Shown: positions 1 to 64,000 of the stretch, in pieces
Position numbering within the stretch: the first letter of the stretch is position 1
How the letters are laid out: each line of letters starts with the position of its first letter
Assembly (NCBI GenBank): GCA_017409845.1
Contig: JAFQRY010000011.1
Span: forward strand, 62,001 to 126,000
DNA length: 64,000 bases
Direction: 5' to 3'
Source of the DNA: Clostridia bacterium
Lineage (GTDB): Bacteria; Bacillota; Clostridia; Oscillospirales; Acutalibacteraceae
Notes under the pieces: model-generated
What the model saw: the letters and a program-made list of their open reading frames with translations, nothing else
Told to the model about the DNA's origin: nothing
Databases searched by the model: none
Made by a program: the position numbers and the translations under genes

Positions 1-1233
1 ATCGGTCCCAAGGAAAACAGAAAAAAGATGATAAATACCCATTGGGGAGGCGTTGTTGAAGATAACAGCTTCGGTACCCACGAATTTTTCGAGCTTTGCC
101 GTCAGCTCGGCTGCGATACATATATCAACGGCAATGTGGGCAGCGGCACCGTTCAGGAAATGAGCGAATGGGTTGAATACATGACACTCGACGGCACATC
201 TCCCATGGCAGACCTCCGCAAGGCAAACGGTCACGAGGAGCCCTGGAATGTCAAATATTTCGGCGTCGGCAACGAAAGCTGGGGCTGCGGCGGTCACATG
301 CTCCCCGAAGCCTATGCCAACGAATTCAGACGCTATGAAACCTTTGTGCGTGACTATGACAGCAGCAAGCATATCTACAGAATTGCCTGCGGTGCAAATG
401 CGTTTGACTATCATTGGACCGAAGTGCTTCTTCAGAAGGCATGCAGCAGAATGAACGGTCTTTCGCTTCATTATTACACCATTCCTCACGAATGGCACCG
501 CAAGGGAAGTGCACTTGAATTTACCAAGGATGAATATGATATCACCATCGGCAGAGCCTACAAAATGGAGGAGCTTGTCCGCCGTCACGGTGACATAATG
601 AATCAGCATGACCCCGACAAGAGAGTAGGTCTTATTGTTGACGAATGGGGCACCTGGTATGATGTTGAGCCCGGCACAAATCCCGGCTTCCTCTATCAGC
701 AGAACACAATGCGTGATGCGATTGTTGCCGCCCTCACCCTTAACATTTTCAACAAGCATTCCGACAGAGTGCATATGGCAAATATCGCTCAGACAGTCAA
801 TGTTCTTCAGTCGGTGGCACTTACTGACGGTGCGGAAATGCTTCTCACGCCTACCTACCATGTTTTCAAAATGTATAAAGACCATCAGGAAAACACTCTT
901 CTCGGCTCTTATATCACAACTCCCGTAATCGGCACCGACGGCGAAAAATTCCCCAAGCTTATCGAGAGTGCATCGGTTGACGAAAACGGCGTTATTTATG
1001 CAACAATAACCAACGCCTCGGCAGATGAAGCGGCTGAAATCAAGTGTCAGATTGCCGATTTTGAGCTCGGAGATATCAGAGCGGAAATCCTTGTCGGCAG
1101 TCCGTGGGATTATAATTCATTTGAAGAAAAAGATGCGGTCAGAACCGCAGAATTCGGTGATTATACCGCAACTGCAGACGGCTTTATTGCAACACTTCCG
1201 CCTTGCAGCGTAGTAAAATTCGTAATTAAATAA
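1..1233 (+). CDS. alpha-N-arabinofuranosidase, GH51, 5'-truncated by the window
   Basis: The reading frame is open from base 1, so the true start lies outside the window. About 410 residues remain of a family usually near 500 residues. GH51 enzymes release terminal alpha-L-arabinofuranosyl units from arabinoxylan, arabinan and similar plant glycans by a retaining mechanism. Two family landmarks are visible: GNES with Glu codon 274-276 (acid/base) and VDEWGTWY with Glu codon 643-645 (nucleophile). The C-terminal part reads as the usual beta-sandwich ending in PPCSVVKF. There is no signal peptide in the visible part, and family members are often cytoplasmic. The next gene overlaps its stop by one base, suggesting co-transcription. 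Confidence 0.93.
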
Positions 1234-1478
1234 TGGAAAATATCTGCAAACGCTGCTTTCTTCTTGAAAGCGGCAGGGATGATACGCTGAAAAGCATAAA
1301 AGAACATATTGACAGACTTTCCGAAAAAGAAAAAGCATCTGATGAGGAGTACCGCAGGCGGCTTGAGGTCTGCGGCGGATGTGATTTTCTTTCGGGCGGA
1401 GTCTGCCTTAAATGCGGATGCTATCCCGAATTCAGGGCAGCATTTGCGGGGCAGAAGTGCCCTTATAAAAAATGGTGA
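1233..1478 (+). CDS. small cysteine-rich protein (81 aa), probable metal-binding, DUF6171-like
   Basis: This 81-residue protein has eight cysteines: C5 and C8, C47 and C50, C58, C61 and C63, and C76. The CxxC spacing suggests one or two zinc knuckles or a rubredoxin-like fold. A charged helical stretch (about 17-45) separates the first pair from the rest. The ATG overlaps the stop of the arabinofuranosidase by one base (TAATG), so it is probably translated by coupling. It resembles the short Cys-rich proteins of the DUF6171 type in Clostridia; that family name is a recollection, not a search. Function unknown. Confidence 0.65.
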   Translation: MENICKRCFLLESGRDDTLKSIKEHIDRLSEKEKASDEEYRRRLEVCGGCDFLSGGVCLKCGCYPEFRAAFAGQKCPYKKW

Positions 1479-1494
1479 AAAGAGAGGAAACAGC

Positions 1495-2223
1495 ATGTAT
1501 AACATTCTTATCTGTGACGATGAGGCCGATATCCGTTCAGCCTTGAAAATCTATCTTTCAAGTGAGGATTATAATATTCTCGAAGCAGAAAACGGCAAGG
1601 AAGCACTTGAAATTATCGAAAAAGAAAATATCCATCTTCTTCTTATGGATATAATGATGCCTGTGATGGACGGTATCCGTGCACTTGCAAAGCTCAGAGA
1701 GCAGGGCAACAACATCCCCGTTATCCTTCTTACCGCAAAAAGCCAGGATACAGATAAAATCCTCGGTCTCAATGCGGGTGCGGATGACTACATAACAAAG
1801 CCCTTCAATCCCGTTGAGGTAACGGCAAGAGTAAAATCGCAGATACGCAGATATGTCCGCTTCGGCGGCTCTGATAATGCTGCGAAGGCGGAAAAGCCGG
1901 GTGTTCTCCGCAACGGAGGTCTTGAGCTTGACGATAATTCAAAAACACTTACCCGTGACGGTGAGCCGATAAATCTTACTCCCACCGAAATGATGATTCT
2001 CAAATTTTTCATGGAAAATCTTGATAAGGTTTTCTCTCCAAAGGAGCTTTACCGCAAGGTATGGGGAGATGATCCCCTCGGAGCAGAAAACACGGTTACC
2101 GTTCATATCCGTCATCTTCGCGAAAAAATCGAAATTGACCCCGCAAACCCCGATTATCTCAAGGTTTCATGGGGTCACGGCTATAAGATGGTCAGCAAAA
2201 AGGTTCCCGAATCCATAGGATAA
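1495..2223 (+). CDS. OmpR/PhoB-family response regulator
   Basis: A 242-residue two-component response regulator. The receiver domain (1-120) shows the acidic pair D8-D9, phospho-acceptor D52 in LLLMDIMMP, T80 and K102 in TKPF. The C-terminal winged helix (about 145-238) has the PTEMMILKFF and VTVHIRHLREKI signatures of the OmpR class, so it should bind DNA as a phosphorylated dimer. The ATG at 1495 follows AGAGAGGAAA. An in-frame start further upstream would give an extension unrelated to a receiver domain, so it was rejected. The histidine kinase gene follows after 12 bases, giving a cognate pair. The signal is unknown. Confidence 0.93.
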   Translation: MYNILICDDEADIRSALKIYLSSEDYNILEAENGKEALEIIEKENIHLLLMDIMMPVMDGIRALAKLREQGNNIPVILLTAKSQDTDKILGLNAGADDYITKPFNPVEVTARVKSQIRRYVRFGGSDNAAKAEKPGVLRNGGLELDDNSKTLTRDGEPINLTPTEMMILKFFMENLDKVFSPKELYRKVWGDDPLGAENTVTVHIRHLREKIEIDPANPDYLKVSWGHGYKMVSKKVPESIG

Positions 2224-2235
2224 GGAGAGATTTGC

Positions 2236-4221
2236 GTGAATAAAAAATTGCGTTCGGCTGCCGACGGCTCGGCACTGACGATACTTTTAATCGGACTGAC
2301 GATTATTGGTGTCGGCTGTTTTCTGGGAATTTCATATCTTTTTGAATATGATTTCTACGATAAAGACAATAACGGCGAAACGGCAAAAACCATTGCGGTT
2401 CAGATTTATTCGCTTGACGACTGCGAAAAGGCAGAGGACTATTTCCGCTGCTCAATGGAAAGAAACACCGCCGTGCAGCAGGGCAGGAATTCTTCCACCG
2501 ATGCCGACTATCGTCTGAGCTATTATGAAGATTATTTTTCGCCTACAAAATCAAACTTTGTTTTTGCCGTTTATGACACCAACGGAAACTTTATCTGGGA
2601 GCCCTCGGGCGGATATTCATATATAGTTGCAAAGGATAACACCGCATATACCGGTACCTCGGATTTCTATATAACCGACAGCGTTGAGGGCTTGATTCCG
2701 CTTAAGATAAATTATGCCCTTCTTGTTAATGATTCGCAGGCGAACGACCGCTACAAGAGTGCTTTTGACTGGATTGAGGTTGCAAATTCACTTAAATATT
2801 TTGTTTTTGTGGTGCTGTTTTTCTCGATTCTCTTTATAGTTATTCTTCTTTCGGTAGCAGCCATGAATGCAGGCACCGTTGACCCCGAAACGGGAGAATT
2901 TGTGCTCGGATTTGTTGACAGAATCCCGCTTGATTTCCTGACCCTTGTTCTCATCGGCTTCTTTGCCGTTGCGATGATGGTTATAGGTCTGACCTCGGCG
3001 GCGGATGTCAATATGGTTCTCAATAATCTTGTTGTTATTGCAACCTTCGTTGCATTCGTAATGCTTCTTTTATCTTATCTGACAACGCTTTCCGTCAGAA
3101 TAAAAATGGGCAAGGCATATAAAAATACTCTTTTTTATATGGTTTACCGCAAGTTCAAGAGAAAAACTCCACGAAAGCTCAGAAGAGTAGTCGGCAACAT
3201 GTCGTTTATAGTAAAGCTTCTTCTCGGCATTTCGACGTATGTCATTTTTGAAGCCGCAATTTTCGTTGTTATGGCATATAACGGAATTTTCAGCGACAGA
3301 GCAACGGAAATGTTCACAACCTTCCTTATCGTATGGGGCATGACCCGACTTCTGCTTATCCCGATTTTTGTTCTTATTGCCATCAACCTCAACTATATCA
3401 AGGAAGAGGGAGAAAAGCTTGCAGGCGGTATTCTCGGCGAGGGTGTTTCACAGAAGCTGAGCATTTCAGCATTCAAATCCCACGGAAAAAATCTTGACCA
3501 GATAAGAAAAGAAATCAATAAGGCGATGGAGCAGGAGCTTAAAAGCGAAAGACTCCGTAACGAGCTTATTACCAATGTTTCTCACGATATCAAAACTCCC
3601 CTTACCTCAATCAAGAGCTATGTTGATTTTCTTCAGCGTGATAACCTGAGCGAAAAAGAACGCAAGGAATATCTTGAAATCGTTGCAAAGCATACGGATA
3701 AGCTTGCCGTTCTTGCAAAGAACCTTATTGAGGTTTCGCAGATTACCTCAGGCAATATTGAGGTCAAGCGTGAAAAAACAAGCCTCAATATCATCATTGA
3801 GCAGACGATTGAGGAATTCGCTCTCAGGCTTGAGCAGAGCGAGCTTATTCCGAGAGTGAATATGCCCGAAAAAGAGATTTACATTATGGGTGACGGCGAA
3901 TGGCTCTGGAGAATTTTCTCAAATCTTCTTAACAATGCATGTAAATATGCGGCGGTCGGAACAGATGTTGAAATTTCTCTCAGCGAAAATAACGACAAAG
4001 CCGCCGTGCGTATTGCAAATATCTCAAAATCCGCTCTCAACGTTGAAGGCGATGAGCTTTTTGAACGCTTCGTCAGAGGCGACAGCTCCAGACATACCGA
4101 GGGCAACGGTCTCGGACTTTCGATTGCCAAGAGCCTTGCGGAGCTTCAGGGCGGAACGCTTGATATATCTGTCAAGGGCGATACCTTTACAGCTGTCGTC
4201 GTTTTTGACAGCATAAAATAA
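2236..4221 (+). CDS. membrane sensor histidine kinase with multi-span sensor region
   Basis: 661 residues, GTG start behind AAGGAG (2222-2227). A first membrane helix (about 12-34) is followed by an external domain of about 150 residues. Around five further hydrophobic segments lie between residues 185 and 385, so the sensor part is polytopic rather than the simple two-helix type. The HisKA motif NVSHDIKTPLTS places the phospho-accepting histidine at H450. The N box (FSNLLNNACKYA) and G box (GNGLGLSIAKSLAELQGG) of the HATPase_c domain follow. It presumably phosphorylates the response regulator encoded just upstream. The ligand cannot be read from sequence. Confidence 0.92.
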   Translation: MNKKLRSAADGSALTILLIGLTIIGVGCFLGISYLFEYDFYDKDNNGETAKTIAVQIYSLDDCEKAEDYFRCSMERNTAVQQGRNSSTDADYRLSYYEDYFSPTKSNFVFAVYDTNGNFIWEPSGGYSYIVAKDNTAYTGTSDFYITDSVEGLIPLKINYALLVNDSQANDRYKSAFDWIEVANSLKYFVFVVLFFSILFIVILLSVAAMNAGTVDPETGEFVLGFVDRIPLDFLTLVLIGFFAVAMMVIGLTSAADVNMVLNNLVVIATFVAFVMLLLSYLTTLSVRIKMGKAYKNTLFYMVYRKFKRKTPRKLRRVVGNMSFIVKLLLGISTYVIFEAAIFVVMAYNGIFSDRATEMFTTFLIVWGMTRLLLIPIFVLIAINLNYIKEEGEKLAGGILGEGVSQKLSISAFKSHGKNLDQIRKEINKAMEQELKSERLRNELITNVSHDIKTPLTSIKSYVDFLQRDNLSEKERKEYLEIVAKHTDKLAVLAKNLIEVSQITSGNIEVKREKTSLNIIIEQTIEEFALRLEQSELIPRVNMPEKEIYIMGDGEWLWRIFSNLLNNACKYAAVGTDVEISLSENNDKAAVRIANISKSALNVEGDELFERFVRGDSSRHTEGNGLGLSIAKSLAELQGGTLDISVKGDTFTAVVVFDSIK

Positions 4222-4245
4222 ACAGGATAAACACACGGAGGAATA

Positions 4246-5175
4246 ATGAAGAAAAAAATTATTGCGGCAACGCTTGCGGTTATGATTTCCGCAGGATTGT
4301 GTGCATGTGAAAAAAATGCGGATGAAAAGGCAACTGAAAGTGATGCACAGGCAGTCTCATCCACGGTAACGGAAGCGGTATCGCAGGCTTCAACCACCGC
4401 TCCCGTAACAACAACCGTGCCTGCAACAACCGAGCCGACAACGGCGAAACAGACAACCACCAAAAAGATTGTTACCACAACAAAGAAGGTGGCAACCACG
4501 GTCAGAAAGGCGTTGACCACCAAGACGGTTACAGAGGAAAAAACCGAAAAGAGAACAAAAATCAACAGCCTTCTTGAACGCAGAAACGAGGAAGAATCAG
4601 TCAGCACCGACCTTAAATACGGCGTGCTCCGTCACCAGGTTATCACAACCTATTACGAGGAGCAGCCTGACGGAACGGAAAAAGCGGTCAGAACAGAAGT
4701 TACGGCGGATGTTATTGACAGAACCTTCTATTTTGCAACCTATAACGACCTTCTTCCGGCCGCCAAGCAAAACAGAGAAACCTATCGCAGCGAAATCCGT
4801 GAAATCCTTAAGATTATCAACGGTTACAGAGCGGAGGGCGGACTTGAGCCCCTCACCCTCAACGAGGATTTAACGATAATCGCCTGTGCAAGGGCGGAGG
4901 AAATTGCATGGTCTGGCAACCATACCCACACAAGACCCAACTACAGCAGCTGCTTTACTCTTATGCGTGAAAACGGATTTGAAAAAGGAACAGCGGGCGA
5001 AAATATCGGCTGGGGATTTTCTGACCCCGGGTCGGTGTGCGAGGCATGGAAGGAATCCGAAACCCATTACGAAAACATAATGAATCCCAAGTTTACCGAG
5101 GTCGGAATCGGCGTTGCCGCAGATCCCGATAAGGACAGAAATCTCTGCTGGTCGCAGTATTTCTATGCAGGATAA
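4246..5175 (+). CDS. CAP/SCP-domain (YkwD-like) lipoprotein
   Basis: 309 residues. The N terminus is a lipoprotein signal with lipobox LCAC and lipidated Cys at about C21. A Thr-rich, low-complexity linker (about 45-105) suggests a wall-spanning stalk. The last 130 residues form a CAP domain: ILKIINGYRAEGGLEPL, a His in GNHTHTRP, GENIGWG, and ETHYENIMNPKFTEVGIG. CAP proteins of this YkwD type are common on the Clostridial surface and in spores, but no enzymatic activity is firmly established. The gene lies 24 bases after the kinase gene with an own GGAGG site, so it may belong to the two-component operon, and it ends at a clear terminator. Confidence 0.88.
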   Translation: MKKKIIAATLAVMISAGLCACEKNADEKATESDAQAVSSTVTEAVSQASTTAPVTTTVPATTEPTTAKQTTTKKIVTTTKKVATTVRKALTTKTVTEEKTEKRTKINSLLERRNEEESVSTDLKYGVLRHQVITTYYEEQPDGTEKAVRTEVTADVIDRTFYFATYNDLLPAAKQNRETYRSEIREILKIINGYRAEGGLEPLTLNEDLTIIACARAEEIAWSGNHTHTRPNYSSCFTLMRENGFEKGTAGENIGWGFSDPGSVCEAWKESETHYENIMNPKFTEVGIGVAADPDKDRNLCWSQYFYAG

Positions 5176-5181
5176 GTCAAA

Positions 5182-5212
5182 AAAGAGGGGCTGTAGAAAC
5201 AGCCCTTTTTTT
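5182..5212 (+). terminator. intrinsic terminator after the CAP lipoprotein gene
   Basis: GGGCTG (5188-5193), a six-base loop and CAGCCC (5200-5205) form a stem directly followed by seven T residues. It lies seven bases after the stop codon, which fits the end of the transcript. Confidence 0.85.
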
Positions 5213-5214
5213 GA

Positions 5215-5497
5215 CTGTCGATAAAGTCGCTGAAACATAAACGAAATAAATGCAGGGGTCGGCGACCCGCATCAATAACTCTGCAGGAGTAGGGCGAGAT
5301 GCCTTCATCCCGCCGCATATTTTTTTCGTTTATTTGACATTTTTTCTCCCATCGGAGTACCTTTGTACGCCTTCGGTCGAAGATTAACCCCTCCGCTTCA
5401 CTTTCGTTCAGCACCTCCCCTGAAGGGGAGGCAGTCATTCAGCTTCCTTTCTCAACAGTCACCATCTTGCCGAAAAATAAGTTTTTCGACAAGATGA
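5215..5497. repeat. gene-free stretch of interspersed and palindromic repeats
   Basis: No convincing gene. It contains (a) CTGTCGATAAAGTCGCTGAA from 5215, recurring in diverged form at 38145 and 42580; (b) the GGGTCGGCGACCC palindrome near 5257 and a GGGCGAGATG/CATCCCGCC pair near 5290-5315; (c) CCTCCCCTGAAGGGGAGG near 5413, also present near 38771; (d) a long hairpin at 5464-5496 built from CATCTTG-CGAAAAA arms. Short ORFs here are products of the repeats. Confidence 0.7.
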
Positions 5498-5565
5498 AAA
5501 AAGGGGCTGCCGAAGGGAGGCACTTCATAAGGAAGTTGCCTCCCTTCGGCTTTTGTAGACAGCCG
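5498..5565. repeat. long palindrome at the left edge of the accessory island
   Basis: GCCGAAGGGAGGCACTTC (5509-5526) pairs with its complement at 5532-5550 with a single bulge, inside an outer GGCTG/CAGCC pair. It shares the AAGGAAGTT core and the A-tract plus GGGGCTG edge, in inverted orientation, with the palindrome at 22385-22436 on the other side of the island. Confidence 0.65.
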
Positions 5566-5613
5566 GAATGATTGAATTGTAAGGATTATCAATCTATTAC
5601 GGAGGTTTACAAA

Positions 5614-5883
5614 ATGTCTGCTTTTATTGAAGATTTTTATTATGGTAACATTGAACCGCAGGAATGCTGTTCGGAGTTAAAAAATGAATTAAAGAAAAAA
5701 TTAAGAATTCTCACCGAAAAGGAAGAAGAAATCTATTCAAAGTTAAGCGACAAAGATAAAGATTTGTTTGTAACATACACAAGAGCATATAACGATTTTC
5801 TGACAGTCAGTATAGCCGATAGTTTTATTTCAGGGTTTCGGCTTGGTGCTAAATTTACACACGACACATTTGTTACTGATTGA
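5614..5883 (+). CDS. DUF6809-like transposon-associated small protein
   Basis: 89 residues with the ATG at 5614 preceded by GGAGGT. The pattern FIEDFYYGNIEPQ near the start and SFISGFRLGAKF near the end matches what I recall of DUF6809, a small family of Clostridial mobile elements usually lying just before tnpV. Function unknown. It sits immediately inside the left palindrome and is followed by the tnpV remnant, supporting a transposon origin for this end of the island. An in-frame upstream start at 5572 lacks a good ribosome site and was not used. Confidence 0.6.
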   Translation: MSAFIEDFYYGNIEPQECCSELKNELKKKLRILTEKEEEIYSKLSDKDKDLFVTYTRAYNDFLTVSIADSFISGFRLGAKFTHDTFVTD

Positions 5884-5897
5884 AAGGAGTTATTGTT

Positions 5898-6272
5898 ATG
5901 AATAAATCATCATTTAAACTCAACAACGGGACATACAGAACGGTTGGTGATTACAGAATCCCGAATATTACATTACCTGCCGAAGCAAACAAACCGCTCG
6001 GCATATGGGGACTGAAACGCAAGGATTATCTTATGCGACATAAACGAGTGCAATTCAACATTATGCTTATGAACGGCACATTGTAGACTCATCTTGCAGA
6101 GGTTGATAAACAAGCATCAGATACGTTCTCTCAGATAGCAGAACAGATGAAGGTCAGTGAGGGAATTACAGAACAACTTAAAAAGCAAAACCAAATGGAA
6201 TGGGTTGCACGTATGAATAATATTGAGGCAAGAGTAAGAGAAATTGTAAATACAGAACTGATTTACAACTGA
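5898..6272 (+). pseudogene. tnpV: tnpV transposon protein interrupted by an in-frame TAG
   Basis: The ATG at 5898 follows GAAAGGAG. The frame reads RTVGDYRIPNITLPAE, KPLGIWGLKRKDYL and MLMNGTL, then meets TAG at 6084-6086. The same frame continues to TGA at 6270-6272 with HLAEVDKQAS, VTEQL-like GITEQLKKQNQMEWV and VREIVNTELIYN, which is the expected second half of TnpV. Removing one stop restores about 124 residues, the normal family length, so this is a simple nonsense mutation (or an error in the sequence). TnpV is a small protein of serine-recombinase transposons in Firmicutes with no firmly known role. Confidence 0.8.
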
Positions 6273-6273
6273 C

Positions 6274-6312
6274 AAAAGCGGTGACAAGGAAATCCTTGCC
6301 ACCGCGCTTTAA
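6274..6312. terminator. bidirectional terminator between tnpV and the steroid dehydrogenase gene
   Basis: AAAGCGGTG-CAAGGA arms pair with TCCTTG-CCACCG-GCTTT across a short loop, with A residues on one side and T residues on the other. It lies between two convergent genes. Confidence 0.7.
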
Positions 6313-6319
6313 TTATCGC

Positions 6320-7117
6320 CTATCTACGGTGTGTTTCACCTGATAAATCGCCGTATAGTGGTGTTGCAAGACCGAATCCGCCCGATACAGTTAAAATCTG
6401 CCCAGTGGTATAAGCTGATTCATCACTTGCAAAATAAACTGCCGCCGCTGCGATTTCTTCGGGTTTACCCATTCTGTTAAAAGGTATATGACGAAGAAAC
6501 AGTTCTTTGAATTCTTCAGAAAGTTTTTCCTGAACCGCATCGGTTGCGGTCATTCCCGGAAGAACTGCATTGCAGCGAATGTTATTTTTCGCTTCGTGGA
6601 CTGCTATAAGCTTTGTCAGATAATTGATTGCCGCCTTGCTTGTTCCGTATGCAACCTGTGAAATATCGGGCACAAGACCGCCCACGGAAGAAATGTTCAC
6701 AATGCTTCCGCCGCCTTGCTTTGCCATATATTTAACAGCTTCTTTACTCGCCATAAATACGCTTCTCAGGTTAATATTTACGGTATCAAGAAAAACATCG
6801 GTATCGGTGTTTGAAAAGTCAAGGTCTTTTCCCGGATTTGAAGTGCCGAAGTTATTTATAAGAACATCGATTCTGCCTGCATCCTTTACAACATCTTCTG
6901 TCATAGTCAAATATGATTCAGGCTTGCCTGCATCGTTATAAACATATTTTACGTTACAGCCTTGAGAAATCAGCTTGTCGGCTTCTTCTTTTGCAAGCTC
7001 AAGGTTTCTTGCAGCCATATATACTGTTGCACCTTCTTTTGCACATGATTTTACACAAGCCAGACCGATACCTCTGGTGGACGCGGTGATTAAAACAATT
7101 TTGTCTTTTAATTTCAT
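6320..7117 (-). CDS. SDR-family dehydrogenase, probable NADP-dependent 7-alpha-hydroxysteroid dehydrogenase
   Basis: 265 residues of the classical short-chain dehydrogenase fold. The cofactor loop is TASTRGIG (11-18); R37 after the second strand favours NADP(H). NNFG at 88-91 replaces NNAG, and the catalytic set is S144, Y157 and K161. The protein closely follows my recollection of clostridial 7-alpha-HSDH (C. sardiniense/absonum type), including SIVNISSVGGLVPDISQ, RCNAVLPGMTATDA and the GGFGLATP tail. Such enzymes oxidise the 7-alpha-hydroxyl of cholate and chenodeoxycholate to 7-oxo forms. Its ATG overlaps the stop of the transporter gene (ATGA), so the two form one leftward operon. It could instead act on another steroid or alcohol. 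Confidence 0.8.
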   Translation of the reverse strand: MKLKDKIVLITASTRGIGLACVKSCAKEGATVYMAARNLELAKEEADKLISQGCNVKYVYNDAGKPESYLTMTEDVVKDAGRIDVLINNFGTSNPGKDLDFSNTDTDVFLDTVNINLRSVFMASKEAVKYMAKQGGGSIVNISSVGGLVPDISQVAYGTSKAAINYLTKLIAVHEAKNNIRCNAVLPGMTATDAVQEKLSEEFKELFLRHIPFNRMGKPEEIAAAAVYFASDESAYTTGQILTVSGGFGLATPLYGDLSGETHRR

Positions 7118-8532
7118 GTTTTTGCTCCCTTTTTATTGTTATAAATTTGAGGTAGAAAAAGTACGGTAATTATTCCGATTACAACACATACAGTTTCAAC
7201 CGTGGCAAGTAATTTTATGGAATCTACGGCAGCAGAAATTTCAGTCATTCCTGTACCGATAAGATTCGCTGCTCTGTTAGTAAACATCGGAACAAATACA
7301 GCAACTCCGAATGGGGCGGCAAGGTCACGGAAAAGTCCGTATGTTCCCGTTCCCGCTCCCGAAGTTTCGGGAGAGACACCCGACAGAACAACCTTCATAA
7401 ATATAGTGCCGTTTCCGCCAAGCCCAAATCCGAGTATTCCCAATGAAGCAGCGAGCAAAGCAAGTGAAGTGTTTGCAGAAAATAAAAGCATAACGGCACA
7501 GCCTATTCCCGTAAGTGCTAATGAACCGACAAGCACTTTTTTGGGCTCATAACGGTCAGCCAAAGGTCCGAGAATAACAGCACCCAAAGACATTCCAACA
7601 TACATAATGGAAATTGCATATCCCGATATTACAGAATTTTGCGGCTGAGTATAATTTACAAAAATGATAAGATTAGTCATATTTGCCTGCATAAGTCCCT
7701 GAGTGAGAAAAAGAGCAAGCACGGAAAGAACAAACGCTTTTCTTTTCATAAAGCCCCATTGCAGAATGGGATTTGTTGCCTTTTTCTCTGATATATACAG
7801 TCCTATTCCCGAAATAACAGCCGCAATCAGAACTGCAAAAAACAATTTGGATTGCCAACCGAAATTCTGACCGAAAGACGGTACACAAAGCAGCAGACTA
7901 AAGAAAATCAGCACGAATACTGCGCCGACACCGTCAAATTTCTTTATCTTTTTTCTCACATATGCTTTTTTATCCTTTATCAAAGCACAAAGCAGAAAGA
8001 CAACTGCTGAGATTGCGACACACACCCATATCATAGTGCGCCAGCCGTAGTATTTTATAAGCAATCCGCCGATAGTCGGTCCGAAGATCACCGAAACGCT
8101 GGAAATGAACATATAAAGAGCAAAACCTTTTGCAATTTTGTCGGGAGGAAATTCTGTGACAATATATGAGATTACAACAGGTGCAATGGCTGCTGTTCCG
8201 ACACCGACAATAAAACGGGCAATAAGCATAAAAAATAACGAATTAGCAATCGCTGTCAGAATATTGCCGAGCATAAAAACGGCTATGCCGATTAACAGGG
8301 ATACTCTTCGCCCTATCATATCCCCTAATTTACCTAGAACAGGAGCAAAAGCGGCAGTTGACATTGCCATAGCAAGCGCAGTCCATGTCGTATTGTTGTA
8401 AGGAAGGTTTAAATCCTTGACAAAAGCCGGACCAAGTACAGCTGTAAAACCTCCAACTATGCCAACAAGAGAAGCTGCAAATGCATATGGTATAAAGCCT
8501 TTTATATGCGGCTTGCGAAAAAAGTTTTCCAT
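7114..8532 (-). CDS. MFS transporter, DHA2-like, resembling the bile acid transporter BaiG
   Basis: About 472 residues with roughly 14 hydrophobic segments. The loop-2 MFS signature GKLGDMIGRR is present, as is a second copy GPLADRYEPKK. FTAVLGPAF, NNTTWTALAMAMS, FLTQGLMQANMTN and SGAGTGTYGLFRD match my recollection of BaiG from Clostridium scindens, a proton-coupled importer of unconjugated bile acids. Translational coupling to a 7-alpha-HSDH-like gene supports bile acid as the substrate. The ATG at 8532 follows GGAAGTG; a start at 8556 is possible but has no clear ribosome site. A generic drug exporter is the main alternative. Confidence 0.8.
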   Translation of the reverse strand: MENFFRKPHIKGFIPYAFAASLVGIVGGFTAVLGPAFVKDLNLPYNNTTWTALAMAMSTAAFAPVLGKLGDMIGRRVSLLIGIAVFMLGNILTAIANSLFFMLIARFIVGVGTAAIAPVVISYIVTEFPPDKIAKGFALYMFISSVSVIFGPTIGGLLIKYYGWRTMIWVCVAISAVVFLLCALIKDKKAYVRKKIKKFDGVGAVFVLIFFSLLLCVPSFGQNFGWQSKLFFAVLIAAVISGIGLYISEKKATNPILQWGFMKRKAFVLSVLALFLTQGLMQANMTNLIIFVNYTQPQNSVISGYAISIMYVGMSLGAVILGPLADRYEPKKVLVGSLALTGIGCAVMLLFSANTSLALLAASLGILGFGLGGNGTIFMKVVLSGVSPETSGAGTGTYGLFRDLAAPFGVAVFVPMFTNRAANLIGTGMTEISAAVDSIKLLATVETVCVVIGIITVLFLPQIYNNKKGAKT

Positions 8533-8628
8533 ATTGTTCACTTCCAATCTGTTCATAGTATAACCGCATCGTTTTGAATTTATTTAATTGTTTTTGGGCA
8601 TACTTTTATTCGGAAAGGAGGAACAGTT

Positions 8629-9003
8629 TTGAAAATTCGATTTTTTATTTGTAATCATTGCGGAAATATAATTGCAATGGTAAAAGACAGTGGCATTTCC
8701 ATACAGTGCTGCGGTGAAGAAATGGAAGAAATTATTCCCGGCACAAGTGACGGAGCACAGGAAAAACACGTGCCTGTCTATAACGTGAACGGAGAAACCG
8801 TGACCGTTTCCGTCGGAGCGGCAGAACACCCCATGACTTCTGAACACTATATTGAGTGGGTGTGCGTAGAAAGCGAGGAAGGTCTTCAATTTAAAAAACT
8901 AAACTCTGACGCATCACCTCGTGTGTCTTTCTCTTTATCAAAAGGTGACAAAGTTAAGGCGGTTTATGCCTTTTGTAACCTGCACAGCCTTTGGAAGGCA
9001 TAA
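8629..9003 (+). CDS. dfx: desulfoferrodoxin / superoxide reductase, TTG start
   Basis: 124 residues. The N-terminal desulforedoxin domain has C8, C11 and the adjacent pair C27-C28 for a rubredoxin-type iron centre. The C-terminal domain carries the catalytic iron ligands in EKHVPV, HPMTSEHYIEW and CNLH. This is the two-iron (class I) superoxide reductase, reducing superoxide to peroxide in the cytoplasm of anaerobes. It starts with TTG at 8629, chosen because AAAGGAGG ends seven bases upstream and the first residues match the family. The peroxiredoxin gene follows 21 bases later, so peroxide made here can be removed by the next gene products. Confidence 0.93.
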   Translation: MKIRFFICNHCGNIIAMVKDSGISIQCCGEEMEEIIPGTSDGAQEKHVPVYNVNGETVTVSVGAAEHPMTSEHYIEWVCVESEEGLQFKKLNSDASPRVSFSLSKGDKVKAVYAFCNLHSLWKA

Positions 9004-9024
9004 CAAATCAAAAGGAGTATTACT

Positions 9025-9588
9025 ATGTCAATTATCAATAAAGAAATTTCAGATTTCAAGACTTATGCATTTCACGAAAACGAGTTTAAAACAGTTTCAA
9101 AGGATGATATTCTCGGCAAATGGAGTGTTTTCTTTTTCTATCCCGCCGACTTCACCTTTATTTGTCCTACCGAACTTGAAGATTTAGCGAATAAATACGA
9201 GGATTTCAGAAGTGTCGGCTGCGAGATTTACTCTGTTTCTACCGATACTCATTTTGTTCACAAAGCATGGCACGATGCATCCGAGCGAATCAAAAAAATC
9301 AACTATCCTATGCTTGCAGACCCTACTCACGCAATTTCAAAGGACTTTGAAGTTCTCATTGAATCCGACGGGTTAGCTGAGCGAGGCACATTCATCATCA
9401 ATCCCGAAGGTAAAATTGTTGGCTATGAAGTAACCGCAGGTAATGTGGGCAGAAATGCAGAAGAGCTTTTCCGAAAAGTTCAAGCTTGTCAGTTCGTTCA
9501 CGCTCACGGCGACCAGGTTTGTCCTGCCAACTGGCAGCCGGGTGCCGAAACTCTTAAACCCAGCCTTGATCTTGTAGGGCAGTTATAA
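9025..9588 (+). CDS. ahpC: alkyl hydroperoxide reductase subunit C (typical 2-Cys peroxiredoxin)
   Basis: 187 residues, full family length. Peroxidatic Cys is C47 in DFTFICPTE and resolving Cys is C166 in VCPANW, both in the standard AhpC positions. It reduces hydrogen peroxide and organic peroxides and needs re-reduction by an AhpF-type flavoprotein, which is encoded next and overlaps its stop by one base (TAATG). AAAGGAG lies just before the start. With the superoxide reductase upstream it forms a compact superoxide-to-water module, useful to an obligate anaerobe exposed to oxygen or bile stress. Confidence 0.96.
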   Translation: MSIINKEISDFKTYAFHENEFKTVSKDDILGKWSVFFFYPADFTFICPTELEDLANKYEDFRSVGCEIYSVSTDTHFVHKAWHDASERIKKINYPMLADPTHAISKDFEVLIESDGLAERGTFIINPEGKIVGYEVTAGNVGRNAEELFRKVQACQFVHAHGDQVCPANWQPGAETLKPSLDLVGQL

Positions 9589-11237
9589 TGGGTGCTCAGA
9601 AAATCAAACCCGAGGATTTATATGATGTAATTGTAGTTGGCGGCGGTCCTGCAGGACTTACCGCCGCACTTTATCTGGCACGCGCAAAATACAGAGTATT
9701 GGTGCTTGAAAAAGAACAGTTTGGCGGACAGATTACAATTACAAATGAGGTCGTAAACTATCCGGGCATTGGAAAAACAAGCGGTAAAGCACTTACAGAA
9801 ACAATGCGCCGTCAAGCAGAAGCCTTCGGAGCAGAATGCCTGCTCGCCGAGGCTAAAGGCTTGGATATAAATGAAGATGTCAAAACAGTTCATACCACCC
9901 GAGGAGATTTTAATTGTCTTGGCATCTTAATTGCAACCGGTGCACATCCCGGAACAGTCGGATTCAAAGGAGAAGAAGAACACAAAGGACAGGGCGTTGC
10001 CTACTGTGCAACCTGCGACGGCGAATTTTTTACGGATAAAGAGATTTTCGTTGTTGGCGGAGGCTTTGCCGCCGCTGAAGAAAGTGTATTTTTAACCAAG
10101 TTTGCCAGACATGTGACAATTTTTATCCGTAAAGACGATTTCAGCTGTGCTGCTTCTGTTGCAGACAAAGCGAAAAATCACGAAAAAATAACCGTTATCA
10201 CCAATACTGTTGTTGAAGAAGTATCAGGCGAAAACGGTCTGAATTATATCCGATATAAAAACACCAAAAACGGTGAGATAACCGAATACCGTGCTGAAAA
10301 CGGAGACTTTTTCGGAGTGTTTGTGTTTGCAGGATATTCTCCCGATACTGAATTGGTAAAGGATATACTCGAATTAAATGAGCACGGATATATCGTTACC
10401 GATTCGGAACAGAAAACAAGCGTTGACGGAATTTATGCCGCAGGAGATGTGTGCATAAAGCCTCTCCGTCAGATTGTTACCGCCACTGGCGACGGCGCTC
10501 TTGCAGCAACAGAGCTTGAAAAGTATGTTGCAACCATACAGCAAAAAACGGGACTGTATGCAAACCGGCCAACAGCAAAAGCTATTGAAGAATCGCCCGT
10601 AACGGAAGAAAACACTGCTCAAGATTCCGACGAAATCTTTTCCTCTGATATGAAACAGCAATTAAACGGCGTATTCAGCAAAATGCAGAACAATCTAAGA
10701 TTAAAACTGTATTTGGATAACCGTCCCGTTTCAACAGAGCTTGAGAGTTTTATTACAAATCTCGCAGCACTTACGGACAAACTCACGGTATCGGTTGTCG
10801 ACAGAAACGATGCTGAAAATAAAGCGCCTTGTGTATGTGTTTTTCTTGAAGACGGAACTGACACGGGTATTGCATTCCACGGTGTCCCCTCAGGTCACGA
10901 GTTCACCTCGTTTATGCTTGGATTATATAATGCGGCTGGACCGGGTCAGAAAACAGATGAACAAACCTATCAGGAAATCAAAGATATAAAGACTTCTGTT
11001 GATATAAAAATATTGGTAACTTTATCTTGTACGATGTGCCCTGACTTGGTTATTGCTTGTCAGCGAATTGCTACGCTTAATCCGAATATCCGTGCCGAAG
11101 TTTACGATATTCAGCATTTTGAAGAGTTGAAGAAACAATACAATGTTATGAGTGTTCCGTGTTTGTTTATTAATGATGATAAGGTGTCATTCGGTAAGAA
11201 AAATATAAATCAGATTTTGGATTTAATAAAACATTGA
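9588..11237 (+). CDS. AhpF-type peroxiredoxin reductase with rearranged domain order
   Basis: 549 residues. The first 310 or so form a thioredoxin-reductase-like flavoprotein: FAD motif GGGPAG (18-23), redox pair C140-C143 in CATC, a second nucleotide motif VVGGGFAAAEE and the GIYAAGDVC FAD tail. Residues about 350-549 form a tandem thioredoxin-like module with the CxxC C481-C484 in SCTMCPDLV. Canonical AhpF has that module at the N terminus, so the order is reversed here. It should pass NAD(P)H electrons to AhpC, whose gene overlaps this one by a single base. The Trx-like module probably serves as the docking electron shuttle. Confidence 0.88.
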   Translation: MGAQKIKPEDLYDVIVVGGGPAGLTAALYLARAKYRVLVLEKEQFGGQITITNEVVNYPGIGKTSGKALTETMRRQAEAFGAECLLAEAKGLDINEDVKTVHTTRGDFNCLGILIATGAHPGTVGFKGEEEHKGQGVAYCATCDGEFFTDKEIFVVGGGFAAAEESVFLTKFARHVTIFIRKDDFSCAASVADKAKNHEKITVITNTVVEEVSGENGLNYIRYKNTKNGEITEYRAENGDFFGVFVFAGYSPDTELVKDILELNEHGYIVTDSEQKTSVDGIYAAGDVCIKPLRQIVTATGDGALAATELEKYVATIQQKTGLYANRPTAKAIEESPVTEENTAQDSDEIFSSDMKQQLNGVFSKMQNNLRLKLYLDNRPVSTELESFITNLAALTDKLTVSVVDRNDAENKAPCVCVFLEDGTDTGIAFHGVPSGHEFTSFMLGLYNAAGPGQKTDEQTYQEIKDIKTSVDIKILVTLSCTMCPDLVIACQRIATLNPNIRAEVYDIQHFEELKKQYNVMSVPCLFINDDKVSFGKKNINQILDLIKH

Positions 11238-11262
11238 TAACAATTAAATAGGCTATATAAAG

Positions 11263-11302
11263 AATCAGGTGCAACGGGATTTAATTTCTGCTACACCTGA
11301 TT
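11263..11302 (+). terminator. probable terminator of the superoxide/peroxide operon
   Basis: AATCAGGTG (11263-11271) and CACCTGATT (11294-11302) are perfect complements with a 22-base loop, followed by ATATCTTTTTATAT. The long loop makes it weaker than a classical terminator. Confidence 0.6.
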
Positions 11303-11450
11303 ATATCTTTTTATATAAACTTTTTATGTGGGGTGTAAGGGGTGCCCCCCTTAATTGCGGATTTGTACGTTCAAATCCATTGCTCGCTAAGACAAACGCC
11401 AAACACTTTTGAATTTAAAATCAACACTTTTGCAGCACAGCCGAAAACTG

Positions 11451-11479
11451 TTGACAAATTATTCTTATATTGTTACAAT
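11451..11479 (+). promoter_or_regulatory. consensus sigma-A promoter of the modifying-enzyme array
   Basis: TTGACA at 11451-11456, a 17-base spacer and TACAAT at 11474-11479. It is the only strong promoter seen ahead of the 18 closely spaced genes from 11648 to 21910. Confidence 0.85.
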
Positions 11480-11511
11480 AAATAAAAATTACTGAAAGGC
11501 AGGTGGACAAG

Positions 11512-11568
11512 ATGACAATGATGATTATCACAATGAATCGGAGAGCCGTTTTGTCCGTTTGCGATTGA
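11512..11568 (+). CDS. 18-codon leader peptide ahead of the array
   Basis: The ORF encodes MTMMIITMNRRAVLSVCD and stops at TGA 11566-11568. It lies about 26 bases after the expected transcription start, with an AAGGCAGGTGG purine-rich site before the ATG. Codons 10-11 (CGGAGA, 11539-11544) are exactly complementary to TCTCCG (11601-11606) in the left arm of the following terminator hairpin. A second pair, GGACAA (11505-11510) with TTGTCC (11551-11556), could mask the ribosome site. Ribosome position on this ORF could therefore decide whether transcription continues, as in leaders of Firmicutes antibiotic resistance genes. Expression is inferred. Confidence 0.6.
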   Translation: MTMMIITMNRRAVLSVCD

Positions 11569-11595
11569 TGTAATTTATATCTTTCTGTGAATTGC

Positions 11596-11630
11596 AGGCA
11601 TCTCCGTTTCGGAGGTGCCTTTATTATTTT
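11596..11630 (+). terminator. attenuator terminator between leader ORF and array
   Basis: AGGCATCTCCG (11596-11606), loop TTT and CGGAGGTGCCT (11610-11620) form an 11-bp stem followed by TTATTATTTT. Its placement after a promoter and leader ORF but before the first structural gene makes it a conditional terminator. Confidence 0.8.
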
Positions 11631-11647
11631 GCAGAAAGGGATTTTTA

Positions 11648-12097
11648 ATGTACAAAATTAAACCTTTAGAACAAGAAAACATCATATTTATTTGTAGTCT
11701 TATGTCTGAACCAAACAACATTTCCTCTTTACACACAGATATAATACCCTTGGATGAATGGCAAAAATCATTTGCAGAAGCTGAAGATGATAAAGATGAA
11801 GAAAACTTTATTGTTTATAACAAAAATATTCCGTGTGGTTGGTTAAAACTGAATGGACTTAAAAGCAACGATATTGCTTGGATTTCAATGCTTGTTGTCC
11901 CTGAAAAGTTTAAGCGTCAAGGCATCGGAAAATTTGCTGTAGAATTTGCTGCTCAATATCTAAAACACCGTGGATATAGATATATAAAGTTGCAAACAAC
12001 AACAGATAATTCAGCTGCATTGAGTCTATACAGTAAATGTGGTTTTACCATAGTCAACCAATCTACTACAAAAATTACGATGTGCAAAGAGGTATAA
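11648..12097 (+). CDS. GNAT acetyltransferase (array gene 1)
   Basis: 149 residues with the ATG at 11648 preceded by AGAAAGG; an in-frame GTG at 11615 lies inside the attenuator hairpin and was rejected. The GNAT acetyl-CoA loop is KFKRQGIGKF (motif A, R/Q-x-x-G-x-G), preceded by the strand AWISMLVVP and followed by NSAALSLYSKCGF, the usual motif B. The N-terminal part, with MSEPNNISSLH, is of the kind seen in small-molecule and drug N-acetyltransferases. The substrate cannot be deduced. The next gene starts three bases after the stop. Confidence 0.82.
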   Translation: MYKIKPLEQENIIFICSLMSEPNNISSLHTDIIPLDEWQKSFAEAEDDKDEENFIVYNKNIPCGWLKLNGLKSNDIAWISMLVVPEKFKRQGIGKFAVEFAAQYLKHRGYRYIKLQTTTDNSAALSLYSKCGFTIVNQSTTKITMCKEV

Positions 12098-12099
12098 AA

Positions 12100-12573
12100 A
12101 TGACAAAAGAATGCTGTTGGTGCAATTTTACTGACGAAGAAAAACAAAACATTTTATTTGAAAGTGCATATTGGTATGTGTTTCTGGCAGACAATCAGGA
12201 TTATATAGGAAGATGTGTTATCGTTCTTAAACGGCATAGTGAAAGTCTGTCAGACCTTGATTTGTCCGAATGGATTGAATTGAAAGAACTAATCAACAGG
12301 CTCGAAAAATGTTTTGAAAAAATATTGGGTGCTGATTTGTGTAATTGGAGTTGTCTGATGAATGATTTTTATAAATCAGCCACTCCCAACCCACACTTGC
12401 ATCTTCATGTAAGACCTCGATATAGCAAAGCCATAACTATAAACGGCAGTAGTTATATTGATACAGAATTCGGGCATCATTATCAACCTAAAAAAGAAAC
12501 ATTGTTGACAAATGATAACAGAAAAATATTGCTTAATATGATGAAAACCTTTTTAAATCAGGAGCAGAAATGA
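12100..12573 (+). CDS. HIT-family hydrolase/transferase (array gene 2)
   Basis: 157 residues. The histidine triad is H99, H101 and H103 in PHLHLHVRPR, the signature of the HIT superfamily, whose members hydrolyse or transfer nucleotidyl groups through a covalent His-AMP intermediate. C5, C6 and C8 near the N terminus may bind a metal, as in some HIT proteins. The ATG at 12100 was chosen over an upstream in-frame start that runs into the previous gene. The stop overlaps the next start as ATGA. A role in removing adenylyl groups or acting on nucleotidylated compounds is only conjecture. Confidence 0.83.
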   Translation: MTKECCWCNFTDEEKQNILFESAYWYVFLADNQDYIGRCVIVLKRHSESLSDLDLSEWIELKELINRLEKCFEKILGADLCNWSCLMNDFYKSATPNPHLHLHVRPRYSKAITINGSSYIDTEFGHHYQPKKETLLTNDNRKILLNMMKTFLNQEQK

Positions 12574-13199
12574 TTACACTAACCGAATATCTGAACAACC
12601 CTTGCGGAACATTATCCATTCCATATTGGAAAGCTAAAATTATAACCATTCCGTCTGATATGATAATTCTGCACGACAGAGATTTTTCATCTGACATATT
12701 ATCCGAATACACAGACGAAAAGTATTTTCGTTTGTATCACAGCCTTAAAGATATACCTGAAATTGCAACAGATGATTTTGAAATCACAACTGCAACACGA
12801 AGAGATATAAAAGCAATCGTGCAGATAGTCAACGATTCATATACAGATATTTCGATTAACAAGGAACTGATCAAAAGCTATACCCAAACACCTGTTTATA
12901 ACAAAAACTTATGGAAAATGGTTAAAGAAAAAGCAACGGACAAATATGTCAGTTGCGGTTTGGCTGATTATGATGCGGAAGCAAAAGAACTTATACTTGA
13001 ATGGATACAAGTGTTACCTGAATACCGTGGTAAGAAAATCGGACAGTTAATTGTAAACGAACTGCTGTTCAGAATGAAAGATGTTGCAGATTTTGCAACT
13101 GTTTCGGGTAAAGTAGATAACGAAACAAATCCCGAAGCACTATACAGAAAATGCGGATTTGTCGGCAATGATGTATGGCACATTCTGCATAAGAAATGA
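12570..13199 (+). CDS. two-part GNAT acetyltransferase (array gene 3)
   Basis: 209 residues. The first 65 residues form a separate N-terminal segment (EYLNNPCGTLSIPYWK) that I know only as a companion to some Clostridial GNAT domains. The rest is a GNAT domain with EWIQVLPEYRGKKIGQLIV as strand 4 and acetyl-CoA loop, and NPEALYRKCGF as motif B. The start overlaps the HIT gene stop by four bases (ATGA), indicating translational coupling. Substrate unknown. Confidence 0.8.
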   Translation: MITLTEYLNNPCGTLSIPYWKAKIITIPSDMIILHDRDFSSDILSEYTDEKYFRLYHSLKDIPEIATDDFEITTATRRDIKAIVQIVNDSYTDISINKELIKSYTQTPVYNKNLWKMVKEKATDKYVSCGLADYDAEAKELILEWIQVLPEYRGKKIGQLIVNELLFRMKDVADFATVSGKVDNETNPEALYRKCGFVGNDVWHILHKK

Positions 13200-13208
13200 G
13201 GCTCGACA

Positions 13209-13892
13209 ATGCAATACAAAGCAATATTCTTTGACCGTGACGGCACACTGACATATTTCACCGCAGAAAAAGAGGCTTGGCGTAACGAGCAAATCATCAA
13301 TTGGAGCGGTAAGCCGTTTAAACTTGATTACGATAAAATGATGTCTTTGTTTCACCTTGCAAGTGAAGGCAGAAAGCCTTGGTATAAAACGCTTGATGAT
13401 GAGCGTGAATTTTTCAGAAGATATTATTGTCACCTTCTTGTCGGTGAGGGTGTAACGGAAAACGTTGATGAAAAAGCGGATTGCCTTTTGAATGAGCTTT
13501 GGTGCAACGGTGACAGAGCTTTGTTTTTAGAAACGGTTGAGGTGCTTGAATATTTTAAAAGCCGTGGCTACAAAATGGGTGTTATAAGCGATACATCTCC
13601 GTCGCTTGAATTCACATTGCAACAGCTTGGTATTGCAAAATACTTCACGTCGTTTACTGCAAGCTCGTTGGTCGGTGCCGGAAAACCAAGCCCGATTATT
13701 TTCAACGCTGCACTTGAAGCACAAGGTATAACCGCATCTGAAAGCATATTTGTTGACGATTGCAAAGAAGAAGCCGAAGGTGCAAGAAAGCAAGGTTTTA
13801 CTGCTTTTTATCTTGACCGAAGCGGAGAAAACAACGAAGAATGGACAATACACAATCTGAAACAGTTGATGGAAAAAGAGGATTTAAAATGA
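13209..13892 (+). CDS. HAD-superfamily hydrolase (array gene 4)
   Basis: 227 residues. Motif I is FFDRDGTLT with nucleophile D9 and acid/base D11; motif II is VISDTS; the motif III lysine lies in GAGKPSP; motif IV is FVDDCKEEAEGA. The helical cap between motifs I and II fits subclass IA, typical of phosphatases of sugar phosphates and similar small molecules. In an array with a phosphotransferase-like gene it might reverse or process phosphorylated products, but nothing shows this directly. It overlaps the following methyltransferase by four bases. Confidence 0.85.
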   Translation: MQYKAIFFDRDGTLTYFTAEKEAWRNEQIINWSGKPFKLDYDKMMSLFHLASEGRKPWYKTLDDEREFFRRYYCHLLVGEGVTENVDEKADCLLNELWCNGDRALFLETVEVLEYFKSRGYKMGVISDTSPSLEFTLQQLGIAKYFTSFTASSLVGAGKPSPIIFNAALEAQGITASESIFVDDCKEEAEGARKQGFTAFYLDRSGENNEEWTIHNLKQLMEKEDLK

Positions 13893-14647
13893 TCGACTAC
13901 ACTAAAATAAATTCAGAAACTTGGGATTTGTGGGCGGAAGACGGCTGCGAATATACCTTGCCCATAAGTCACGAGGAATACGAGGAAATTACTGCTGATG
14001 ATTTTTCGGTTATTCTTACTCCTTGCATTGCCGTTCCTCACGAATGGTTTGGTGATTTGAGAGGTAAAAAGGTGTTGGGACTTGCAAGCAGCGGCGGTCA
14101 GCAGATGCCCGTTCTTTCAAAGCTCGGTGCAAATTGTACCGTGTTTGATTATTCCGACAGACAGCTTGAAGCAGAGAAAATGGTGTCCGAAAGAGAAGGT
14201 TACAACATCACTATCATCAAAGGTGATATGTCAAAAACGCTTCCGTTTGAAGATGAAAGCTTTGATTTGATTTTTCACCCCGTTTCAAACAACTATGTTG
14301 AAGATGTTTATCACGTCTGGAACGAGTGTTACCGTGTGCTTAAAAAGGGTGGCAGACTGCTTTCGGGTCTTGATAACGGCATAGATTATTTATTTGAAGA
14401 AGACGATCCGTTGAAAGTGGTTAATCCCTTGCCGTTCAATCCCCTCAAAATGCCGAAAGAACGTCTTGACACAATGATTGCAAACGGTGACGGCGTTCAG
14501 TTCAGCCATACTCTCGATGAACAAATCGGCGGTCAGCTCAAAGCGGGATTTACACTCAAAGCATTGTACGAAGACCGTGACGGAGAAGGCGGAAACATAA
14601 TCGGCAAATATTATCCGCAGTATGTTGCTACATTTGCGGTGAAATAA
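13889..14647 (+). CDS. SAM-dependent methyltransferase, class I (array gene 5)
   Basis: 252 residues. The ATG at 13889 overlaps the HAD gene stop as ATGA; an in-frame ATG at 13841 lies well inside that gene and was rejected. Motif I is KKVLGLASSGGQQ (61-72), motif II ends in the acidic TVFDYSD, and FDLIFHPVSNNYVEDVYHV plus RVLKKGGRLLSG match later class I motifs. The form with LASSGGQQ is common in a Clostridial small-molecule methyltransferase group. Substrate unknown. Confidence 0.85.
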   Translation: MIDYTKINSETWDLWAEDGCEYTLPISHEEYEEITADDFSVILTPCIAVPHEWFGDLRGKKVLGLASSGGQQMPVLSKLGANCTVFDYSDRQLEAEKMVSEREGYNITIIKGDMSKTLPFEDESFDLIFHPVSNNYVEDVYHVWNECYRVLKKGGRLLSGLDNGIDYLFEEDDPLKVVNPLPFNPLKMPKERLDTMIANGDGVQFSHTLDEQIGGQLKAGFTLKALYEDRDGEGGNIIGKYYPQYVATFAVK

Positions 14648-14656
14648 GGTGAGTTT

Positions 14657-15208
14657 ATGGACAACTTAAAAAACAACGCCGACAAATTGCTTTATGATTT
14701 CGGTTTGCTTAATGAATTAAAAAATTACGGCACTCCTTATATTGTCGGCAGTTATGCTATGGATTTAATGGTGTGGAATGACTTGGATATTTATGTTTCC
14801 AACGAATTTATGTCAACAGAGAAATTATATGAGCTGACTTGTTTTATACTTAACACTTTCTGCCCTGTATGGTATGAAGCAAAGAAAGATATTGTCGACG
14901 GCAAAATCGCTTGGTTTCACGGCTTTGAAACAGAGGTTTTAAGTGAGCTTTGGAATATTGATATATGGTTCTTTGATAATGAAGCTATCACAAATACTAT
15001 TGAATTTTGTAACAGAATCAAGGCTCAAGCAGATACCGATGAAACAAAGAGAAAGTCTGCAATAAATATCAAACAAGCCTTAATTGAAAATGAACAATAT
15101 GGCTTCAGAAAATATACGAGTATGGATGTATATAAGGCTGTGTTTGAAATGGAAATAACTAGTTATATGGAATTTATTTCACAACAACAGTTAAAAACAA
15201 GGAGATAA
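14657..15208 (+). CDS. nucleotidyltransferase-fold protein (array gene 6)
   Basis: 183 residues. GSYAMDLMVWNDLDIYV (31-47) contains the GS motif and the D42/D44 pair (DxD) of the polymerase-beta-type nucleotidyltransferase fold. A third acidic residue is likely in ELWNIDIWF, where the fold places its third carboxylate. The general layout resembles small single-domain enzymes such as lincosamide or aminoglycoside adenylyltransferases, but the similarity is only structural in kind. GTGAG lies before the ATG. Activity on a drug is possible, not shown. Confidence 0.7.
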   Translation: MDNLKNNADKLLYDFGLLNELKNYGTPYIVGSYAMDLMVWNDLDIYVSNEFMSTEKLYELTCFILNTFCPVWYEAKKDIVDGKIAWFHGFETEVLSELWNIDIWFFDNEAITNTIEFCNRIKAQADTDETKRKSAINIKQALIENEQYGFRKYTSMDVYKAVFEMEITSYMEFISQQQLKTRR

Positions 15209-15212
15209 AACA

Positions 15213-15662
15213 ATGAGTATTCTTACAGTTGCAAGCGGTCAATCAGTTTACCGTGGATATGAATATTACACGCAAAACAAGGTTTTGGTACATACTCAAA
15301 TTAACGATAACGAGTTTGAGGGATTTGTTAAGGGTTCGGAGGATAAGCCATATAAAGTTCACATTAATATTGCAAAGCCGAAAACATCAACTTGCGATTG
15401 TCCTTTTGCAAACGGTAAAAGAGTTTGCAAACATATGGTTGCGGTTTTCTTTGCGGCATTCCCCGAAGAAGCAGAGCAATATATCGCAGAATTGGAAGCT
15501 TATTATGAGGAAGAAAAGCGATACGAAGAACTTGACAATATGATTCAAGAATATGTAAAGAAATTAACTAAACCTCAGTTGCAAGAAATTCTGCTTCAGG
15601 TTTTATATGACGGTCCCGAATGGCAGTTTGAAAAATTTATTCGTGAATATATCGAATATTGA
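15213..15662 (+). CDS. SWIM zinc-finger protein (array gene 7)
   Basis: 149 residues. C61, C63, C72 and H74 form the CxC...CxH SWIM motif in CDCPFANGKRVCKH. The N-terminal half is a small beta-rich region (YEYYTQNKVLVH), and the C-terminal third is helical and acidic. SWIM domains are thought to bind DNA or proteins. It is the only likely nucleic-acid-binding or regulatory product in the array, so it might be an accessory or regulatory protein. AAGGAG lies just before the start. Confidence 0.82.
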   Translation: MSILTVASGQSVYRGYEYYTQNKVLVHTQINDNEFEGFVKGSEDKPYKVHINIAKPKTSTCDCPFANGKRVCKHMVAVFFAAFPEEAEQYIAELEAYYEEEKRYEELDNMIQEYVKKLTKPQLQEILLQVLYDGPEWQFEKFIREYIEY

Positions 15663-15691
15663 TTTTGGTGACAAAATGATATTAAAGATAG

Positions 15692-16111
15692 GTGGAAATC
15701 AGAGTAATGACTGCTGATGACTACGATTCCGTAGCAAAGCTATGGACAAACGCAAGCGGTGTAGGTGTAAATCCCGACGATTCAAAAGAAAACATTTCAA
15801 AATATCTTCAAAGAAATCCTAATACAAGTTTTGTTGCTGTTGAAAACGGTGAAATTGTAGGTGCTATTTTAGCAGGTCACGACGGATACAGAGGTTTTAT
15901 TCATCACACCGCCGTTTCAGCCTCACACAGAGGAACAGGAATAGGAACAAAGTTAGTAAATGCTGCTGTTGATGCGATCAGAAATGAAGGTATAAACAAG
16001 GTTGTTTTGGTTGCGTTTAAGACAAACACTCTCGGAAACAACTTTTGGGAGAAACAAGGTTTTGCTGTAAGGGAAGATTTATATTACAGAGATTTGAGAA
16101 TTAATAACTAA
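15692..16111 (+). CDS. GNAT acetyltransferase, GTG start (array gene 8)
   Basis: 139 residues starting at GTG 15692, chosen because MEIRVMTADDYDSV is the expected first strand of a GNAT domain; the only in-frame ATG would cut into that strand. HRGTGIGTKLV is the acetyl-CoA loop and NTLGNNFWEKQGF is motif B. The compact size and GYRGFIHHTAV strand resemble YpeA/RimI-like GNATs. It could modify a protein N terminus or a small amine; substrate unknown. Spacing to the neighbours is under 31 bases on each side. Confidence 0.82.
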   Translation: MEIRVMTADDYDSVAKLWTNASGVGVNPDDSKENISKYLQRNPNTSFVAVENGEIVGAILAGHDGYRGFIHHTAVSASHRGTGIGTKLVNAAVDAIRNEGINKVVLVAFKTNTLGNNFWEKQGFAVREDLYYRDLRINN

Positions 16112-16133
16112 ATTTAAACATAGGTGAAGCCAT

Positions 16134-17006
16134 ATGGAAATCATATCAAAAGAACCCATAAACAAAGGTTGGTCATGTGATAAGAAATACTGTGTCACAA
16201 CTGCTGACGGAACTAAATATCTTTTGCGTGTCACTCCGTTTGACAAAAGTGCGAACCGTGAGAATATGTTCCGTATGCAGCAAGAAGTTGCGAAACTCGG
16301 TATTCCTATGTGCAAGTCACTTGAAATCGGCGAATGTGATGAGGGTATTTACATTTTGCAGACTTGGGTTGACGGCAAAGATGCAAATGAGGTTATACCG
16401 TATCTTACAGACTCTGAACAGTATGCTCTCGGACTTGAAGCGGGCAAAATTCTAAAGAAAATTCACTCTATTCCCGCACCTGAAAATCAGCAGGATTGGG
16501 AAACCCGTATCAACGATAAAGCAGATTTGAGAATCAGAAAATATAACGAATGTCTTCTGAAATATGATAACGGTCAGGCTTTTATTGACTTCATCAACGC
16601 AAACCGTTATCTGCTCAAAGGCAGACCGCAGGTGTTTCAGCACGGTGATTATCACATCGGCAATATGATGATTGAAAACGGCAAAGTTGTTATTATCGAC
16701 TTTGACCGCTACGATTTCGGCGATCCGTGGGAAGAATTCAAGAGTATTACCTGGTGTGCACAGGCTTCTCCGCTTTTCGCTTCGGGTATGGTCAACGGAT
16801 ATTTTGACAATGATGTGCCTATGGAGTTCTGGAAACTTCTTGCATTATATATCAGCCTTGGTACAATTACTTCTCTGCCATGGGCAATTCCGTATGGCGA
16901 AGGCGAAGTTCAGACTATGCGAAACCTTGCAAATGAAGTGCTTGAATGGTATGACAATATGCAGAATCCTGTGCCGAGTTGGTACACAAAAGAGGTGCAA
17001 CTATGA
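16134..17006 (+). CDS. aminoglycoside-phosphotransferase-family kinase (array gene 9)
   Basis: 290 residues with the bilobal APH kinase layout. The catalytic loop is HGDYHIGN with H170, D172 and N177, and the metal-binding motif is IIDFDRYDFGDP with D189. Upstream, YLLRVTPF carries the probable ATP-anchoring residue and LETWV-like ILQTWVDG is the hinge. Family members phosphorylate aminoglycosides, macrolides, choline or other hydroxyl compounds. The following gene is an AAC(6')-like acetyltransferase whose start overlaps this stop (ATGA), so an aminoglycoside substrate is an attractive inference but is unproven. Confidence 0.85.
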   Translation: MEIISKEPINKGWSCDKKYCVTTADGTKYLLRVTPFDKSANRENMFRMQQEVAKLGIPMCKSLEIGECDEGIYILQTWVDGKDANEVIPYLTDSEQYALGLEAGKILKKIHSIPAPENQQDWETRINDKADLRIRKYNECLLKYDNGQAFIDFINANRYLLKGRPQVFQHGDYHIGNMMIENGKVVIIDFDRYDFGDPWEEFKSITWCAQASPLFASGMVNGYFDNDVPMEFWKLLALYISLGTITSLPWAIPYGEGEVQTMRNLANEVLEWYDNMQNPVPSWYTKEVQL

Positions 17007-17440
17007 TAAGAAAAGCAACCACAAACGACACAAGAGTATTAGCAGAATTAGCAATACAGATGTGGTGTAATCACACGGCATCGGAACTTGATGCAGACTT
17101 TGCCGAGATTGTTTTAAACAAAGATGCTGTTTGTTTTATAAAATATGTTGATGATATCCCCATTGGTTTTGCACAGTGTCAGCTTCGCCACGATTATGTT
17201 GAGGGTACACACTCATCTCCCGTCGGTTATCTGGAAGGAATTTTTGTTGTTCCCGAATATCAGCATAAAGGATATGCAAAAGAACTGTTGCACGAATGTG
17301 AATTGTGGGCAAAAGAAAAAGGTTGTTCGGAATTTGCAAGCGATTGTGAACTTGACAACATAAACAGTTTAAATTTTCATATGGCAATGGGTTTTGAAGA
17401 AGCAAACCGTGTTATATGTTTCAGGAAAGAGTTGGGGTAA
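17003..17440 (+). CDS. AAC(6')-like aminoglycoside N-acetyltransferase (array gene 10)
   Basis: 145 residues with the ATG at 17003 overlapping the phosphotransferase stop by four bases. EGTHSSPVGYLEGIFV (67-82) followed by PEYQHKGYAKELL (84-96) and the FASDCELDN stretch (111-119) closely follow the signature I recall of AAC(6')-I enzymes, which transfer acetyl groups to the 6'-amino group of kanamycin-, tobramycin- and amikacin-type drugs. The C-terminal FEEANRVICFRKEL also fits. Length equals the family norm. This is the most specific resistance-type assignment in the array; actual drug range is unknown. Confidence 0.8.
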   Translation: MIRKATTNDTRVLAELAIQMWCNHTASELDADFAEIVLNKDAVCFIKYVDDIPIGFAQCQLRHDYVEGTHSSPVGYLEGIFVVPEYQHKGYAKELLHECELWAKEKGCSEFASDCELDNINSLNFHMAMGFEEANRVICFRKELG

Positions 17441-17446
17441 TTCAAT

Positions 17447-17905
17447 ATGGTCAGAAAAGCAACTAATAACGATATATCTGCGATAGCTGAATTATACCGT
17501 GAGCAATTCAGAGAAATGGCAAAGCTGATTCCCGATTTTATAAAAGAAGGCGACCAGAGCACAGAGTTTATTGAGAATACAATTGCTAATGAAGAGTCAG
17601 ATATTCTTATTTATGAGAACGATGATATGATTGTCGGTTTTATACTGCTTCAAGCGAAAACAAGACCCAATTTTGAATTTATGCATCCCGGAAAGTATTG
17701 CTATATAATGGACATAAGCGTAACCGAAAATCATCGTGGTAAAGGGTTCGGAACAGCTTTAATGAACGCTGCAAAAGATTGGGCAAAAGAACGGGATTGT
17801 AATTTTATAAATCTTGATGTTCTTGTGAATAATCCTTATGCAATTAAACTCTATGAAAAACTCGGCTTTATCCCCAAAGCGCAGGAAATGTATTGTAAAT
17901 TATAA
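17447..17905 (+). CDS. GNAT acetyltransferase (array gene 11)
   Basis: 152 residues beginning MVRKATNNDISAIAELY, the typical first strand and helix of a GNAT domain. YIMDISVTENHRGKGFGTALM is strand 4 plus the acetyl-CoA loop, and NPYAIKLYEKLGF is motif B. The start resembles that of array gene 10 (MIRKATTND), so an old duplication is possible, though the rest has diverged and lacks the EGT signature. Substrate unknown. Confidence 0.83.
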   Translation: MVRKATNNDISAIAELYREQFREMAKLIPDFIKEGDQSTEFIENTIANEESDILIYENDDMIVGFILLQAKTRPNFEFMHPGKYCYIMDISVTENHRGKGFGTALMNAAKDWAKERDCNFINLDVLVNNPYAIKLYEKLGFIPKAQEMYCKL

Positions 17906-17920
17906 TCAGGAGTAAATAAA

Positions 17921-18571
17921 ATGCTTGAAAAAATGAATGAGTTTTTTGATAAACGGTTAGACGGTTACGATGAACATATGATGACCAATATCGAATCGTC
18001 TGACGTGTTTTATCCATATACCGCCGACTGTTTACCCAAAACCGACGGTGCAAAAATCCTTGATTTGGGTTGCGGTACGGGTTTGGAATTGGAACATTAT
18101 TTCAGACTTAACCCCTTTGCCAAAATAACCGGTATCGACTTAACCGAATCAATGCTGAACGCACTGAAAAATAAGCTTCCCGAAAATGATCTGACATTGA
18201 TTTGCGGCTCATATTTTGATATTCCGTTTGATGAAAACAATTTTGACGCCGCAGTTTCGGTTGAATCCCTGCACCATTTCACAAAAGAAGAAAAAATCCC
18301 GCTTTATGCAAAACTCTGCAAAGCATTAAAAAATGGAGGATATTTTATTCTTACCGATTATTTCGCCTTGTCTGATGAAGATGAGAGAACATTCCGAAAC
18401 GAGTTGCTCCGTCTCAAAAAGGAACAAGGCGTTGATGACAAAGAGTTTTATCACTATGATACCCCGTTGACCGTTGAACATGAAACCAAAGCCTTACTAG
18501 AATCGGGTTTTTCTTCCGTTGAAGTGCTGAATAACTGGGGCGCAACATTCACATTAAAAGCAAATAAATAG
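17921..18571 (+). CDS. SAM-dependent methyltransferase, class I (array gene 12)
   Basis: 216 residues. Motif I is KILDLGCGTGLELE (45-58), followed by GIDLTESML and VSVESLHHFTKEEK. ALKNGGYFILTDYF is the late conserved strand. It belongs to the broad Methyltransf_25/11 group acting on small molecules and differs clearly from array gene 5, so the two were probably acquired separately. It starts 15 bases after the preceding GNAT gene behind AGGAG. Substrate unknown. Confidence 0.86.
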   Translation: MLEKMNEFFDKRLDGYDEHMMTNIESSDVFYPYTADCLPKTDGAKILDLGCGTGLELEHYFRLNPFAKITGIDLTESMLNALKNKLPENDLTLICGSYFDIPFDENNFDAAVSVESLHHFTKEEKIPLYAKLCKALKNGGYFILTDYFALSDEDERTFRNELLRLKKEQGVDDKEFYHYDTPLTVEHETKALLESGFSSVEVLNNWGATFTLKANK

Positions 18572-18579
18572 GTGTAAAT

Positions 18580-19347
18580 ATGACGAATCAAGAAATATTT
18601 CAAATCGCATTACAGCAATCCGCGTATGACTGCAACTGCAACGCAGAAGATTTTCTTGCAACTGAAAAAAAGGTTGTTTTATCGCAGAAGAATGAAAAAG
18701 CAAGGGTGTATGTGCCCTTGCCGCTTGAGTGTGATTTAGTATCATACGGAAACAATATTGTCGCTCAGGTCAGTCCGAGAATGAAAGAAACCGTTGAGTG
18801 GTACATAGGCAAATATGCCGTTGAGCATTGTTTTGAATCACCCAATGTTATTGCACTCAACGAGAAGTTAGCAGAGTTTGGCTATAAAGTCTGCTTTATG
18901 GCGGAATACTTCCTGCCCGATGTCAACGCACTTAAAGAACTGCCCTGCAATTATGAAATAAGAGTTTTACAGCCCGAAGAATTTGAACAATATTACACTG
19001 CCGAGTGGGGCAACGCTTTGTGCAAAAGCCGAAAGCATCTTGATAAACTCGCTGTCGGTGCATTCGATAACGGCAAACTCATAGGACTTACAGGCTGTTC
19101 TGCCGATTGTGAAACAATGTATCAGATCGGCGTTGATGTTCTGCCCGAATACCGAAGAAAAGGCGTTGCATCTGCAATTACAAGCAAGCTTGCCATTGAA
19201 ATATTGAAACTCGGCAAAGTACCGTTCTACTGTGCTGCATGGTCGAATATCAAATCTGTCCGCAATGCTATCAAAAGCGGATTCAGACCTGCGTGGGTCG
19301 AGCTGACAGCAAGAAACAGCGAGTTTGTTGATGATATGAATAAGTAA
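18580..19347 (+). CDS. long GNAT acetyltransferase with N-terminal extension (array gene 13)
   Basis: 255 residues. The first 130 residues contain no motif that I recognise, though the alternating strands may be a degenerate GNAT repeat. The C-terminal half is a GNAT domain of FR47 type: IGVDVLPEYRRKGVASAITSK carries the acetyl-CoA loop, followed by AAWSNIKSVRNAIKSGF as motif B. Two-part GNATs of this size occur in Clostridial drug and amino acid acetyltransferases. GGTG precedes the ATG. Substrate unknown. Confidence 0.8.
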   Translation: MTNQEIFQIALQQSAYDCNCNAEDFLATEKKVVLSQKNEKARVYVPLPLECDLVSYGNNIVAQVSPRMKETVEWYIGKYAVEHCFESPNVIALNEKLAEFGYKVCFMAEYFLPDVNALKELPCNYEIRVLQPEEFEQYYTAEWGNALCKSRKHLDKLAVGAFDNGKLIGLTGCSADCETMYQIGVDVLPEYRRKGVASAITSKLAIEILKLGKVPFYCAAWSNIKSVRNAIKSGFRPAWVELTARNSEFVDDMNK

Positions 19348-19360
19348 GAAGGTGTTGCTT

Positions 19361-19855
19361 ATGATAAAAGTCTTTTTAATCTGCGGCAAAATCTGCTGCG
19401 GTAAAACTACATACGCACAAAAGCTTTGTAAAGAAAAGAATGCTGTACTGCTTTCGGTTGATGAAATAACGCTTGCTCTTTTCGGTCAGCATTGTGGCGA
19501 TAAACACGATGAATATGTGGAAAGAACTGAGAAATATCTGTTAAATAAATCCTTGGAACTACTCGAAAACAATTTCAATGTCGTTCTTGACTGGGGCTTC
19601 TGGACAAAAGCAGAACGGAAAGCGGTAAAAGAGTTTTACAAATCCCGTAATATCGAATGCGAGCTTCATTACATTGTTATTAGCGATAAAACATGGAAAT
19701 CTCGCTTGCACAAGAGAAACGACACTGTACTTGCAAATGAAACAAGTGCCTACTATGTTGACGATAATCTCGCCGCAAAATTCGCTTCAATATTTGAAGT
19801 GCCAAGCGAAGATGAGTTTGATGTTATTTATAAAGGTGACACAGATGGAATTTGA
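19361..19855 (+). CDS. P-loop kinase, AAA_33-like (array gene 14)
   Basis: 164 residues. Walker A is GKICCGKT (9-16), an unusual loop with two cysteines. VLLSVDEITLALF is the Asp-containing strand used by this group to bind substrate or metal, and NFNVVLDWGFW is the probable Walker B region. Small kinases of this type include chloramphenicol and other drug or nucleotide kinases. The ATG at 19361 follows AAGAAGG; a GTG nine bases upstream is less likely. Its stop lies inside the next gene's start region (11-base overlap). Confidence 0.8.
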   Translation: MIKVFLICGKICCGKTTYAQKLCKEKNAVLLSVDEITLALFGQHCGDKHDEYVERTEKYLLNKSLELLENNFNVVLDWGFWTKAERKAVKEFYKSRNIECELHYIVISDKTWKSRLHKRNDTVLANETSAYYVDDNLAAKFASIFEVPSEDEFDVIYKGDTDGI

Positions 19856-20237
19856 TGAGTTTATAAAGCTGAGGGATATTAAAATCAGAGATAATGAACA
19901 TTTGAGGGTTATTAAGTGTTTTTATCCTTATCTCCGTAGTGTTTCCGGTGATGAACAATTACTTCCATCACTTATCGGAAATATTTTAGGTGTTGATTTA
20001 TCGAATGTTACAGTTGAAACCGCCTGTTTTAACGGCGTAAATGACGATAGTAACCCGCCTTATGTTAACGTTGACCTATATATCAAATTCAATAACGATA
20101 TAAAAGTTTTCGTTTACGGCAGAAAACTTGAACATCTTTATGAATTAAAAGAAAATGAGTATGTAATATTTTTGCTTGCAAATGAAATTACAAGCAATGT
20201 TATAAAAACAGGAAACAATTATATCTATATCAAATAA
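19845..20237 (+). CDS. uncharacterised protein (130 aa; array gene 15)
   Basis: The ATG at 19845 follows AAAGGTG and overlaps the kinase gene by 11 bases, a strong sign of real coupled translation. The protein starts MEFDEFIKLRDIKIRDNEH, has no signal peptide or membrane segment, and has an even mix of strands and helices with several hydrophobic beta segments (VDLYIKFNNDIKVFVYG, YVIFLLANEIT). No catalytic motif is evident. I do not recognise the family. It is the only array member without a recognisable fold. Confidence 0.65.
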   Translation: MEFDEFIKLRDIKIRDNEHLRVIKCFYPYLRSVSGDEQLLPSLIGNILGVDLSNVTVETACFNGVNDDSNPPYVNVDLYIKFNNDIKVFVYGRKLEHLYELKENEYVIFLLANEITSNVIKTGNNYIYIK

Positions 20238-20259
20238 TTTTGAAAAAAATCAAGGTAAA

Positions 20260-20859
20260 ATGATAGACAGAAGTATTCCATATTATAATTTGATTTTAAA
20301 ATGCAATGAAATTTGCATAACATCAGTTTTGTTACCTGAAGGATACAGCTTTAAGACGTATAATAAAGGTGACGAAAAACATTGGGCAGAACTTGAATAT
20401 GAAATCGGTGATTTTTCATCCGTTGAAGAAGCTGAAACATATTTCAGAAGAAATTACTGCAAACAAATTGATGAACTGAAAAAGCGTTGTGTTTTTGTTG
20501 TGGACGATAAAGGTAATGTTGTAGGCTCCTGTATTGCTTGGCACGATTTAAAAGACAAGGCTACAGTCGCTTCTCTGCACTGGCTTGTTGTTTCACCGAA
20601 ATATCAAGGCAAACATATAGGTTTGGCGCTTTGCCAAAAGGTAATGGAGATTTTTAAAAAGTCAGGAGAATTTCCCGTATATATTCATACTCAACCGTGG
20701 AGTTATAAGGCTATATTTCTCTACACCAAACTCGGCTTCAAAATTCAGAAAACCGATACTTTCTCACATTATGAAAATCAATATATACAAGCTTTGAAAA
20801 CATTAAAAAACATCTTAACAGATAGTCAAGTTAATCAGCTTATTTTATATTCAGAGTAA
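20260..20859 (+). CDS. GNAT acetyltransferase (array gene 16)
   Basis: 199 residues. LHWLVVSPKYQGKHIGLALC carries a slightly atypical acetyl-CoA loop (QGKHIG, with His before the last two residues), and WSYKAIFLYTKLGF is motif B. The N-terminal 70 residues include YSFKTYNKGDEKHWAELE, typical of GNATs with a longer first segment. A weak A-rich leader precedes the ATG, with AAGGT as ribosome site. Substrate unknown. Confidence 0.8.
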   Translation: MIDRSIPYYNLILKCNEICITSVLLPEGYSFKTYNKGDEKHWAELEYEIGDFSSVEEAETYFRRNYCKQIDELKKRCVFVVDDKGNVVGSCIAWHDLKDKATVASLHWLVVSPKYQGKHIGLALCQKVMEIFKKSGEFPVYIHTQPWSYKAIFLYTKLGFKIQKTDTFSHYENQYIQALKTLKNILTDSQVNQLILYSE

Positions 20860-20878
20860 AACTCTTGGAGATATAGAT

Positions 20879-21349
20879 ATGAACATCGTCAGAAAAATAA
20901 AAACAACCGAACTCCCTATACTTACACAGCTTTTCAACTATAAAGATATTGATGATATGATTGCCGAAAACACTTGCAACATTGAAAATGGTATCGTTGA
21001 TATTTTTGCCCTGTTTGATAATGGCAAGCTGATTGGCGAGCTTCATGTGAAATATGACAATGAAGATAAAGACTTCGCCGAAAAAGGGAAACGAGCATAT
21101 CTGTTTGCATTCAGAGTTCATAAAGACTATCAAGGCAAAGGATTAGGCTCATATCTTCTTGAAACCGTTATTGACGAACTCAATGCCAACGGTTATCACG
21201 AACTTACTGTCGGCGTCGAAGATGACAATAACCGAGCAAGATATATGTACGAGAAACACGGCTTCGTTCACCCCATTGCCCGAATAAAAGAAACATACCA
21301 AGGCGACAGTTATGAATATGATTTGTTGTTGAGAAAAGAAACACTTTAA
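20879..21349 (+). CDS. GNAT acetyltransferase (array gene 17)
   Basis: 156 residues. AYLFAFRVHKDYQGKGLGSYLLE is strand 4 with the acetyl-CoA loop, and DNNRARYMYEKHGF is motif B. It begins MNIVRKIKTTELPILTQLF, a normal GNAT start, and is preceded by TTGGAG. It lies 19 bases after the previous GNAT gene. Substrate unknown. Confidence 0.83.
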   Translation: MNIVRKIKTTELPILTQLFNYKDIDDMIAENTCNIENGIVDIFALFDNGKLIGELHVKYDNEDKDFAEKGKRAYLFAFRVHKDYQGKGLGSYLLETVIDELNANGYHELTVGVEDDNNRARYMYEKHGFVHPIARIKETYQGDSYEYDLLLRKETL

Positions 21350-21361
21350 AATGGTGATTAT

Positions 21362-21910
21362 ATGAAAACTCTTATTCTGAACGGCTCTCCTCGTAAAAAC
21401 GGAGATACTGTTAGTTTAATCAACAAACTAACAGAGCAATTAAATGGCGAATACAAAATAGTAAATGCTTATTATTCAGATATTTCTTCTTGTGTTGATT
21501 GCCGTTATTGTTGGAAAAATGACGGTTGTTCAATTAATGACGAAATGGCAGAAATATATGATTATATTGCCGATTGTGATAATGTTGTAATTGCATCACC
21601 TATTTATTTCTCACAGCCTACAGGAAAGCTCTTTGACGTTTGCAGCAGATTTCAAACATATTTTGCAGCAAAGCATTTTCGTAACGAAACAATTTCCGTC
21701 AAGCCAAAGAAAGGTGCGGTAATTCTTGTCGGCGGTGGTGACGGTAATCCTGAAGATGCATATAAAACCGTCTGCTCATTACTTAATCACATCAATGTTA
21801 CAAAGATTTATCCTTTGGTTGGAAGTTTTAACACCAATGAATTGTCTGCAACGAATGACCAAAAGGCAATAAAGGGAATTGAGGATATCGCAGATTATTT
21901 AAACAGATAA
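21362..21910 (+). CDS. flavodoxin-fold iron-sulfur flavoprotein / NADPH-dependent FMN reductase (array gene 18)
   Basis: 182 residues. LILNGSPRKNGDT (4-16) is the FMN-phosphate loop of the NADPH-dependent FMN reductase family. C44, C47, C50 and C56 form a CxxCxxCx5C cluster motif like that of the archaeal and Clostridial iron-sulfur flavoprotein Isf, so a 4Fe-4S cluster next to FMN is likely. VIASPIYFSQPTGKL is the second FMN-contact segment. It is the last intact gene of the array; the recombinase remnant begins directly after its stop. It may reduce quinones, nitro compounds or oxygen species. Confidence 0.85.
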   Translation: MKTLILNGSPRKNGDTVSLINKLTEQLNGEYKIVNAYYSDISSCVDCRYCWKNDGCSINDEMAEIYDYIADCDNVVIASPIYFSQPTGKLFDVCSRFQTYFAAKHFRNETISVKPKKGAVILVGGGDGNPEDAYKTVCSLLNHINVTKIYPLVGSFNTNELSATNDQKAIKGIEDIADYLNR

Positions 21911-22337
21911 AAACACAAAAACCATACAAGCTGATCCAAAAGTCAACTTGTATGAAGATAACACAAGGGGTAAAATATCTGATGAGCGATTTGCGACACT
22001 TTCTGAATCTTTGGAAGATGAACAGCGAGAATTGAAAGACAAAGTTCCCGACATAGAAACTTTCTTGGAGGAAACGGAAATCAAATGTGAAGGCTTACAG
22101 CATTTTATTGAACGAGCAAAAAGAATAACCCGTCTGACAGAGCTGACGCCTGAGTTAGTTAACGAGTTCATTGAAAGAATTGTTGTGTCAAAGCCCGAGA
22201 AGATTAATGGCAAACGGCATCAGACAATAGACATCTACTATCACGGTGCCGGAATAATTAAAATGCTCTCTGCCGAAGAAATGGAAGAAGCGTACCAACA
22301 GCATATTTCAAGACAACATAAAGCAAAAACGGCATAG
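21911..22337 (+). pseudogene. C-terminal remnant of a large serine recombinase (DUF4368 region)
   Basis: From just after the flavoprotein stop the frame is open and reads NLYEDNTRGKISDERF, a coiled-coil stretch, LTPELVNEFIERIVV and TIDIYYHGAGIIKM, ending at 22337. These are the C-terminal features (zinc-ribbon-distal coiled coil and DUF4368 tail) of TnpX/TndX-type site-specific serine recombinases. The N-terminal catalytic resolvase domain, with its serine, and the recombinase domain are absent. The gene is therefore a 3' fragment of roughly 140 codons from a protein of about 500. A TTG at 21948 could start a short peptide but has no clear ribosome site. Confidence 0.8.
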
Positions 22338-22353
22338 CCGTGGCTATACCGTT
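22328..22353. terminator. hairpin at the end of the recombinase remnant
   Basis: AACGGCATAGCC and GGCTATACCGTT form a 12-bp stem with one mismatch across a two-base loop. It overlaps the last codons of the remnant. The T tract after it is poor, so it may be an element-end structure rather than a strong terminator. Confidence 0.5.
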
Positions 22354-22384
22354 CAAATTACAATTATTTAGTTTTACTGCAAGA

Positions 22385-22436
22385 GCTGCCTAGGGGTAAC
22401 TTCCTTATGGAGGGTACCCCAAAACAGCCCCTTTTT
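22385..22436. repeat. palindrome at the right edge of the accessory island
   Basis: GGGGTAACTTCC and GGAGGGTACCCC (22393-22420) pair around TTAT inside an outer GCTG/CAGC pair, followed by CCCCTTTTTT. The AACTTCCTTATG core and CAGCCCCTTTTTT edge are the inverse of the left-edge palindrome at 5498-5565. Confidence 0.6.
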
Positions 22437-22465
22437 TATTATTAATAAAAACACTGAATGTTAAG

Positions 22466-23074
22466 CTATATATTGATACCTTTTTCGAGCATAGCCTTTT
22501 TAAGAATTTCAATATTGCCGTGATAATAGCAGTGGCCGTCCATGCCCGTTGCCCTTGCACCGTCGATATTAGCCTGAACATCGTCAATGAAATAGCATTC
22601 CCCGGGGATGAGCGAAAATTTTTCGTAGAGCGTAAGATAAATTTCTCTTTCGGGCTTGAGGAGCTTATAATCCGCCGAAATAAGATAGCCGTCAAAGAGC
22701 GAGAGTGCGGGAATCCCGTCAATTCTTTCGTAAAAATCGCCCGAAGCATTTGAGAGAAGATAAATTCCGTAGCCGTTTTCCTTAAGACCCTTTATGAACT
22801 CATACATTCCTTCAAACGGCGGCATATACGGATAGAAATTATGCACCATTTCGCTTGCTTTCTCAAAAATCCCTGCAGGAATAACATCCTTTTTCTGCTC
22901 CATGATTTCATCGGGAGAGATGATTCCTCTGTCCTTATCCGCCCATATGGGATTGCGGAAAATTTCCTTTAAAAGAAGGTCGGCGGTTTCTTTGTCAAAA
23001 AGCGAATACATCGTTTTTTCGGGATTGTAGTCAATGAGCACGCCGCCCATGTCAAAAATAATATTTTTAATCAT
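22466..23074 (-). CDS. HAD-superfamily hydrolase, subclass IA
   Basis: About 202 residues. Motif I is IIFDMGGVLIDY (nucleophile Asp in FDMGG, the variant with Gly instead of the usual acid/base Asp context DxDG), motif II LLSNAS, motif III lysine in KLLKPEREIY, and motif IV CYFIDDVQANIDGA. This pattern matches YihX/alpha-D-glucose-1-phosphatase-like HADs. Start ATG 23074 follows GGTGAAAAAT; GTG 23083 and TTG 23086 are alternatives. It lies downstream of the 126-residue gene on the same strand with an imperfect hairpin between them. Confidence 0.85.
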   Translation of the reverse strand: MIKNIIFDMGGVLIDYNPEKTMYSLFDKETADLLLKEIFRNPIWADKDRGIISPDEIMEQKKDVIPAGIFEKASEMVHNFYPYMPPFEGMYEFIKGLKENGYGIYLLSNASGDFYERIDGIPALSLFDGYLISADYKLLKPEREIYLTLYEKFSLIPGECYFIDDVQANIDGARATGMDGHCYYHGNIEILKKAMLEKGINI

Positions 23075-23122
23075 ATTTTTCACCAAACTAAACCGCCCTG
23101 CAATGCAGAGCGGTAATTTTTA

Positions 23123-23503
23123 TTATGCCATTTTAACAATATGCTGGCAATATACATACACATTCTGGATTTTCTTTGCCTCGGTATCATATTTTGTTTT
23201 GATAACGGGCTGTGTTTCGGAGGGCGTGATATAAACCTTGAAAACAATTGCATGCTGACCGGGACGCATATTTGTTATTTTTTTGTATTCAAAATGCTGA
23301 CCCTGAATGTCAAGATATTTGAAGATGATTTCCTCAAGCAGGTCGCCCGTGAAGCAACGGAGAATATCGTCTTCTTCATACATCTCAATGATGGCTTTTG
23401 TTTCTTCAAAGGTCATCATTTCGCTTTTGAATTCGCCCTCGTTGATAACGGTGCTCATTGATGAGTTATCAAGCAGCAATAACGGTAATTCATTGTTTTT
23501 CAT
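23123..23503 (-). CDS. uncharacterised 126-aa protein, possibly DUF1874-like
   Basis: Start ATG at 23503 behind AGGAGG, with a consensus promoter 36 bases upstream. No signal peptide or membrane segment. The layout, with MTFEETKAIIEMY, then a central DILRCFTGDLLEEIIFKYLDI and a later GQHAIVFKVYI strand, recalls the DUF1874 (STIV B116-like, YddF) fold found in phages, viruses and conjugative elements. The match is partial and the IGH motif of that family is missing. Function unknown. Confidence 0.6.
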   Translation of the reverse strand: MKNNELPLLLLDNSSMSTVINEGEFKSEMMTFEETKAIIEMYEEDDILRCFTGDLLEEIIFKYLDIQGQHFEYKKITNMRPGQHAIVFKVYITPSETQPVIKTKYDTEAKKIQNVYVYCQHIVKMA

Positions 23504-23538
23504 AAATCTTGCCTCCTTGGTGTTGAATTATTGATGTT

Positions 23539-23567
23539 ATTATAGCATGTGAAATAATGCATGTCAA
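23539..23567 (-). promoter_or_regulatory. consensus promoter of the 126-aa gene
   Basis: On the minus strand TTGACA (23567-23562), a 17-base spacer and TATAAT (23544-23539). Both hexamers are perfect. The spacer contains GCAT...ATGC arms (GCATGTGAAATAATGC on the plus strand), which could be an operator. Confidence 0.82.
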
Positions 23568-23678
23568 CAACTTGCATAATAAAGCTTATTTTTTCTGCTT
23601 TTTGCACAAATTATGCAGGATTTATATATACAACTTGCAAAACTTGTTCGGGCGATTCGTGAATCGACCCTACACTGA

Positions 23679-26600
23679 TTATTTCTCATCCATATAGTCG
23701 AGCACTCGTTCAATAAGGTTGAGTCGGTTTTCGCCCTTGAGCATTTTAACGGCAATGTGCGGCTTTCCGCCGCCTGCACTGACAACGAATCTTCCTCTGA
23801 AATGCATTGACGCAGTTGAGATTTTTTCCATATCAAGCTGATTGATTCTGAAAATAATGCGGTCGCTCTGCATCGTGATTTCATAGATATCGTGCCTTGC
23901 CGCCTTACCTCTGAGAAGAGCGATTTTGATAAGACCTTCAACGCTTTCGGGCGGATCGCCGAAGCGGTCGCAAAGCTCGTCAATAACATCGGAAGCATCT
24001 TCGTTTGTTTTGATGTCGGCAATTCTGCGGTAAATCTGAAGCCTCTGAGGAACGCTTTCGATATATTCATTCGGGATGTGTGCATCAATCGGCAGGTCGA
24101 TAACGCAGTCCTTTTCGGGCTCTGAGGTTTTTTCGCCCTTCTCCTCGCTTATCGCCTGCTCAAGAAGCTTTACATACATTTCGTAGCCGACGGATTCCAT
24201 GTGACCGTGCTGATTCGAGCCGAGAACATTGCCTGCACCTCTGAGCTCAAGGTCACGCATCGCAATGTGGAAGCCCGAGCCGAATTCGGTGAATTCACGG
24301 ATAGAATCAAGCCTTCTCGTTGCAATCTCGCTGAGCTGTTTACCTCGGGTGAAGGTAAAATATGCACTCGCACGGCGTGACGACCTTCCGACCCTGCCTC
24401 TTATCTGATGAAGCTGGGCAAGACCCATTCTGTCAGCATTCTCAATGATAAGAGTGTTTGCGTTGGGAACATCAACGCCCGTTTCGATAATCGTTGTGCA
24501 CACGAGAATATCAATTTCGCCTTCAAGAAGCCTTCTCCAGACCTCGCTGAGCTCATCCTCGCTCATCTTGCCGTGACCGATTCCGATATTCGCATCGGGC
24601 AGCATGGCTTTGATTTCCGCCGCCTTTTTTTCGATATCCTCAACCCTGTTATAAAGATAATAGACCTGACCGCCTCTGCGGAGCTCCTGCTCCATTGCCT
24701 GAACGAGAACGGGCATGTTGTGCTCGATAACATAGGTCTGAACGGGCTGTCTGTCCTGCGGTGCTTCCTCGAGCACGGACATATCCCTGATGCCCGTCAT
24801 TGCCATGTTGAGGGTGCGGGGAATAGGGGTTGCCGTGAGGGTAAGAACATCAACGGCAGGGAAAAGAGTTTTGAGCTTTTCCTTCTGAGCAACGCCGAAA
24901 CGCTGCTCCTCATCAATGATAATCAGTCCGAGGTCACGGAACTGAACATCCTTTGAAATAATGCGGTGAGTACCGACAACGATATCAACCGAGCCGCGGC
25001 GCAGACCGTTTATTGTTTTTTCGATTTCTTTTCTTGTGCAGAATCTTGAAAGCATGCCTGCCTCAATCGGGAAGCCCTCGAAACGGCGGAGAATTGTCTG
25101 ATAGTGCTGAAGGGCGAGAATGGTTGTGGGGACCATGATTGCACATTGCTTGCCGTCGGCAATACACTTGAAAACGGCACGAAGAGCAACCTCGGTTTTG
25201 CCGAAGCCGACATCGCCGCAAAGCAGTCTGTCCATGGGATAGGGTTTTTCCATATCCTTTTTGATTTCGTGGATGCAGCGGAGCTGATCGTCCGTTTCAA
25301 CAAATTCAAAGCGGCGTTCAAAGTCATTCTGCATGTCAATATCGGGTGAGAAGGAGTGGCCCTGAACCTTGATTCGCTTGGAATAAAGCTCAATGAGCTC
25401 TTTTGCCATATCCTTGACGGCACTTTTGACCCTTGAACGGGTTTTCTGCCAGTCCTTGCCGCCGAGCTTGCTGAGCTTGAGCGGTTTTTCGTCGCTCTTG
25501 GGTCCGATATATTTTGAAACCTGGTCAAGCTGTGTTACGGGCACATAAAGATTATCGCCCTTGTCATATTGAATTTTGATGTAGTCCTTGGTGTTTCCCG
25601 AAGCCTCGAGGGTTTGTATTCCTTCAAAAATACCGATACCGTGGGTTGCGTGAACAACATATTCGCCCCTGTGGAGCTCGTCAAGATTGTTGAATGCGTT
25701 TTTGACTCTCTTTGAAGAAACAACTCTGTTTTTGCTGACGGTGCGGCTTCTGTAGGTTATGAGAGTGAATTTTGCGGCAGGATATTCAAAGCCGTATGAA
25801 AGACCGCCGGGAAGAACACAGACGGTTTTCGGCGGAAATTCCGCAGGCGGTACGGGGCAGAAAAGAGCAGGGATACCCTCATTTTCAAGGTCGTCGGCAA
25901 GAGTTTTTGCACTTTTATCCGTTCCTGCAAGGATTGCACAGGAATTGCCGAGCTTGCGGATTACCTGCAAATCGTCAACGATAGCGGAAAATGTTCCGTT
26001 CCACGGGGCAATCTGTTTCGCCGTGAAGGTTATCAGTTCCTTGACGGGAGTATCGAAGCTTCCGCGGGGAAGATTGTCAAGATAAACCGCACCGAGCTTT
26101 TCATAAACGGAAAAAAGCTCAAACGGCTGAAGAATGTAGCGGTCAAGACCCTTGCAGAGAGTTCCGTCCTGAAAAAGTCCCTTGACCGTTTCGTTCATAA
26201 GCTGACATGCGGCATTGAATTTATCCTTGACGGCAAAGCTTTCACAAACGAAAAGCATTGCTCCGTTTGCATAGTCAAAAATGCTTGCAGTGTCGGGATA
26301 AATCAGCGGCATATATTTATCAAACGAAGAAAGACGCACGCCGTCATTGAGGCTGTTTAAATCCTCTTCGAGCTTTTTAAGGGCATCGCCTCTGATTTTT
26401 TTATCGGAAATGTGGCGTTCGATGAGAGCGGTGAGCATTTCATCGGTGCAGAGAATTTCTCTTGCGGGAGTGATGCGGATTTCATCGGTCATGTCTGTTC
26501 TTCTCTGGCTTTCAAGCTCAAAGAAGGCAATGCTGTCAACCGCATCTCCCCAGAATTCAACTCTGCAGGGAAGCTTTGAATCGGGCGGAAAGAAATCAAG

Positions 26601-27134
26601 AATACCGCCTCTGAGAGCAAACTGACCCGGTCCGTCAACCTGCTCGCTGCGGGTGTAGCCGCAACGCACAAGGCTGAGCAGAAGCTCGTCAACCTCATAT
26701 TCCTCGCCTACGGTGACCGCAAAGCTGTTGTTCATCAGCATTGCGGGCGGCACGGTGAGCTGACTTGCGGCTTCCGCCGAAAGAACAACCGCATCATAGT
26801 CACCCGAGAGCATTTTATCGAGCACCCTGAGCCTTGCATGCTCATATTCTCTTGAAACCGTTTCATGGGTGCGGAAGGAAAAATCCCTTGCAGGATAAAG
26901 CAGGGCATTTATGCCGAAGGCTTCCATATCCTGACGCATTCTTGTTGCCTGAGCCTCATCGGGTGCAATGACGATTGCTTTTTTCATAAGGCACATGCAC
27001 ATTGAAGCGATAACATGTGATTTGTGGACATGGGAAAGCCCCGTCACGCCGCTCGGCAGACGGTTTTTCTTTATCACCGAAGCTAAATTCATAAACTCCG
27101 GTGTCAGTTTTGCAATTTCGGTATAGCAGTTCAT
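23679..27134 (-). CDS. mfd: transcription-repair coupling factor Mfd
   Basis: 1151 residues, full length. The N-terminal UvrB-like module includes DFFPPDSKLPCRVEFWGD; the CarD-like RNA-polymerase-interaction domain follows (GEYVVHATHGIGIFEG); the RecG-like motor has Walker A GDVGFGKTE, IIDEEQRFG as motif II, TATPIPRTL as motif III and QIRGRVGRS as motif VI. The TRCF domain ends the protein. Mfd displaces RNA polymerase stalled at DNA lesions and recruits UvrA. It is transcribed leftward, away from the secreted-protein gene at 27361. Confidence 0.97.
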   Translation of the reverse strand: MNCYTEIAKLTPEFMNLASVIKKNRLPSGVTGLSHVHKSHVIASMCMCLMKKAIVIAPDEAQATRMRQDMEAFGINALLYPARDFSFRTHETVSREYEHARLRVLDKMLSGDYDAVVLSAEAASQLTVPPAMLMNNSFAVTVGEEYEVDELLLSLVRCGYTRSEQVDGPGQFALRGGILDFFPPDSKLPCRVEFWGDAVDSIAFFELESQRRTDMTDEIRITPAREILCTDEMLTALIERHISDKKIRGDALKKLEEDLNSLNDGVRLSSFDKYMPLIYPDTASIFDYANGAMLFVCESFAVKDKFNAACQLMNETVKGLFQDGTLCKGLDRYILQPFELFSVYEKLGAVYLDNLPRGSFDTPVKELITFTAKQIAPWNGTFSAIVDDLQVIRKLGNSCAILAGTDKSAKTLADDLENEGIPALFCPVPPAEFPPKTVCVLPGGLSYGFEYPAAKFTLITYRSRTVSKNRVVSSKRVKNAFNNLDELHRGEYVVHATHGIGIFEGIQTLEASGNTKDYIKIQYDKGDNLYVPVTQLDQVSKYIGPKSDEKPLKLSKLGGKDWQKTRSRVKSAVKDMAKELIELYSKRIKVQGHSFSPDIDMQNDFERRFEFVETDDQLRCIHEIKKDMEKPYPMDRLLCGDVGFGKTEVALRAVFKCIADGKQCAIMVPTTILALQHYQTILRRFEGFPIEAGMLSRFCTRKEIEKTINGLRRGSVDIVVGTHRIISKDVQFRDLGLIIIDEEQRFGVAQKEKLKTLFPAVDVLTLTATPIPRTLNMAMTGIRDMSVLEEAPQDRQPVQTYVIEHNMPVLVQAMEQELRRGGQVYYLYNRVEDIEKKAAEIKAMLPDANIGIGHGKMSEDELSEVWRRLLEGEIDILVCTTIIETGVDVPNANTLIIENADRMGLAQLHQIRGRVGRSSRRASAYFTFTRGKQLSEIATRRLDSIREFTEFGSGFHIAMRDLELRGAGNVLGSNQHGHMESVGYEMYVKLLEQAISEEKGEKTSEPEKDCVIDLPIDAHIPNEYIESVPQRLQIYRRIADIKTNEDASDVIDELCDRFGDPPESVEGLIKIALLRGKAARHDIYEITMQSDRIIFRINQLDMEKISTASMHFRGRFVVSAGGGKPHIAVKMLKGENRLNLIERVLDYMDEK

Positions 27135-27302
27135 ATTTTTGCCTTTTCAATTAATATATTAACTATTATATAATACATTTTATTCCGATTTCAGTCAAGG
27201 AAGAATAAATTTTTTTGAAAAAATGAACCTTTTGAAAAACAGAGTTGTCTTTATCTTTGAGAAATATTTTACTGATATACCTATAAATAGTGTACCTGAG
27301 GG

Positions 27303-27331
27303 TTGACTATTGATAATCTTTGAAGTAAAAT
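27303..27331 (+). promoter_or_regulatory. promoter of the secreted protein gene
   Basis: TTGACT at 27303-27308, 17-base spacer and TAAAAT at 27326-27331, 29 bases before the start codon. Confidence 0.7.
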
Positions 27332-27360
27332 ATAGAAAAACAAAACGGAGGTTACTCAGA

Positions 27361-28518
27361 ATGAAAAAAGCAAAATCAGTTATCGCAGCAATGCTTGCCG
27401 TTATTATGGCGGTATGCATGATTCCCTTTGCATCGGCACTTGAAGTCGGTGATACGATCACATGGACATATGACAATACCGACGGGATGGAATATGCTTA
27501 TGCAGGCACCCTTTTTGCATCAAATGAAATGACCAATGAGGGCGATTACAGTGTTTATTCCTACAGCCCGAGAAGCAGCGGATATTATTCAATTGAAAGT
27601 GAATATGGCAGCTTCTTCGTTGCTGAAACCTTTGATATCACCGAAGGAAAAGCACACGAGCTCCGTGACTGCATTGAAAGCACAGACAGAGAAAAAATCT
27701 ATTATTTTGATGAATCCGAGGATATTGCAATAGCAGCATTCTGCTACGGTACTCTTGAAATAGAATATTACGGTGCCGGAATCAGCGAGATTATTATGGC
27801 AAACGATATGCTTGATAACCTTATTATCAACTGTGATATTCCCGCAAATTCCGCTGAATTTTCACTTTTCGCAGATGCAACCGTTGTTTTTGATTCAGGC
27901 AAATCGGTCAAGACAGAAGTCATTGATTTTGAAACCGCAGACGGTTCAAACATCAAGGAAGGCGAAAACGAAGTCAATGCAGTTGTTCTCGGTGAAAAAT
28001 TTGCTTTCACAATGACAGCATGCAGAGTTGCTGAAATTGTTAAGAGCATGTCACTTACAAACAGCGATAACTATGCATACATATATGAGGATTATAAGGG
28101 CTTCTATAACGGCAAGGACATCGTTGATGAAAAAATCGAAGTTACTTTTGCAAACGGTGAAATACTTTCCTGCCCCTATAGCGGCGGTTTCAGAAGAGCC
28201 GATTTCTGCAATGGCCGTTCATATTATGTTTTTGCAAGATATAATGACTATGCAGAATCGCTTGAAGTAGGCTTTGCGAGCGAAGTTAACGCAACTGTTT
28301 CCCATGATCAGACTTGTATTGTAACAATCTATAATTGCGAGATAGTTACAGGCGACATGGACCACAACATCGCAATGCTGGAATATTATCTTGATCTTTT
28401 GCTGGAAGATTTTGCAATAGGCGGAGGAAACAGTTTGACTGCATTCTTCTATACCCTTAAGGAAGGTCTCAAAAACGGATTTGACTGTTTTGTTTATTGC
28501 GTAAAACACCTTGTATAA
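27361..28518 (+). CDS. secreted protein of unknown function (385 aa)
   Basis: ATG at 27361 behind ACGGAGG; the frame is open further upstream but lacks a ribosome site there. The N terminus is a clear Sec signal peptide (KKAKSV, then AAMLAVIMAVCMIPF, cleavage probably after ASA). The mature part is acidic, rich in Tyr, Asp and beta strands, without repeats, sortase motif or choline-binding modules. Its only marked feature is a C-terminal amphipathic segment (LKNGFDCFVYCVKHLV). It has its own promoter and terminator, so it is monocistronic. I do not recognise the family. Confidence 0.8.
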   Translation: MKKAKSVIAAMLAVIMAVCMIPFASALEVGDTITWTYDNTDGMEYAYAGTLFASNEMTNEGDYSVYSYSPRSSGYYSIESEYGSFFVAETFDITEGKAHELRDCIESTDREKIYYFDESEDIAIAAFCYGTLEIEYYGAGISEIIMANDMLDNLIINCDIPANSAEFSLFADATVVFDSGKSVKTEVIDFETADGSNIKEGENEVNAVVLGEKFAFTMTACRVAEIVKSMSLTNSDNYAYIYEDYKGFYNGKDIVDEKIEVTFANGEILSCPYSGGFRRADFCNGRSYYVFARYNDYAESLEVGFASEVNATVSHDQTCIVTIYNCEIVTGDMDHNIAMLEYYLDLLLEDFAIGGGNSLTAFFYTLKEGLKNGFDCFVYCVKHLV

Positions 28519-28536
28519 AAATTTAAATAACCTTTA

Positions 28537-28572
28537 CCGCCTTACGGATTTTTCTCCGTGAGGCGGTTTTTT
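28537..28572 (+). terminator. intrinsic terminator of the secreted protein gene
   Basis: CCGCCTTACGGA pairs with TCCGTGAGGCGG (28537-28566) across a short T-rich loop, followed by six T residues. Confidence 0.88.
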
Positions 28573-28704
28573 AATAAAAATTAACCGTATTGTCATAATT
28601 TTGTAATTGTGCTGTATTTATTGATATGATATACTTTTATTACCAAATCAATTACGAATTACGCACTATGAATTATGAAATAAATTTCCTGTGGGGGGAA
28701 AATT

Positions 28705-29952
28705 ATGAAAAATATAAAATTCAAAAAAAGAAAAAGGATTCCTTCTTATGTGATTGCGGCAATATGCGTTGTTGTGACCGCCGTTATCGTTGCGGGAATT
28801 TTTGTTGCGGTCAGGCTGGCGAAGGACGGCGGAAATAAAAATGATGCGGTCGGCTATACTTTCTCAACCGAAGGCTTTGAGAATATTTCCGATATCAGGA
28901 GCCTCAATGAGGAAATGGCGGTTTTCACCGATTATGCGAGCGGCAAAAAGGGACTTATGAGTCTTGACGGAAAAATAACCGAGGAAGCGGAGCACAATGA
29001 ATTTTCCGTTGTCAGCGACACATGGAGAAATTACCGCTACATTGCCGACAGCCCACGCTCCGAATATCTTCTGCTTGTTGACAAGGAAACAAAAACCGTC
29101 ACGAGCAGGCAGTATCACGGGCTTATGTCACCCGAGCTTATTCCCTGCTGGCATGAGGAGGTAAAGCATCTTGCGTGGACGGATGAAATCGGCTATGCGG
29201 GCGAGGTGAAAACAAGCGAGGTCAGCCTTGCTCCGGGGCTCTATCCCGTTGCGAATTCACTCAAAGAAGGAGCAAAATACGGTTATGTGAGTCATATTCT
29301 CCGTCTTGATATTGCTCTTCTTTATGAAAATGCACTCGATTTTTCAGACGGTCTTGCGGCGGTCAGAAAGGCGGGCAAATGGGGCTATATCAACGAAAGC
29401 GGTGTTACCGTTATTCCGTGCGGATTTGATTCGTGCTCAATGGTCGATGCCATGAAAAAAGACTGTGCCTTCAGCTTCAGAAACGGTCTTGCTCCCGTTT
29501 GCAAGGACGGAAAATTCGGAATTATCAATAAAAAAGCCGAAACGGTTGTTGATTTTTCGTTTGACAGAATTATCCAGGGCAGCGGCGGAGTTTACCTTGC
29601 GCTCAAAGACGGCAGCTGGGGTCTTATTACAATCAAAAAAGAAATGATGCCCGTAGAAACAACGACGGCAGCCGAAACCGCTGCGGAAAGCGGAGAGGTT
29701 GTTGCAAGGGGCAGCTACACAGTCAAAACTGCAGGCAGCGTTCTCAACATGCGAAAAGAGGCCTATGCACAGTCGGATATCGTGGCGAAAATCCCCAACG
29801 GTGCGGTTATCAGCGTTTCAAAATCCGTTCCCGGCTGGGCGTATGCAAAATATAATTCATTCAGCGGCTGGGTGAGTGCAAAATTCCTTGTTCCCGTGAC
29901 CGAAACAGCCGTATCGCAGACCCAAACGGGTGTTTCAACAACCGCAGGATAA
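28705..29952 (+). CDS. membrane-anchored WG-repeat and SH3b-domain protein
   Basis: 415 residues. A basic N terminus (KNIKFKKRKR) and one membrane helix (about 14-36) anchor the protein facing outward. The centre contains WG-type repeats: LAAVRKAGKWGYINESG, LAPVCKDGKFGIINKK and LALKDGSWGLITIK. After a Thr/Glu-rich linker, residues about 335-400 form a bacterial SH3b domain (VKTAGSVLNMRKEA, GWAYAKY, GWVSAKFL), a fold that usually binds peptidoglycan. A wall-associated sensor or scaffold role is likely; ligand unknown. GGGGGG precedes the ATG. Confidence 0.82.
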   Translation: MKNIKFKKRKRIPSYVIAAICVVVTAVIVAGIFVAVRLAKDGGNKNDAVGYTFSTEGFENISDIRSLNEEMAVFTDYASGKKGLMSLDGKITEEAEHNEFSVVSDTWRNYRYIADSPRSEYLLLVDKETKTVTSRQYHGLMSPELIPCWHEEVKHLAWTDEIGYAGEVKTSEVSLAPGLYPVANSLKEGAKYGYVSHILRLDIALLYENALDFSDGLAAVRKAGKWGYINESGVTVIPCGFDSCSMVDAMKKDCAFSFRNGLAPVCKDGKFGIINKKAETVVDFSFDRIIQGSGGVYLALKDGSWGLITIKKEMMPVETTTAAETAAESGEVVARGSYTVKTAGSVLNMRKEAYAQSDIVAKIPNGAVISVSKSVPGWAYAKYNSFSGWVSAKFLVPVTETAVSQTQTGVSTTAG

Positions 29953-29981
29953 AAAAATCTTACTATTTTTTCAAAAAACTG

Positions 29982-30010
29982 TTGACCGAACCGGTTTTAT
30001 CGGGTATACT
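29982..30010 (+). promoter_or_regulatory. promoter of the SanA/YdcF leader
   Basis: TTGACC at 29982-29987, 17-base spacer and TATACT at 30005-30010. The predicted transcript begins about 118 bases before the structural gene and passes through a strong hairpin. Confidence 0.72.
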
Positions 30011-30072
30011 ACATCTTGTATGGTGTTAATTCACCATTTCTGCATTTGTGAGCAACAATGTCAGAGCCATCC

Positions 30073-30115
30073 GATAAAAGACGGAGAACGGTTTGTCTGT
30101 TCTCCGTCTTTTATC
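30073..30115 (+). terminator. 17-bp hairpin in the leader (possible attenuator)
   Basis: GATAAAAGACGGAGAAC (30073-30089) and its exact complement at 30099-30115 form a perfect 17-bp stem with a nine-base loop. The right arm ends in CTTTTATCATT. It lies between the promoter and the ribosome site of the gene at 30134, so it may terminate or attenuate transcription. Confidence 0.65.
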
Positions 30116-30133
30116 ATTCTGAGGTAAAAAGAT

Positions 30134-30793
30134 ATGAAAATAATAAGAAAAACAATTTCTGCCGTCATCTGCATCGGGCTTATCGGTGCCGCTGCGGTTT
30201 TCGGCATTGATTTTTATGTGAAAAAGAGCACGGAAAAATATGTTCTCACTCCCGAAAATGCAGGCGAAGGCTACGACTGCATTCTTGTTCTCGGCTGCGG
30301 TGTTCACGGAGACACTCCGAGTCATATGCTCGAGGACAGGCTTCTTCAGGGGATTGAGCTTTGCAAAAACGGTGCGAGCGGAAAAATGCTTATGAGCGGC
30401 GACCACGGAAAGAAAAACTATGACGAGGTCAATGTGATGAAGGATTTTGCGATTGAAAGAGGCATTGATTCCGAGGATGTTTTTATGGATCACGCAGGAT
30501 TTTCGACCTATGAAAGCATGTACCGTGCAAGGGATATCTTCAAAGCAGAGAAAATTCTGATTGTTACGCAGGGATATCATCTTTACAGAGCAATTTACGA
30601 CGCCCGTGCACTCGGACTTGATGCATACGGAGTGGCATCTGACCCGAGAAGCTACGCGGGTCAGCTTTACAGAGATATAAGAGAAATTCTTGCAAGAAAC
30701 AAGGATTTTGTTTATTCAATTATTCAGCCTGAGCCGACATATCTCGGCGAAGCAATACCCGTTCAGGGCAACGGCAACGAAACAAACGGATAG
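30134..30793 (+). CDS. SanA/YdcF-like (DUF218) membrane protein
   Basis: 219 residues. One N-terminal membrane helix (about 9-27) is followed by a DUF218 domain: CILVLGCGVHGDTPSHMLEDRL, LMSGDH, and a C-terminal ILIVTQGYHLYRAIYDARALG stretch. This is the SanA/ElyC/YdcF family, linked in other bacteria to envelope integrity and vancomycin sensitivity, with unclear chemistry. It is translated from ATG 30134 after GAGGT. truB follows nine bases later and is probably co-transcribed. The long hairpin leader suggests conditional expression. Confidence 0.86.
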   Translation: MKIIRKTISAVICIGLIGAAAVFGIDFYVKKSTEKYVLTPENAGEGYDCILVLGCGVHGDTPSHMLEDRLLQGIELCKNGASGKMLMSGDHGKKNYDEVNVMKDFAIERGIDSEDVFMDHAGFSTYESMYRARDIFKAEKILIVTQGYHLYRAIYDARALGLDAYGVASDPRSYAGQLYRDIREILARNKDFVYSIIQPEPTYLGEAIPVQGNGNETNG

Positions 30794-30802
30794 AGGTATA
30801 TT

Positions 30803-31693
30803 ATGACAGGAATAATTCTTCTTGATAAACCCGAAGGAATTACTTCGTTCGGTGCGATTGCGAGGGTACGCCGCATATGCTCCGAGAAAAAATGCGGACA
30901 TACGGGTACGCTTGACCCCATGGCAACGGGGGTTCTTACAATCATGCTTGGCGGTGCAACAAGGTTTTGCGAGCTGCTGCCCGGTCACGATAAGGCGTAT
31001 ACTGCATCCTTCCGTCTCGGCACGGTAACGGATACTCTTGATATCACGGGCAAGGTTCTTGAAACAAGAGAGGTCACGGCAACGGCGGAGCAGGTGAAGG
31101 AAAAGCTTGCAGAGTTTGTAGGCGAAATAAGCCAGCTTCCCCCGATGTATTCGGCGGTTTCGGTTGACGGAAAAAGGCTCTATGAGCTTGCCCGTCAGGG
31201 AATCGAGGTTGAGCGAAAGGCAAGGCAGGTAACGGTTTATTCAATCGAAATGCTTTCGGAAAACGAAGAAAGCGGCGAATACACAATATCGGTTGAATGC
31301 TCGTCGGGCACATATATCCGTACGCTGATTTCCGACCTTGGCGAGGCTCTCGGCTGCGGTGCGGTTATGACGGCTTTACGCCGCACAAAGGCTAACGGCT
31401 TCGGAATTGAAAATGCCGTTACGCTTGAAGAGCTTGCCGATGCAGCCGAAAACGGCACACTTGAAAATCTGGTTATTCCCGTTGAAAAGGCACTCGAAGG
31501 CTATCCCGTCATTAAAGTTTCCGCCGCTCAGGCAAAACGCTTTTCAAACGGCGGTGAGCTTGATCTGCAAAGGCTGAAATATCCCCGTATGCTCGGTTAT
31601 TTCAGAATTTACGATCCCGAAAACCGATTCATCGGTCTCGGAGAAATCGGCACGGGCGACAGCCTTGCGGTTAAAAGAGTTTATCAGGGATGA
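30803..31693 (+). CDS. truB: tRNA pseudouridine(55) synthase TruB
   Basis: 296 residues. GIILLDKPEGITSF is the N-terminal motif, and the catalytic Asp lies in GHTGTLDPMATGVL. RYVRTL-like GTYIRTLISDLGEALG and the C-terminal PUA-type segment (YFRIYDPENRFIGLG) complete the family pattern. It makes the universal pseudouridine 55 in the T loop of tRNAs. In many Firmicutes truB lies downstream of rbfA; here it lies upstream of rimP, separated by a promoter and leader. Confidence 0.96.
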   Translation: MTGIILLDKPEGITSFGAIARVRRICSEKKCGHTGTLDPMATGVLTIMLGGATRFCELLPGHDKAYTASFRLGTVTDTLDITGKVLETREVTATAEQVKEKLAEFVGEISQLPPMYSAVSVDGKRLYELARQGIEVERKARQVTVYSIEMLSENEESGEYTISVECSSGTYIRTLISDLGEALGCGAVMTALRRTKANGFGIENAVTLEELADAAENGTLENLVIPVEKALEGYPVIKVSAAQAKRFSNGGELDLQRLKYPRMLGYFRIYDPENRFIGLGEIGTGDSLAVKRVYQG

Positions 31694-31788
31694 TTTTCAA
31701 TGAAAAATGAATAATGAAAAATTAAAAATTTCGGAGGGGCTCTGCCCTTACCCGAATGTTTTAATAAAAATATATTTTTAAAAAATAC

Positions 31789-31817
31789 TTGATATTTTTA
31801 TTTTTATGTGTTAGAAT
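31789..31817 (+). promoter_or_regulatory. promoter of the rimP-nusA-infB operon
   Basis: TTGATA at 31789-31794, 17-base spacer and TAGAAT at 31812-31817, about 100 bases before rimP. Confidence 0.75.
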
Positions 31818-31841
31818 ACGAACAGTAGGATTATGAAACAT

Positions 31842-31866
31842 GAGAGTGGGGCGACCCGCTCTTTTG
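31842..31866 (+). promoter_or_regulatory. leader hairpin of the rimP-nusA operon
   Basis: GAGTGGG (31844-31850), a GCGA tetraloop of the GNRA class and CCCGCTC (31855-31861) form a compact hairpin followed by TTTTG. Similar GTGGG/CCCAC hairpins precede rimP in other Clostridia, as I recall. It may be a weak terminator used in NusA autoregulation. Confidence 0.6.
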
Positions 31867-31918
31867 TTTGTGCTGAAATTATTTTTCATAAAAAGAAATA
31901 TAAAAGGAGAACTGACCT

Positions 31919-32395
31919 ATGGCTAAGGGAAAGGGCGGCAATACCGTTGCCGCTGTCTGGGAAATCGCAGAGCCCATTGCTCAGGAGCTCGGGCTTGAAA
32001 TCTGGGATATCCGTTTTGTCAAGGAAGGCACAGACTGGTTTTTGAGAATAATAATTGATAAGGACGGCGGCGTGGGCATCACCGACTGCGAAAACATGAG
32101 CCGTGCAATCGACAAGCCTCTTGATGAGGCAGACCCCATTGAGCAGAGCTACTGCCTTGAGGTTTCGTCACCCGGTCTTGAAAGAGATTTAACAAGAGAA
32201 ACTCATTTTGAAGCCTGCAAGGGTGAAAAAATAAAGGTTAAAATGATAAGAGCCGTTGAAGGCGTGCGTGAATTTTCGGGAATTCTTGAGGATTTCGACG
32301 GAAAGCTCATCACTCTCCGCCTTGAAGACGGCAACGCAATGTGCTTTGAGAAAAAAGAAACAAGCTACATTAAGCTTGATGACTTCAGCTTTTAA
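31919..32395 (+). CDS. rimP: ribosome maturation factor RimP
   Basis: 158 residues. ELGLEIWDIRFVKEGTDWFLRIIID is the first domain, CENMSRAIDKPLDE and YCLEVSSPGLERDL are the family signature, and the C-terminal Sm-like barrel includes GILEDFDGKLITLRLE. RimP assists 30S subunit maturation. It heads the nusA-infB operon as in most Firmicutes. ATG at 31919 is preceded by AAGGAG. Confidence 0.96.
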   Translation: MAKGKGGNTVAAVWEIAEPIAQELGLEIWDIRFVKEGTDWFLRIIIDKDGGVGITDCENMSRAIDKPLDEADPIEQSYCLEVSSPGLERDLTRETHFEACKGEKIKVKMIRAVEGVREFSGILEDFDGKLITLRLEDGNAMCFEKKETSYIKLDDFSF

Positions 32396-32417
32396 TTGAA
32401 AGGACGGATTAGAAAAA

Positions 32418-33482
32418 ATGAACAGCAGCGAATTTTTTGAGGCAGTCAGACTCCTCAGCAAGGAAAAGAAAATCGCAGAGGACGGTCTGCTTGAGGGTAT
32501 TCAGAGAGCAATCGTAACCGCAGTAAAGAGAGACTACAACAATAAGGATATCGTTTTCTGTGAAATCGACAAGGAAAACGCCAAAATCAGAGTTTTTGTC
32601 CGCAAAAATGTTGTTACCGAAATCCTCGACCCCGATGAGGATATGACGGTTGAGCAGGCTCAGAGATTCAAGAAGAACGCAATCGCAGGCGACATCATTG
32701 AAATCGAGCTTGAAACAAAGGAAGTCAGCCGTATTGCCGCTGAAAAGGGCAAGCACATTCTCCGTCAGGCAATCAGAGAGGCTGAGCACGGACAGATCAA
32801 GGAAGAATTCCAGAGCAAGAATCAGGAAATCGTTACAGCTAAAATTTCAAAGATTGACCCCGTTACTCTTGATGCAATCGTTGAAATCGGCAAGCTCACC
32901 GAAAAGCTTCTCAGAAGTGAGCAGCTTCCCACCGACAACTTTAAAGAGGGCGACATCATCAAGGTATTCATTGCGGATATCAGAGATGCAACAAAGGGTC
33001 CCAAGGCAACAATTTCAAGAACTCATCCCGGTCTTGTAAGACGCCTTCTTGAAAGCGAGGTTCCCGAAATATTTGACGGCACGGTTGAAATCAAATCGGT
33101 TTCCCGTGAAGCAGGCTCAAGAAGCAAGATTGCCGTTTACAGTGCAGACGAAAATGTTGATCCCGTCGGTGCATGTATCGGTCAGAGAGGAGCAAGAGTC
33201 AACAAGATTGTTGAGCTTCTCGGCGGCGAAAAGCTTGATATCGTGCGCTACAGCGAAAATCCCGCAGAGTTTGTTGCGGCTTCACTCGCTCCCGCAGATG
33301 TTATTTCCGTAACAATCGAAAACGAAGAGGAGCACTCCTGCAAGGTAGTTGTTCCCAACAGCCAGCTTTCTCTTGCTATCGGCAACAAGGGTCAGAATGC
33401 ACGCCTTGCCGCAAAGCTTACGGGCTGGAAAATTGATATCAATCCCGAAACAGAAGAACCTGTTATCAATTTTGATGAATAA
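32418..33482 (+). CDS. nusA: transcription termination/antitermination factor NusA
   Basis: 354 residues with N-terminal RNA-polymerase-binding domain, S1 domain (KEGDIIKVFIADIRDATKG) and two KH domains (CIGQRGARVNKIVELLGGEKLDIV and LAIGNKGQNARLAAKLTGWKIDI). The acidic C-terminal repeats of proteobacterial NusA are absent, which is normal for Firmicutes. It modulates pausing and termination and may control its own operon through the leader hairpin upstream. Confidence 0.97.
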   Translation: MNSSEFFEAVRLLSKEKKIAEDGLLEGIQRAIVTAVKRDYNNKDIVFCEIDKENAKIRVFVRKNVVTEILDPDEDMTVEQAQRFKKNAIAGDIIEIELETKEVSRIAAEKGKHILRQAIREAEHGQIKEEFQSKNQEIVTAKISKIDPVTLDAIVEIGKLTEKLLRSEQLPTDNFKEGDIIKVFIADIRDATKGPKATISRTHPGLVRRLLESEVPEIFDGTVEIKSVSREAGSRSKIAVYSADENVDPVGACIGQRGARVNKIVELLGGEKLDIVRYSENPAEFVAASLAPADVISVTIENEEEHSCKVVVPNSQLSLAIGNKGQNARLAAKLTGWKIDINPETEEPVINFDE

Positions 33483-33513
33483 TATCAGAAATATTATTTA
33501 AGAGGTACTGACT

Positions 33514-33783
33514 ATGCAAACACGTCGGATTCCATTGAGAAAATGCACGGGCTGCAACGAAATGAAGCCCAAAAAAGAGCTGGTAAGGGTTGTCAGAAGC
33601 CCCGAAGGCGAAATATCGCTTGACCTGACGGGCAAAAAACCCGGAAGAGGTGCATATGTGTGCAGAGATGCCGCCTGCCTTGCAAAAGCAAGAAAGGCAA
33701 AAAGGCTCGAAAAGGCATTTTCCTGCGAGATTCCCGACGGAGTCTACGAGAGAATGGAGGAAGAGCTGAAAAATGACGGATAA
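33514..33783 (+). CDS. ylxR: YlxR/RnpM RNA-binding protein
   Basis: 89 residues: PLRKCTGCNEMKPKKELVRV and LTGKKPGRGAYVC are the YlxR hallmarks. The family binds RNA and has been linked to RNase P modulation in Bacillus (RnpM). AGAGGT precedes the ATG. Its end overlaps ylxQ by 11 bases, consistent with coupled expression. Confidence 0.93.
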   Translation: MQTRRIPLRKCTGCNEMKPKKELVRVVRSPEGEISLDLTGKKPGRGAYVCRDAACLAKARKAKRLEKAFSCEIPDGVYERMEEELKNDG

Positions 33784-34102
33784 TCCTAAGCTCCTCTCTC
33801 TTCTCGGCATGTGCCGCAAGGCTAAAAAGCTCAGCTGCGGTCACGATGCGGCGATAGGTTCAATCAGAAGCAGAGGTGCAAGGCTTTGCCTGCTGAGCAG
33901 CGATTCTTCTCAGCGGCTGAGAAAAGAGATTGAGCGTGAAGCGGCGTTTGACGGACGCAATATTCCTGTCGGGCTGCTTGCTTCAACAGCAGATGAAATA
34001 GGATGGGCAACGGGACTCAAATCAGCCGTGCTCACAGTTAATGACGAAGGCTTTGCGAAAACGATGCTTTCACTTCTTAACACAGGGGAGGTTAATCTAT
34101 GA
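33773..34102 (+). CDS. ylxQ: YlxQ, L7Ae-like RNA-binding protein
   Basis: 109 residues of the L7Ae/L30e fold: [19 protein letters not shown] is the conserved first motif, [16 protein letters not shown] the second. Such proteins bind kink-turn RNA. It overlaps ylxR at its start and infB at its end (four bases), as expected in the nusA-ylxR-ylxQ-infB order. Confidence 0.93.
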
Positions 34103-36600
34103 TTAATAAATACAGAGTACATGAGGTTGCAAAAGATTTTGATATCAAAAGCAACATAGTTGTTGATTTGCTTCAGGCACATTTTGAGGGTCAGAAAAAG
34201 CACATGACCGTTCTTGAAGATGATGAGCTTGATGTTATATTTGAAACCTTTACCAAGGAAAATCAGGTAGAGGATCTTAACGAATATTTTGAGTATATGC
34301 CTGCTGCAAAGAAGGCTAAGGAAGAAAAGTCGGAAGAAGAAAAAGCTCCCGAGGCTCCCGCCGAAAAGCCTGCAGCAGAAGAAAAGAAGCCTGAGAAAAA
34401 GGCTGAAAAGCCTGCAGAGAAGAAGTCCGGAGAAAAGAAGGCTGCTCCTGCAGAAAAGAAAGAGCAGAAGGCTGAAAAGAAGCCTGAAAAGAAGGAAGAG
34501 CCTAAGCAGAATGCTCAGCAGGCAAAGCCCGGCAAGCTTCCTCCCATGCCTCAGAAGAAGCAGCCCAAGGCTGAAGAGGTTAAGGAATCAAAGCCCATGC
34601 AGTCAAGAACAAAGGGCGAAATGCGTACAATCGACACCCGTGCCGATAACGTTGACCTTGAAAAATATAACGAGAGATATGAAAATATCGCTCCCGAAAA
34701 CAAAACAAAGCAGCATGAGGGTGCGGTTAAAAAGCAGAAGCTCAAGCAGAAGAGCCAGCAGTACAGAAAGCAGGGCGGTATGCGTTCGTCAAGACGCGAA
34801 ACAGAGGCAGAAAGACTCAAGAGAATTGCTGCCGAAAGAGCAAAGAAGCCTCAGCTTCAGCTCAAGCTTCCCGAGGAAATCACCGTCGGCGAGCTTGCCG
34901 CAATGCTCAAGATGACCGCAGCAGAGGTTATCAAAAAGCTCTTCACTCTCGGTCAGATGGCAACCGTAAATGAAGTTCTCGATTATGATACCGCAGCTAT
35001 TGTTGCAGAGGAGCTCGGTGCAAAGGTTGAGAAAGAGGTTGTTATCACTATCGAAGACAGAATTATCGACGACCACGTTGACGATGAAAGCGAGCTTATC
35101 GCAAGAGACCCCGTTGTTGTTGTTATGGGTCACGTTGACCACGGTAAAACCTCACTTCTTGACGCAATCAGAAACACCTCCGTTACCGCAACCGAGGCAG
35201 GCGGTATCACTCAGCATATCGGTGCTTACAGAGTTGACCTTAACGGACAGAAGATTACATTCCTTGATACTCCCGGTCACGCAGCGTTCACATCAATGCG
35301 TCTGAGAGGTGCAATGGCAACGGATATTGCTATCCTTGTTGTTGCCGCAGACGACGGTATCATGCCTCAGACAATCGAAGCTATCAACCACGCAAAGGCT
35401 GCAGGAGTTCAGATTATTGTTGCAATCAACAAGATGGATAAACCTGCCGCAAATCCCGACAGAGTTCTTCAGCAGCTCACAGAGCATGAGCTTGTTCCCG
35501 AAGAATGGGGCGGCGAAACAATCTGCGTTCCCGTTTCGGCACACACAAGAATGGGTATTGATTCACTTCTTGAATCCGTTCTTCTCGTTGCTGAAATGCA
35601 GGAGCTCAAGGCAAATCCCAACCGCTCGGCAAAGGGCGTTGTTATCGAAGCAAAGCTCGACAAGGGCAGAGGTCCCGTTTCAACTCTTCTTGTTCAGAAC
35701 GGTACCCTCAAATCGGGCGATATCATCGTTGCAGGCACATCCGTCGGCCGTGTAAGAGTTATGACCGACGATAAGGGCAGAAAGGTTAACGAAGCAGGTC
35801 CCTCCGTTCCCGTTGAAATCATGGGTCTTGCAGAAGTTCCTCAGGCAGGCGACGGCTTTGACGCAGTTAACGATGAGCGTCTTGCAAGAGAGCTTGTTGA
35901 ACAGAGAAAATCAAAGGCGAAGGAAGAGCAGTTCAAGGAATTCCAGAAGGTTACTCTTGATAACCTCTTTGCTTCAATTCAGGAAGGTCAGCTCAAAGAC
36001 CTTAATATCATCATCAAGGCCGACGTTCAGGGCTCGGCAGAAGCAGTCAAACAGAATCTTATCAAGCTTTCAAATGAGGAAGTTCGTGTTAAGGTTATCC
36101 ACAGCGGCGTAGGTGCAATTGTTGAAAGCGATGTTATGCTCGCAAACGCATCAAACGCAATCGTTATCGGCTTCAACGTAAGACCCGACAACGTTGCTGC
36201 AGAGGTTGCGGAGCGTGACGGAGTTGAAGTAAGAACCTACAGAGTTATCTATGAGTGCATCGAAGAGGTTGAGGCTGCTATCAAGGGTATGCTTGCTCCC
36301 AAGTTCAGAGATGTTGATATCGGTAAGGCAGAGGTCCGTCAGGTTGTCAAGATTTCATCCGTCGGCAATATCGCAGGCTGCCACGTTACAAGCGGCAAGA
36401 TTACCAGAGGTGCAAAAATCAGAGTTGTGCGTGACGGTATCGTTATTACAGAAGACGAAATGGCTTCTCTCCGCCGTTTCAAGGATGACGTTAAGGAAGT
36501 TGCAAGCGGCTTTGACTGCGGTATCGGTCTTAACAAATTCAACGATATCAAGGAAGGCGACGTATTTGAAGCCTTCATTACAGAGGAGTACAGAGATTAA
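34099..36600 (+). CDS. infB: translation initiation factor IF-2
   Basis: 833 residues. The first helix-turn motif [10 protein letters not shown] is followed by a long low-complexity Glu/Lys/Pro/Ala linker (about 70-170). The G domain carries GHVDHGKT (344-351), DTPGHAAF and NKMDKP. Domains II to IV follow with the terminal YEC/C-box region ([13 protein letters not shown]). IF-2 places initiator tRNA on the ribosome. Its TAA ends on the same base where the rbfA start ATG begins. Confidence 0.98.
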
Positions 36601-36947
36601 TGGCAGGATACAGAATTGACAGAGTGTCCGAAGACATAAGAAGAGAAATTGCCGCCATAATGCGTGAGCTCAAGGACCCGAGAATTCAGGGAATGCTCAC
36701 CGTTGTCAATGTTGAGGTCAGCTCCGATGCTTCCTTTGCAAAGGTTTATGTCAGTGCAATGGAAGGCATCGAAACCGCAAAGCTTGCGGTCAAGGGTCTG
36801 ACCAGTGCAACGGGATATATCCGCAGAGAGGTCGGAAAAAGGCTTCATCTTCGAAAAACTCCCGAGCTTAAGTTTGTTGCCGATGATTCAATCGAAAAAG
36901 GAATGGGCATTGCAAGAATGCTCGGCAGCATGACTGAAAATGATTAA
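36600..36947 (+). CDS. rbfA: ribosome-binding factor A
   Basis: 115 residues: RIDRVSEDIRREIAAIMREL, KDPRI and FVADDSIEKG are conserved in RbfA, which assists late 30S assembly near the 16S 5' end helix. The ATG overlaps the infB stop by one base (TAATG). Confidence 0.96.
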   Translation: MAGYRIDRVSEDIRREIAAIMRELKDPRIQGMLTVVNVEVSSDASFAKVYVSAMEGIETAKLAVKGLTSATGYIRREVGKRLHLRKTPELKFVADDSIEKGMGIARMLGSMTEND

Positions 36948-36962
36948 AAGGAGCGTCAATCC

Positions 36963-37928
36963 ATGAGAATTGACCTGCGTGAAACCGCAAATATTCTTGA
37001 AAATTCCGATAATATATTGCTTTTGTGCCATGCACATCCCGACGGCGATACTCTCGGCAGTGCAACCGCTCTTGCCCATGCTCTTTCGGCAAAGGGTAAG
37101 AAAATAAGAGTTGAGTGCTCCGACCCCATTCCCAAGGATTTCGGCTTTATGTTTGAAAACCTTGAAAATGCGGAGTTTGAGCCTGCTCTTATTGCAGCGA
37201 TTGATGTTGCGGATATCAAGCTTCTCGGCAAGGAATCCGAGGGAAAATATCAGGGAAAAATAGCACTTTGCATTGACCATCACGGTTCAAACATTATGTA
37301 TGCGGATAGGGTTTGTCTTGAACCCGAATCGGCGTCCACGGCAGAAATGATGTTTTTGCTGCTCAGAGAAATCGGAGCGGAAATAACTCCGCAGATAGCA
37401 TCATGCCTTTTTACGGGCGTGACCACCGACACGGGCTGCATGCGTTTTTCAAACACAACCGCAAGAACCTTTGAAATTGCGGCGGAGCTTGCAAAGAAGG
37501 GTGCGGATACCTATAATATTATTCAGACCTTCTTTGAAACAAAGACCAAAACCTTTGCCGCCCTCGAAAGACTTGCACTCGACAGCATGAGATTTTATTT
37601 CTCTGACCGCTGTGCGGTTATCTGCGTAACGCAGGATATGTATAAAAGAAGCGGTTCGGATGAGAGCGAGGTTGACCGTCTTTCAAATCTGCCCCGTCAG
37701 ATTGAGGGAGTGCTTGTCGGCGTAACGATGAGAGAGCTCAAAGACGGCAATTTCAAGGCATCCGTGCGGACCCACGGTGATATTGATGCTTCCGCTATCT
37801 GCAAAAGACTCGGCGGCGGCGGACACATGGGTGCGGCAGGCTGTACTCTTTACGGCACAAGACAGCAGGCAATCAACTCCCTGCTTAAAGAAATTCAGGC
37901 AGAAATCGACGCTTTTGTGATTGATTAA
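36963..37928 (+). CDS. nrnA: DHH-family nanoRNase/pAp phosphatase NrnA
   Basis: 321 residues. CHAHPDGDTLGSATAL, IDVAD, CIDHHGSN and TGVTTDTGCMRF are the DHH metal-binding motifs; GGGGHMGAAGCTL is the DHHA1 motif. NrnA degrades oligoribonucleotides of a few bases and dephosphorylates pAp. It commonly follows rbfA in Firmicutes. AAAGGAG precedes the ATG, and a strong terminator follows the stop. Confidence 0.95.
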   Translation: MRIDLRETANILENSDNILLLCHAHPDGDTLGSATALAHALSAKGKKIRVECSDPIPKDFGFMFENLENAEFEPALIAAIDVADIKLLGKESEGKYQGKIALCIDHHGSNIMYADRVCLEPESASTAEMMFLLLREIGAEITPQIASCLFTGVTTDTGCMRFSNTTARTFEIAAELAKKGADTYNIIQTFFETKTKTFAALERLALDSMRFYFSDRCAVICVTQDMYKRSGSDESEVDRLSNLPRQIEGVLVGVTMRELKDGNFKASVRTHGDIDASAICKRLGGGGHMGAAGCTLYGTRQQAINSLLKEIQAEIDAFVID

Positions 37929-37935
37929 ATAATTA

Positions 37936-37968
37936 TTCCCCCGTGCAGAAACACGGGGGAAATTATTT
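37936..37968 (+). terminator. terminator of the rimP-nrnA operon
   Basis: TTCCCCCGTG and CACGGGGGAA form a 10-bp stem with a six-base loop, followed by ATTATTTT. Confidence 0.88.
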
Positions 37969-37989
37969 TGAAAAAATTAAAAATAACTC

Positions 37990-38018
37990 TTGACATTTAC
38001 AGATTACTCTGCTATAAT
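37990..38018 (+). promoter_or_regulatory. consensus promoter of tRNA-Gly
   Basis: TTGACA (37990-37995), 17-base spacer and TATAAT (38013-38018), 13 bases before the mature tRNA. Confidence 0.92.
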
Positions 38019-38031
38019 CTCTCTTGCAGTT

Positions 38032-38107
38032 GCGGATGTAGCTCATCTGGTAGAGCGCCACCTTGCCAAGGTGGAGGTAGCGAGTTCGAGCCTCGTCATC
38101 CGCTCCA
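38032..38107 (+). tRNA. tRNA-Gly (anticodon GCC)
   Basis: Acceptor arm GCGGATG (38032-38038) pairs with CATCCGC (38097-38103). D arm GCTC...GAGC, anticodon stem CCACC/GGTGG around loop TTGCCAA with anticodon GCC, and T arm CGAG-TTCGAGC-CTCG are all present. CCA is encoded at 38105-38107. It is flanked by its own promoter and terminator. Confidence 0.97.
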
Positions 38108-38113
38108 TAATAA

Positions 38114-38142
38114 AAACCTCGTCTTAATGACGAGGTTTTTTG
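38114..38142 (+). terminator. terminator after tRNA-Gly
   Basis: AACCTCGTC and GACGAGGTT form a 9-bp stem around a short loop, followed by TTTT and TGTTT. Confidence 0.87.
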
Positions 38143-38201
38143 TTTGCCGATAAAGTTGCTGAATGATGTTTTCGACAAACAACTGTTTCTGAAATAACAT
38201 A

Positions 38202-38230
38202 TTGATTATCTCAGCGATATATGTTAATAT
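38202..38230 (+). promoter_or_regulatory. promoter of the 104-aa gene
   Basis: TTGATT (38202-38207), 17-base spacer and TAATAT (38225-38230), 29 bases before the start codon. Confidence 0.68.
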
Positions 38231-38259
38231 AACATCATCAACGAAAGGAGAATATAATT

Positions 38260-38574
38260 ATGATCGGTTTAGGCAAATGGGCGTGCAATGTCAACACCAT
38301 GTTTTTTTCGGGCGAAGTAAAGCTCAATGTTTTTGATAATAACGGCGAATACGGCTTTGAGGTTGATATTCCCGGCATTCAGATTCCCGATATTGAAATA
38401 AAGAGCGTTGAAGAGGATGATGATACCGTCAATGCGGTTGTGCAGACCTCTCTCCTCCCCGGCAAGGATATTGACCTTTGTGTTACCTTTGACGGCGATG
38501 AGTTTGACGGCTTCCTCAAAATTCCCTTCATCGGCAAGGTAAAATTCAAAGACGGCCACAGAGTTGAAGAATAA
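38260..38574 (+). CDS. uncharacterised 104-aa cytoplasmic protein
   Basis: ATG 38260 behind AAAGGAG, with an own promoter and a terminator-like repeat after the stop. No signal peptide or membrane segment. The sequence is acidic and beta-rich, with GEYGFEVDIPGIQIPDIEI and GDEFDGFLKIPFIGKVKF, suggesting a small beta sandwich or lipid-binding-like fold. I do not recognise the family, although the short length and clean expression signals indicate a real gene. Confidence 0.7.
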   Translation: MIGLGKWACNVNTMFFSGEVKLNVFDNNGEYGFEVDIPGIQIPDIEIKSVEEDDDTVNAVVQTSLLPGKDIDLCVTFDGDEFDGFLKIPFIGKVKFKDGHRVEE

Positions 38575-38880
38575 AAATTATGCCTCCCTTGTTAAAGGGA
38601 GGCTTCTTACTGTCTATAAACCTGATTTTTATATATAAACTGTAATTTGCTGTTTCGGCTCCCTCAAGAGGGAGCTGTCACGGAGTGACTGAGGGAGTTC
38701 CGGATTTTGCGGGAAACCATTGAGTTGTAAAAAATTTCCACTGATAACCCCCTCCGTCTTTTGCTTCGCAAAATCCACCTCCCCTGAAGGGGAGGCAATT
38801 CTGTTGAGCAGCTTTTCAGATTTATATTGACTTTTTTCGACAAACTGAAGCCTCCCTTGTTAAAGGGAGGCTTCTTACTT
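38575..38880. repeat. gene-free cluster of palindromic repeats
   Basis: Two copies of a terminator-like element with GCCTCCCTT/AAGGGAGGC arms (38582-38603 and 38850-38871) share identical flanks (CTTCTTACT). Between them lie GGCTCCCTC/GAGGGAGC and a TCACGGAGTGA motif near 38657-38700, and CCTCCCCTGAAGGGGAGG near 38771. No gene is present. The right copy also provides a terminator for ybaK. Confidence 0.78.
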
Positions 38881-39357
38881 TTATTCCACAAATGTTACAT
38901 CTGCAAATTCTGCACCGACATAATCCGCAAGGGCGGTTGGTTCAATACCGAGCATTGTTCCTCTGACGCCCGCACTGACATAGATTTTGTCAAAAAGCGT
39001 TGCGGTTTCGTCGATAACGGTCGGAAACTGCTTTTTCATGCCGACGGGTGAGCATCCGCCTCTGATATAGCCCGTTGTTTTAAGCAAATCTTTGACGGGT
39101 ATCATCTCAACCTTCTTTTCGCCGAAGACTTTTGCCGTCTTTTTAAGGTCAAGCTCCTCGCAGGTCGGAATACAGCAGACGCCGAAGCCGTTTTTTTCTC
39201 CGCAGAAAACAAGGGTTTTGAATACCTGAGACGGGTCCTTGCCCGTCTTTTTTGCTATGGAGTTGCCTGAAAGGTCGTTTTCGTCAACGGGATATTCCAT
39301 TATCTCAAACGGGATTTTTGCACTTTCGAGCAAACGCATTGCATTGGTTTTGGTCAT
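38881..39357 (-). CDS. ybaK: Cys-tRNA(Pro)/aminoacyl-tRNA deacylase YbaK/EbsC
   Basis: 158 residues. TNAMRLLESAKIPFEIMEY, VFKTLVFCGEK, GYIRGGCSPVG and the catalytic lysine region (KKTAKVFGEKKVEMI) match the YbaK subfamily of the INS editing superfamily. It hydrolyses Cys-tRNA(Pro) made in error by prolyl-tRNA synthetase. It is transcribed leftward and lies 41 bases downstream of the beta-galactosidase stop on the same strand, so it could be read from that operon. Confidence 0.93.
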   Translation of the reverse strand: MTKTNAMRLLESAKIPFEIMEYPVDENDLSGNSIAKKTGKDPSQVFKTLVFCGEKNGFGVCCIPTCEELDLKKTAKVFGEKKVEMIPVKDLLKTTGYIRGGCSPVGMKKQFPTVIDETATLFDKIYVSAGVRGTMLGIEPTALADYVGAEFADVTFVE

Positions 39358-39398
39358 ATAATCACTGCTTTTTCGGCGGGAGCAAGCCCCCGCCTATA

Positions 39399-42690
<3,292 letters not shown>

Positions 42691-42707
42691 TTATTGGTTT
42701 TACGGGC

Positions 42708-42736
42708 AAAAAAAATAGCCGCCCTTTTGGACAGCT
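42708..42736 (-). terminator. terminator of the 5S rRNA gene
   Basis: On the minus strand AGCTGTCC, loop AAAA and GGGCGGCT form an 8-bp stem with G-T pairs, followed by an uninterrupted T run. Confidence 0.82.
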
Positions 42737-42745
42737 AAATTAAAA

Positions 42746-42863
<118 letters not shown>

Positions 42864-42898
42864 TAAAAAACGCAACGGCGTTTTTTGAATGCTTGATG

Positions 42899-42927
42899 AT
42901 TATATACCCTCATTCACGATTTGTCAA
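42899..42927 (-). promoter_or_regulatory. consensus promoter of the solitary 5S rRNA
   Basis: Minus strand TTGACA (42927-42922), 17-base spacer and TATAAT (42904-42899). Between it and the 5S gene AAAAAACGC/GCGTTTTTT (42865-42886) forms a hairpin directly against the mature 5' end, possibly a processing signal. Confidence 0.9.
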
Positions 42928-42955
42928 GACTTTTTTCAAAAAAATTTAATTTTTT

Positions 42956-45253
42956 TCAAATTTCCTCAGCAACCGCGGCAATAACCGTCATATCATCAAA
43001 TTTTTCGCCGCATTTACGCCGTGCGGCTTCAAGAATATTTTCTGAGAATTCGTTTGCATCGGGTCCGCCCGAAAAAGCCTTGATTTCATCCTTCAGCCAG
43101 CTGCTGCCCGCACCGAGTATTCCGTCGCTGACCATAACAAGGGTATCACCGCCCCTGAGTCTGAGAGTGTAGCGGCTGAAGCTGACCTTGCTGAGAATCC
43201 CGAGCGGAGAAGAGGGAGTTTCAACGGTTCTGACCTTGCCCGAAAAGGTATAGAATGATGCCGCCGCACCTGCTTTATATATAACGGTGTTGCCGCTGAA
43301 AAGGTCGATTTCCGCAACGTCAAGGGTAGAAACGGATTCATCATCGGATTTAACGGAAAGAGCTGAATTTGTTATGCTCAGAGCGGTATCGAGGCTGACA
43401 CCTGCCCTGATAAGACGGGAAAAAAGCTCAACCGTCATTGTGGAATCAATTGCTGCCCTGCCGCCCGTACCCATGCCGTCGCTGAGGATGATATAAGCCT
43501 TTGAATCCGTGCGGAAGCATTCAAAATAATCGCCGCAGAGCTTCTGGTTTCCGCAGCTTGCCGCCGCAGAGCCGATACGGATTTTAAAAAGCTCCCTGCG
43601 GATAAAAACAAGCTCCTTTCCGTTTTCGCATTCCCTTATTTTCGGGGGATTCAGCTGTGCTTCAAGCTCACGGGAGAGCTCGGCTGTAAGCCGTGAAAGA
43701 GAGGTTGAAACGGGAATATCCTCAACTTTGCAGGTGAGCTTCATTCCTCCCGACGGAGGATTTATGCAGCTGACGGAGATAACGCCGAAGCCGTTATCGG
43801 CAAGCACACGCGTTGCACTTTTTTCTTTGCCGAAAAGCACACGGGCACCGTTGCCGATTTCATCCGAAAGCTCTCGGAGAAGCGTTGAAATCCAGTCAAG
43901 CTGACCGCATGCAAGATCTCTGTTTCTTGCGGAATTTGCCTGCATGGCGTTGACTGCTCTCTGACCTGCGTAAACGCGGTTGAAGCTGTCGGCAATTCTC
44001 GGCACGCTCGGACATTTTGAATTGAAATTAACCGAAAAATCCTCGCAGCTGACCGATTCTCCTTGCGAAAGCTTTTTTGTTATTTCAGAAAATTCGCCTG
44101 CTTCGGGGCAGAAGGTGTTTTTCAGCGGACAGTCTGAGCATACCCGTTCACGGACTCTCATGCATACAATAACATCGCCTGCAGGGGCGAGAGCCTCAAT
44201 TCCTTTTGAAACCGACGCAACGCATTCCGAAACGGAGCCGATTGCTTTTGCCGTTTCTCTGAGTCTTTCACCTGCGGAGCAGAATTCCGTTTCCGCACGG
44301 ATTACGCCCGGCTCAACGATTTTGCTGCGGATTTTTTTCATATGTTTTCCGGGAACTGCCATGAAAACAAAAGCTGCCGCTGCCGCTTCCGCAAAAACCG
44401 AAACTCCCTCCTGCGTGCCGTCAAGCAGAGCGGCAATTCCTGCCGTGACAGAAAAAGTGATGGCACATGCAAGCCTGCCGAATTTTGAAAAAATGCCCGA
44501 AAGAAGACCGCACACGCCGTAGCAGATGCTCAGAGCAACACCTGTTCCCGAAACTGCAATGCAGCCTCCGAGTGCAATGCCTGCAATGCTGCCGCCCGAA
44601 CGGCTGAAAAGATATGCGGCGGTCAGAATAATAAAGGCACCGAAGCACCTTGCGGGTCTGAAACCGAGAAGGCTTATCTGAGAGGCACCGAGAAGAAGGG
44701 TGCAGAGGCTTGAAATTATGCACACAAGCGAGTGGTTATCGAGCATATAAACATTCTGTCTGCGTTTTATGCAGTCAAAGGTCCCTGAATAAAAAACAAC
44801 CGAAACACCGCAAAGAAGAGCGGAGCAGAGAACAAGAATGAATTCGTTTAATACGGGATTTTCGGAAAACATAACCGCCGTTTTGCAAACGAAGCAGAAA
44901 ATAAAGGTGCTGAGCGAAAGTATCAGCTTTCTTTTTCGGTTTATCCCGAGCTTTTCAAGCAGAAAGACCGTTCCTGCAACCCCTGCAAGAGGGAGAATCG
45001 TGTTTATCATTCCGCTCTCATCAAGCCTCAATACCGCACCGGCAACACCGCCGAGGCAGACAAAAACCGCTTCGAGACCCGTGCAGGCGGCGGCAAGTCC
45101 GACACTGAGCGGAATCTGCATTGAAAAAAGCTCTGCTCCCGAGAGAATAAATCCGGAAACAAAGCACAGAGTGCAGGTCAGAACAGCAACTCCTCTGTCC
45201 CACAGAGTGTCCGAAATATCGGTGCTGATTGGTGCGGTGTTTGCTTTTTCCAT
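42956..45253 (-). CDS. spoIIE: stage II sporulation protein E, PP2C-type phosphatase
   Basis: 765 residues from ATG 45253, which follows AAAGGA; in-frame codons further upstream have no ribosome site. About ten membrane helices occupy the first 320 residues. The central regulatory region includes a Cys cluster (DCPLKNTFC). The PP2C domain at the C terminus shows ILSDGMGTGGRAA, LDVAEIDLFSG and VMVSDGILGAGS with the metal-binding aspartates. SpoIIE dephosphorylates SpoIIAA to release sigma F in the forespore. It is the clearest sign in the window that the organism belongs to an endospore-forming lineage. Confidence 0.95.
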   Translation of the reverse strand: MEKANTAPISTDISDTLWDRGVAVLTCTLCFVSGFILSGAELFSMQIPLSVGLAAACTGLEAVFVCLGGVAGAVLRLDESGMINTILPLAGVAGTVFLLEKLGINRKRKLILSLSTFIFCFVCKTAVMFSENPVLNEFILVLCSALLCGVSVVFYSGTFDCIKRRQNVYMLDNHSLVCIISSLCTLLLGASQISLLGFRPARCFGAFIILTAAYLFSRSGGSIAGIALGGCIAVSGTGVALSICYGVCGLLSGIFSKFGRLACAITFSVTAGIAALLDGTQEGVSVFAEAAAAAFVFMAVPGKHMKKIRSKIVEPGVIRAETEFCSAGERLRETAKAIGSVSECVASVSKGIEALAPAGDVIVCMRVRERVCSDCPLKNTFCPEAGEFSEITKKLSQGESVSCEDFSVNFNSKCPSVPRIADSFNRVYAGQRAVNAMQANSARNRDLACGQLDWISTLLRELSDEIGNGARVLFGKEKSATRVLADNGFGVISVSCINPPSGGMKLTCKVEDIPVSTSLSRLTAELSRELEAQLNPPKIRECENGKELVFIRRELFKIRIGSAAASCGNQKLCGDYFECFRTDSKAYIILSDGMGTGGRAAIDSTMTVELFSRLIRAGVSLDTALSITNSALSVKSDDESVSTLDVAEIDLFSGNTVIYKAGAAASFYTFSGKVRTVETPSSPLGILSKVSFSRYTLRLRGGDTLVMVSDGILGAGSSWLKDEIKAFSGGPDANEFSENILEAARRKCGEKFDDMTVIAAVAEEI

Positions 45254-45507
45254 TTTAAACATCCTTTCTTTAATATATCCCGGTTTTTGAAAATCTTTAT
45301 TATTCATTTTTAATTTTTCACTTTTCACTTATTAATTCTTCCTACCCAGCATTTTACATACCCCTGCAACAAAATTCTGTCAGTTTTTATCTTCATAAAT
45401 GAAAAAACACAAAAATTTTTTTGTAAAAATAATAATAATACTGTTCAAAGCTCTTGTTTTATGATATAATTGATTGAATATAGCTGAAAATAGGAGGAGT
45501 CTGCTTT

Positions 45508-46251
45508 ATGGAAATGCAGAATGAACGCCAGGGACTTATAATCGGTCGCAACGCCGTTGCGGAAGCACTCAAAAGCGGCAGAACAATCGACTGTCTTATG
45601 GTTGCAAAGGGAGAGAGAGGCGGCTCCGTCGGAAAAATTATAGGTCAGTGCCGTGACAGAGGCGTTGTTATAAAAGAAACTGACCGCAGAAAGCTTGATA
45701 AGCTTTGCGAGGGCGAAAATCATCAGGGCGTTGCAGCGTGGGCGGCGGTTCACGAATATTCTTCAATCGAAGATATCCTTGCCAATGCCGAAAGCAGGGG
45801 CGAAGCACCTTTTGTTATCGTTTGCGACGAAATTGAAGACCCCCACAACCTCGGTGCAATAATCCGTACGGCGGATGCCTGCGGTGCCCACGGAATTATT
45901 ATTCCAAAAAGAAGAGGCGTTGCCCTGACCTATGCGGTAGGCAAGGTTTCGGCGGGTGCGGTTGAATATGTGCCCGTTGCAAGAGTTTCAAATCTTCCGT
46001 CGGCAATTGATGAGCTCAAGGAAAAGGGTTTCTGGGTTTACGGTGCGGATATGGACGGCACACGCTGGGATAAGCAGGATTATTCGGGTGCGGTTGCACT
46101 CGTTGTCGGCTCCGAGGGCAAGGGCGTGAGCAGACTCGTGAAGGAAAAGTGCGATTTTATCGTATCGCTTCCGATGAAAGGAAAAATCAATTCCCTCAAT
46201 GCCTCCGTGGCGGCGGGAATTTTAATGTATGAAATTGCGAAGAACAGGTAG
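45508..46251 (+). CDS. rlmB: 23S rRNA (guanosine-2'-O)-methyltransferase RlmB
   Basis: 247 residues. The N-terminal L30e-like domain is GLIIGRNAVAEALKSGRTI; the SPOUT knot has ILVCDEIEDPHNLGAIIRTAD-type motif 1, GSEGKGVSRLV as motif 2 and LPMKGKINSLNASVAAGI as motif 3. The family methylates G2251 (E. coli numbering) of 23S rRNA. AGGAGG lies before the ATG. The next gene begins about ten bases after the stop. Confidence 0.93.
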   Translation: MEMQNERQGLIIGRNAVAEALKSGRTIDCLMVAKGERGGSVGKIIGQCRDRGVVIKETDRRKLDKLCEGENHQGVAAWAAVHEYSSIEDILANAESRGEAPFVIVCDEIEDPHNLGAIIRTADACGAHGIIIPKRRGVALTYAVGKVSAGAVEYVPVARVSNLPSAIDELKEKGFWVYGADMDGTRWDKQDYSGAVALVVGSEGKGVSRLVKEKCDFIVSLPMKGKINSLNASVAAGILMYEIAKNR

Positions 46252-46260
46252 GTGAATGCT

Positions 46261-49086
46261 TTGGACGAATACATAAACAAAACTTCAGGCGGCGATGAGC
46301 TGGAAGAAATTCTTGCTCAGGTCAGAAAATCGAAGCAGGAGCAGGAAGCTGATTCTCCGTCAAAAACATGGTCGCTTGATGATATTGACAAGCTTATCGC
46401 TCAGACAAACGGTGAGGAGTATGTGCCCAAGGCGGCGATACCTGCAACTCCCGCAAGGGATTTTGAAAGAATACTCAGCCGTGAATTTGATACTGGAATG
46501 TTTACCTTAAAGCCGATAACAGAGGAGCCGGCGGTTGAAATGCAGGATATTTCATCGGTCTCCGAGGATACGGATGTTGACGGTCAGGAAAGATTTTTTG
46601 AAAAAACCTATGAGTTTGACGAGGAGCTTTTCAATATTGAAACGGTGATTGTTCCCGAGGATATTCCCGAGCCCGCACCCGCCATGTTTGCATGGCAGGA
46701 GCCCGAAAAGAAGCCGCAGAAGAAAAAAGAACCCTCCGAAATCAAGGTTTTTTATGAGGGAGATGTAACGGCGGCGGATTTCTTCGGAAAGCCTGAGGAA
46801 AAGAAGGAAGAAGACGTTCATATCAAAGAATCCGACTATAAAACGAGGTTTTTCACAACCCTGAAGCTTGAACAGACTGCCGAAATGGAGCCTGTCGTTG
46901 AAGGCCCCGTTGACAGACCGGGAATTGTTGTTGCAAAATCGGGTGAGGCAGAGGAAAACGGACTTGAGGCAATGCCGAAGGTTCTCGCTGCCGAGGATGC
47001 CAAGGATTTTGTTGACGAAAAAACAAGAATCATGGATTCTCTCGGCTCGTCATCGAAAAAACAGTCAGAGCTGAGTGATGACGTTGAAGGTCAGATAATG
47101 CTTACGGGCTTTGATACCGAGGAGGACTGGGCACCCGAGCAGACGGATGAGGGCGATGTTGAGGTTCAGCTCTGGGAAAAACGCAAACAGAAAGCAAAGA
47201 ATTTCAGGCTTATCGAAGCGATTGACCTTGATTCGGATTTTGACGGTGACTATGAGGCTCCGCCCGAGGATGTGGCGAGAGCCGAAAAGGCAAAGAAGAA
47301 AAAAGAAAAGAAGCTTGAGCTTGAGCAGGAGGAAGAGCTTTCGGTTGCAAACGAATATTCTTCGCCTGCGGAGCGTGCTTCGGTTCATAAAATGCTCAGC
47401 GATGCCGCAAAGAAGGCAACAACAAGTCTGCTTTGCGTGGGCGGCGTTGCATTTGTGATGATAATTCTCAATCTTATCCCCGTGATTGCGTCAAAGCTTT
47501 CGATTGAAACTCAGATGTTTGTTGAAGGTTCAACGGCAATGTGTGTTTTCAATGCGGTGCTTCTTATTGCGGCGGTTGCGTTTGACAGCAGCAAATTCTT
47601 TGACGGACTGACGGGAATTCTCAAAAAGAAGATAACCTCGTCAACGGCTGTCAGCCTTTCGGTTGTTGTTGCACTTCTGCAGAATACTCTTGCAGCGGTT
47701 GTCGGCGGCAACGGCACGGAAACGGCGGTTTTCTCTGCGGCGGCAGTCATCGCCGTGCTTATCGGAAAGCTTGCCGATAAGATGGATGCCGAGCGTATCC
47801 TCGGCAACTTCGAGGTATGTGCTTATAAATATGAGCATAATATGTATGCTGTGCACCCGTTTGAAAACGAATCCGAAATATTTGAACTCGGCAGAGGGCT
47901 TATGATGGGTAATGCGGAGCTTCTTTATTCCTCAAAGCTTGCTTTCCCTTCGGATTTTGTCAAAAATTCAAAAACCGATGTTTCCGACAGAAAGCTGATG
48001 CAGATTCTTGTGCCCGCAGCCTTCGGTGCGGCAGCGGTTGTTGCGATAATTGCCGGAATTTTTGAAAAGAGCGTTATGAGTGCATTTTCCGCCTTTGCGG
48101 GAACCTTCTGCATGAGTGCACCCGTTTTCTCGGCGTTCATACCCGCATTTATCGCAAGAAGCTCAAATCACGGGCTCAACATCAACGGCACAATGATTGC
48201 AAGCCTTGATGCGGCAGAAAAAACCGCTTCGGCAAATGCGGTTGTGCTTGATTCCGCCGATATTTTCGACCGCTCACGCTGCACCATGCACGGCATGAAG
48301 GATTTCAAGAATATCCGTATTGATGATGTGCTTCTTTATGCGGCGGCAATGATAATAAAATCGGGCGGACCGCTCAGGGAAAGCTTTGAGCAGGTTGTTG
48401 ACGGCAGACAGGATCTGCTTCCTCCCGTCAAGGAGCTTGTTTATGAGGATAAGCTTGGCATTGCTGCAAGAATTCACAATCAGAAGGTACTTCTCGGCAA
48501 CAGAAATCTGCTTGTTCATCACAATATCGAGGTGCCCGAAAAGGCTCTTGAAGAAAGATATTCCCACAGCGGCAGAAAGGTTATGTATCTTGCCGTTGCA
48601 GGCAAAATAGCGGCACTTTTCGTTGTCAGCTATGCGGTTGACAAAAATCTTACGGGTTATCTCAGGCTTCTCGAAAGCAACGGAATCCAGATTCTTGTGC
48701 GTACAAACGATGTTAACGTTACCGAAGAGCTTATCGCGGAAAGCTTCGGCATGCCTCAGCAGAATTTCAGGATTCTTTCCTCTGTTGCGGGCAGACTGTT
48801 CAAGAGAAGAAGAGATGCTGTCAGCGACAGACTTCCCTCAAGAATCGTTCACGACGGAACGGCGTTTTCAATGCTCAAGGCGGTTGCCGCTTCATGCAAT
48901 ATCGTAACGAAGCGAAAGCTCGGCACGGTGCTGCAGATTGTGTTCAGTGCACTTGCATTCATACTTTGTGCCGCCCTCTATTGCACGGCACTCGGATATA
49001 TTCTCAACGGTCTTACCGCTTCGCTTTTCCTTATAGGCGGACTTGCGGTTTCGGCAGGTCTTATGCTTGTCGGCAAAATAAAATAA
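46261..49086 (+). CDS. P-type-ATPase-like membrane protein without catalytic motifs (pseudo-ATPase)
   Basis: About 941 residues. The first 370 are acidic, low in complexity and probably disordered. The remainder follows a P1B-type ATPase layout: membrane pairs at about 390-445 and 465-505, a small cytosolic part, membrane pair at about 590-640, then GLNINGTMIASLDAAEKTASANAVVLDSAD (in pieces: the stretch that precedes and contains the usual DKTGT). Here DKTGT reads DSADI (Asp codon 48250-48252), TGES and CPC are lacking, and GDN/GDGxND motifs are replaced. A nucleotide-domain-like GNRNLL and two C-terminal helices remain. TTG 46261 follows AGGTG; GTG 46252 is an alternative. Function unknown. 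Confidence 0.7.
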   Translation: MDEYINKTSGGDELEEILAQVRKSKQEQEADSPSKTWSLDDIDKLIAQTNGEEYVPKAAIPATPARDFERILSREFDTGMFTLKPITEEPAVEMQDISSVSEDTDVDGQERFFEKTYEFDEELFNIETVIVPEDIPEPAPAMFAWQEPEKKPQKKKEPSEIKVFYEGDVTAADFFGKPEEKKEEDVHIKESDYKTRFFTTLKLEQTAEMEPVVEGPVDRPGIVVAKSGEAEENGLEAMPKVLAAEDAKDFVDEKTRIMDSLGSSSKKQSELSDDVEGQIMLTGFDTEEDWAPEQTDEGDVEVQLWEKRKQKAKNFRLIEAIDLDSDFDGDYEAPPEDVARAEKAKKKKEKKLELEQEEELSVANEYSSPAERASVHKMLSDAAKKATTSLLCVGGVAFVMIILNLIPVIASKLSIETQMFVEGSTAMCVFNAVLLIAAVAFDSSKFFDGLTGILKKKITSSTAVSLSVVVALLQNTLAAVVGGNGTETAVFSAAAVIAVLIGKLADKMDAERILGNFEVCAYKYEHNMYAVHPFENESEIFELGRGLMMGNAELLYSSKLAFPSDFVKNSKTDVSDRKLMQILVPAAFGAAAVVAIIAGIFEKSVMSAFSAFAGTFCMSAPVFSAFIPAFIARSSNHGLNINGTMIASLDAAEKTASANAVVLDSADIFDRSRCTMHGMKDFKNIRIDDVLLYAAAMIIKSGGPLRESFEQVVDGRQDLLPPVKELVYEDKLGIAARIHNQKVLLGNRNLLVHHNIEVPEKALEERYSHSGRKVMYLAVAGKIAALFVVSYAVDKNLTGYLRLLESNGIQILVRTNDVNVTEELIAESFGMPQQNFRILSSVAGRLFKRRRDAVSDRLPSRIVHDGTAFSMLKAVAASCNIVTKRKLGTVLQIVFSALAFILCAALYCTALGYILNGLTASLFLIGGLAVSAGLMLVGKIK

Positions 49087-49103
49087 AAATTTGCAAAAAC
49101 CCC

Positions 49104-49132
49104 TTGACAAACCGAGGGATATGTATTAAAAT
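49104..49132 (+). promoter_or_regulatory. promoter of the infC-rpmI-rplT operon
   Basis: TTGACA (49104-49109), 17-base spacer and TAAAAT (49127-49132). Confidence 0.85.
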
Positions 49133-49138
49133 AACTTG

Positions 49139-49280
49139 CACAATAAAGCAGAGCAGGTTTTGCTCTCACCTTCCGGGAAACGCCCCGTGTTGGTCAATAG
49201 CTTAAGTTTTTATGCACTGTAAGTGCGTGAAGAGCGTTGATTGGCGAGGCGGAGTTTTCCTGCCTCGCTTTTAATTTTAT
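49139..49280 (+). promoter_or_regulatory. L20-type autoregulatory leader with terminator
   Basis: The 5' region between the promoter and infC is about 160 bases and ends in a terminator: GCGAGGC (49244-49250) pairs with GCCTCGC (49262-49268), followed by TTTTAATTTT. Upstream lie GAGCA/TGCTC and GCACTGTAAGTGC hairpins. In Firmicutes the same operon is controlled by L20 binding to a leader that mimics its 23S site and favours this terminator. Position, operon and terminator fit; I did not match the full covariance model. Confidence 0.78.
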
Positions 49281-49297
49281 GTTGGAGGTGCTTTAAC

Positions 49298-49816
49298 ATC
49301 AGCAGCAAAGAACAGCAAATCAATGAGGAAATCCGTGATAAAGAAATAAGAGTTATTTCTAATGACGGTGAGCAGCTCGGCATCATGTCCGCAGCAGAGG
49401 CTCTTAAGCTTGCAGAAAGCAAAAATCTTGATCTTGTCAAGATTGCTCCCGCAGCAAAGCCGCCCGTATGCAAAATTATGGACTACGGTAAGTTCCGATT
49501 TGAAAAGGCAAAGAAAGAGAAAGAAGCAAAGAAAAACCAGAAAATCATCGAAATCAAAGAAATCAGACTTTCTCTCAACATTGATACTCACGATTTTGAC
49601 ACCAAAATCAACCATGCCCGCAAGTTTATTGCACAGGGCAACAAGGTTAAGGTTTCAATCCGCTTCAGAGGCCGTGAAATGGCTCACAGCGACCTCGGTC
49701 TTGCAACCATGCAGCGTTGTGCAGAAGCATTGATTGACTGTGCAAGTATCGAAAAGCCTGCCAAGCTTGAAGGCAGACAGATGCTGATGTTCCTGGCTCC
49801 CAAAAGCTCAAAGTAA
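49298..49816 (+). CDS. infC: translation initiation factor IF-3, ATC start
   Basis: 172 residues beginning [19 protein letters not shown] after the start. No ATG, GTG or TTG stands at the right place: the ATC at 49298 follows GGAGGTG by seven bases and fits the known use of AUU/AUC/AUA starts in infC, by which IF-3 limits its own synthesis. The N-domain, the Lys-rich linker and the C-domain ([19 protein letters not shown]) are complete. It prevents premature subunit joining and proofreads initiation codons. Confidence 0.95.
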
Positions 49817-49848
49817 AAAGGTTTTATATTATTAAGGAGGAAATAACC

Positions 49849-50046
49849 ATGCCTAAGATTAAGACTCACAGCGGCGCAAAGAAGCGCTTCAAGATTTCAA
49901 AGGGCGGCAAGCCCATCCGCGCCCATGCTTACAAGTCACACATTCTCAACAAGAAGAACACAAAGCGCAAGAGAAATCTTCGCAAGACAACTGTTGCTGA
50001 CGTAACAAACTGCAAGCAGATCAAGCGTCTTGTTCCTTATAAATAA
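49849..50046 (+). CDS. rpmI: 50S ribosomal protein L35
   Basis: 65 residues, [20 protein letters not shown] and [16 protein letters not shown], the standard L35 pattern. AAGGAGG precedes the ATG. Middle gene of infC-rpmI-rplT. Confidence 0.98.
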
Positions 50047-50091
50047 TTTATAAGCTTGAATTTAACTACAGATTAACGGAGGATATAAAAA

Positions 50092-50448
50092 ATGGCTCGT
50101 ATTAAAGGCGCACTCATGACTCGCAAGAGAAGAAATAAAGTACTCAAGATGGCTAAGGGCTACTATGGCTCAAAGAGCACACTCTTCAAGACTGCAAAGC
50201 AGGCTGTTATGAAGAGCGGCAACTATGCTTACATCGGCAGAAAGCAGAAGAAGCGTGATTTCCGTCGTCTCTGGATTTCCCGTATTTCCGCTGCATGCAA
50301 GATGAACGGCATGAACTACTCAACATTCATCAACGGTCTCAAGAAGGCAGACATCAACCTTAACAGAAAGATGCTTGCTGAAATCGCTGTTGCAGATCCT
50401 GCAGCATTCACTGCTCTTACCGAAAAGGCAAAGGCAGCTCTCAACTAA
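50092..50448 (+). CDS. rplT: 50S ribosomal protein L20
   Basis: 118 residues: [36 protein letters not shown] and [21 protein letters not shown]20 binds 23S rRNA early in 50S assembly and represses its own operon through the leader at 49139-49280. ACGGAGG precedes the ATG. Confidence 0.98.
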
Positions 50449-50463
50449 TCATAGAATTCATTC

Positions 50464-50508
50464 ATCAGAGATGTGGCAATCCGTTACATCTCTGATTGTT
50501 TGTTTTTT
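50464..50508 (+). terminator. terminator of infC-rpmI-rplT
   Basis: ATCAGAGATGT (50464-50474) and ACATCTCTGAT (50486-50496) form a perfect 11-bp stem, followed by TGTTTGTTTTTT. Confidence 0.9.
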
Positions 50509-50554
50509 ATAATATAAAAGGTATCAAATATTTAAACAATATAGTGAGAATATT

Positions 50555-51337
50555 ATGGAGAAGATTACCGCACGAACAAACGATAAAATCAAATATGCCG
50601 TCCGTCTTGGAGAAAGTGCTTCGCTGCGAAAAGAAGCGGGGGAATTTTTTCTCGAAGGTGCACGGCTCTGCTTCGATGCCGCAGGAACGGGTATCGGAAT
50701 AAAGCAGGCGTTTTTTACTTCAAAAGCACTCCGTAAGTATGCCGAATATACTGATGTTATAATCCGAAAAAGCGACATATGCTGTGAAATAGGAGTCGAG
50801 GTTTCACAGAAGCTTTCCGATACCGAGAATCCGCAGGGTGTTTTCTGCATCTGCAGAATGAAAGACTCTGCAGGAGATGATTTCCTTAACCCCGAAGGAA
50901 AATATATCGCTCTTGAAAATCTTCAGGACCCCTCAAATCTCGGTGCGGTCTGCAGAAGTGCCGAGGCACTCGGGCTTGACGGTCTGATTGTCAGCGGCGG
51001 CTGTGATGCATATAACCCCAAGGCTCTGAGATCCTCCATGGGCTCGCTTCTGAGAATGAATGTTATTTCCGTGCCGAATCTTGAAGAAATCATTGCGAAA
51101 GCAAATTCGCTCGGAATGAAAACCCTCGCATCCGTACCCAGGAGCACGGCAACCGATATCAGAACCGTTGATATGAGCGGAGGAATTATCTGCTGCGTCG
51201 GTAATGAGGGCTCGGGTCTTTCGGAAGAGATTATCGGAAAATGTACCGGGCAGGTTACAATTCCCATGAGCGGCAGGGCGGAATCCTTCAATGCTTCCGC
51301 AGCAGCGGCAATCCTTGCATGGGAGCTGAAACGATGA
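50555..51337 (+). CDS. TrmH/SpoU-family RNA 2'-O-methyltransferase
   Basis: 260 residues. An N-terminal L30e-like substrate-binding domain (TARTNDKIKYAVRLGES) precedes the SPOUT knot: LENLQDPSNLGAVCRSAEA, GNEGSGLSEEI and IPMSGRAESFNASAAAAIL. This matches the Bacillus YsgA/RlmB-like group acting on 23S rRNA, separate from the rlmB gene at 45508. It overlaps dprA by four bases (ATGA). Exact nucleotide target unknown. Confidence 0.88.
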   Translation: MEKITARTNDKIKYAVRLGESASLRKEAGEFFLEGARLCFDAAGTGIGIKQAFFTSKALRKYAEYTDVIIRKSDICCEIGVEVSQKLSDTENPQGVFCICRMKDSAGDDFLNPEGKYIALENLQDPSNLGAVCRSAEALGLDGLIVSGGCDAYNPKALRSSMGSLLRMNVISVPNLEEIIAKANSLGMKTLASVPRSTATDIRTVDMSGGIICCVGNEGSGLSEEIIGKCTGQVTIPMSGRAESFNASAAAAILAWELKR

Positions 51338-52482
51338 ACAACACAAAATATTGGGTCTGGCTTTCTCTTGCCCTCGGTACGGGAACGAGAAACGATGAAA
51401 TCTTAACGGCTTTTCCCGATCCGAAAAAGCTTTATGAAGCCTCAGAAGCAGATCGGATGTCAGCAGGGATTTTTACCAAAAGACAGTTTGAAAAGCTCGG
51501 CGAAACAAAAATGGCGGATGCCGAAAGAATACTCGCAACCTGCACAAAATACGGTTGGCAGATTGTTACACCGGATGACAGAATTTATCCTGCAGGATTG
51601 AGAAAGCTTGTTGATATGCCGCTTGCTCTTTATGTTGACGGCGACATAAGCTGCCTGAGAGGCAAGGTCATAATCGGCGTTGTCGGAACCCGAAAGCCCT
51701 GCCATGAAAGCATCGCAATCGCACGGAAGATCAGCTCCGACCTTGCTTATGCGGGTGCGGTTGTCGTAAGCGGAGGTGCACTCGGAATTGACAGCTCCGC
51801 TCACGAGGGAGCACTTATCGCAGGCGGAAAAACCGTGTGCGTTCTCGGCTGCGGACTCGGCACGGATTATCTTATGGAAAATGAGGCACTCCGCCGAGAA
51901 ATCAGCAGAAGCGGTGCGGTTGTGACGGAATATCCGCCGATGAAGCCTGCAACGAGATATACTTTTCCTGAAAGAAACAGAATTATTTCGGGCATGAGCC
52001 ACGGAATACTTGTTGTTGAAGCAGGCGAAAAAAGCGGCTCGCTGATAACGGCAAAGCGTGCGGCAGAGCAGTCGAGAGATATCTATGCAATCCCCGGAAG
52101 CATTCTTACAACAGCGTATAACGGCGTAAACGCACTTATCCGTGACGGTGCAAAGGCGGTTTCGGGAGCAAGGGATATCCTTGCAGCCTATGAGGTGATT
52201 TATCCCGAGCGTCTTGATCTCGGCAACATTCCCGATACTCCGATTACGGTTGAAAAGCCCGGAGAAAAAAGAAAAACACGGACAGTAAAAAAACAGAGCG
52301 TCCAGGGTCTTGACCCCGACTGCACGGCGGTCTATAATCTTTTCGGGGAAGAATCGCTTCACCCCGACGAAATCTGTGCGGCAACGGGGCTTCCGCTTTC
52401 AAGGGTAATATCCGTGCTCATGCAGCTGCAGATGGATGATTATATTGAAATCGACGGCGGAAAGAATTACAGATTGAAATAA
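51334..52482 (+). CDS. dprA: DNA-processing protein DprA/Smf
   Basis: 382 residues. After a helical N terminus, the extended Rossmann fold shows VVGTRKPCHES, VVSGGALGIDSSAHEGAL, TVCVLGCGLGTDYL, FPERNRIISGMSHGILVVEA and SGSLITAKRAAEQ. A C-terminal winged-helix segment (HPDEICAATGLPLSRVISVLMQLQ) follows. DprA binds incoming single-stranded DNA and loads RecA during transformation; non-competent bacteria also keep it. The ATG overlaps the upstream stop, and topA follows in the order usual in Clostridia. Confidence 0.95.
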   Translation: MNNTKYWVWLSLALGTGTRNDEILTAFPDPKKLYEASEADRMSAGIFTKRQFEKLGETKMADAERILATCTKYGWQIVTPDDRIYPAGLRKLVDMPLALYVDGDISCLRGKVIIGVVGTRKPCHESIAIARKISSDLAYAGAVVVSGGALGIDSSAHEGALIAGGKTVCVLGCGLGTDYLMENEALRREISRSGAVVTEYPPMKPATRYTFPERNRIISGMSHGILVVEAGEKSGSLITAKRAAEQSRDIYAIPGSILTTAYNGVNALIRDGAKAVSGARDILAAYEVIYPERLDLGNIPDTPITVEKPGEKRKTRTVKKQSVQGLDPDCTAVYNLFGEESLHPDEICAATGLPLSRVISVLMQLQMDDYIEIDGGKNYRLK

Positions 52483-52518
52483 CAAATTTTAATATATATT
52501 TACAGGGAGAAAAAACCT

Positions 52519-54624
52519 ATGTCCAAGCTTATTATAGTTGAGTCCCCCGCAAAGGCGAATACCATAAAAAAATATCTCGGAAAGGATTATGAGGTCATCG
52601 CATCAAAGGGTCATGTCAGAGACCTTCCCGCTGCAAAGCTCAGCGTTGACGTAAAGAATAATTTTGCTCCGAAATATGCACTTATCAAAGGAAAGGAAAA
52701 GCTTGTAAAAGAGCTCAAGAGCATGGTTGACGAGAGCGAAGCAGTTTATCTCGCAGCCGACCCTGACCGTGAGGGAGAAGCAATTTCATGGCATCTTGCA
52801 ACGGTGCTCGGTCTTGACCTTAACAAGGAAAACCGTGTTACCTTCAATGAAATCACCAAAACGGGTATCGCAAACGGCATGGCTAACCCCAAGAAGGTTA
52901 ACCTTGACCTTGTAAATGCTCAGCAGGCAAGAAGAATTCTTGACAGACTTGTGGGCTACAGACTCAGCCCGTTTGTTTCTCAGAAAATCAGAAGAGGTCT
53001 TTCCGCAGGCAGAGTTCAGAGTGTTGCGGTCCGTCTTATAGTTGACCGTGAGGATGAAATCAATGCCTTTAATCCCGAGGAATACTGGATTATTGATGCA
53101 AAACTTGCAACATCGCAGAGAAGAACCTTTACCGCAACCCTTTATTCCGATGAAAACGGAAAAATCAAGATTTCAAACGAAGCGGAAGCAAAGAAATATC
53201 TTGACCGTCTTGACGGTGCGGAATATTCTGTCAAATCCGTCAAAAAGGGCACAAGAAAAAAGAATCCCGCACCCCCGTTTATCACCTCAACCCTTCAGCA
53301 GGAGGCTTCAAGAAAGCTCGGCTTCCAGGCTGAAAGAACAATGAAGGCTGCTCAGGAGCTCTATGAAGGTGTCAACATCAAGGGTGTCGGCATGACGGGT
53401 CTTATCACCTACATGAGAACCGACTCGCTCAGAATTTCGGAAGAAGCAAGAGCGGCGGCGGCAGATTATATAACAAATACCTTCGGAAAAGAATATATTC
53501 CCGAGAAACCCGTATATTATAAATCAAGAGCAAATGCTCAGGACGGTCACGAAGCTATCAGACCTTCAGCCCCCTCGATGACTCCCGAAGCAGTCAAGGG
53601 CAGTCTGACCTCCGACCAGTATAAGCTTTATAATCTTATCTGGAAAAGATTCATGGCAAGCCTTATGGCAAGCTGTGTCCAGAATACCGTGAAGGCTGAA
53701 ATTCTTGCTTCAAAAGCTGAGGATTCAAATGAATTCTGCATCTTCACAGCAGCAGGCTATTCGGTTAAGTTTGACGGCTTCACAAAGCTTTATGAGCTTC
53801 CCGAGGAGGATGCCGAAAAAGGTGTTCTTCCCGAATTCAAGGCGGAAGAAAAGCTCAAACTCCGTGAGCTGAATTCAAATCAGCATTTCACCCAGCCCCC
53901 CGCACGCTACACCGAAGCTTCACTCATCAAGGAGCTTGAAGAAAACGGTGTGGGCAGACCCAGCACCTATGCAACAATTCTTTCAACCATCATCAGAAGA
54001 GGCTATGTTCAGAGAAAGGCAAAGCAGCTTGTTCCTACAGAGCTCGGCTGTGCAACAACCGGTCTTCTCAAGGATAAATTCCCCAAGATAGTCAACACAA
54101 AATTCACCGCTTCAATGGAAACAAATCTTGACCGTGTCGGCGGCGGAGAGGTTGACTATGTTAAGATGCTCGACGAGTTCTATACAGATTTTGAAAAGAC
54201 TCTCGACAAGGCAAAGGTTGAAATGAAGAATGTCAAAATCCAGCTTGAAGAGGATACAACCGACATTCCCTGCGACAAGTGCGGCAGACTTATGGTAATC
54301 AAGACCGGCAGATACGGCAGATTCCTTGCATGTCCCGGTTATCCCGAATGCAAGAACGCAAAGCCGCTTATCGTTAACACGGGTGCAAAATGCCCCGTCT
54401 GCGGCGGTGAGATTATCGAAAGAAAGTCAAAGAAGGGTCATGTTTTCTATGGCTGCGGCAACTGGCCTAAGTGTAACTTTATGAGCTGGGATGCACCTGC
54501 AGGCGAGGCTTGCCCCGAATGCGGCAAAGCTCTTTTCAAAAAGAAAACAGGAAAGCTTGTTTGTATGACAGAGGGCTGCGGCTACGAAAAAACGGCTCGC
54601 GGAAAGAAAAAGAACGATGAATAA
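52519..54624 (+). CDS. topA: DNA topoisomerase I
   Basis: 701 residues. Toprim domain LIIVESPAKANTIKKYLG and DPDREGEAISWHL; active-site Tyr Y298 in ITYMRTDSLRIS; C-terminal region has three four-cysteine zinc motifs (CDKCG...CPGYPEC, CPVCGG...CGNWPKC, CPECG...CGYE). It relaxes negative supercoils. AGGGAG precedes the ATG. The stop overlaps trmFO by eight bases. Confidence 0.97.
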   Translation: MSKLIIVESPAKANTIKKYLGKDYEVIASKGHVRDLPAAKLSVDVKNNFAPKYALIKGKEKLVKELKSMVDESEAVYLAADPDREGEAISWHLATVLGLDLNKENRVTFNEITKTGIANGMANPKKVNLDLVNAQQARRILDRLVGYRLSPFVSQKIRRGLSAGRVQSVAVRLIVDREDEINAFNPEEYWIIDAKLATSQRRTFTATLYSDENGKIKISNEAEAKKYLDRLDGAEYSVKSVKKGTRKKNPAPPFITSTLQQEASRKLGFQAERTMKAAQELYEGVNIKGVGMTGLITYMRTDSLRISEEARAAAADYITNTFGKEYIPEKPVYYKSRANAQDGHEAIRPSAPSMTPEAVKGSLTSDQYKLYNLIWKRFMASLMASCVQNTVKAEILASKAEDSNEFCIFTAAGYSVKFDGFTKLYELPEEDAEKGVLPEFKAEEKLKLRELNSNQHFTQPPARYTEASLIKELEENGVGRPSTYATILSTIIRRGYVQRKAKQLVPTELGCATTGLLKDKFPKIVNTKFTASMETNLDRVGGGEVDYVKMLDEFYTDFEKTLDKAKVEMKNVKIQLEEDTTDIPCDKCGRLMVIKTGRYGRFLACPGYPECKNAKPLIVNTGAKCPVCGGEIIERKSKKGHVFYGCGNWPKCNFMSWDAPAGEACPECGKALFKKKTGKLVCMTEGCGYEKTARGKKKNDE

Positions 54625-55939
54625 GGTTAAAATAATCGGCGGAGGCTTTGCCGGCGTTGAGGCTGCATGGCAGCTTGCAAACAGGGGAATAGAGGTTGAG
54701 CTCTATGAAATGAAGCCCGTGAGGTATTCTCCCGCACATTCGTCTGAGGGTCTTGCGGAGCTTGTGTGCTCAAATTCCTTCAAGGCAATGCGTCTCGGCT
54801 GTGCGGCAGGAATGCTTAAGGCGGAAATGGAGCTTATGGGCTCACTCTGCGTTGAGTGTGCAAAGGCAACGGCTGTGCCCGCAGGCGGTGCACTTGCGGT
54901 TGACAGAGATAAATTCTCCGCCCTCATTACCGAAAAAATACTTTCAAGAAAAGAAATAACGCTTATCCGTGAAGAGATAACCGAAATTCCCGACGGCGTT
55001 GTTATTATCGCCGCAGGCCCCCTTGCATCGGAAGGACTTTCCGAAAAAATCAAGGCACTTTGCGGCGGAAATTTGAGCTTTTTTGATGCCGCTGCTCCTA
55101 TTGTTACCGCAGAGAGCATCGACCTTGAAAGAGCCTTCATGCAGTCGAGATATGACAGAGGTGACCCCGAGGATTATATTAACTGCCCGATGAACAAAGA
55201 GGAATATGAGGCGTTTTATGAGGCACTCGTAAATGCGGAAAGTGCTCCGACCCATGAGTTTGACAAGCGTAAGGGTGTTTATGAGGGCTGTATGCCGATT
55301 GAGGTTATGGCTTCAAGAGGGCACGATACAATCCGTTTCGGTCCGATGAAGCCCTCAGGTCTGCGTGACCCCCACACAGGGCACAGACCGTGGGCAAATC
55401 TTCAGCTCCGCAAGGAGAATACGGCAGGCACGATGTATAATCTTGTCGGCTTCCAGACCAATCTTAAATTCGGAGAGCAGAAAAGAGTTTTTTCAATGAT
55501 TCCCGCTCTTGCGAATGCGGAGTTTGTGCGTTACGGCGTTATGCACCGCAACACCTTCATTGATTCGCCCCGTCTTATGGGAAGCGATTTCGGCTTCAGA
55601 GAGAAAGAAGGGCTGTATTTTGCAGGTCAGATAACGGGCGTTGAGGGCTATATGGAGTCCGCCGCGTCGGGAATTCTGGCAGGCATAAATGCGGCAAACA
55701 GAATTCTCGGCAAAGAAAAATTCGTTCCCTCGGAGCTGACCATGACGGGTGCACTTGCACGCTATATCAGCGATGAAAGCATTAAGAATTTCCAGCCGAT
55801 GGGAGCATCCTTCGGGCTTCTCCCTCCGCTTGACGAAAAAATAAGGGATAAAAAGCTCAGATACGAGGCTCTTGCGGAAAGAGGGCTGAAGGAGCTTGAA
55901 AATCAGATTACAGCAAGTGAAAAATCGACGGATAATTGA
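54617..55939 (+). CDS. trmFO: methylenetetrahydrofolate-tRNA-(uracil-5-)-methyltransferase TrmFO
   Basis: 440 residues. FAD-binding IIGGGFAGVEAAWQLANRGI, YEMKPVRYSPAH, LVCSNSFKAMRLG with the catalytic Cys, and IDLERAFMQSRYDRGD-type motifs define TrmFO/Gid. It uses folate and FADH2 to make m5U54 in tRNA. It follows topA with an eight-base overlap, the usual Firmicutes arrangement. Confidence 0.96.
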   Translation: MNKVKIIGGGFAGVEAAWQLANRGIEVELYEMKPVRYSPAHSSEGLAELVCSNSFKAMRLGCAAGMLKAEMELMGSLCVECAKATAVPAGGALAVDRDKFSALITEKILSRKEITLIREEITEIPDGVVIIAAGPLASEGLSEKIKALCGGNLSFFDAAAPIVTAESIDLERAFMQSRYDRGDPEDYINCPMNKEEYEAFYEALVNAESAPTHEFDKRKGVYEGCMPIEVMASRGHDTIRFGPMKPSGLRDPHTGHRPWANLQLRKENTAGTMYNLVGFQTNLKFGEQKRVFSMIPALANAEFVRYGVMHRNTFIDSPRLMGSDFGFREKEGLYFAGQITGVEGYMESAASGILAGINAANRILGKEKFVPSELTMTGALARYISDESIKNFQPMGASFGLLPPLDEKIRDKKLRYEALAERGLKELENQITASEKSTDN

Positions 55940-55960
55940 TTTCTGACCATAATTTTTATG

Positions 55961-56036
55961 TGTAGGGCGGCTTGCCCACAAGCCGCCGAAGAATGATGTT
56001 GATTCTGACGGCGGGATGAAGGCATCCCGCCCTACA
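55961..56036. repeat. compound palindrome (outer arms plus two inner hairpins)
   Basis: TGTAGGGCGG and CCGCCCTACA pair at the ends. Inside are GGCGGCTTG/CAAGCCGCC and GGCGGGATG/CATCCCGCC. Fragments of the same kind occur at 5257-5315. It probably also ends trmFO transcription. Confidence 0.75.
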
Positions 56037-56091
56037 CCAATCGGTTTCGGGGCGATACAATCCATTTTACCTGTTTGAAAGGAATATTTTT

Positions 56092-56304
56092 ATGCTTGAA
56101 AATTTGATTTCTTTTATTTGCGAAGAGCTTGGCTGTGACGAGTCAAATGTCGGCGGCGGAACGCTGCTCGGTGAGCTTGTCGGAGATGAGCTTGAAATCC
56201 GTGAGCTTATTGAAGCTCTTGAAAATGAGTTTGATACTCAGCTCGGCGGGAATATTGACGGCGACTGCTCGGTTGCCGCACTTGCCGGTATGATTGAAGA
56301 ATAA
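56092..56304 (+). CDS. acyl-carrier-protein-like protein lacking the phosphopantetheine serine
   Basis: 70 residues with the four-helix ACP pattern ending in LIEALENEFDTQLGGN. The site that should read DSL has GDELEI, with Glu at position 33 (codon GAG) in place of the Ser that carries 4'-phosphopantetheine. The first loop is also unusual (SNVGGGTLLGELV). It lies 15 bases before rnc, the place where acpP lies in many bacteria, so it probably descends from acpP. It should not carry an acyl chain; a structural or regulatory role is possible. AAAGGAA precedes the ATG. Confidence 0.75.
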   Translation: MLENLISFICEELGCDESNVGGGTLLGELVGDELEIRELIEALENEFDTQLGGNIDGDCSVAALAGMIEE

Positions 56305-56318
56305 CAAGGTGAAAGAAA

Positions 56319-56996
56319 ATGAACGATAATCTGATTCTTCTCCAAAAGAATCTCGGCTACAGATTCAAGGATATTTCGCTGCTTGAAACCGCTCTGACAC
56401 ATTCCTCATATGCAAATGAGCAGAATGACGGCACGGTTTGCAACGAAAGGCTTGAATTTCTCGGTGACTCGATTCTCGGCTTTGTTTCGGCAAAGTATTT
56501 CTATGAGAATTTCGATTCACCCGAGGGAGAGCTTACAAAGCACAGAGCGGCAAGAGTCTGCGAAAAGGCTCTCTGCGTTTTTGCGAAGGAGCTCGGCATC
56601 GGTCCTGCACTCAGACTCGGCAAGGGCGAAACAAGAACGGGCGGCAGGGAAAGACCCTCTATTCTTGCGGATGCTTTTGAAGCGGTGCTTGCGGCTGTTT
56701 TTCTTGACGGAGGACTTGAAGAGGCAAGCAAAATCGTGCTCAGATTTATTCCGAGACACGATGTGCTTGATGAAGCGAAGGACTATAAAACCACCTTGCA
56801 GGAGGTTATTCAACGCAATCGTGAGGAGCATATTGAATATGTTCTCACCGATGCGAGCGGACCCGACCATGCAAAGGTTTTCTCTGTTGAAGTGCATCTT
56901 AACAGCAATGTTATCGGCAGAGGCACGGGAAAAAGCAAAAAGCTTGCCGAGCAGCATGCCGCAAAGGAAGCACTTGAGCTTATGGGGATAAAATGA
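56319..56996 (+). CDS. rnc: ribonuclease III
   Basis: 225 residues. The RNase III signature is NERLEFLGDSILGF with catalytic Glu and Asp; GKGETRTGGRERPSILADAFEAVLAAVFLD is the second metal motif. The C-terminal double-stranded-RNA-binding domain (TTLQEVIQRNRE, GTGKSKKLAEQHAAKEAL) is complete. It processes rRNA precursors and cleaves double-stranded RNA. Order acp-rnc-radical SAM-smc; four-base overlap with the next gene. Confidence 0.97.
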   Translation: MNDNLILLQKNLGYRFKDISLLETALTHSSYANEQNDGTVCNERLEFLGDSILGFVSAKYFYENFDSPEGELTKHRAARVCEKALCVFAKELGIGPALRLGKGETRTGGRERPSILADAFEAVLAAVFLDGGLEEASKIVLRFIPRHDVLDEAKDYKTTLQEVIQRNREEHIEYVLTDASGPDHAKVFSVEVHLNSNVIGRGTGKSKKLAEQHAAKEALELMGIK

Positions 56997-57991
56997 AACA
57001 TATAAATATTGCTCTTTTTGTTGTGCACAAGGGCTGTCCGCATATGTGTTCATTCTGCAACCAGCGGAGCATTTCGGGCAGCCGGAAGGATATAACAGCC
57101 GAGGATGTTCACTCCGCTGCACAGACCGCAATTGCTTCTCTTTCTCAAAGCGAGGCTTGCGGCGGTGAAATTGCGTTTTTCGGCGGCAGCTTCACGATGG
57201 TTGAGCGGACATATATGCTTTCTCTGCTTGAAGCGGCTTATGAGTACATACAAAAAGGAATTTTCAAGGGAATAAGAATTTCAACAAGACCCGACGGCAT
57301 CAGCCGTGAAATATGTGAAATTCTTAAAAAATACGGAGTAACTTCGGTTGAGCTCGGTGCACAGAGCCTTGATGACAGAGTGCTCATACTCAACGAAAGA
57401 GGGCACACCGCAAAGCAGGTGTGCGATGCCTGCAATCTGTTAAAAGAATACGGCTTTGAGGTCGGGCTGCAGATGATGACGGGGCTTTACGGCTCCGGGG
57501 ATGCCGACAGCATTGAAACTGCAGAAAAAATCGTTGCTCTCAGGCCTGATACTGTGAGAATCTATCCCACGGTTGTCATAAAAGGGACAAGGCTTTATGA
57601 GCTTATGCGGACGGGTGAATTTATTCCAAAGGGAATACCCGAAACGGTTGAGCTTTGTGCAAGGCTCATTCCGATGTTTGAGGATGCTGGAATAAAGGTC
57701 ATCAGAGTCGGTCTGCATTCGGGCGGCGATGTTGAAGGCAGCTTTGCGGGCGGTGCGTATCATCCGGCACTCCGTGAGCTTTGCGAGGGCAGAATTTATT
57801 ATAATTATGTGCTCGGAGAGCTTGAAAAGCTCGGCAAGGGCAGCTATACCCTGCTTGTTGCGCCGAAGGAAATTTCAAAAATGACAGGACAGAAGAAACA
57901 AAATCTTACGCAACTTCTTGAAAAAGGCTATGACTGTACCGTAAAGGGTATGGAGGGTCTTTCGAAATACGAGGTTAAGGTGATTAAATGA
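56993..57991 (+). CDS. radical SAM protein, Elp3/YhcC-like, without GNAT domain
   Basis: 332 residues. The 4Fe-4S motif is CPHMCSFC (C15, C19, C22, CxxxCxxC). FFGGSFTMV, RISTRPDGI and VELGAQSLDDRVL follow the Elp3/MiaB-like B12-less radical SAM core. The C-terminal acetyltransferase domain of Elp3 is absent. This group often lies between rnc and smc in Clostridia; its substrate is unknown, perhaps a tRNA. It overlaps rnc and smc by four bases each. Confidence 0.88.
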   Translation: MKHINIALFVVHKGCPHMCSFCNQRSISGSRKDITAEDVHSAAQTAIASLSQSEACGGEIAFFGGSFTMVERTYMLSLLEAAYEYIQKGIFKGIRISTRPDGISREICEILKKYGVTSVELGAQSLDDRVLILNERGHTAKQVCDACNLLKEYGFEVGLQMMTGLYGSGDADSIETAEKIVALRPDTVRIYPTVVIKGTRLYELMRTGEFIPKGIPETVELCARLIPMFEDAGIKVIRVGLHSGGDVEGSFAGGAYHPALRELCEGRIYYNYVLGELEKLGKGSYTLLVAPKEISKMTGQKKQNLTQLLEKGYDCTVKGMEGLSKYEVKVIK

Positions 57992-60900
57992 TATTAAAAG
58001 CACTTGAAATGCAGGGCTTCAAATCCTTTCCCGATAAGACTGTGCTCGAATTCGGAAAAGGCATAACGGCGGTTGTCGGCCCCAACGGCTCGGGCAAGAG
58101 TAATATCTCCGATGCCGTGCGCTGGGTACTCGGTGAGCAGTCAACCAAAACTCTCCGAGGTGCAAAGATGGAAGATGTCATCTTCGGCGGCACAAGTCAG
58201 AGAAAGCCTCTCGGCTACGCTGAAGTAACCCTGCGTCTTGACAACTCCGACAGAGGTCTGAATAATTACGATAAAGACGATGTTGCCGTAACCCGACGCT
58301 ACTACCGTTCGGGTGAAAGCGAATATAAAATCAACGGCGAGGTCTGCCGTCTGAGAGATATTCACGAGCTTTTCATGGATACGGGTCTCGGTCGTGACGG
58401 CTATTCGATGGTCGGTCAGGGCAGAATTGCAGACCTTGTTTCCGCACGCTCAACCCAGAGAAGAGACATGCTTGAAGAGGCGGCGGGTATCTCGGCTTTC
58501 CGCTACAGAAGAGCCGATGCAAACCGCAGACTTGATCAGGCGGAGGAAAATCTTGTTCGTCTGCGTGATATTCTTGCAGAGCTTGAGGGAAGAATAGGAC
58601 CCCTTAAAACTCAGAGCGAAAAAGCCCTCAAATTCCTTGCTCTTGCCGATGAAAAGAAAACTCTTGAAATCGGTCTGTGGCTTCATACGATAGAAAAATC
58701 AAAGAACGGCTTGCGTGAGCAGGAGCATAAGCTTTCCGTTGCTGCATCTCAGTATGAGCAGACGGAAACAGAGCTTGTTGAGCTTATTGAGCAGATTGAG
58801 CAGGCAATCAAAGAGGGTCAGGAGATGACTCTTGAAATCGAGCGTCTTCGCCAGAGTATATCGGAGGGCGAAGAAGAAGCCGCAGTTATCGACGGTAAAA
58901 TTGCGGTTGAGAAAAATACAATTGAACATAACGAGCAGACAATCGAGCGTATCACGGGCGACATGGGCGACAGCGAAAGCTCCAAAGCTGAGATTGATGC
59001 ACAGATTGAGGCAGCTCAGAAGGATACAGCCGAAAAAGAGGCTCTTGCCGCAGAAAAAAAGGCTGCTCTCGAAGCTGAAATCCGCAAGCTCGGAGAGCTT
59101 ATGGGTCAGAACAGCGAAAACAGCGACAAGGCAAGAGAAATCAACGAAAAAATAACTGCCGCAGCTCTCAGACTTGCAGACATACGAGTTGAAAAATCAA
59201 CCGCAGAATCCGCAAAGCATGAGCTTACGGCGAGAATTGCAAACATAGATGAGGTTATCGGAGCCCGTGGCGGAGTTATTGATGCTCTCGAAAACGAAAA
59301 AGCGGCAGCTCAGAAGGAGCTTGACCGTCTTAACGCAGAAGCCGCAGAGCACGAAAATTCGCTTGAAGGCTACCGCATGATTATCGGCACAAGAGCCGAC
59401 AAGGTTGAAAAAATGCGTAAGGAGCTCGAAAGCATCAATCTTGACATTTATCAGAAGAATGCAAGAATCAGGATGCTCGATGACCTTGAAAAGAATCTTG
59501 ACGGCTATGCAGGCAGTGTTCAGAAGGTTATCAAAGAGGCAAAAAGAGGTGCTCTCAGAGGCATCCACGGAACTCTTTCGCAGCTTATTTCAACGCCTTC
59601 CGAATATGCGATTGCGGTTGAAACCGCTCTCGGTGCGGCGATTCAGAATGTTGTTACCGATGATGAAAACACCGCAAAAAGAGCAATTAATTTCCTTAAG
59701 GATAACAGAGCGGGCAGAGCAACCTTCCTGCCGCTGACTTCGGTCAAATCAAGACCGTTCACCGAAAAAGGTCTTGAAAAATGCGAGGGCTTTATTGATA
59801 TGGCGGATAAGCTGCTCGGATATGACAGCAAATATTCCGAAATTATCGGCTCGCTTCTCGGCAGAACAGCCGTTGTTGACAACATTGATAACGGCATCGA
59901 CATGGCGAAGAAATATTCATACCGCTTCAAGATAGTTACCCTTGACGGTCAGGTGCTTAACGCAGGCGGCTCGATGACGGGCGGCTCGAGAGGCTCAGGA
60001 GCGGGCTTCCTGAGCAGAGCAACCGAAATTGAAGCTCTCAGAGAAAAGGTTGCCGTGCTTGAAAAGCAGCTTGACGAAAAGCAGTTATCCTTCAAAAACG
60101 TTTCGGAGGAGCTTGCACTTGTTCAGGCAGAGCTCGATGCGAGTGAGGCTGAGCTTATAAAGACTCAGGAAGATATCATCAGAGCAGAAAGTGCACTGAA
60201 TCTTGTCAAAGACAGATATTCCGCCGCAAAGGGTCACATTGATGAGCTTGAGGCAGAAAAAGAGAGAGCAAAGGCAAGAATCATTGAATCCGAAGCAGCG
60301 GAAAAGAAAGCGGATGAAGAAATCGTTTCCGTTACTGCAGAAAGCGAAAAGCTTAATCTTCAGCTCGGCGAGCTCAATGCGGAGCGTGAGTCGCTTGAAA
60401 AGCTCCGTGAGGAATCGTCGGAAATCCAGAACGCACTCAATCTTGAAATTGTTGCACTCCATAAGGATATTGAGGCAAACAATGAAACAGTTGCGGGCTG
60501 TATGGAGCGAAAAGAGAATTTCAGCCGCCGTGCGGATATGCTGAATGAAGAAATTGCTCAGATAAAGGCAGAAAACGAAAATATCCTTGCAAATATTGCC
60601 GAAATGCAGGCAAAGGCGGTCAGTCTTCGCGAAGATTCGGTTAAGACAAACGAAAAGATAGAAGAGCTTCGTGAAAAACGCACTCAGGGCGAGGCAAAGA
60701 GCACGGTACTCCGCAACAAGGAGCGTGAGATGACCTCCGAAAGAGAAAAGCTCGGCGGCGAGCTTGCAAGACTTGAGGAACGCCGTGACGCAATGCAGCG
60801 TGAGCTTGAAACAGCTCAGAACAAGCTCTATGACGAATATCAGCTTTCTCTGCGTGAGGCGGCAGATATGAACATTGTGCTTGAAGATATTCCGAAGGCT

Positions 60901-61560
60901 CAGCGTACTCTGCAGGAAATCAAAAATAAAATCCGTGCACTCGGCAATGTCAATGTCGGTGCCGTTGAAGAATATAAAGAGGTTTCCGAGAGATATGAAT
61001 ACATGAGTGTTCAGATTGGCGATATCGAAAAATCCCGTGAGGAGCTTATGAAGCTTATCGAGGAGCTGACGGGCAAAATGGCTGAACGCTTCAGAGAGCA
61101 GTTCAGACGAATCAACAATAACTTCACCGAAACCTTCAGGGAGCTTTTTGACGGCGGCCGTGCAGAGCTTGTGCTTGATGACCCGCAGGATGTTCTTGAA
61201 TGCAACATCAATATCAGGGTTCAGCCTCCCGGAAAGAATGTTCAGAATATCGACCTTCTTTCGGGCGGTGAAAAGGGCCTTGCCGCTATTGCGCTTCTTT
61301 TTGCAATTCTTAAGGTCACTCCCGCACCCTTCTGCATCTTTGACGAGGTTGAGGCTGCTCTTGACGATGTCAACGTCAGCCGCTATGCATCCTATGTCAG
61401 AGAAATGACGGGAAATACTCAGTTCATTCTTATCACTCACAGACGAGGCACAATGGACGAGGCGGATATGCTCTATGGTGTAACCATGCAGGAAAAGGGC
61501 GTTTCAAAGCTTCTTGAGCTCAAAACCGCAGAAATGGCGAAAAAACTCGGTCTGGAGTAA
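57988..61560 (+). CDS. smc: chromosome segregation protein SMC
   Basis: 1190 residues. Walker A GPNGSGKSN near the start, two long coiled coils (about 170-500 and 680-1020), a hinge domain with GSMTGGSRGSGAG around residues 510-680, ABC signature LLSGGEKGLAAIALLFA and Walker B FCIFDEVEAALDD at the end. SMC with ScpAB organises and segregates the chromosome. It ends the acp-rnc-radical SAM-smc cluster. Confidence 0.98.
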   Translation: MILKALEMQGFKSFPDKTVLEFGKGITAVVGPNGSGKSNISDAVRWVLGEQSTKTLRGAKMEDVIFGGTSQRKPLGYAEVTLRLDNSDRGLNNYDKDDVAVTRRYYRSGESEYKINGEVCRLRDIHELFMDTGLGRDGYSMVGQGRIADLVSARSTQRRDMLEEAAGISAFRYRRADANRRLDQAEENLVRLRDILAELEGRIGPLKTQSEKALKFLALADEKKTLEIGLWLHTIEKSKNGLREQEHKLSVAASQYEQTETELVELIEQIEQAIKEGQEMTLEIERLRQSISEGEEEAAVIDGKIAVEKNTIEHNEQTIERITGDMGDSESSKAEIDAQIEAAQKDTAEKEALAAEKKAALEAEIRKLGELMGQNSENSDKAREINEKITAAALRLADIRVEKSTAESAKHELTARIANIDEVIGARGGVIDALENEKAAAQKELDRLNAEAAEHENSLEGYRMIIGTRADKVEKMRKELESINLDIYQKNARIRMLDDLEKNLDGYAGSVQKVIKEAKRGALRGIHGTLSQLISTPSEYAIAVETALGAAIQNVVTDDENTAKRAINFLKDNRAGRATFLPLTSVKSRPFTEKGLEKCEGFIDMADKLLGYDSKYSEIIGSLLGRTAVVDNIDNGIDMAKKYSYRFKIVTLDGQVLNAGGSMTGGSRGSGAGFLSRATEIEALREKVAVLEKQLDEKQLSFKNVSEELALVQAELDASEAELIKTQEDIIRAESALNLVKDRYSAAKGHIDELEAEKERAKARIIESEAAEKKADEEIVSVTAESEKLNLQLGELNAERESLEKLREESSEIQNALNLEIVALHKDIEANNETVAGCMERKENFSRRADMLNEEIAQIKAENENILANIAEMQAKAVSLREDSVKTNEKIEELREKRTQGEAKSTVLRNKEREMTSEREKLGGELARLEERRDAMQRELETAQNKLYDEYQLSLREAADMNIVLEDIPKAQRTLQEIKNKIRALGNVNVGAVEEYKEVSERYEYMSVQIGDIEKSREELMKLIEELTGKMAERFREQFRRINNNFTETFRELFDGGRAELVLDDPQDVLECNINIRVQPPGKNVQNIDLLSGGEKGLAAIALLFAILKVTPAPFCIFDEVEAALDDVNVSRYASYVREMTGNTQFILITHRRGTMDEADMLYGVTMQEKGVSKLLELKTAEMAKKLGLE

Positions 61561-61612
61561 TGAACAAAGTGTTAAATGTTACAAATTTATGCAAATGCAT
61601 GAAAACACACAC

Positions 61613-61641
61613 TTGATAAATCATATTTACCATGTTATAAT
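61613..61641 (+). promoter_or_regulatory. promoter of the aminotransferase gene
   Basis: TTGATA (61613-61618), 17-base spacer and TATAAT (61636-61641), 40 bases before the ATG. Confidence 0.85.
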
Positions 61642-61681
61642 CTAATAGTGACTATATATTCTTTTTAAGGAGGATTCTGAA

Positions 61682-63160
61682 ATGTCAAACCACGGTATTA
61701 TCAATTACCCCGATGCGCAGGCTGTTCAGAAGCAGCTTGACGAACTTATCAAAAAGCCTATTTATTCAATCAGCCCCGAAGCTCTCAAGGCATATGAGGA
61801 TGAATATTTTGACAAGAAGTGTGCAAAGTCAAAGGTTATGATCGAAGAAGCAAAGCAGATCATTCCCGGCGGCGTTCAGCACAATCTTGCATTCAACTAT
61901 CCGTTCCCCCTCGTTTTCACAAAGGCTGAGGGTGCATATCTTTATGATATCGACGGCAACAAATATTATGACTTCCTTCAGGCAGGCGGTCCCACCGTTC
62001 TCGGCAGCAATCCTCCTGCAGTCCGTGAAAAGGTTATTGAACTTCTCAATACCTGCGGTCCTTCAACCGGCCTTTTCCACGAATATGAATACAAGCTCGG
62101 CAAAAAGATTGCAGAGCTCATCCCCTCGGTTGACATGTTCCGTATGCTCGGTTCAGGTACAGAGGCTTGTATGACAGCTATCCGTGTTGCACGTCTTGCA
62201 ACAGGCAAGAAAAAGATTCTTAAAATGGGCGGTGCTTACCACGGCTGGTCAGATCAGCTCGGCTACAGCATCCGTGTTCCCGGCTCAAAGTTCACTCAGG
62301 CTCCCGGTGTTCCTCTGTTCTGCTTCAGAGATACAGATGAATTCTTCCCCGGCGACCTCAATGACCTTGAAAGAAAGCTCAAGGCAAACAGACTCAAGGG
62401 CGGCACAGCTGCCGTTATGCTTGAGCCCGTTGGTCCCGAAAGCGGCACAAGACCCGTTGACAAGAATTTCTGCAAGGGCGTTGAAGCTCTTTGCCGCAAA
62501 TACGGTGCACTCCTTATCTTTGACGAAGTTGTTACCGCATTCCGCGTAAGCATGAGCGGTGCTCAGGGCTATTTCGGTGTTTCACCCGACCTCACCGTAT
62601 TCGGTAAGGTTATGGCAGGCGGATATCCCGGTGCAGGCGGTCTCGGCGGCAAGAAGGAATATATGAAGCATCTCGGCTCAGGTCTTGACGGCGACGGCAA
62701 GAAGATCAAGAAGGCATTCTGCGGCGGTACAATGACCGCTAACCCCCTCAGCTGTATTGCAGGTTACACTATGCTCGAGGAAATGGAAAAGGCAGATGCA
62801 TGCTACAAGGCAGCTCAGATGGGCGACAGACTCACAGCAGGCCTTCAGGAAATCATCAAGAAGAGAAACCTTCCCTTCGTAGCATTCAATCAGGGTTCAA
62901 TCTGCCATCTTGAAACAGTCGGCACAATGAACTATGCTATCAATTGGTGCAAGCCCTGGCAGATTCCCGGCGTTCTCAACGCAACATCAGTGCGTAAAAA
63001 GGAAATGACTCACATGGGTGCCGCTTATATGGCAGAGGGTCTCGTAACTCTTGCAGGCAGCCGTCTCTACACCAGCGCTGCATACACAGAAGAAATGATT
63101 GACGATGCAGTTGCAAGATTTGACAAGGTATTTGAAAATATCGTTTGCCTTGATAAATAA
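61682..63160 (+). CDS. class III PLP aminotransferase (glutamate-1-semialdehyde aminomutase-like)
   Basis: 492 residues, a fold-type I PLP enzyme. IPGGVQHNLAF, YLYDIDGNKYYDFLQAGGPTVLG, GSGTEACMTAIRVAR, LKMGGAYHGWSD, IFDEVVTAF and VFGKVMAGGYPGAGG (the Lys is the PLP anchor) resemble glutamate-1-semialdehyde 2,1-aminomutase. The protein is longer than GSA aminomutase (about 430) and its neighbours are not heme genes, so another omega-amino or amino-sugar substrate is likely. The class II aldolase gene begins about 220 bases downstream. AAGGAGG precedes the ATG. Confidence 0.85.
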   Translation: MSNHGIINYPDAQAVQKQLDELIKKPIYSISPEALKAYEDEYFDKKCAKSKVMIEEAKQIIPGGVQHNLAFNYPFPLVFTKAEGAYLYDIDGNKYYDFLQAGGPTVLGSNPPAVREKVIELLNTCGPSTGLFHEYEYKLGKKIAELIPSVDMFRMLGSGTEACMTAIRVARLATGKKKILKMGGAYHGWSDQLGYSIRVPGSKFTQAPGVPLFCFRDTDEFFPGDLNDLERKLKANRLKGGTAAVMLEPVGPESGTRPVDKNFCKGVEALCRKYGALLIFDEVVTAFRVSMSGAQGYFGVSPDLTVFGKVMAGGYPGAGGLGGKKEYMKHLGSGLDGDGKKIKKAFCGGTMTANPLSCIAGYTMLEEMEKADACYKAAQMGDRLTAGLQEIIKKRNLPFVAFNQGSICHLETVGTMNYAINWCKPWQIPGVLNATSVRKKEMTHMGAAYMAEGLVTLAGSRLYTSAAYTEEMIDDAVARFDKVFENIVCLDK

Positions 63161-63176
63161 ATTATAAACAACCAAC

Positions 63177-63206
63177 GGCGGGATACCCGATATCCCGCCT
63201 TATTTT
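63177..63206 (+). terminator. terminator after the aminotransferase gene
   Basis: GGCGGGATA (63177-63185) and TATCCCGCC (63191-63199) with a five-base loop, followed by TTATTTT. Confidence 0.82.
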
Positions 63207-63209
63207 AAG

Positions 63210-63365
63210 TGAACAGTTAAAAGTTAACAGTGAAGAGTCGAGGATAGGCTTCGCCTATAATCATTATAATTGCTCCGCAAGAACTGTTTAAGTGAACAAG
63301 TTAATAATTATAATCGGGTGCGGGCAGCGCCCACCCAAAACTTTTCACTCTTCACTTTTCACTAA
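63210..63365. repeat. gene-free inverted-repeat region before the aldolase gene
   Basis: AGTGAAGAGT (63229-63238) and ACTCTTCACT (63347-63356) are inverted copies around GAGGATAGGCTTCGCCTATAA-type hairpins. It matches the TTTTCACTTTTCACTT stretch near 45320. No gene. Confidence 0.6.
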
Positions 63366-63381
63366 TGAAAGGAAAAACACC

Positions 63382-64000
63382 ATGGATGTTTTAACCGCAA
63401 AAAAGCTTGTTATTGAAGCAGGCGAAAGACTTGTTGAAAAAGGACTTATTGCAAGAACATGGGGCAACGTAAGCTGCCGTGTTGACGATAAAACCTTTGT
63501 TATAACTCCCAGCGGCAAGCCCTATATCGGTCTTGAACCCGATGATATCGTTGAGGTTGCAATCAATACTCTCGAATGGGGCGGCAACGTTAAGCCTTCA
63601 TCCGAAAAGGGTATTCATGCCGAGGTTTACAAGCAGTTCTCCGATGCAAACTTTGTTATTCATACTCATCAGAAGGTTGCTTCTGCAATAAGTGCACTTT
63701 CAAACGGTATTGAAAAAGTAACGGGTGAAGCAGCAAGCCTTATCGGCAGCGTTATTCACATGGGCGGTTACGGTCTTCCCGGCACAAAGAAGCTTAAAAA
63801 GGGTGTTACAAACGCTCTTAAGCTTGGTCCCTCAAAGGCTGTTATCATGGCTCACCACGGTGCACTTTGCTTCGGAAAAGACAGCGAAGAAGCGTTTGAG
63901 GTTGCAAGCTCACTTGAAAATGTCTGTGCAGATTATATTCTCACAAACGCCAAGGAAAAGCTTGGCATAAAATCAGACAATCTTGACGATTTCTGTTCGG
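63382..64000 (+). CDS. class II aldolase/adducin-family protein, 3'-truncated by the window
   Basis: 206 residues visible from ATG 63382 (GAAAGGA upstream); the frame is open at the window end. TWGNVSCRVDDKTFVITPSGKPY, EKGIHAEVYKQFSDANFVIHTHQ and AVIMAHHGALCFGKDSEEAFEV are the class II aldolase motifs, with zinc ligands in HTH and HH. Members include fuculose-1-phosphate aldolase and ribulose-5-phosphate epimerase-like enzymes. Its position after the aminotransferase suggests a shared catabolic route, but the substrate is unknown. Confidence 0.88.
   Translation, partial: MDVLTAKKLVIEAGERLVEKGLIARTWGNVSCRVDDKTFVITPSGKPYIGLEPDDIVEVAINTLEWGGNVKPSSEKGIHAEVYKQFSDANFVIHTHQKVASAISALSNGIEKVTGEAASLIGSVIHMGGYGLPGTKKLKKGVTNALKLGPSKAVIMAHHGALCFGKDSEEAFEVASSLENVCADYILTNAKEKLGIKSDNLDDFCS

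What the first reader, a model, noticed from the sequence alone, without database searches (positions are those of the whole stretch)
11451..22337. Attenuator-led 18-gene array of small-molecule-modifying enzymes
The sequence shows 18 genes on one strand from 11648 to 21910, with gaps of at most about 30 bases or four-base overlaps, a single strong promoter and a leader with terminator. Eight encode GNAT acetyltransferases, the rest a phosphotransferase, two methyltransferases, a nucleotidyltransferase, a P-loop kinase, HIT and HAD hydrolases, a SWIM protein, an Fe-S flavoprotein and an unknown. Acetylation, phosphorylation, nucleotidylation and methylation are the four common chemistries of drug inactivation. 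Gene starts, sizes and motifs differ so much that this looks like accretion of unrelated enzymes, not tandem duplication. I infer a broad antibiotic or xenobiotic-inactivation cluster; I know of no described system of this composition.
Basis: partly seen in the sequence, partly recalled or inferred. Interest (0 to 1): 0.86.

Follow-up and report, generated by a model that had tools for sequence, protein, structure and literature searches.

The report
Attenuator-led, gene-by-gene reshuffled enzyme array
A gut bacterium carries 18 small enzyme genes in a row behind one switch that looks built to sense stalled ribosomes, and relatives carry the same kind of row with single genes added, lost or swapped close to their ends, much like an integron but without the known integron machinery.

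Summary
In detail: 18 genes on one strand (11648-21910, spacing -11 to +29), one near-consensus promoter, and a leader with terminator. It is one of a family. The same genome has a second array with its own leader, and 69 leader loci were collected from relatives. Shared genes recur with new neighbours: where neighbours differ, DNA homology usually stops near the ORF ends; where they are the same it runs on. Four genomes hold arrays between the same flanks with different genes. Gene order is partly conserved. No integron integrase passed its cut-off in 25 genomes, and 341 of 465 gaps are 30 bases or less. The leader looks like a ribosome-mediated attenuator; its antiterminator co-varies with the terminator (0 of 5000 permutations as good). 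In other families the same leader precedes single genes. A LytTR-type repeat links both arrays of this genome to a two-component operon, with mixed support in relatives. One gene is a curated AAC(6') match. Drug inactivation is plausible but unproven; the reshuffling is the new part.

The parts
11403..11432 (+). direct repeat ACACTTTTG-N12-ACACTTTTG, LytTR-type site (inferred)
   Evidence: 4 sites with 0-1 mismatches in the whole draft genome; 2 more at 3 mismatches; reversed-pattern control 1 in all at up to 3
11451..11479 (+). sigma-70-type promoter
   Evidence: 11 of 12 bases, 17-base spacer
11505..11514 (+). segment 1: leader RBS/start, pairs with segment 2b
11512..11568 (+). leader ORF, MTMMIITMNRRAVLSVCD
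   Evidence: comparable ORF and stop position kept in 67 of 68 leaders
11539..11547 (+). segment 2a: antiterminator, pairs with the terminator 5' arm
   Evidence: covariation
11549..11556 (+). segment 2b: TTTTGTCC, pairs with segment 1
11596..11620 (+). terminator (segments 3 and 4)
11648..12097 (+). g1 GNAT
   Evidence: 40% identical to the second half of a leader-linked double GNAT in another family
12100..12573 (+). g2 HIT
12570..13199 (+). g3 GNAT
13209..13892 (+). g4 HAD hydrolase
13889..14647 (+). g5 methyltransferase, 93% DNA copy in array B
14657..15208 (+). g6, putative nucleotidyltransferase (motif by eye only)
   Evidence: no match
15213..15662 (+). g7 SWIM zinc finger
15692..16111 (+). 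g8 GNAT, 94% DNA copy in array B
16134..17006 (+). g9 APH-family phosphotransferase
17003..17440 (+). g10 AAC(6')-type GNAT
   Evidence: NF043067 199.1 bits, cut-off 140; solved AAC(6') relatives
17447..17905 (+). g11 GNAT
17921..18571 (+). g12 methyltransferase
18580..19347 (+). g13 GNAT
19361..19855 (+). g14 P-loop kinase (AAA_33)
19845..20237 (+). g15 unknown
   Evidence: no match; relatives in two sister arrays
20260..20859 (+). g16 GNAT
20879..21349 (+). g17 GNAT
21362..21910 (+). g18 NADPH-dependent FMN reductase family
21948..22337 (+). C-terminal remnant (129 aa) of a large serine recombinase
   Evidence: DUF4368; 88% DNA match to the end of a 558-aa gene in L192

Best explanation
The locus is one of a family of inducible enzyme arrays of gut Clostridia. 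A common promoter is followed by a translated leader with a terminator. When a ribosome stalls early on the leader, the leader start can no longer pair with the switch segment; the switch segment pairs with the terminator's 5' arm and RNA polymerase reads through into the array. When translation is free, or absent, the terminator forms. A LytTR-type site upstream may add a second input from a two-component system. Behind the leader, single genes are lost, gained and exchanged between arrays, with junctions near the start codon on one side and near the stop codon on the other. I infer ordinary homologous recombination between arrays plus illegitimate deletions and insertions, filtered by selection for intact, closely packed reading frames, rather than a site-specific recombinase. 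The most likely use is protection against ribosome-targeting drugs and other toxic small molecules met in the gut. Shown: architecture, leader covariation, shared genes, abrupt junctions, turnover at one place. Inferred: one transcript, ribosome stalling as the signal, LytTR control, resistance function, recombination route.
For: Second array in the same genome sharing only two genes. ORF pairs of at least 85% DNA identity: match ends within -30..+20 bases of the ORF border in 117 of 129 (upstream) and 83 of 100 (downstream) pairs with different neighbours, and runs 100 bases or more in 87 of 94 and 66 of 69 with the same neighbour. Order: 59 discordant of 1060 against 282 +/- 15 shuffled. Same flanks, different genes in four genomes. 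Leader ORF kept in 67 of 68; antiterminator-terminator pairing better than all 5000 permutations. Leader with single genes in other families. AAC(6') match.
Against: No expression data. Only one of 18 proteins passes a resistance cut-off. The LytTR regulator is in 6 of 14 leader-bearing genomes of the genus and missing from four that have the repeat. Leader codons show no single stalling motif shared by all. Some arrays carry genes unlikely to act on drugs. Breakpoint counts are not independent, since genomes share ancestry.
Confidence: 0.58

Rival explanations
1. An integron-like gene-capture platform with an unknown recombinase: bare ORFs with their ribosome-binding site are the mobile units, and translation-initiation regions serve as sites.
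For: Sharp 5' borders, median 1 base before the start codon; 183 of 290 adjacent ordered cluster pairs are distinct; a toxin-antitoxin pair inside array B, as reported for some integron cassettes (PMC8618304, passages).
Against: No integron integrase over the cut-off in 25 genomes (the 14 control genomes also gave none, so sensitivity was not shown); no shared site beyond RBS-like bases; 3' borders ragged, median 10 bases inside the ORF; order conserved.
Confidence: 0.17
2. The arrays serve general metabolite repair or stress metabolism; the leader senses slow translation of any cause, such as amino-acid shortage (type II leaders are rich in Tyr).
For: HIT, HAD, NUDIX, histidine phosphatase and methyltransferase genes; Tyr-rich type II leader peptides.
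Against: Fast turnover and different content in neighbouring species fit an outside pressure better; AAC(6') match; the same leader before a Mef-like transporter (weak match).
Confidence: 0.25
3. The array is cargo of a decayed Tn4451-like transposon and moves as a whole.
For: Recombinase remnant at its 3' end; TnpV gene just upstream of the leader in L196, and a similar DNA match in L197.
Against: The flanking sequences also occur without arrays; five arrays sit at one shared rRNA-side flank; no match in plasmids or viral contigs, one 69.8% match over 16% of the query in phages. It does not explain single-gene changes at one place.
Confidence: 0.1

Closest known systems
Ribosome-mediated transcription attenuators of resistance genes, e.g. 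hflXr/rli80 of Listeria (PMC6310831, passages read); vmlR (listing and start of abstract only)
   Same: short leader ORF over an anti-antiterminator, antiterminator and terminator
   Different: controls a long array of variable genes; no RLR motif in the leader here; drug response untested
Integron cassette arrays (PMC8618304, passages read)
   Same: one promoter, row of small genes of mixed function, gene-by-gene turnover, a toxin-antitoxin pair in array B
   Different: no integrase over cut-off, gaps mostly too short for attC-type sites (attC length recalled), ragged 3' borders
AgrA/BlpR-type LytTR two-component regulons (PMC4227749 and PMC8545106, passages read)
   Same: direct repeat upstream of -35, regulator operon with the same promoter and site
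   Different: no signal peptide identified; regulator not found in all leader-bearing relatives
AAC(6') aminoglycoside acetyltransferases
   Same: g10 passes the curated cut-off
   Different: one gene of 18; substrate untested

Membership tests
Integron | integron-integrase gene | tested here: not met
   TIGR02249: 0 of 25 genomes over the cut-off; drafts are incomplete, and the 14 control genomes also gave 0 over the cut-off
Integron | attC recombination sites between genes | tested here: not met
   median gap 12 bases, 341 of 465 at most 30; no repeat family at gene borders of the window array among the families shown. No dedicated attC model was run
Ribosome-mediated attenuator | translated leader ORF overlapping alternative pairing segments | tested here: met
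   ORF kept in 67 of 68 leaders; translation itself not tested
Ribosome-mediated attenuator | mutually exclusive antiterminator and terminator | tested here: met
   66 of 71 leaders complete; permutation test 0 of 5000
Ribosome-mediated attenuator | induction by ribosome stalling | not testable with these tools
   needs a reporter assay
LytTR regulon | direct repeat site shared by target and regulator promoters | tested here: met
   this genome
LytTR regulon | regulator present wherever the site is present | tested here: inconclusive
   regulator missing from G009, G010, G017 and G026 drafts, which have the site
AAC(6') | curated family score (g10) | tested here: met
   NF043067 199.1 bits, cut-off 140
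Tn4451-like element | intact TnpX recombinase and defined ends around the array | tested here: not met
   only a 129-aa remnant and a TnpV-like frame with an internal stop at 5896-6267

The most novel reading that the evidence does not exclude
A gene-capture platform independent of integrons, in which the mobile unit is a bare open reading frame with its ribosome-binding site: an unrecognised process adds and removes single genes at translation-initiation regions of a common, ribosome-sensing, possibly quorum-linked operon, so that each species assembles its own inducible detoxification repertoire.
Probability: 0.2. Interest if true: 0.92.

Novelty: new variant of a known kind. Interest (0 to 1): 0.74.

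Why it matters
It shows a cassette-like reservoir of small-molecule-modifying enzymes in uncultured gut Clostridia, under a switch of the type that resistance genes use to sense blocked ribosomes. If right, the arrays are a ready list of candidate drug-modifying enzymes, and their junctions are a natural data set on how operons gain and lose single genes without known site-specific recombination.

Tried and rejected
Recent tandem duplication and core-metabolism synteny were rejected. A known RNA family: none at gathering score near the leader; two matches at E below 1 (SNORA69, U7) are below their gathering scores. Integron membership was rejected. Empty-site test at ahpF: G018 shares DNA up to 11401, two bases before the repeat, but its other flank is not syntenic there and the flanking sequences are dispersed, so no clean empty site could be shown. 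Plasmids and viral contigs: no match; phages: one 69.8% match over 16% of the query. Papers: eight searches on arrays, cassettes or attenuators listed nothing describing such arrays; a ninth was on LytTR sites. This covers only the held library. Structure prediction for g6 and g15 was not available. My first gene callers cut arrays too early; counts come.

Rows dropped before counts: one search left out L106 (no leader-type peptide), the LytTR operon C33, G009b (contig ends in the leader), G015, G019b, G003b and G033 (partial leader matches) and duplicate records. Nine of the 69 loci have no called gene, mostly because the stored DNA ends soon after the leader; others are cut by contig ends, and in G013 the leader is followed by one long gene, not an array. 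Some 3' ends run into chromosomal genes, so array sizes are upper bounds and the gap counts include them. One search left out 5 of 71 leaders (L077, L081, L083 cut or masked, L106 not a leader, L118 terminator not detected) and G015 before that. One search used 60 of 89 cluster representatives, chosen by hand to leave out clusters that looked chromosomal or fused. The order statistic counts arrays as if independent, although some share ancestry.
Full report
Observation. The window (contig 5 of a 2.53-Mb draft genome, G000) holds 18 ORFs on one strand at 11648-21910 with spacing from -11 to +29 bases. Pfam gives eight GNATs, HIT, HAD, two methyltransferases, SWIM, APH, AAA_33 and FMN_red; g6 and g15 match nothing. 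The promoter at 11451-11479 is the only 11-of-12 site in 10500-23000. The proteins are unrelated beyond shared folds. GC is 0.375 in the array and 0.459 in the rest of the window.

A second array. About 116 bases with the promoter and leader start recur twice in the genome. One copy (contig 19) lies about 0.1 kb from the 3' end of a 23S rRNA gene and leads a second array, B, with acetyltransferase, kinase, methyltransferase, phosphatase, TIM-barrel and radical SAM genes and a weak protease match. The window array and B share only g5 (93% DNA) and g8 (94%), at different positions and with different neighbours, and the matches stop close to the ORF borders. The other copy (contig 33) precedes a LytTR response regulator and a GHKL kinase, with ABC transporters further on.

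A family of arrays. The leader DNA matched 19 of 45 same-genus genomes (own included), some only over fragments. A 20-base leader pattern gave 63 stretches in the species-representative collection; records are labelled Clostridia, Oscillospiraceae, Lachnospiraceae or Faecalimonas except one Bacteroidaceae record without a leader-type peptide. Within the family it was in 17 of 300 genomes and 8 of 135 genera. I assembled 69 leader loci with 525 called genes; 89 clusters (at least 50% identity, 80% coverage) have two or more members and 159 genes are single. Of 60 cluster representatives (of 89, chosen by hand), 20 match the main GNAT model, 5 a methyltransferase, 3 NUDIX, 3 AAA_33, 2 APH, 2 HAD and 2 histidine phosphatase.

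How the arrays change. For ORF pairs of at least 85% DNA identity, with neighbours assigned to shared clusters or to the leader, the match ends from 30 bases inside to 20 bases beyond the ORF border in 117 of 129 pairs upstream and 83 of 100 downstream when neighbours differ; when neighbours are the same it runs 100 bases or more (of 150 looked at) in 87 of 94 and 66 of 69. The 5' border is sharp (median 1 base before the start codon); the 3' border is ragged (median 10 bases inside the ORF). A stricter ungapped count agrees: different neighbours 121 of 131 (up) and 72 of 79 (down) within 20 bases; same neighbours 60 bases or more in 57 of 80 and 50 of 64. Most of the exceptions listed there involve neighbours outside any cluster. 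Among adjacent clustered genes, 183 of 290 ordered pairs are distinct. Order is nevertheless conserved: 59 discordant of 1060 observations against 282 +/- 15 when genes are shuffled within arrays (46 arrays); an earlier, smaller set gave 20 of 315 against 83 +/- 7. In G003, G004, G010 and G025 the array starts at the same rRNA-side flank as array B (82-91% identical) and ends in the same downstream genes (aligned blocks of 5-9 kb), yet the genes between differ. So arrays are lineages with a partial common order in which single genes come and go.

No site-specific system seen. No integron integrase passed the curated cut-off in 25 genomes; weaker tyrosine recombinases match everywhere, and the 14 control genomes also gave none over the cut-off, so sensitivity was not demonstrated. 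Gaps have a median of 12 bases; 341 of 465 are 30 or less and 84 are overlaps. With different neighbours, flank identity is above background over about the first 16 bases upstream (for example 0.63 against 0.44 at -9, a Shine-Dalgarno position) and the first few bases after the stop, and near background further out. I favour homologous exchange between arrays plus illegitimate junctions filtered by selection; a dedicated process is not excluded.

The switch. Leaders have a conserved RBS and start (GGCAGGTGGACAARATGA), a variable middle, and a conserved TTTTGTC followed by a stop 10-16 bases later; the ORF is kept in 67 of 68, G013 being frameshifted. TTTTGTCC pairs with the leader start (mean -14.5 kcal/mol, shuffled -6.3). 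The bases before it pair with the terminator's 5' arm: CGGAGAGCC with GGCATCTCCG here, CGAAGTGCC with GGCATCTTCG in others, AAATCAGA with TCTGATTT in a second leader type. With arms permuted among 60 distinct leaders, none of 5000 permutations reached the native mean (-13.77 against -11.09 +/- 0.29), and 58 of 60 leaders do better with their own arm than with the average foreign one. This is the layout described for hflXr in Listeria (passages of PMC6310831). No Rfam family covers it. A covariance model from 42 leaders matched 16 of 45 genomes of the genus and 6 of 147 in the order, five of them in other families. There, and in a Faecalimonas record, the leader precedes a single GNAT (L204), a double GNAT (L205), a protein I could not assign (L206) or an MFS transporter with weak Mef(A) similarity (L071); for L207 and L208 the downstream gene was not resolved. 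The L205 double GNAT resembles first genes of arrays: 51% identity of its N-terminal half to L169 gene 1 and 40% of its C-terminal half to g1. I infer that a leader with one GNAT gene is the older state and that arrays grew behind it.

Second input. The repeat ACACTTTTG-N12-ACACTTTTG lies just upstream of the -35 of both arrays and of the LytTR operon; a fourth copy lies at the end of the kinase gene; two further sites have 3 mismatches, and the reversed pattern gives one. Across 68 leaders, 14 have it with 0-2 mismatches, each 73-77 bases upstream of the RBS, and 20 with 3 or fewer; 0 of 680 shuffles reach 3. AgrA sites are direct repeats centred near -60 (passages of PMC4227749); here the proximal repeat lies at about -58 from an assumed start. 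Against it: of 14 leader-bearing same-genus genomes, the regulator (at least 96% identity) was found in 6; G009, G010, G017 and G026 (drafts 63-95% complete) have the repeat without it, and G020 has the regulator but a leader without the repeat. The link is a lead, not a result.

Function. g10 passes the AAC(6') cut-off and has solved AAC(6') relatives; g9 is APH-like but below the resistance cut-offs. No other window array protein passes a resistance cut-off, nor did the eight sister-array proteins scanned. With a ribosome-sensing type of switch and fast turnover of modifying enzymes, protection against translation inhibitors and other gut toxins is the most likely use (about 0.55, my estimate); metabolite repair is the main rival.

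Novelty. Each part is of a known kind; the combination, cassette-like turnover without known cassette machinery under a ribosome-type attenuator, was not found in eight searches of the held paper library.

Noticed in passing
L005:11595-12174 (+), antisense inside array B: A Phd/YefM-type antitoxin and ParE-type toxin pair interrupts array B; some integron cassettes also carry such pairs.
   Followed up: partly
window 5896-6267: TnpV-like frame with one internal stop, 83% DNA match to TnpV genes upstream of array leaders in G017 and G009.
   Followed up: partly
window 11263-11402 and 22338-22440: Sequences on both sides of the array also occur elsewhere in the genome or genus without arrays; origin unknown.
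   Followed up: partly
L046, L041, L050, L043 and L005 (G003, G004, G010, G025, array B of G000): Five leaders lie at the same flank next to an rRNA operon, as if this were a preferred place.
   Followed up: partly
L196:13572-14183 and L197:7739-8791: Genes that look TIR-like by eye (not scanned) lie just upstream of TnpV and the array leader.
   Followed up: no
L071:6480-7933: The leader occurs in a Faecalimonas record before an MFS transporter with weak Mef(A) similarity.
   Followed up: partly
G000:C33:58754-58785 (-): A copy of the LytTR-type repeat overlaps the 3' end of the kinase gene; similar matches lie downstream of the leader in five other same-genus genomes. Role unknown.
   Followed up: no
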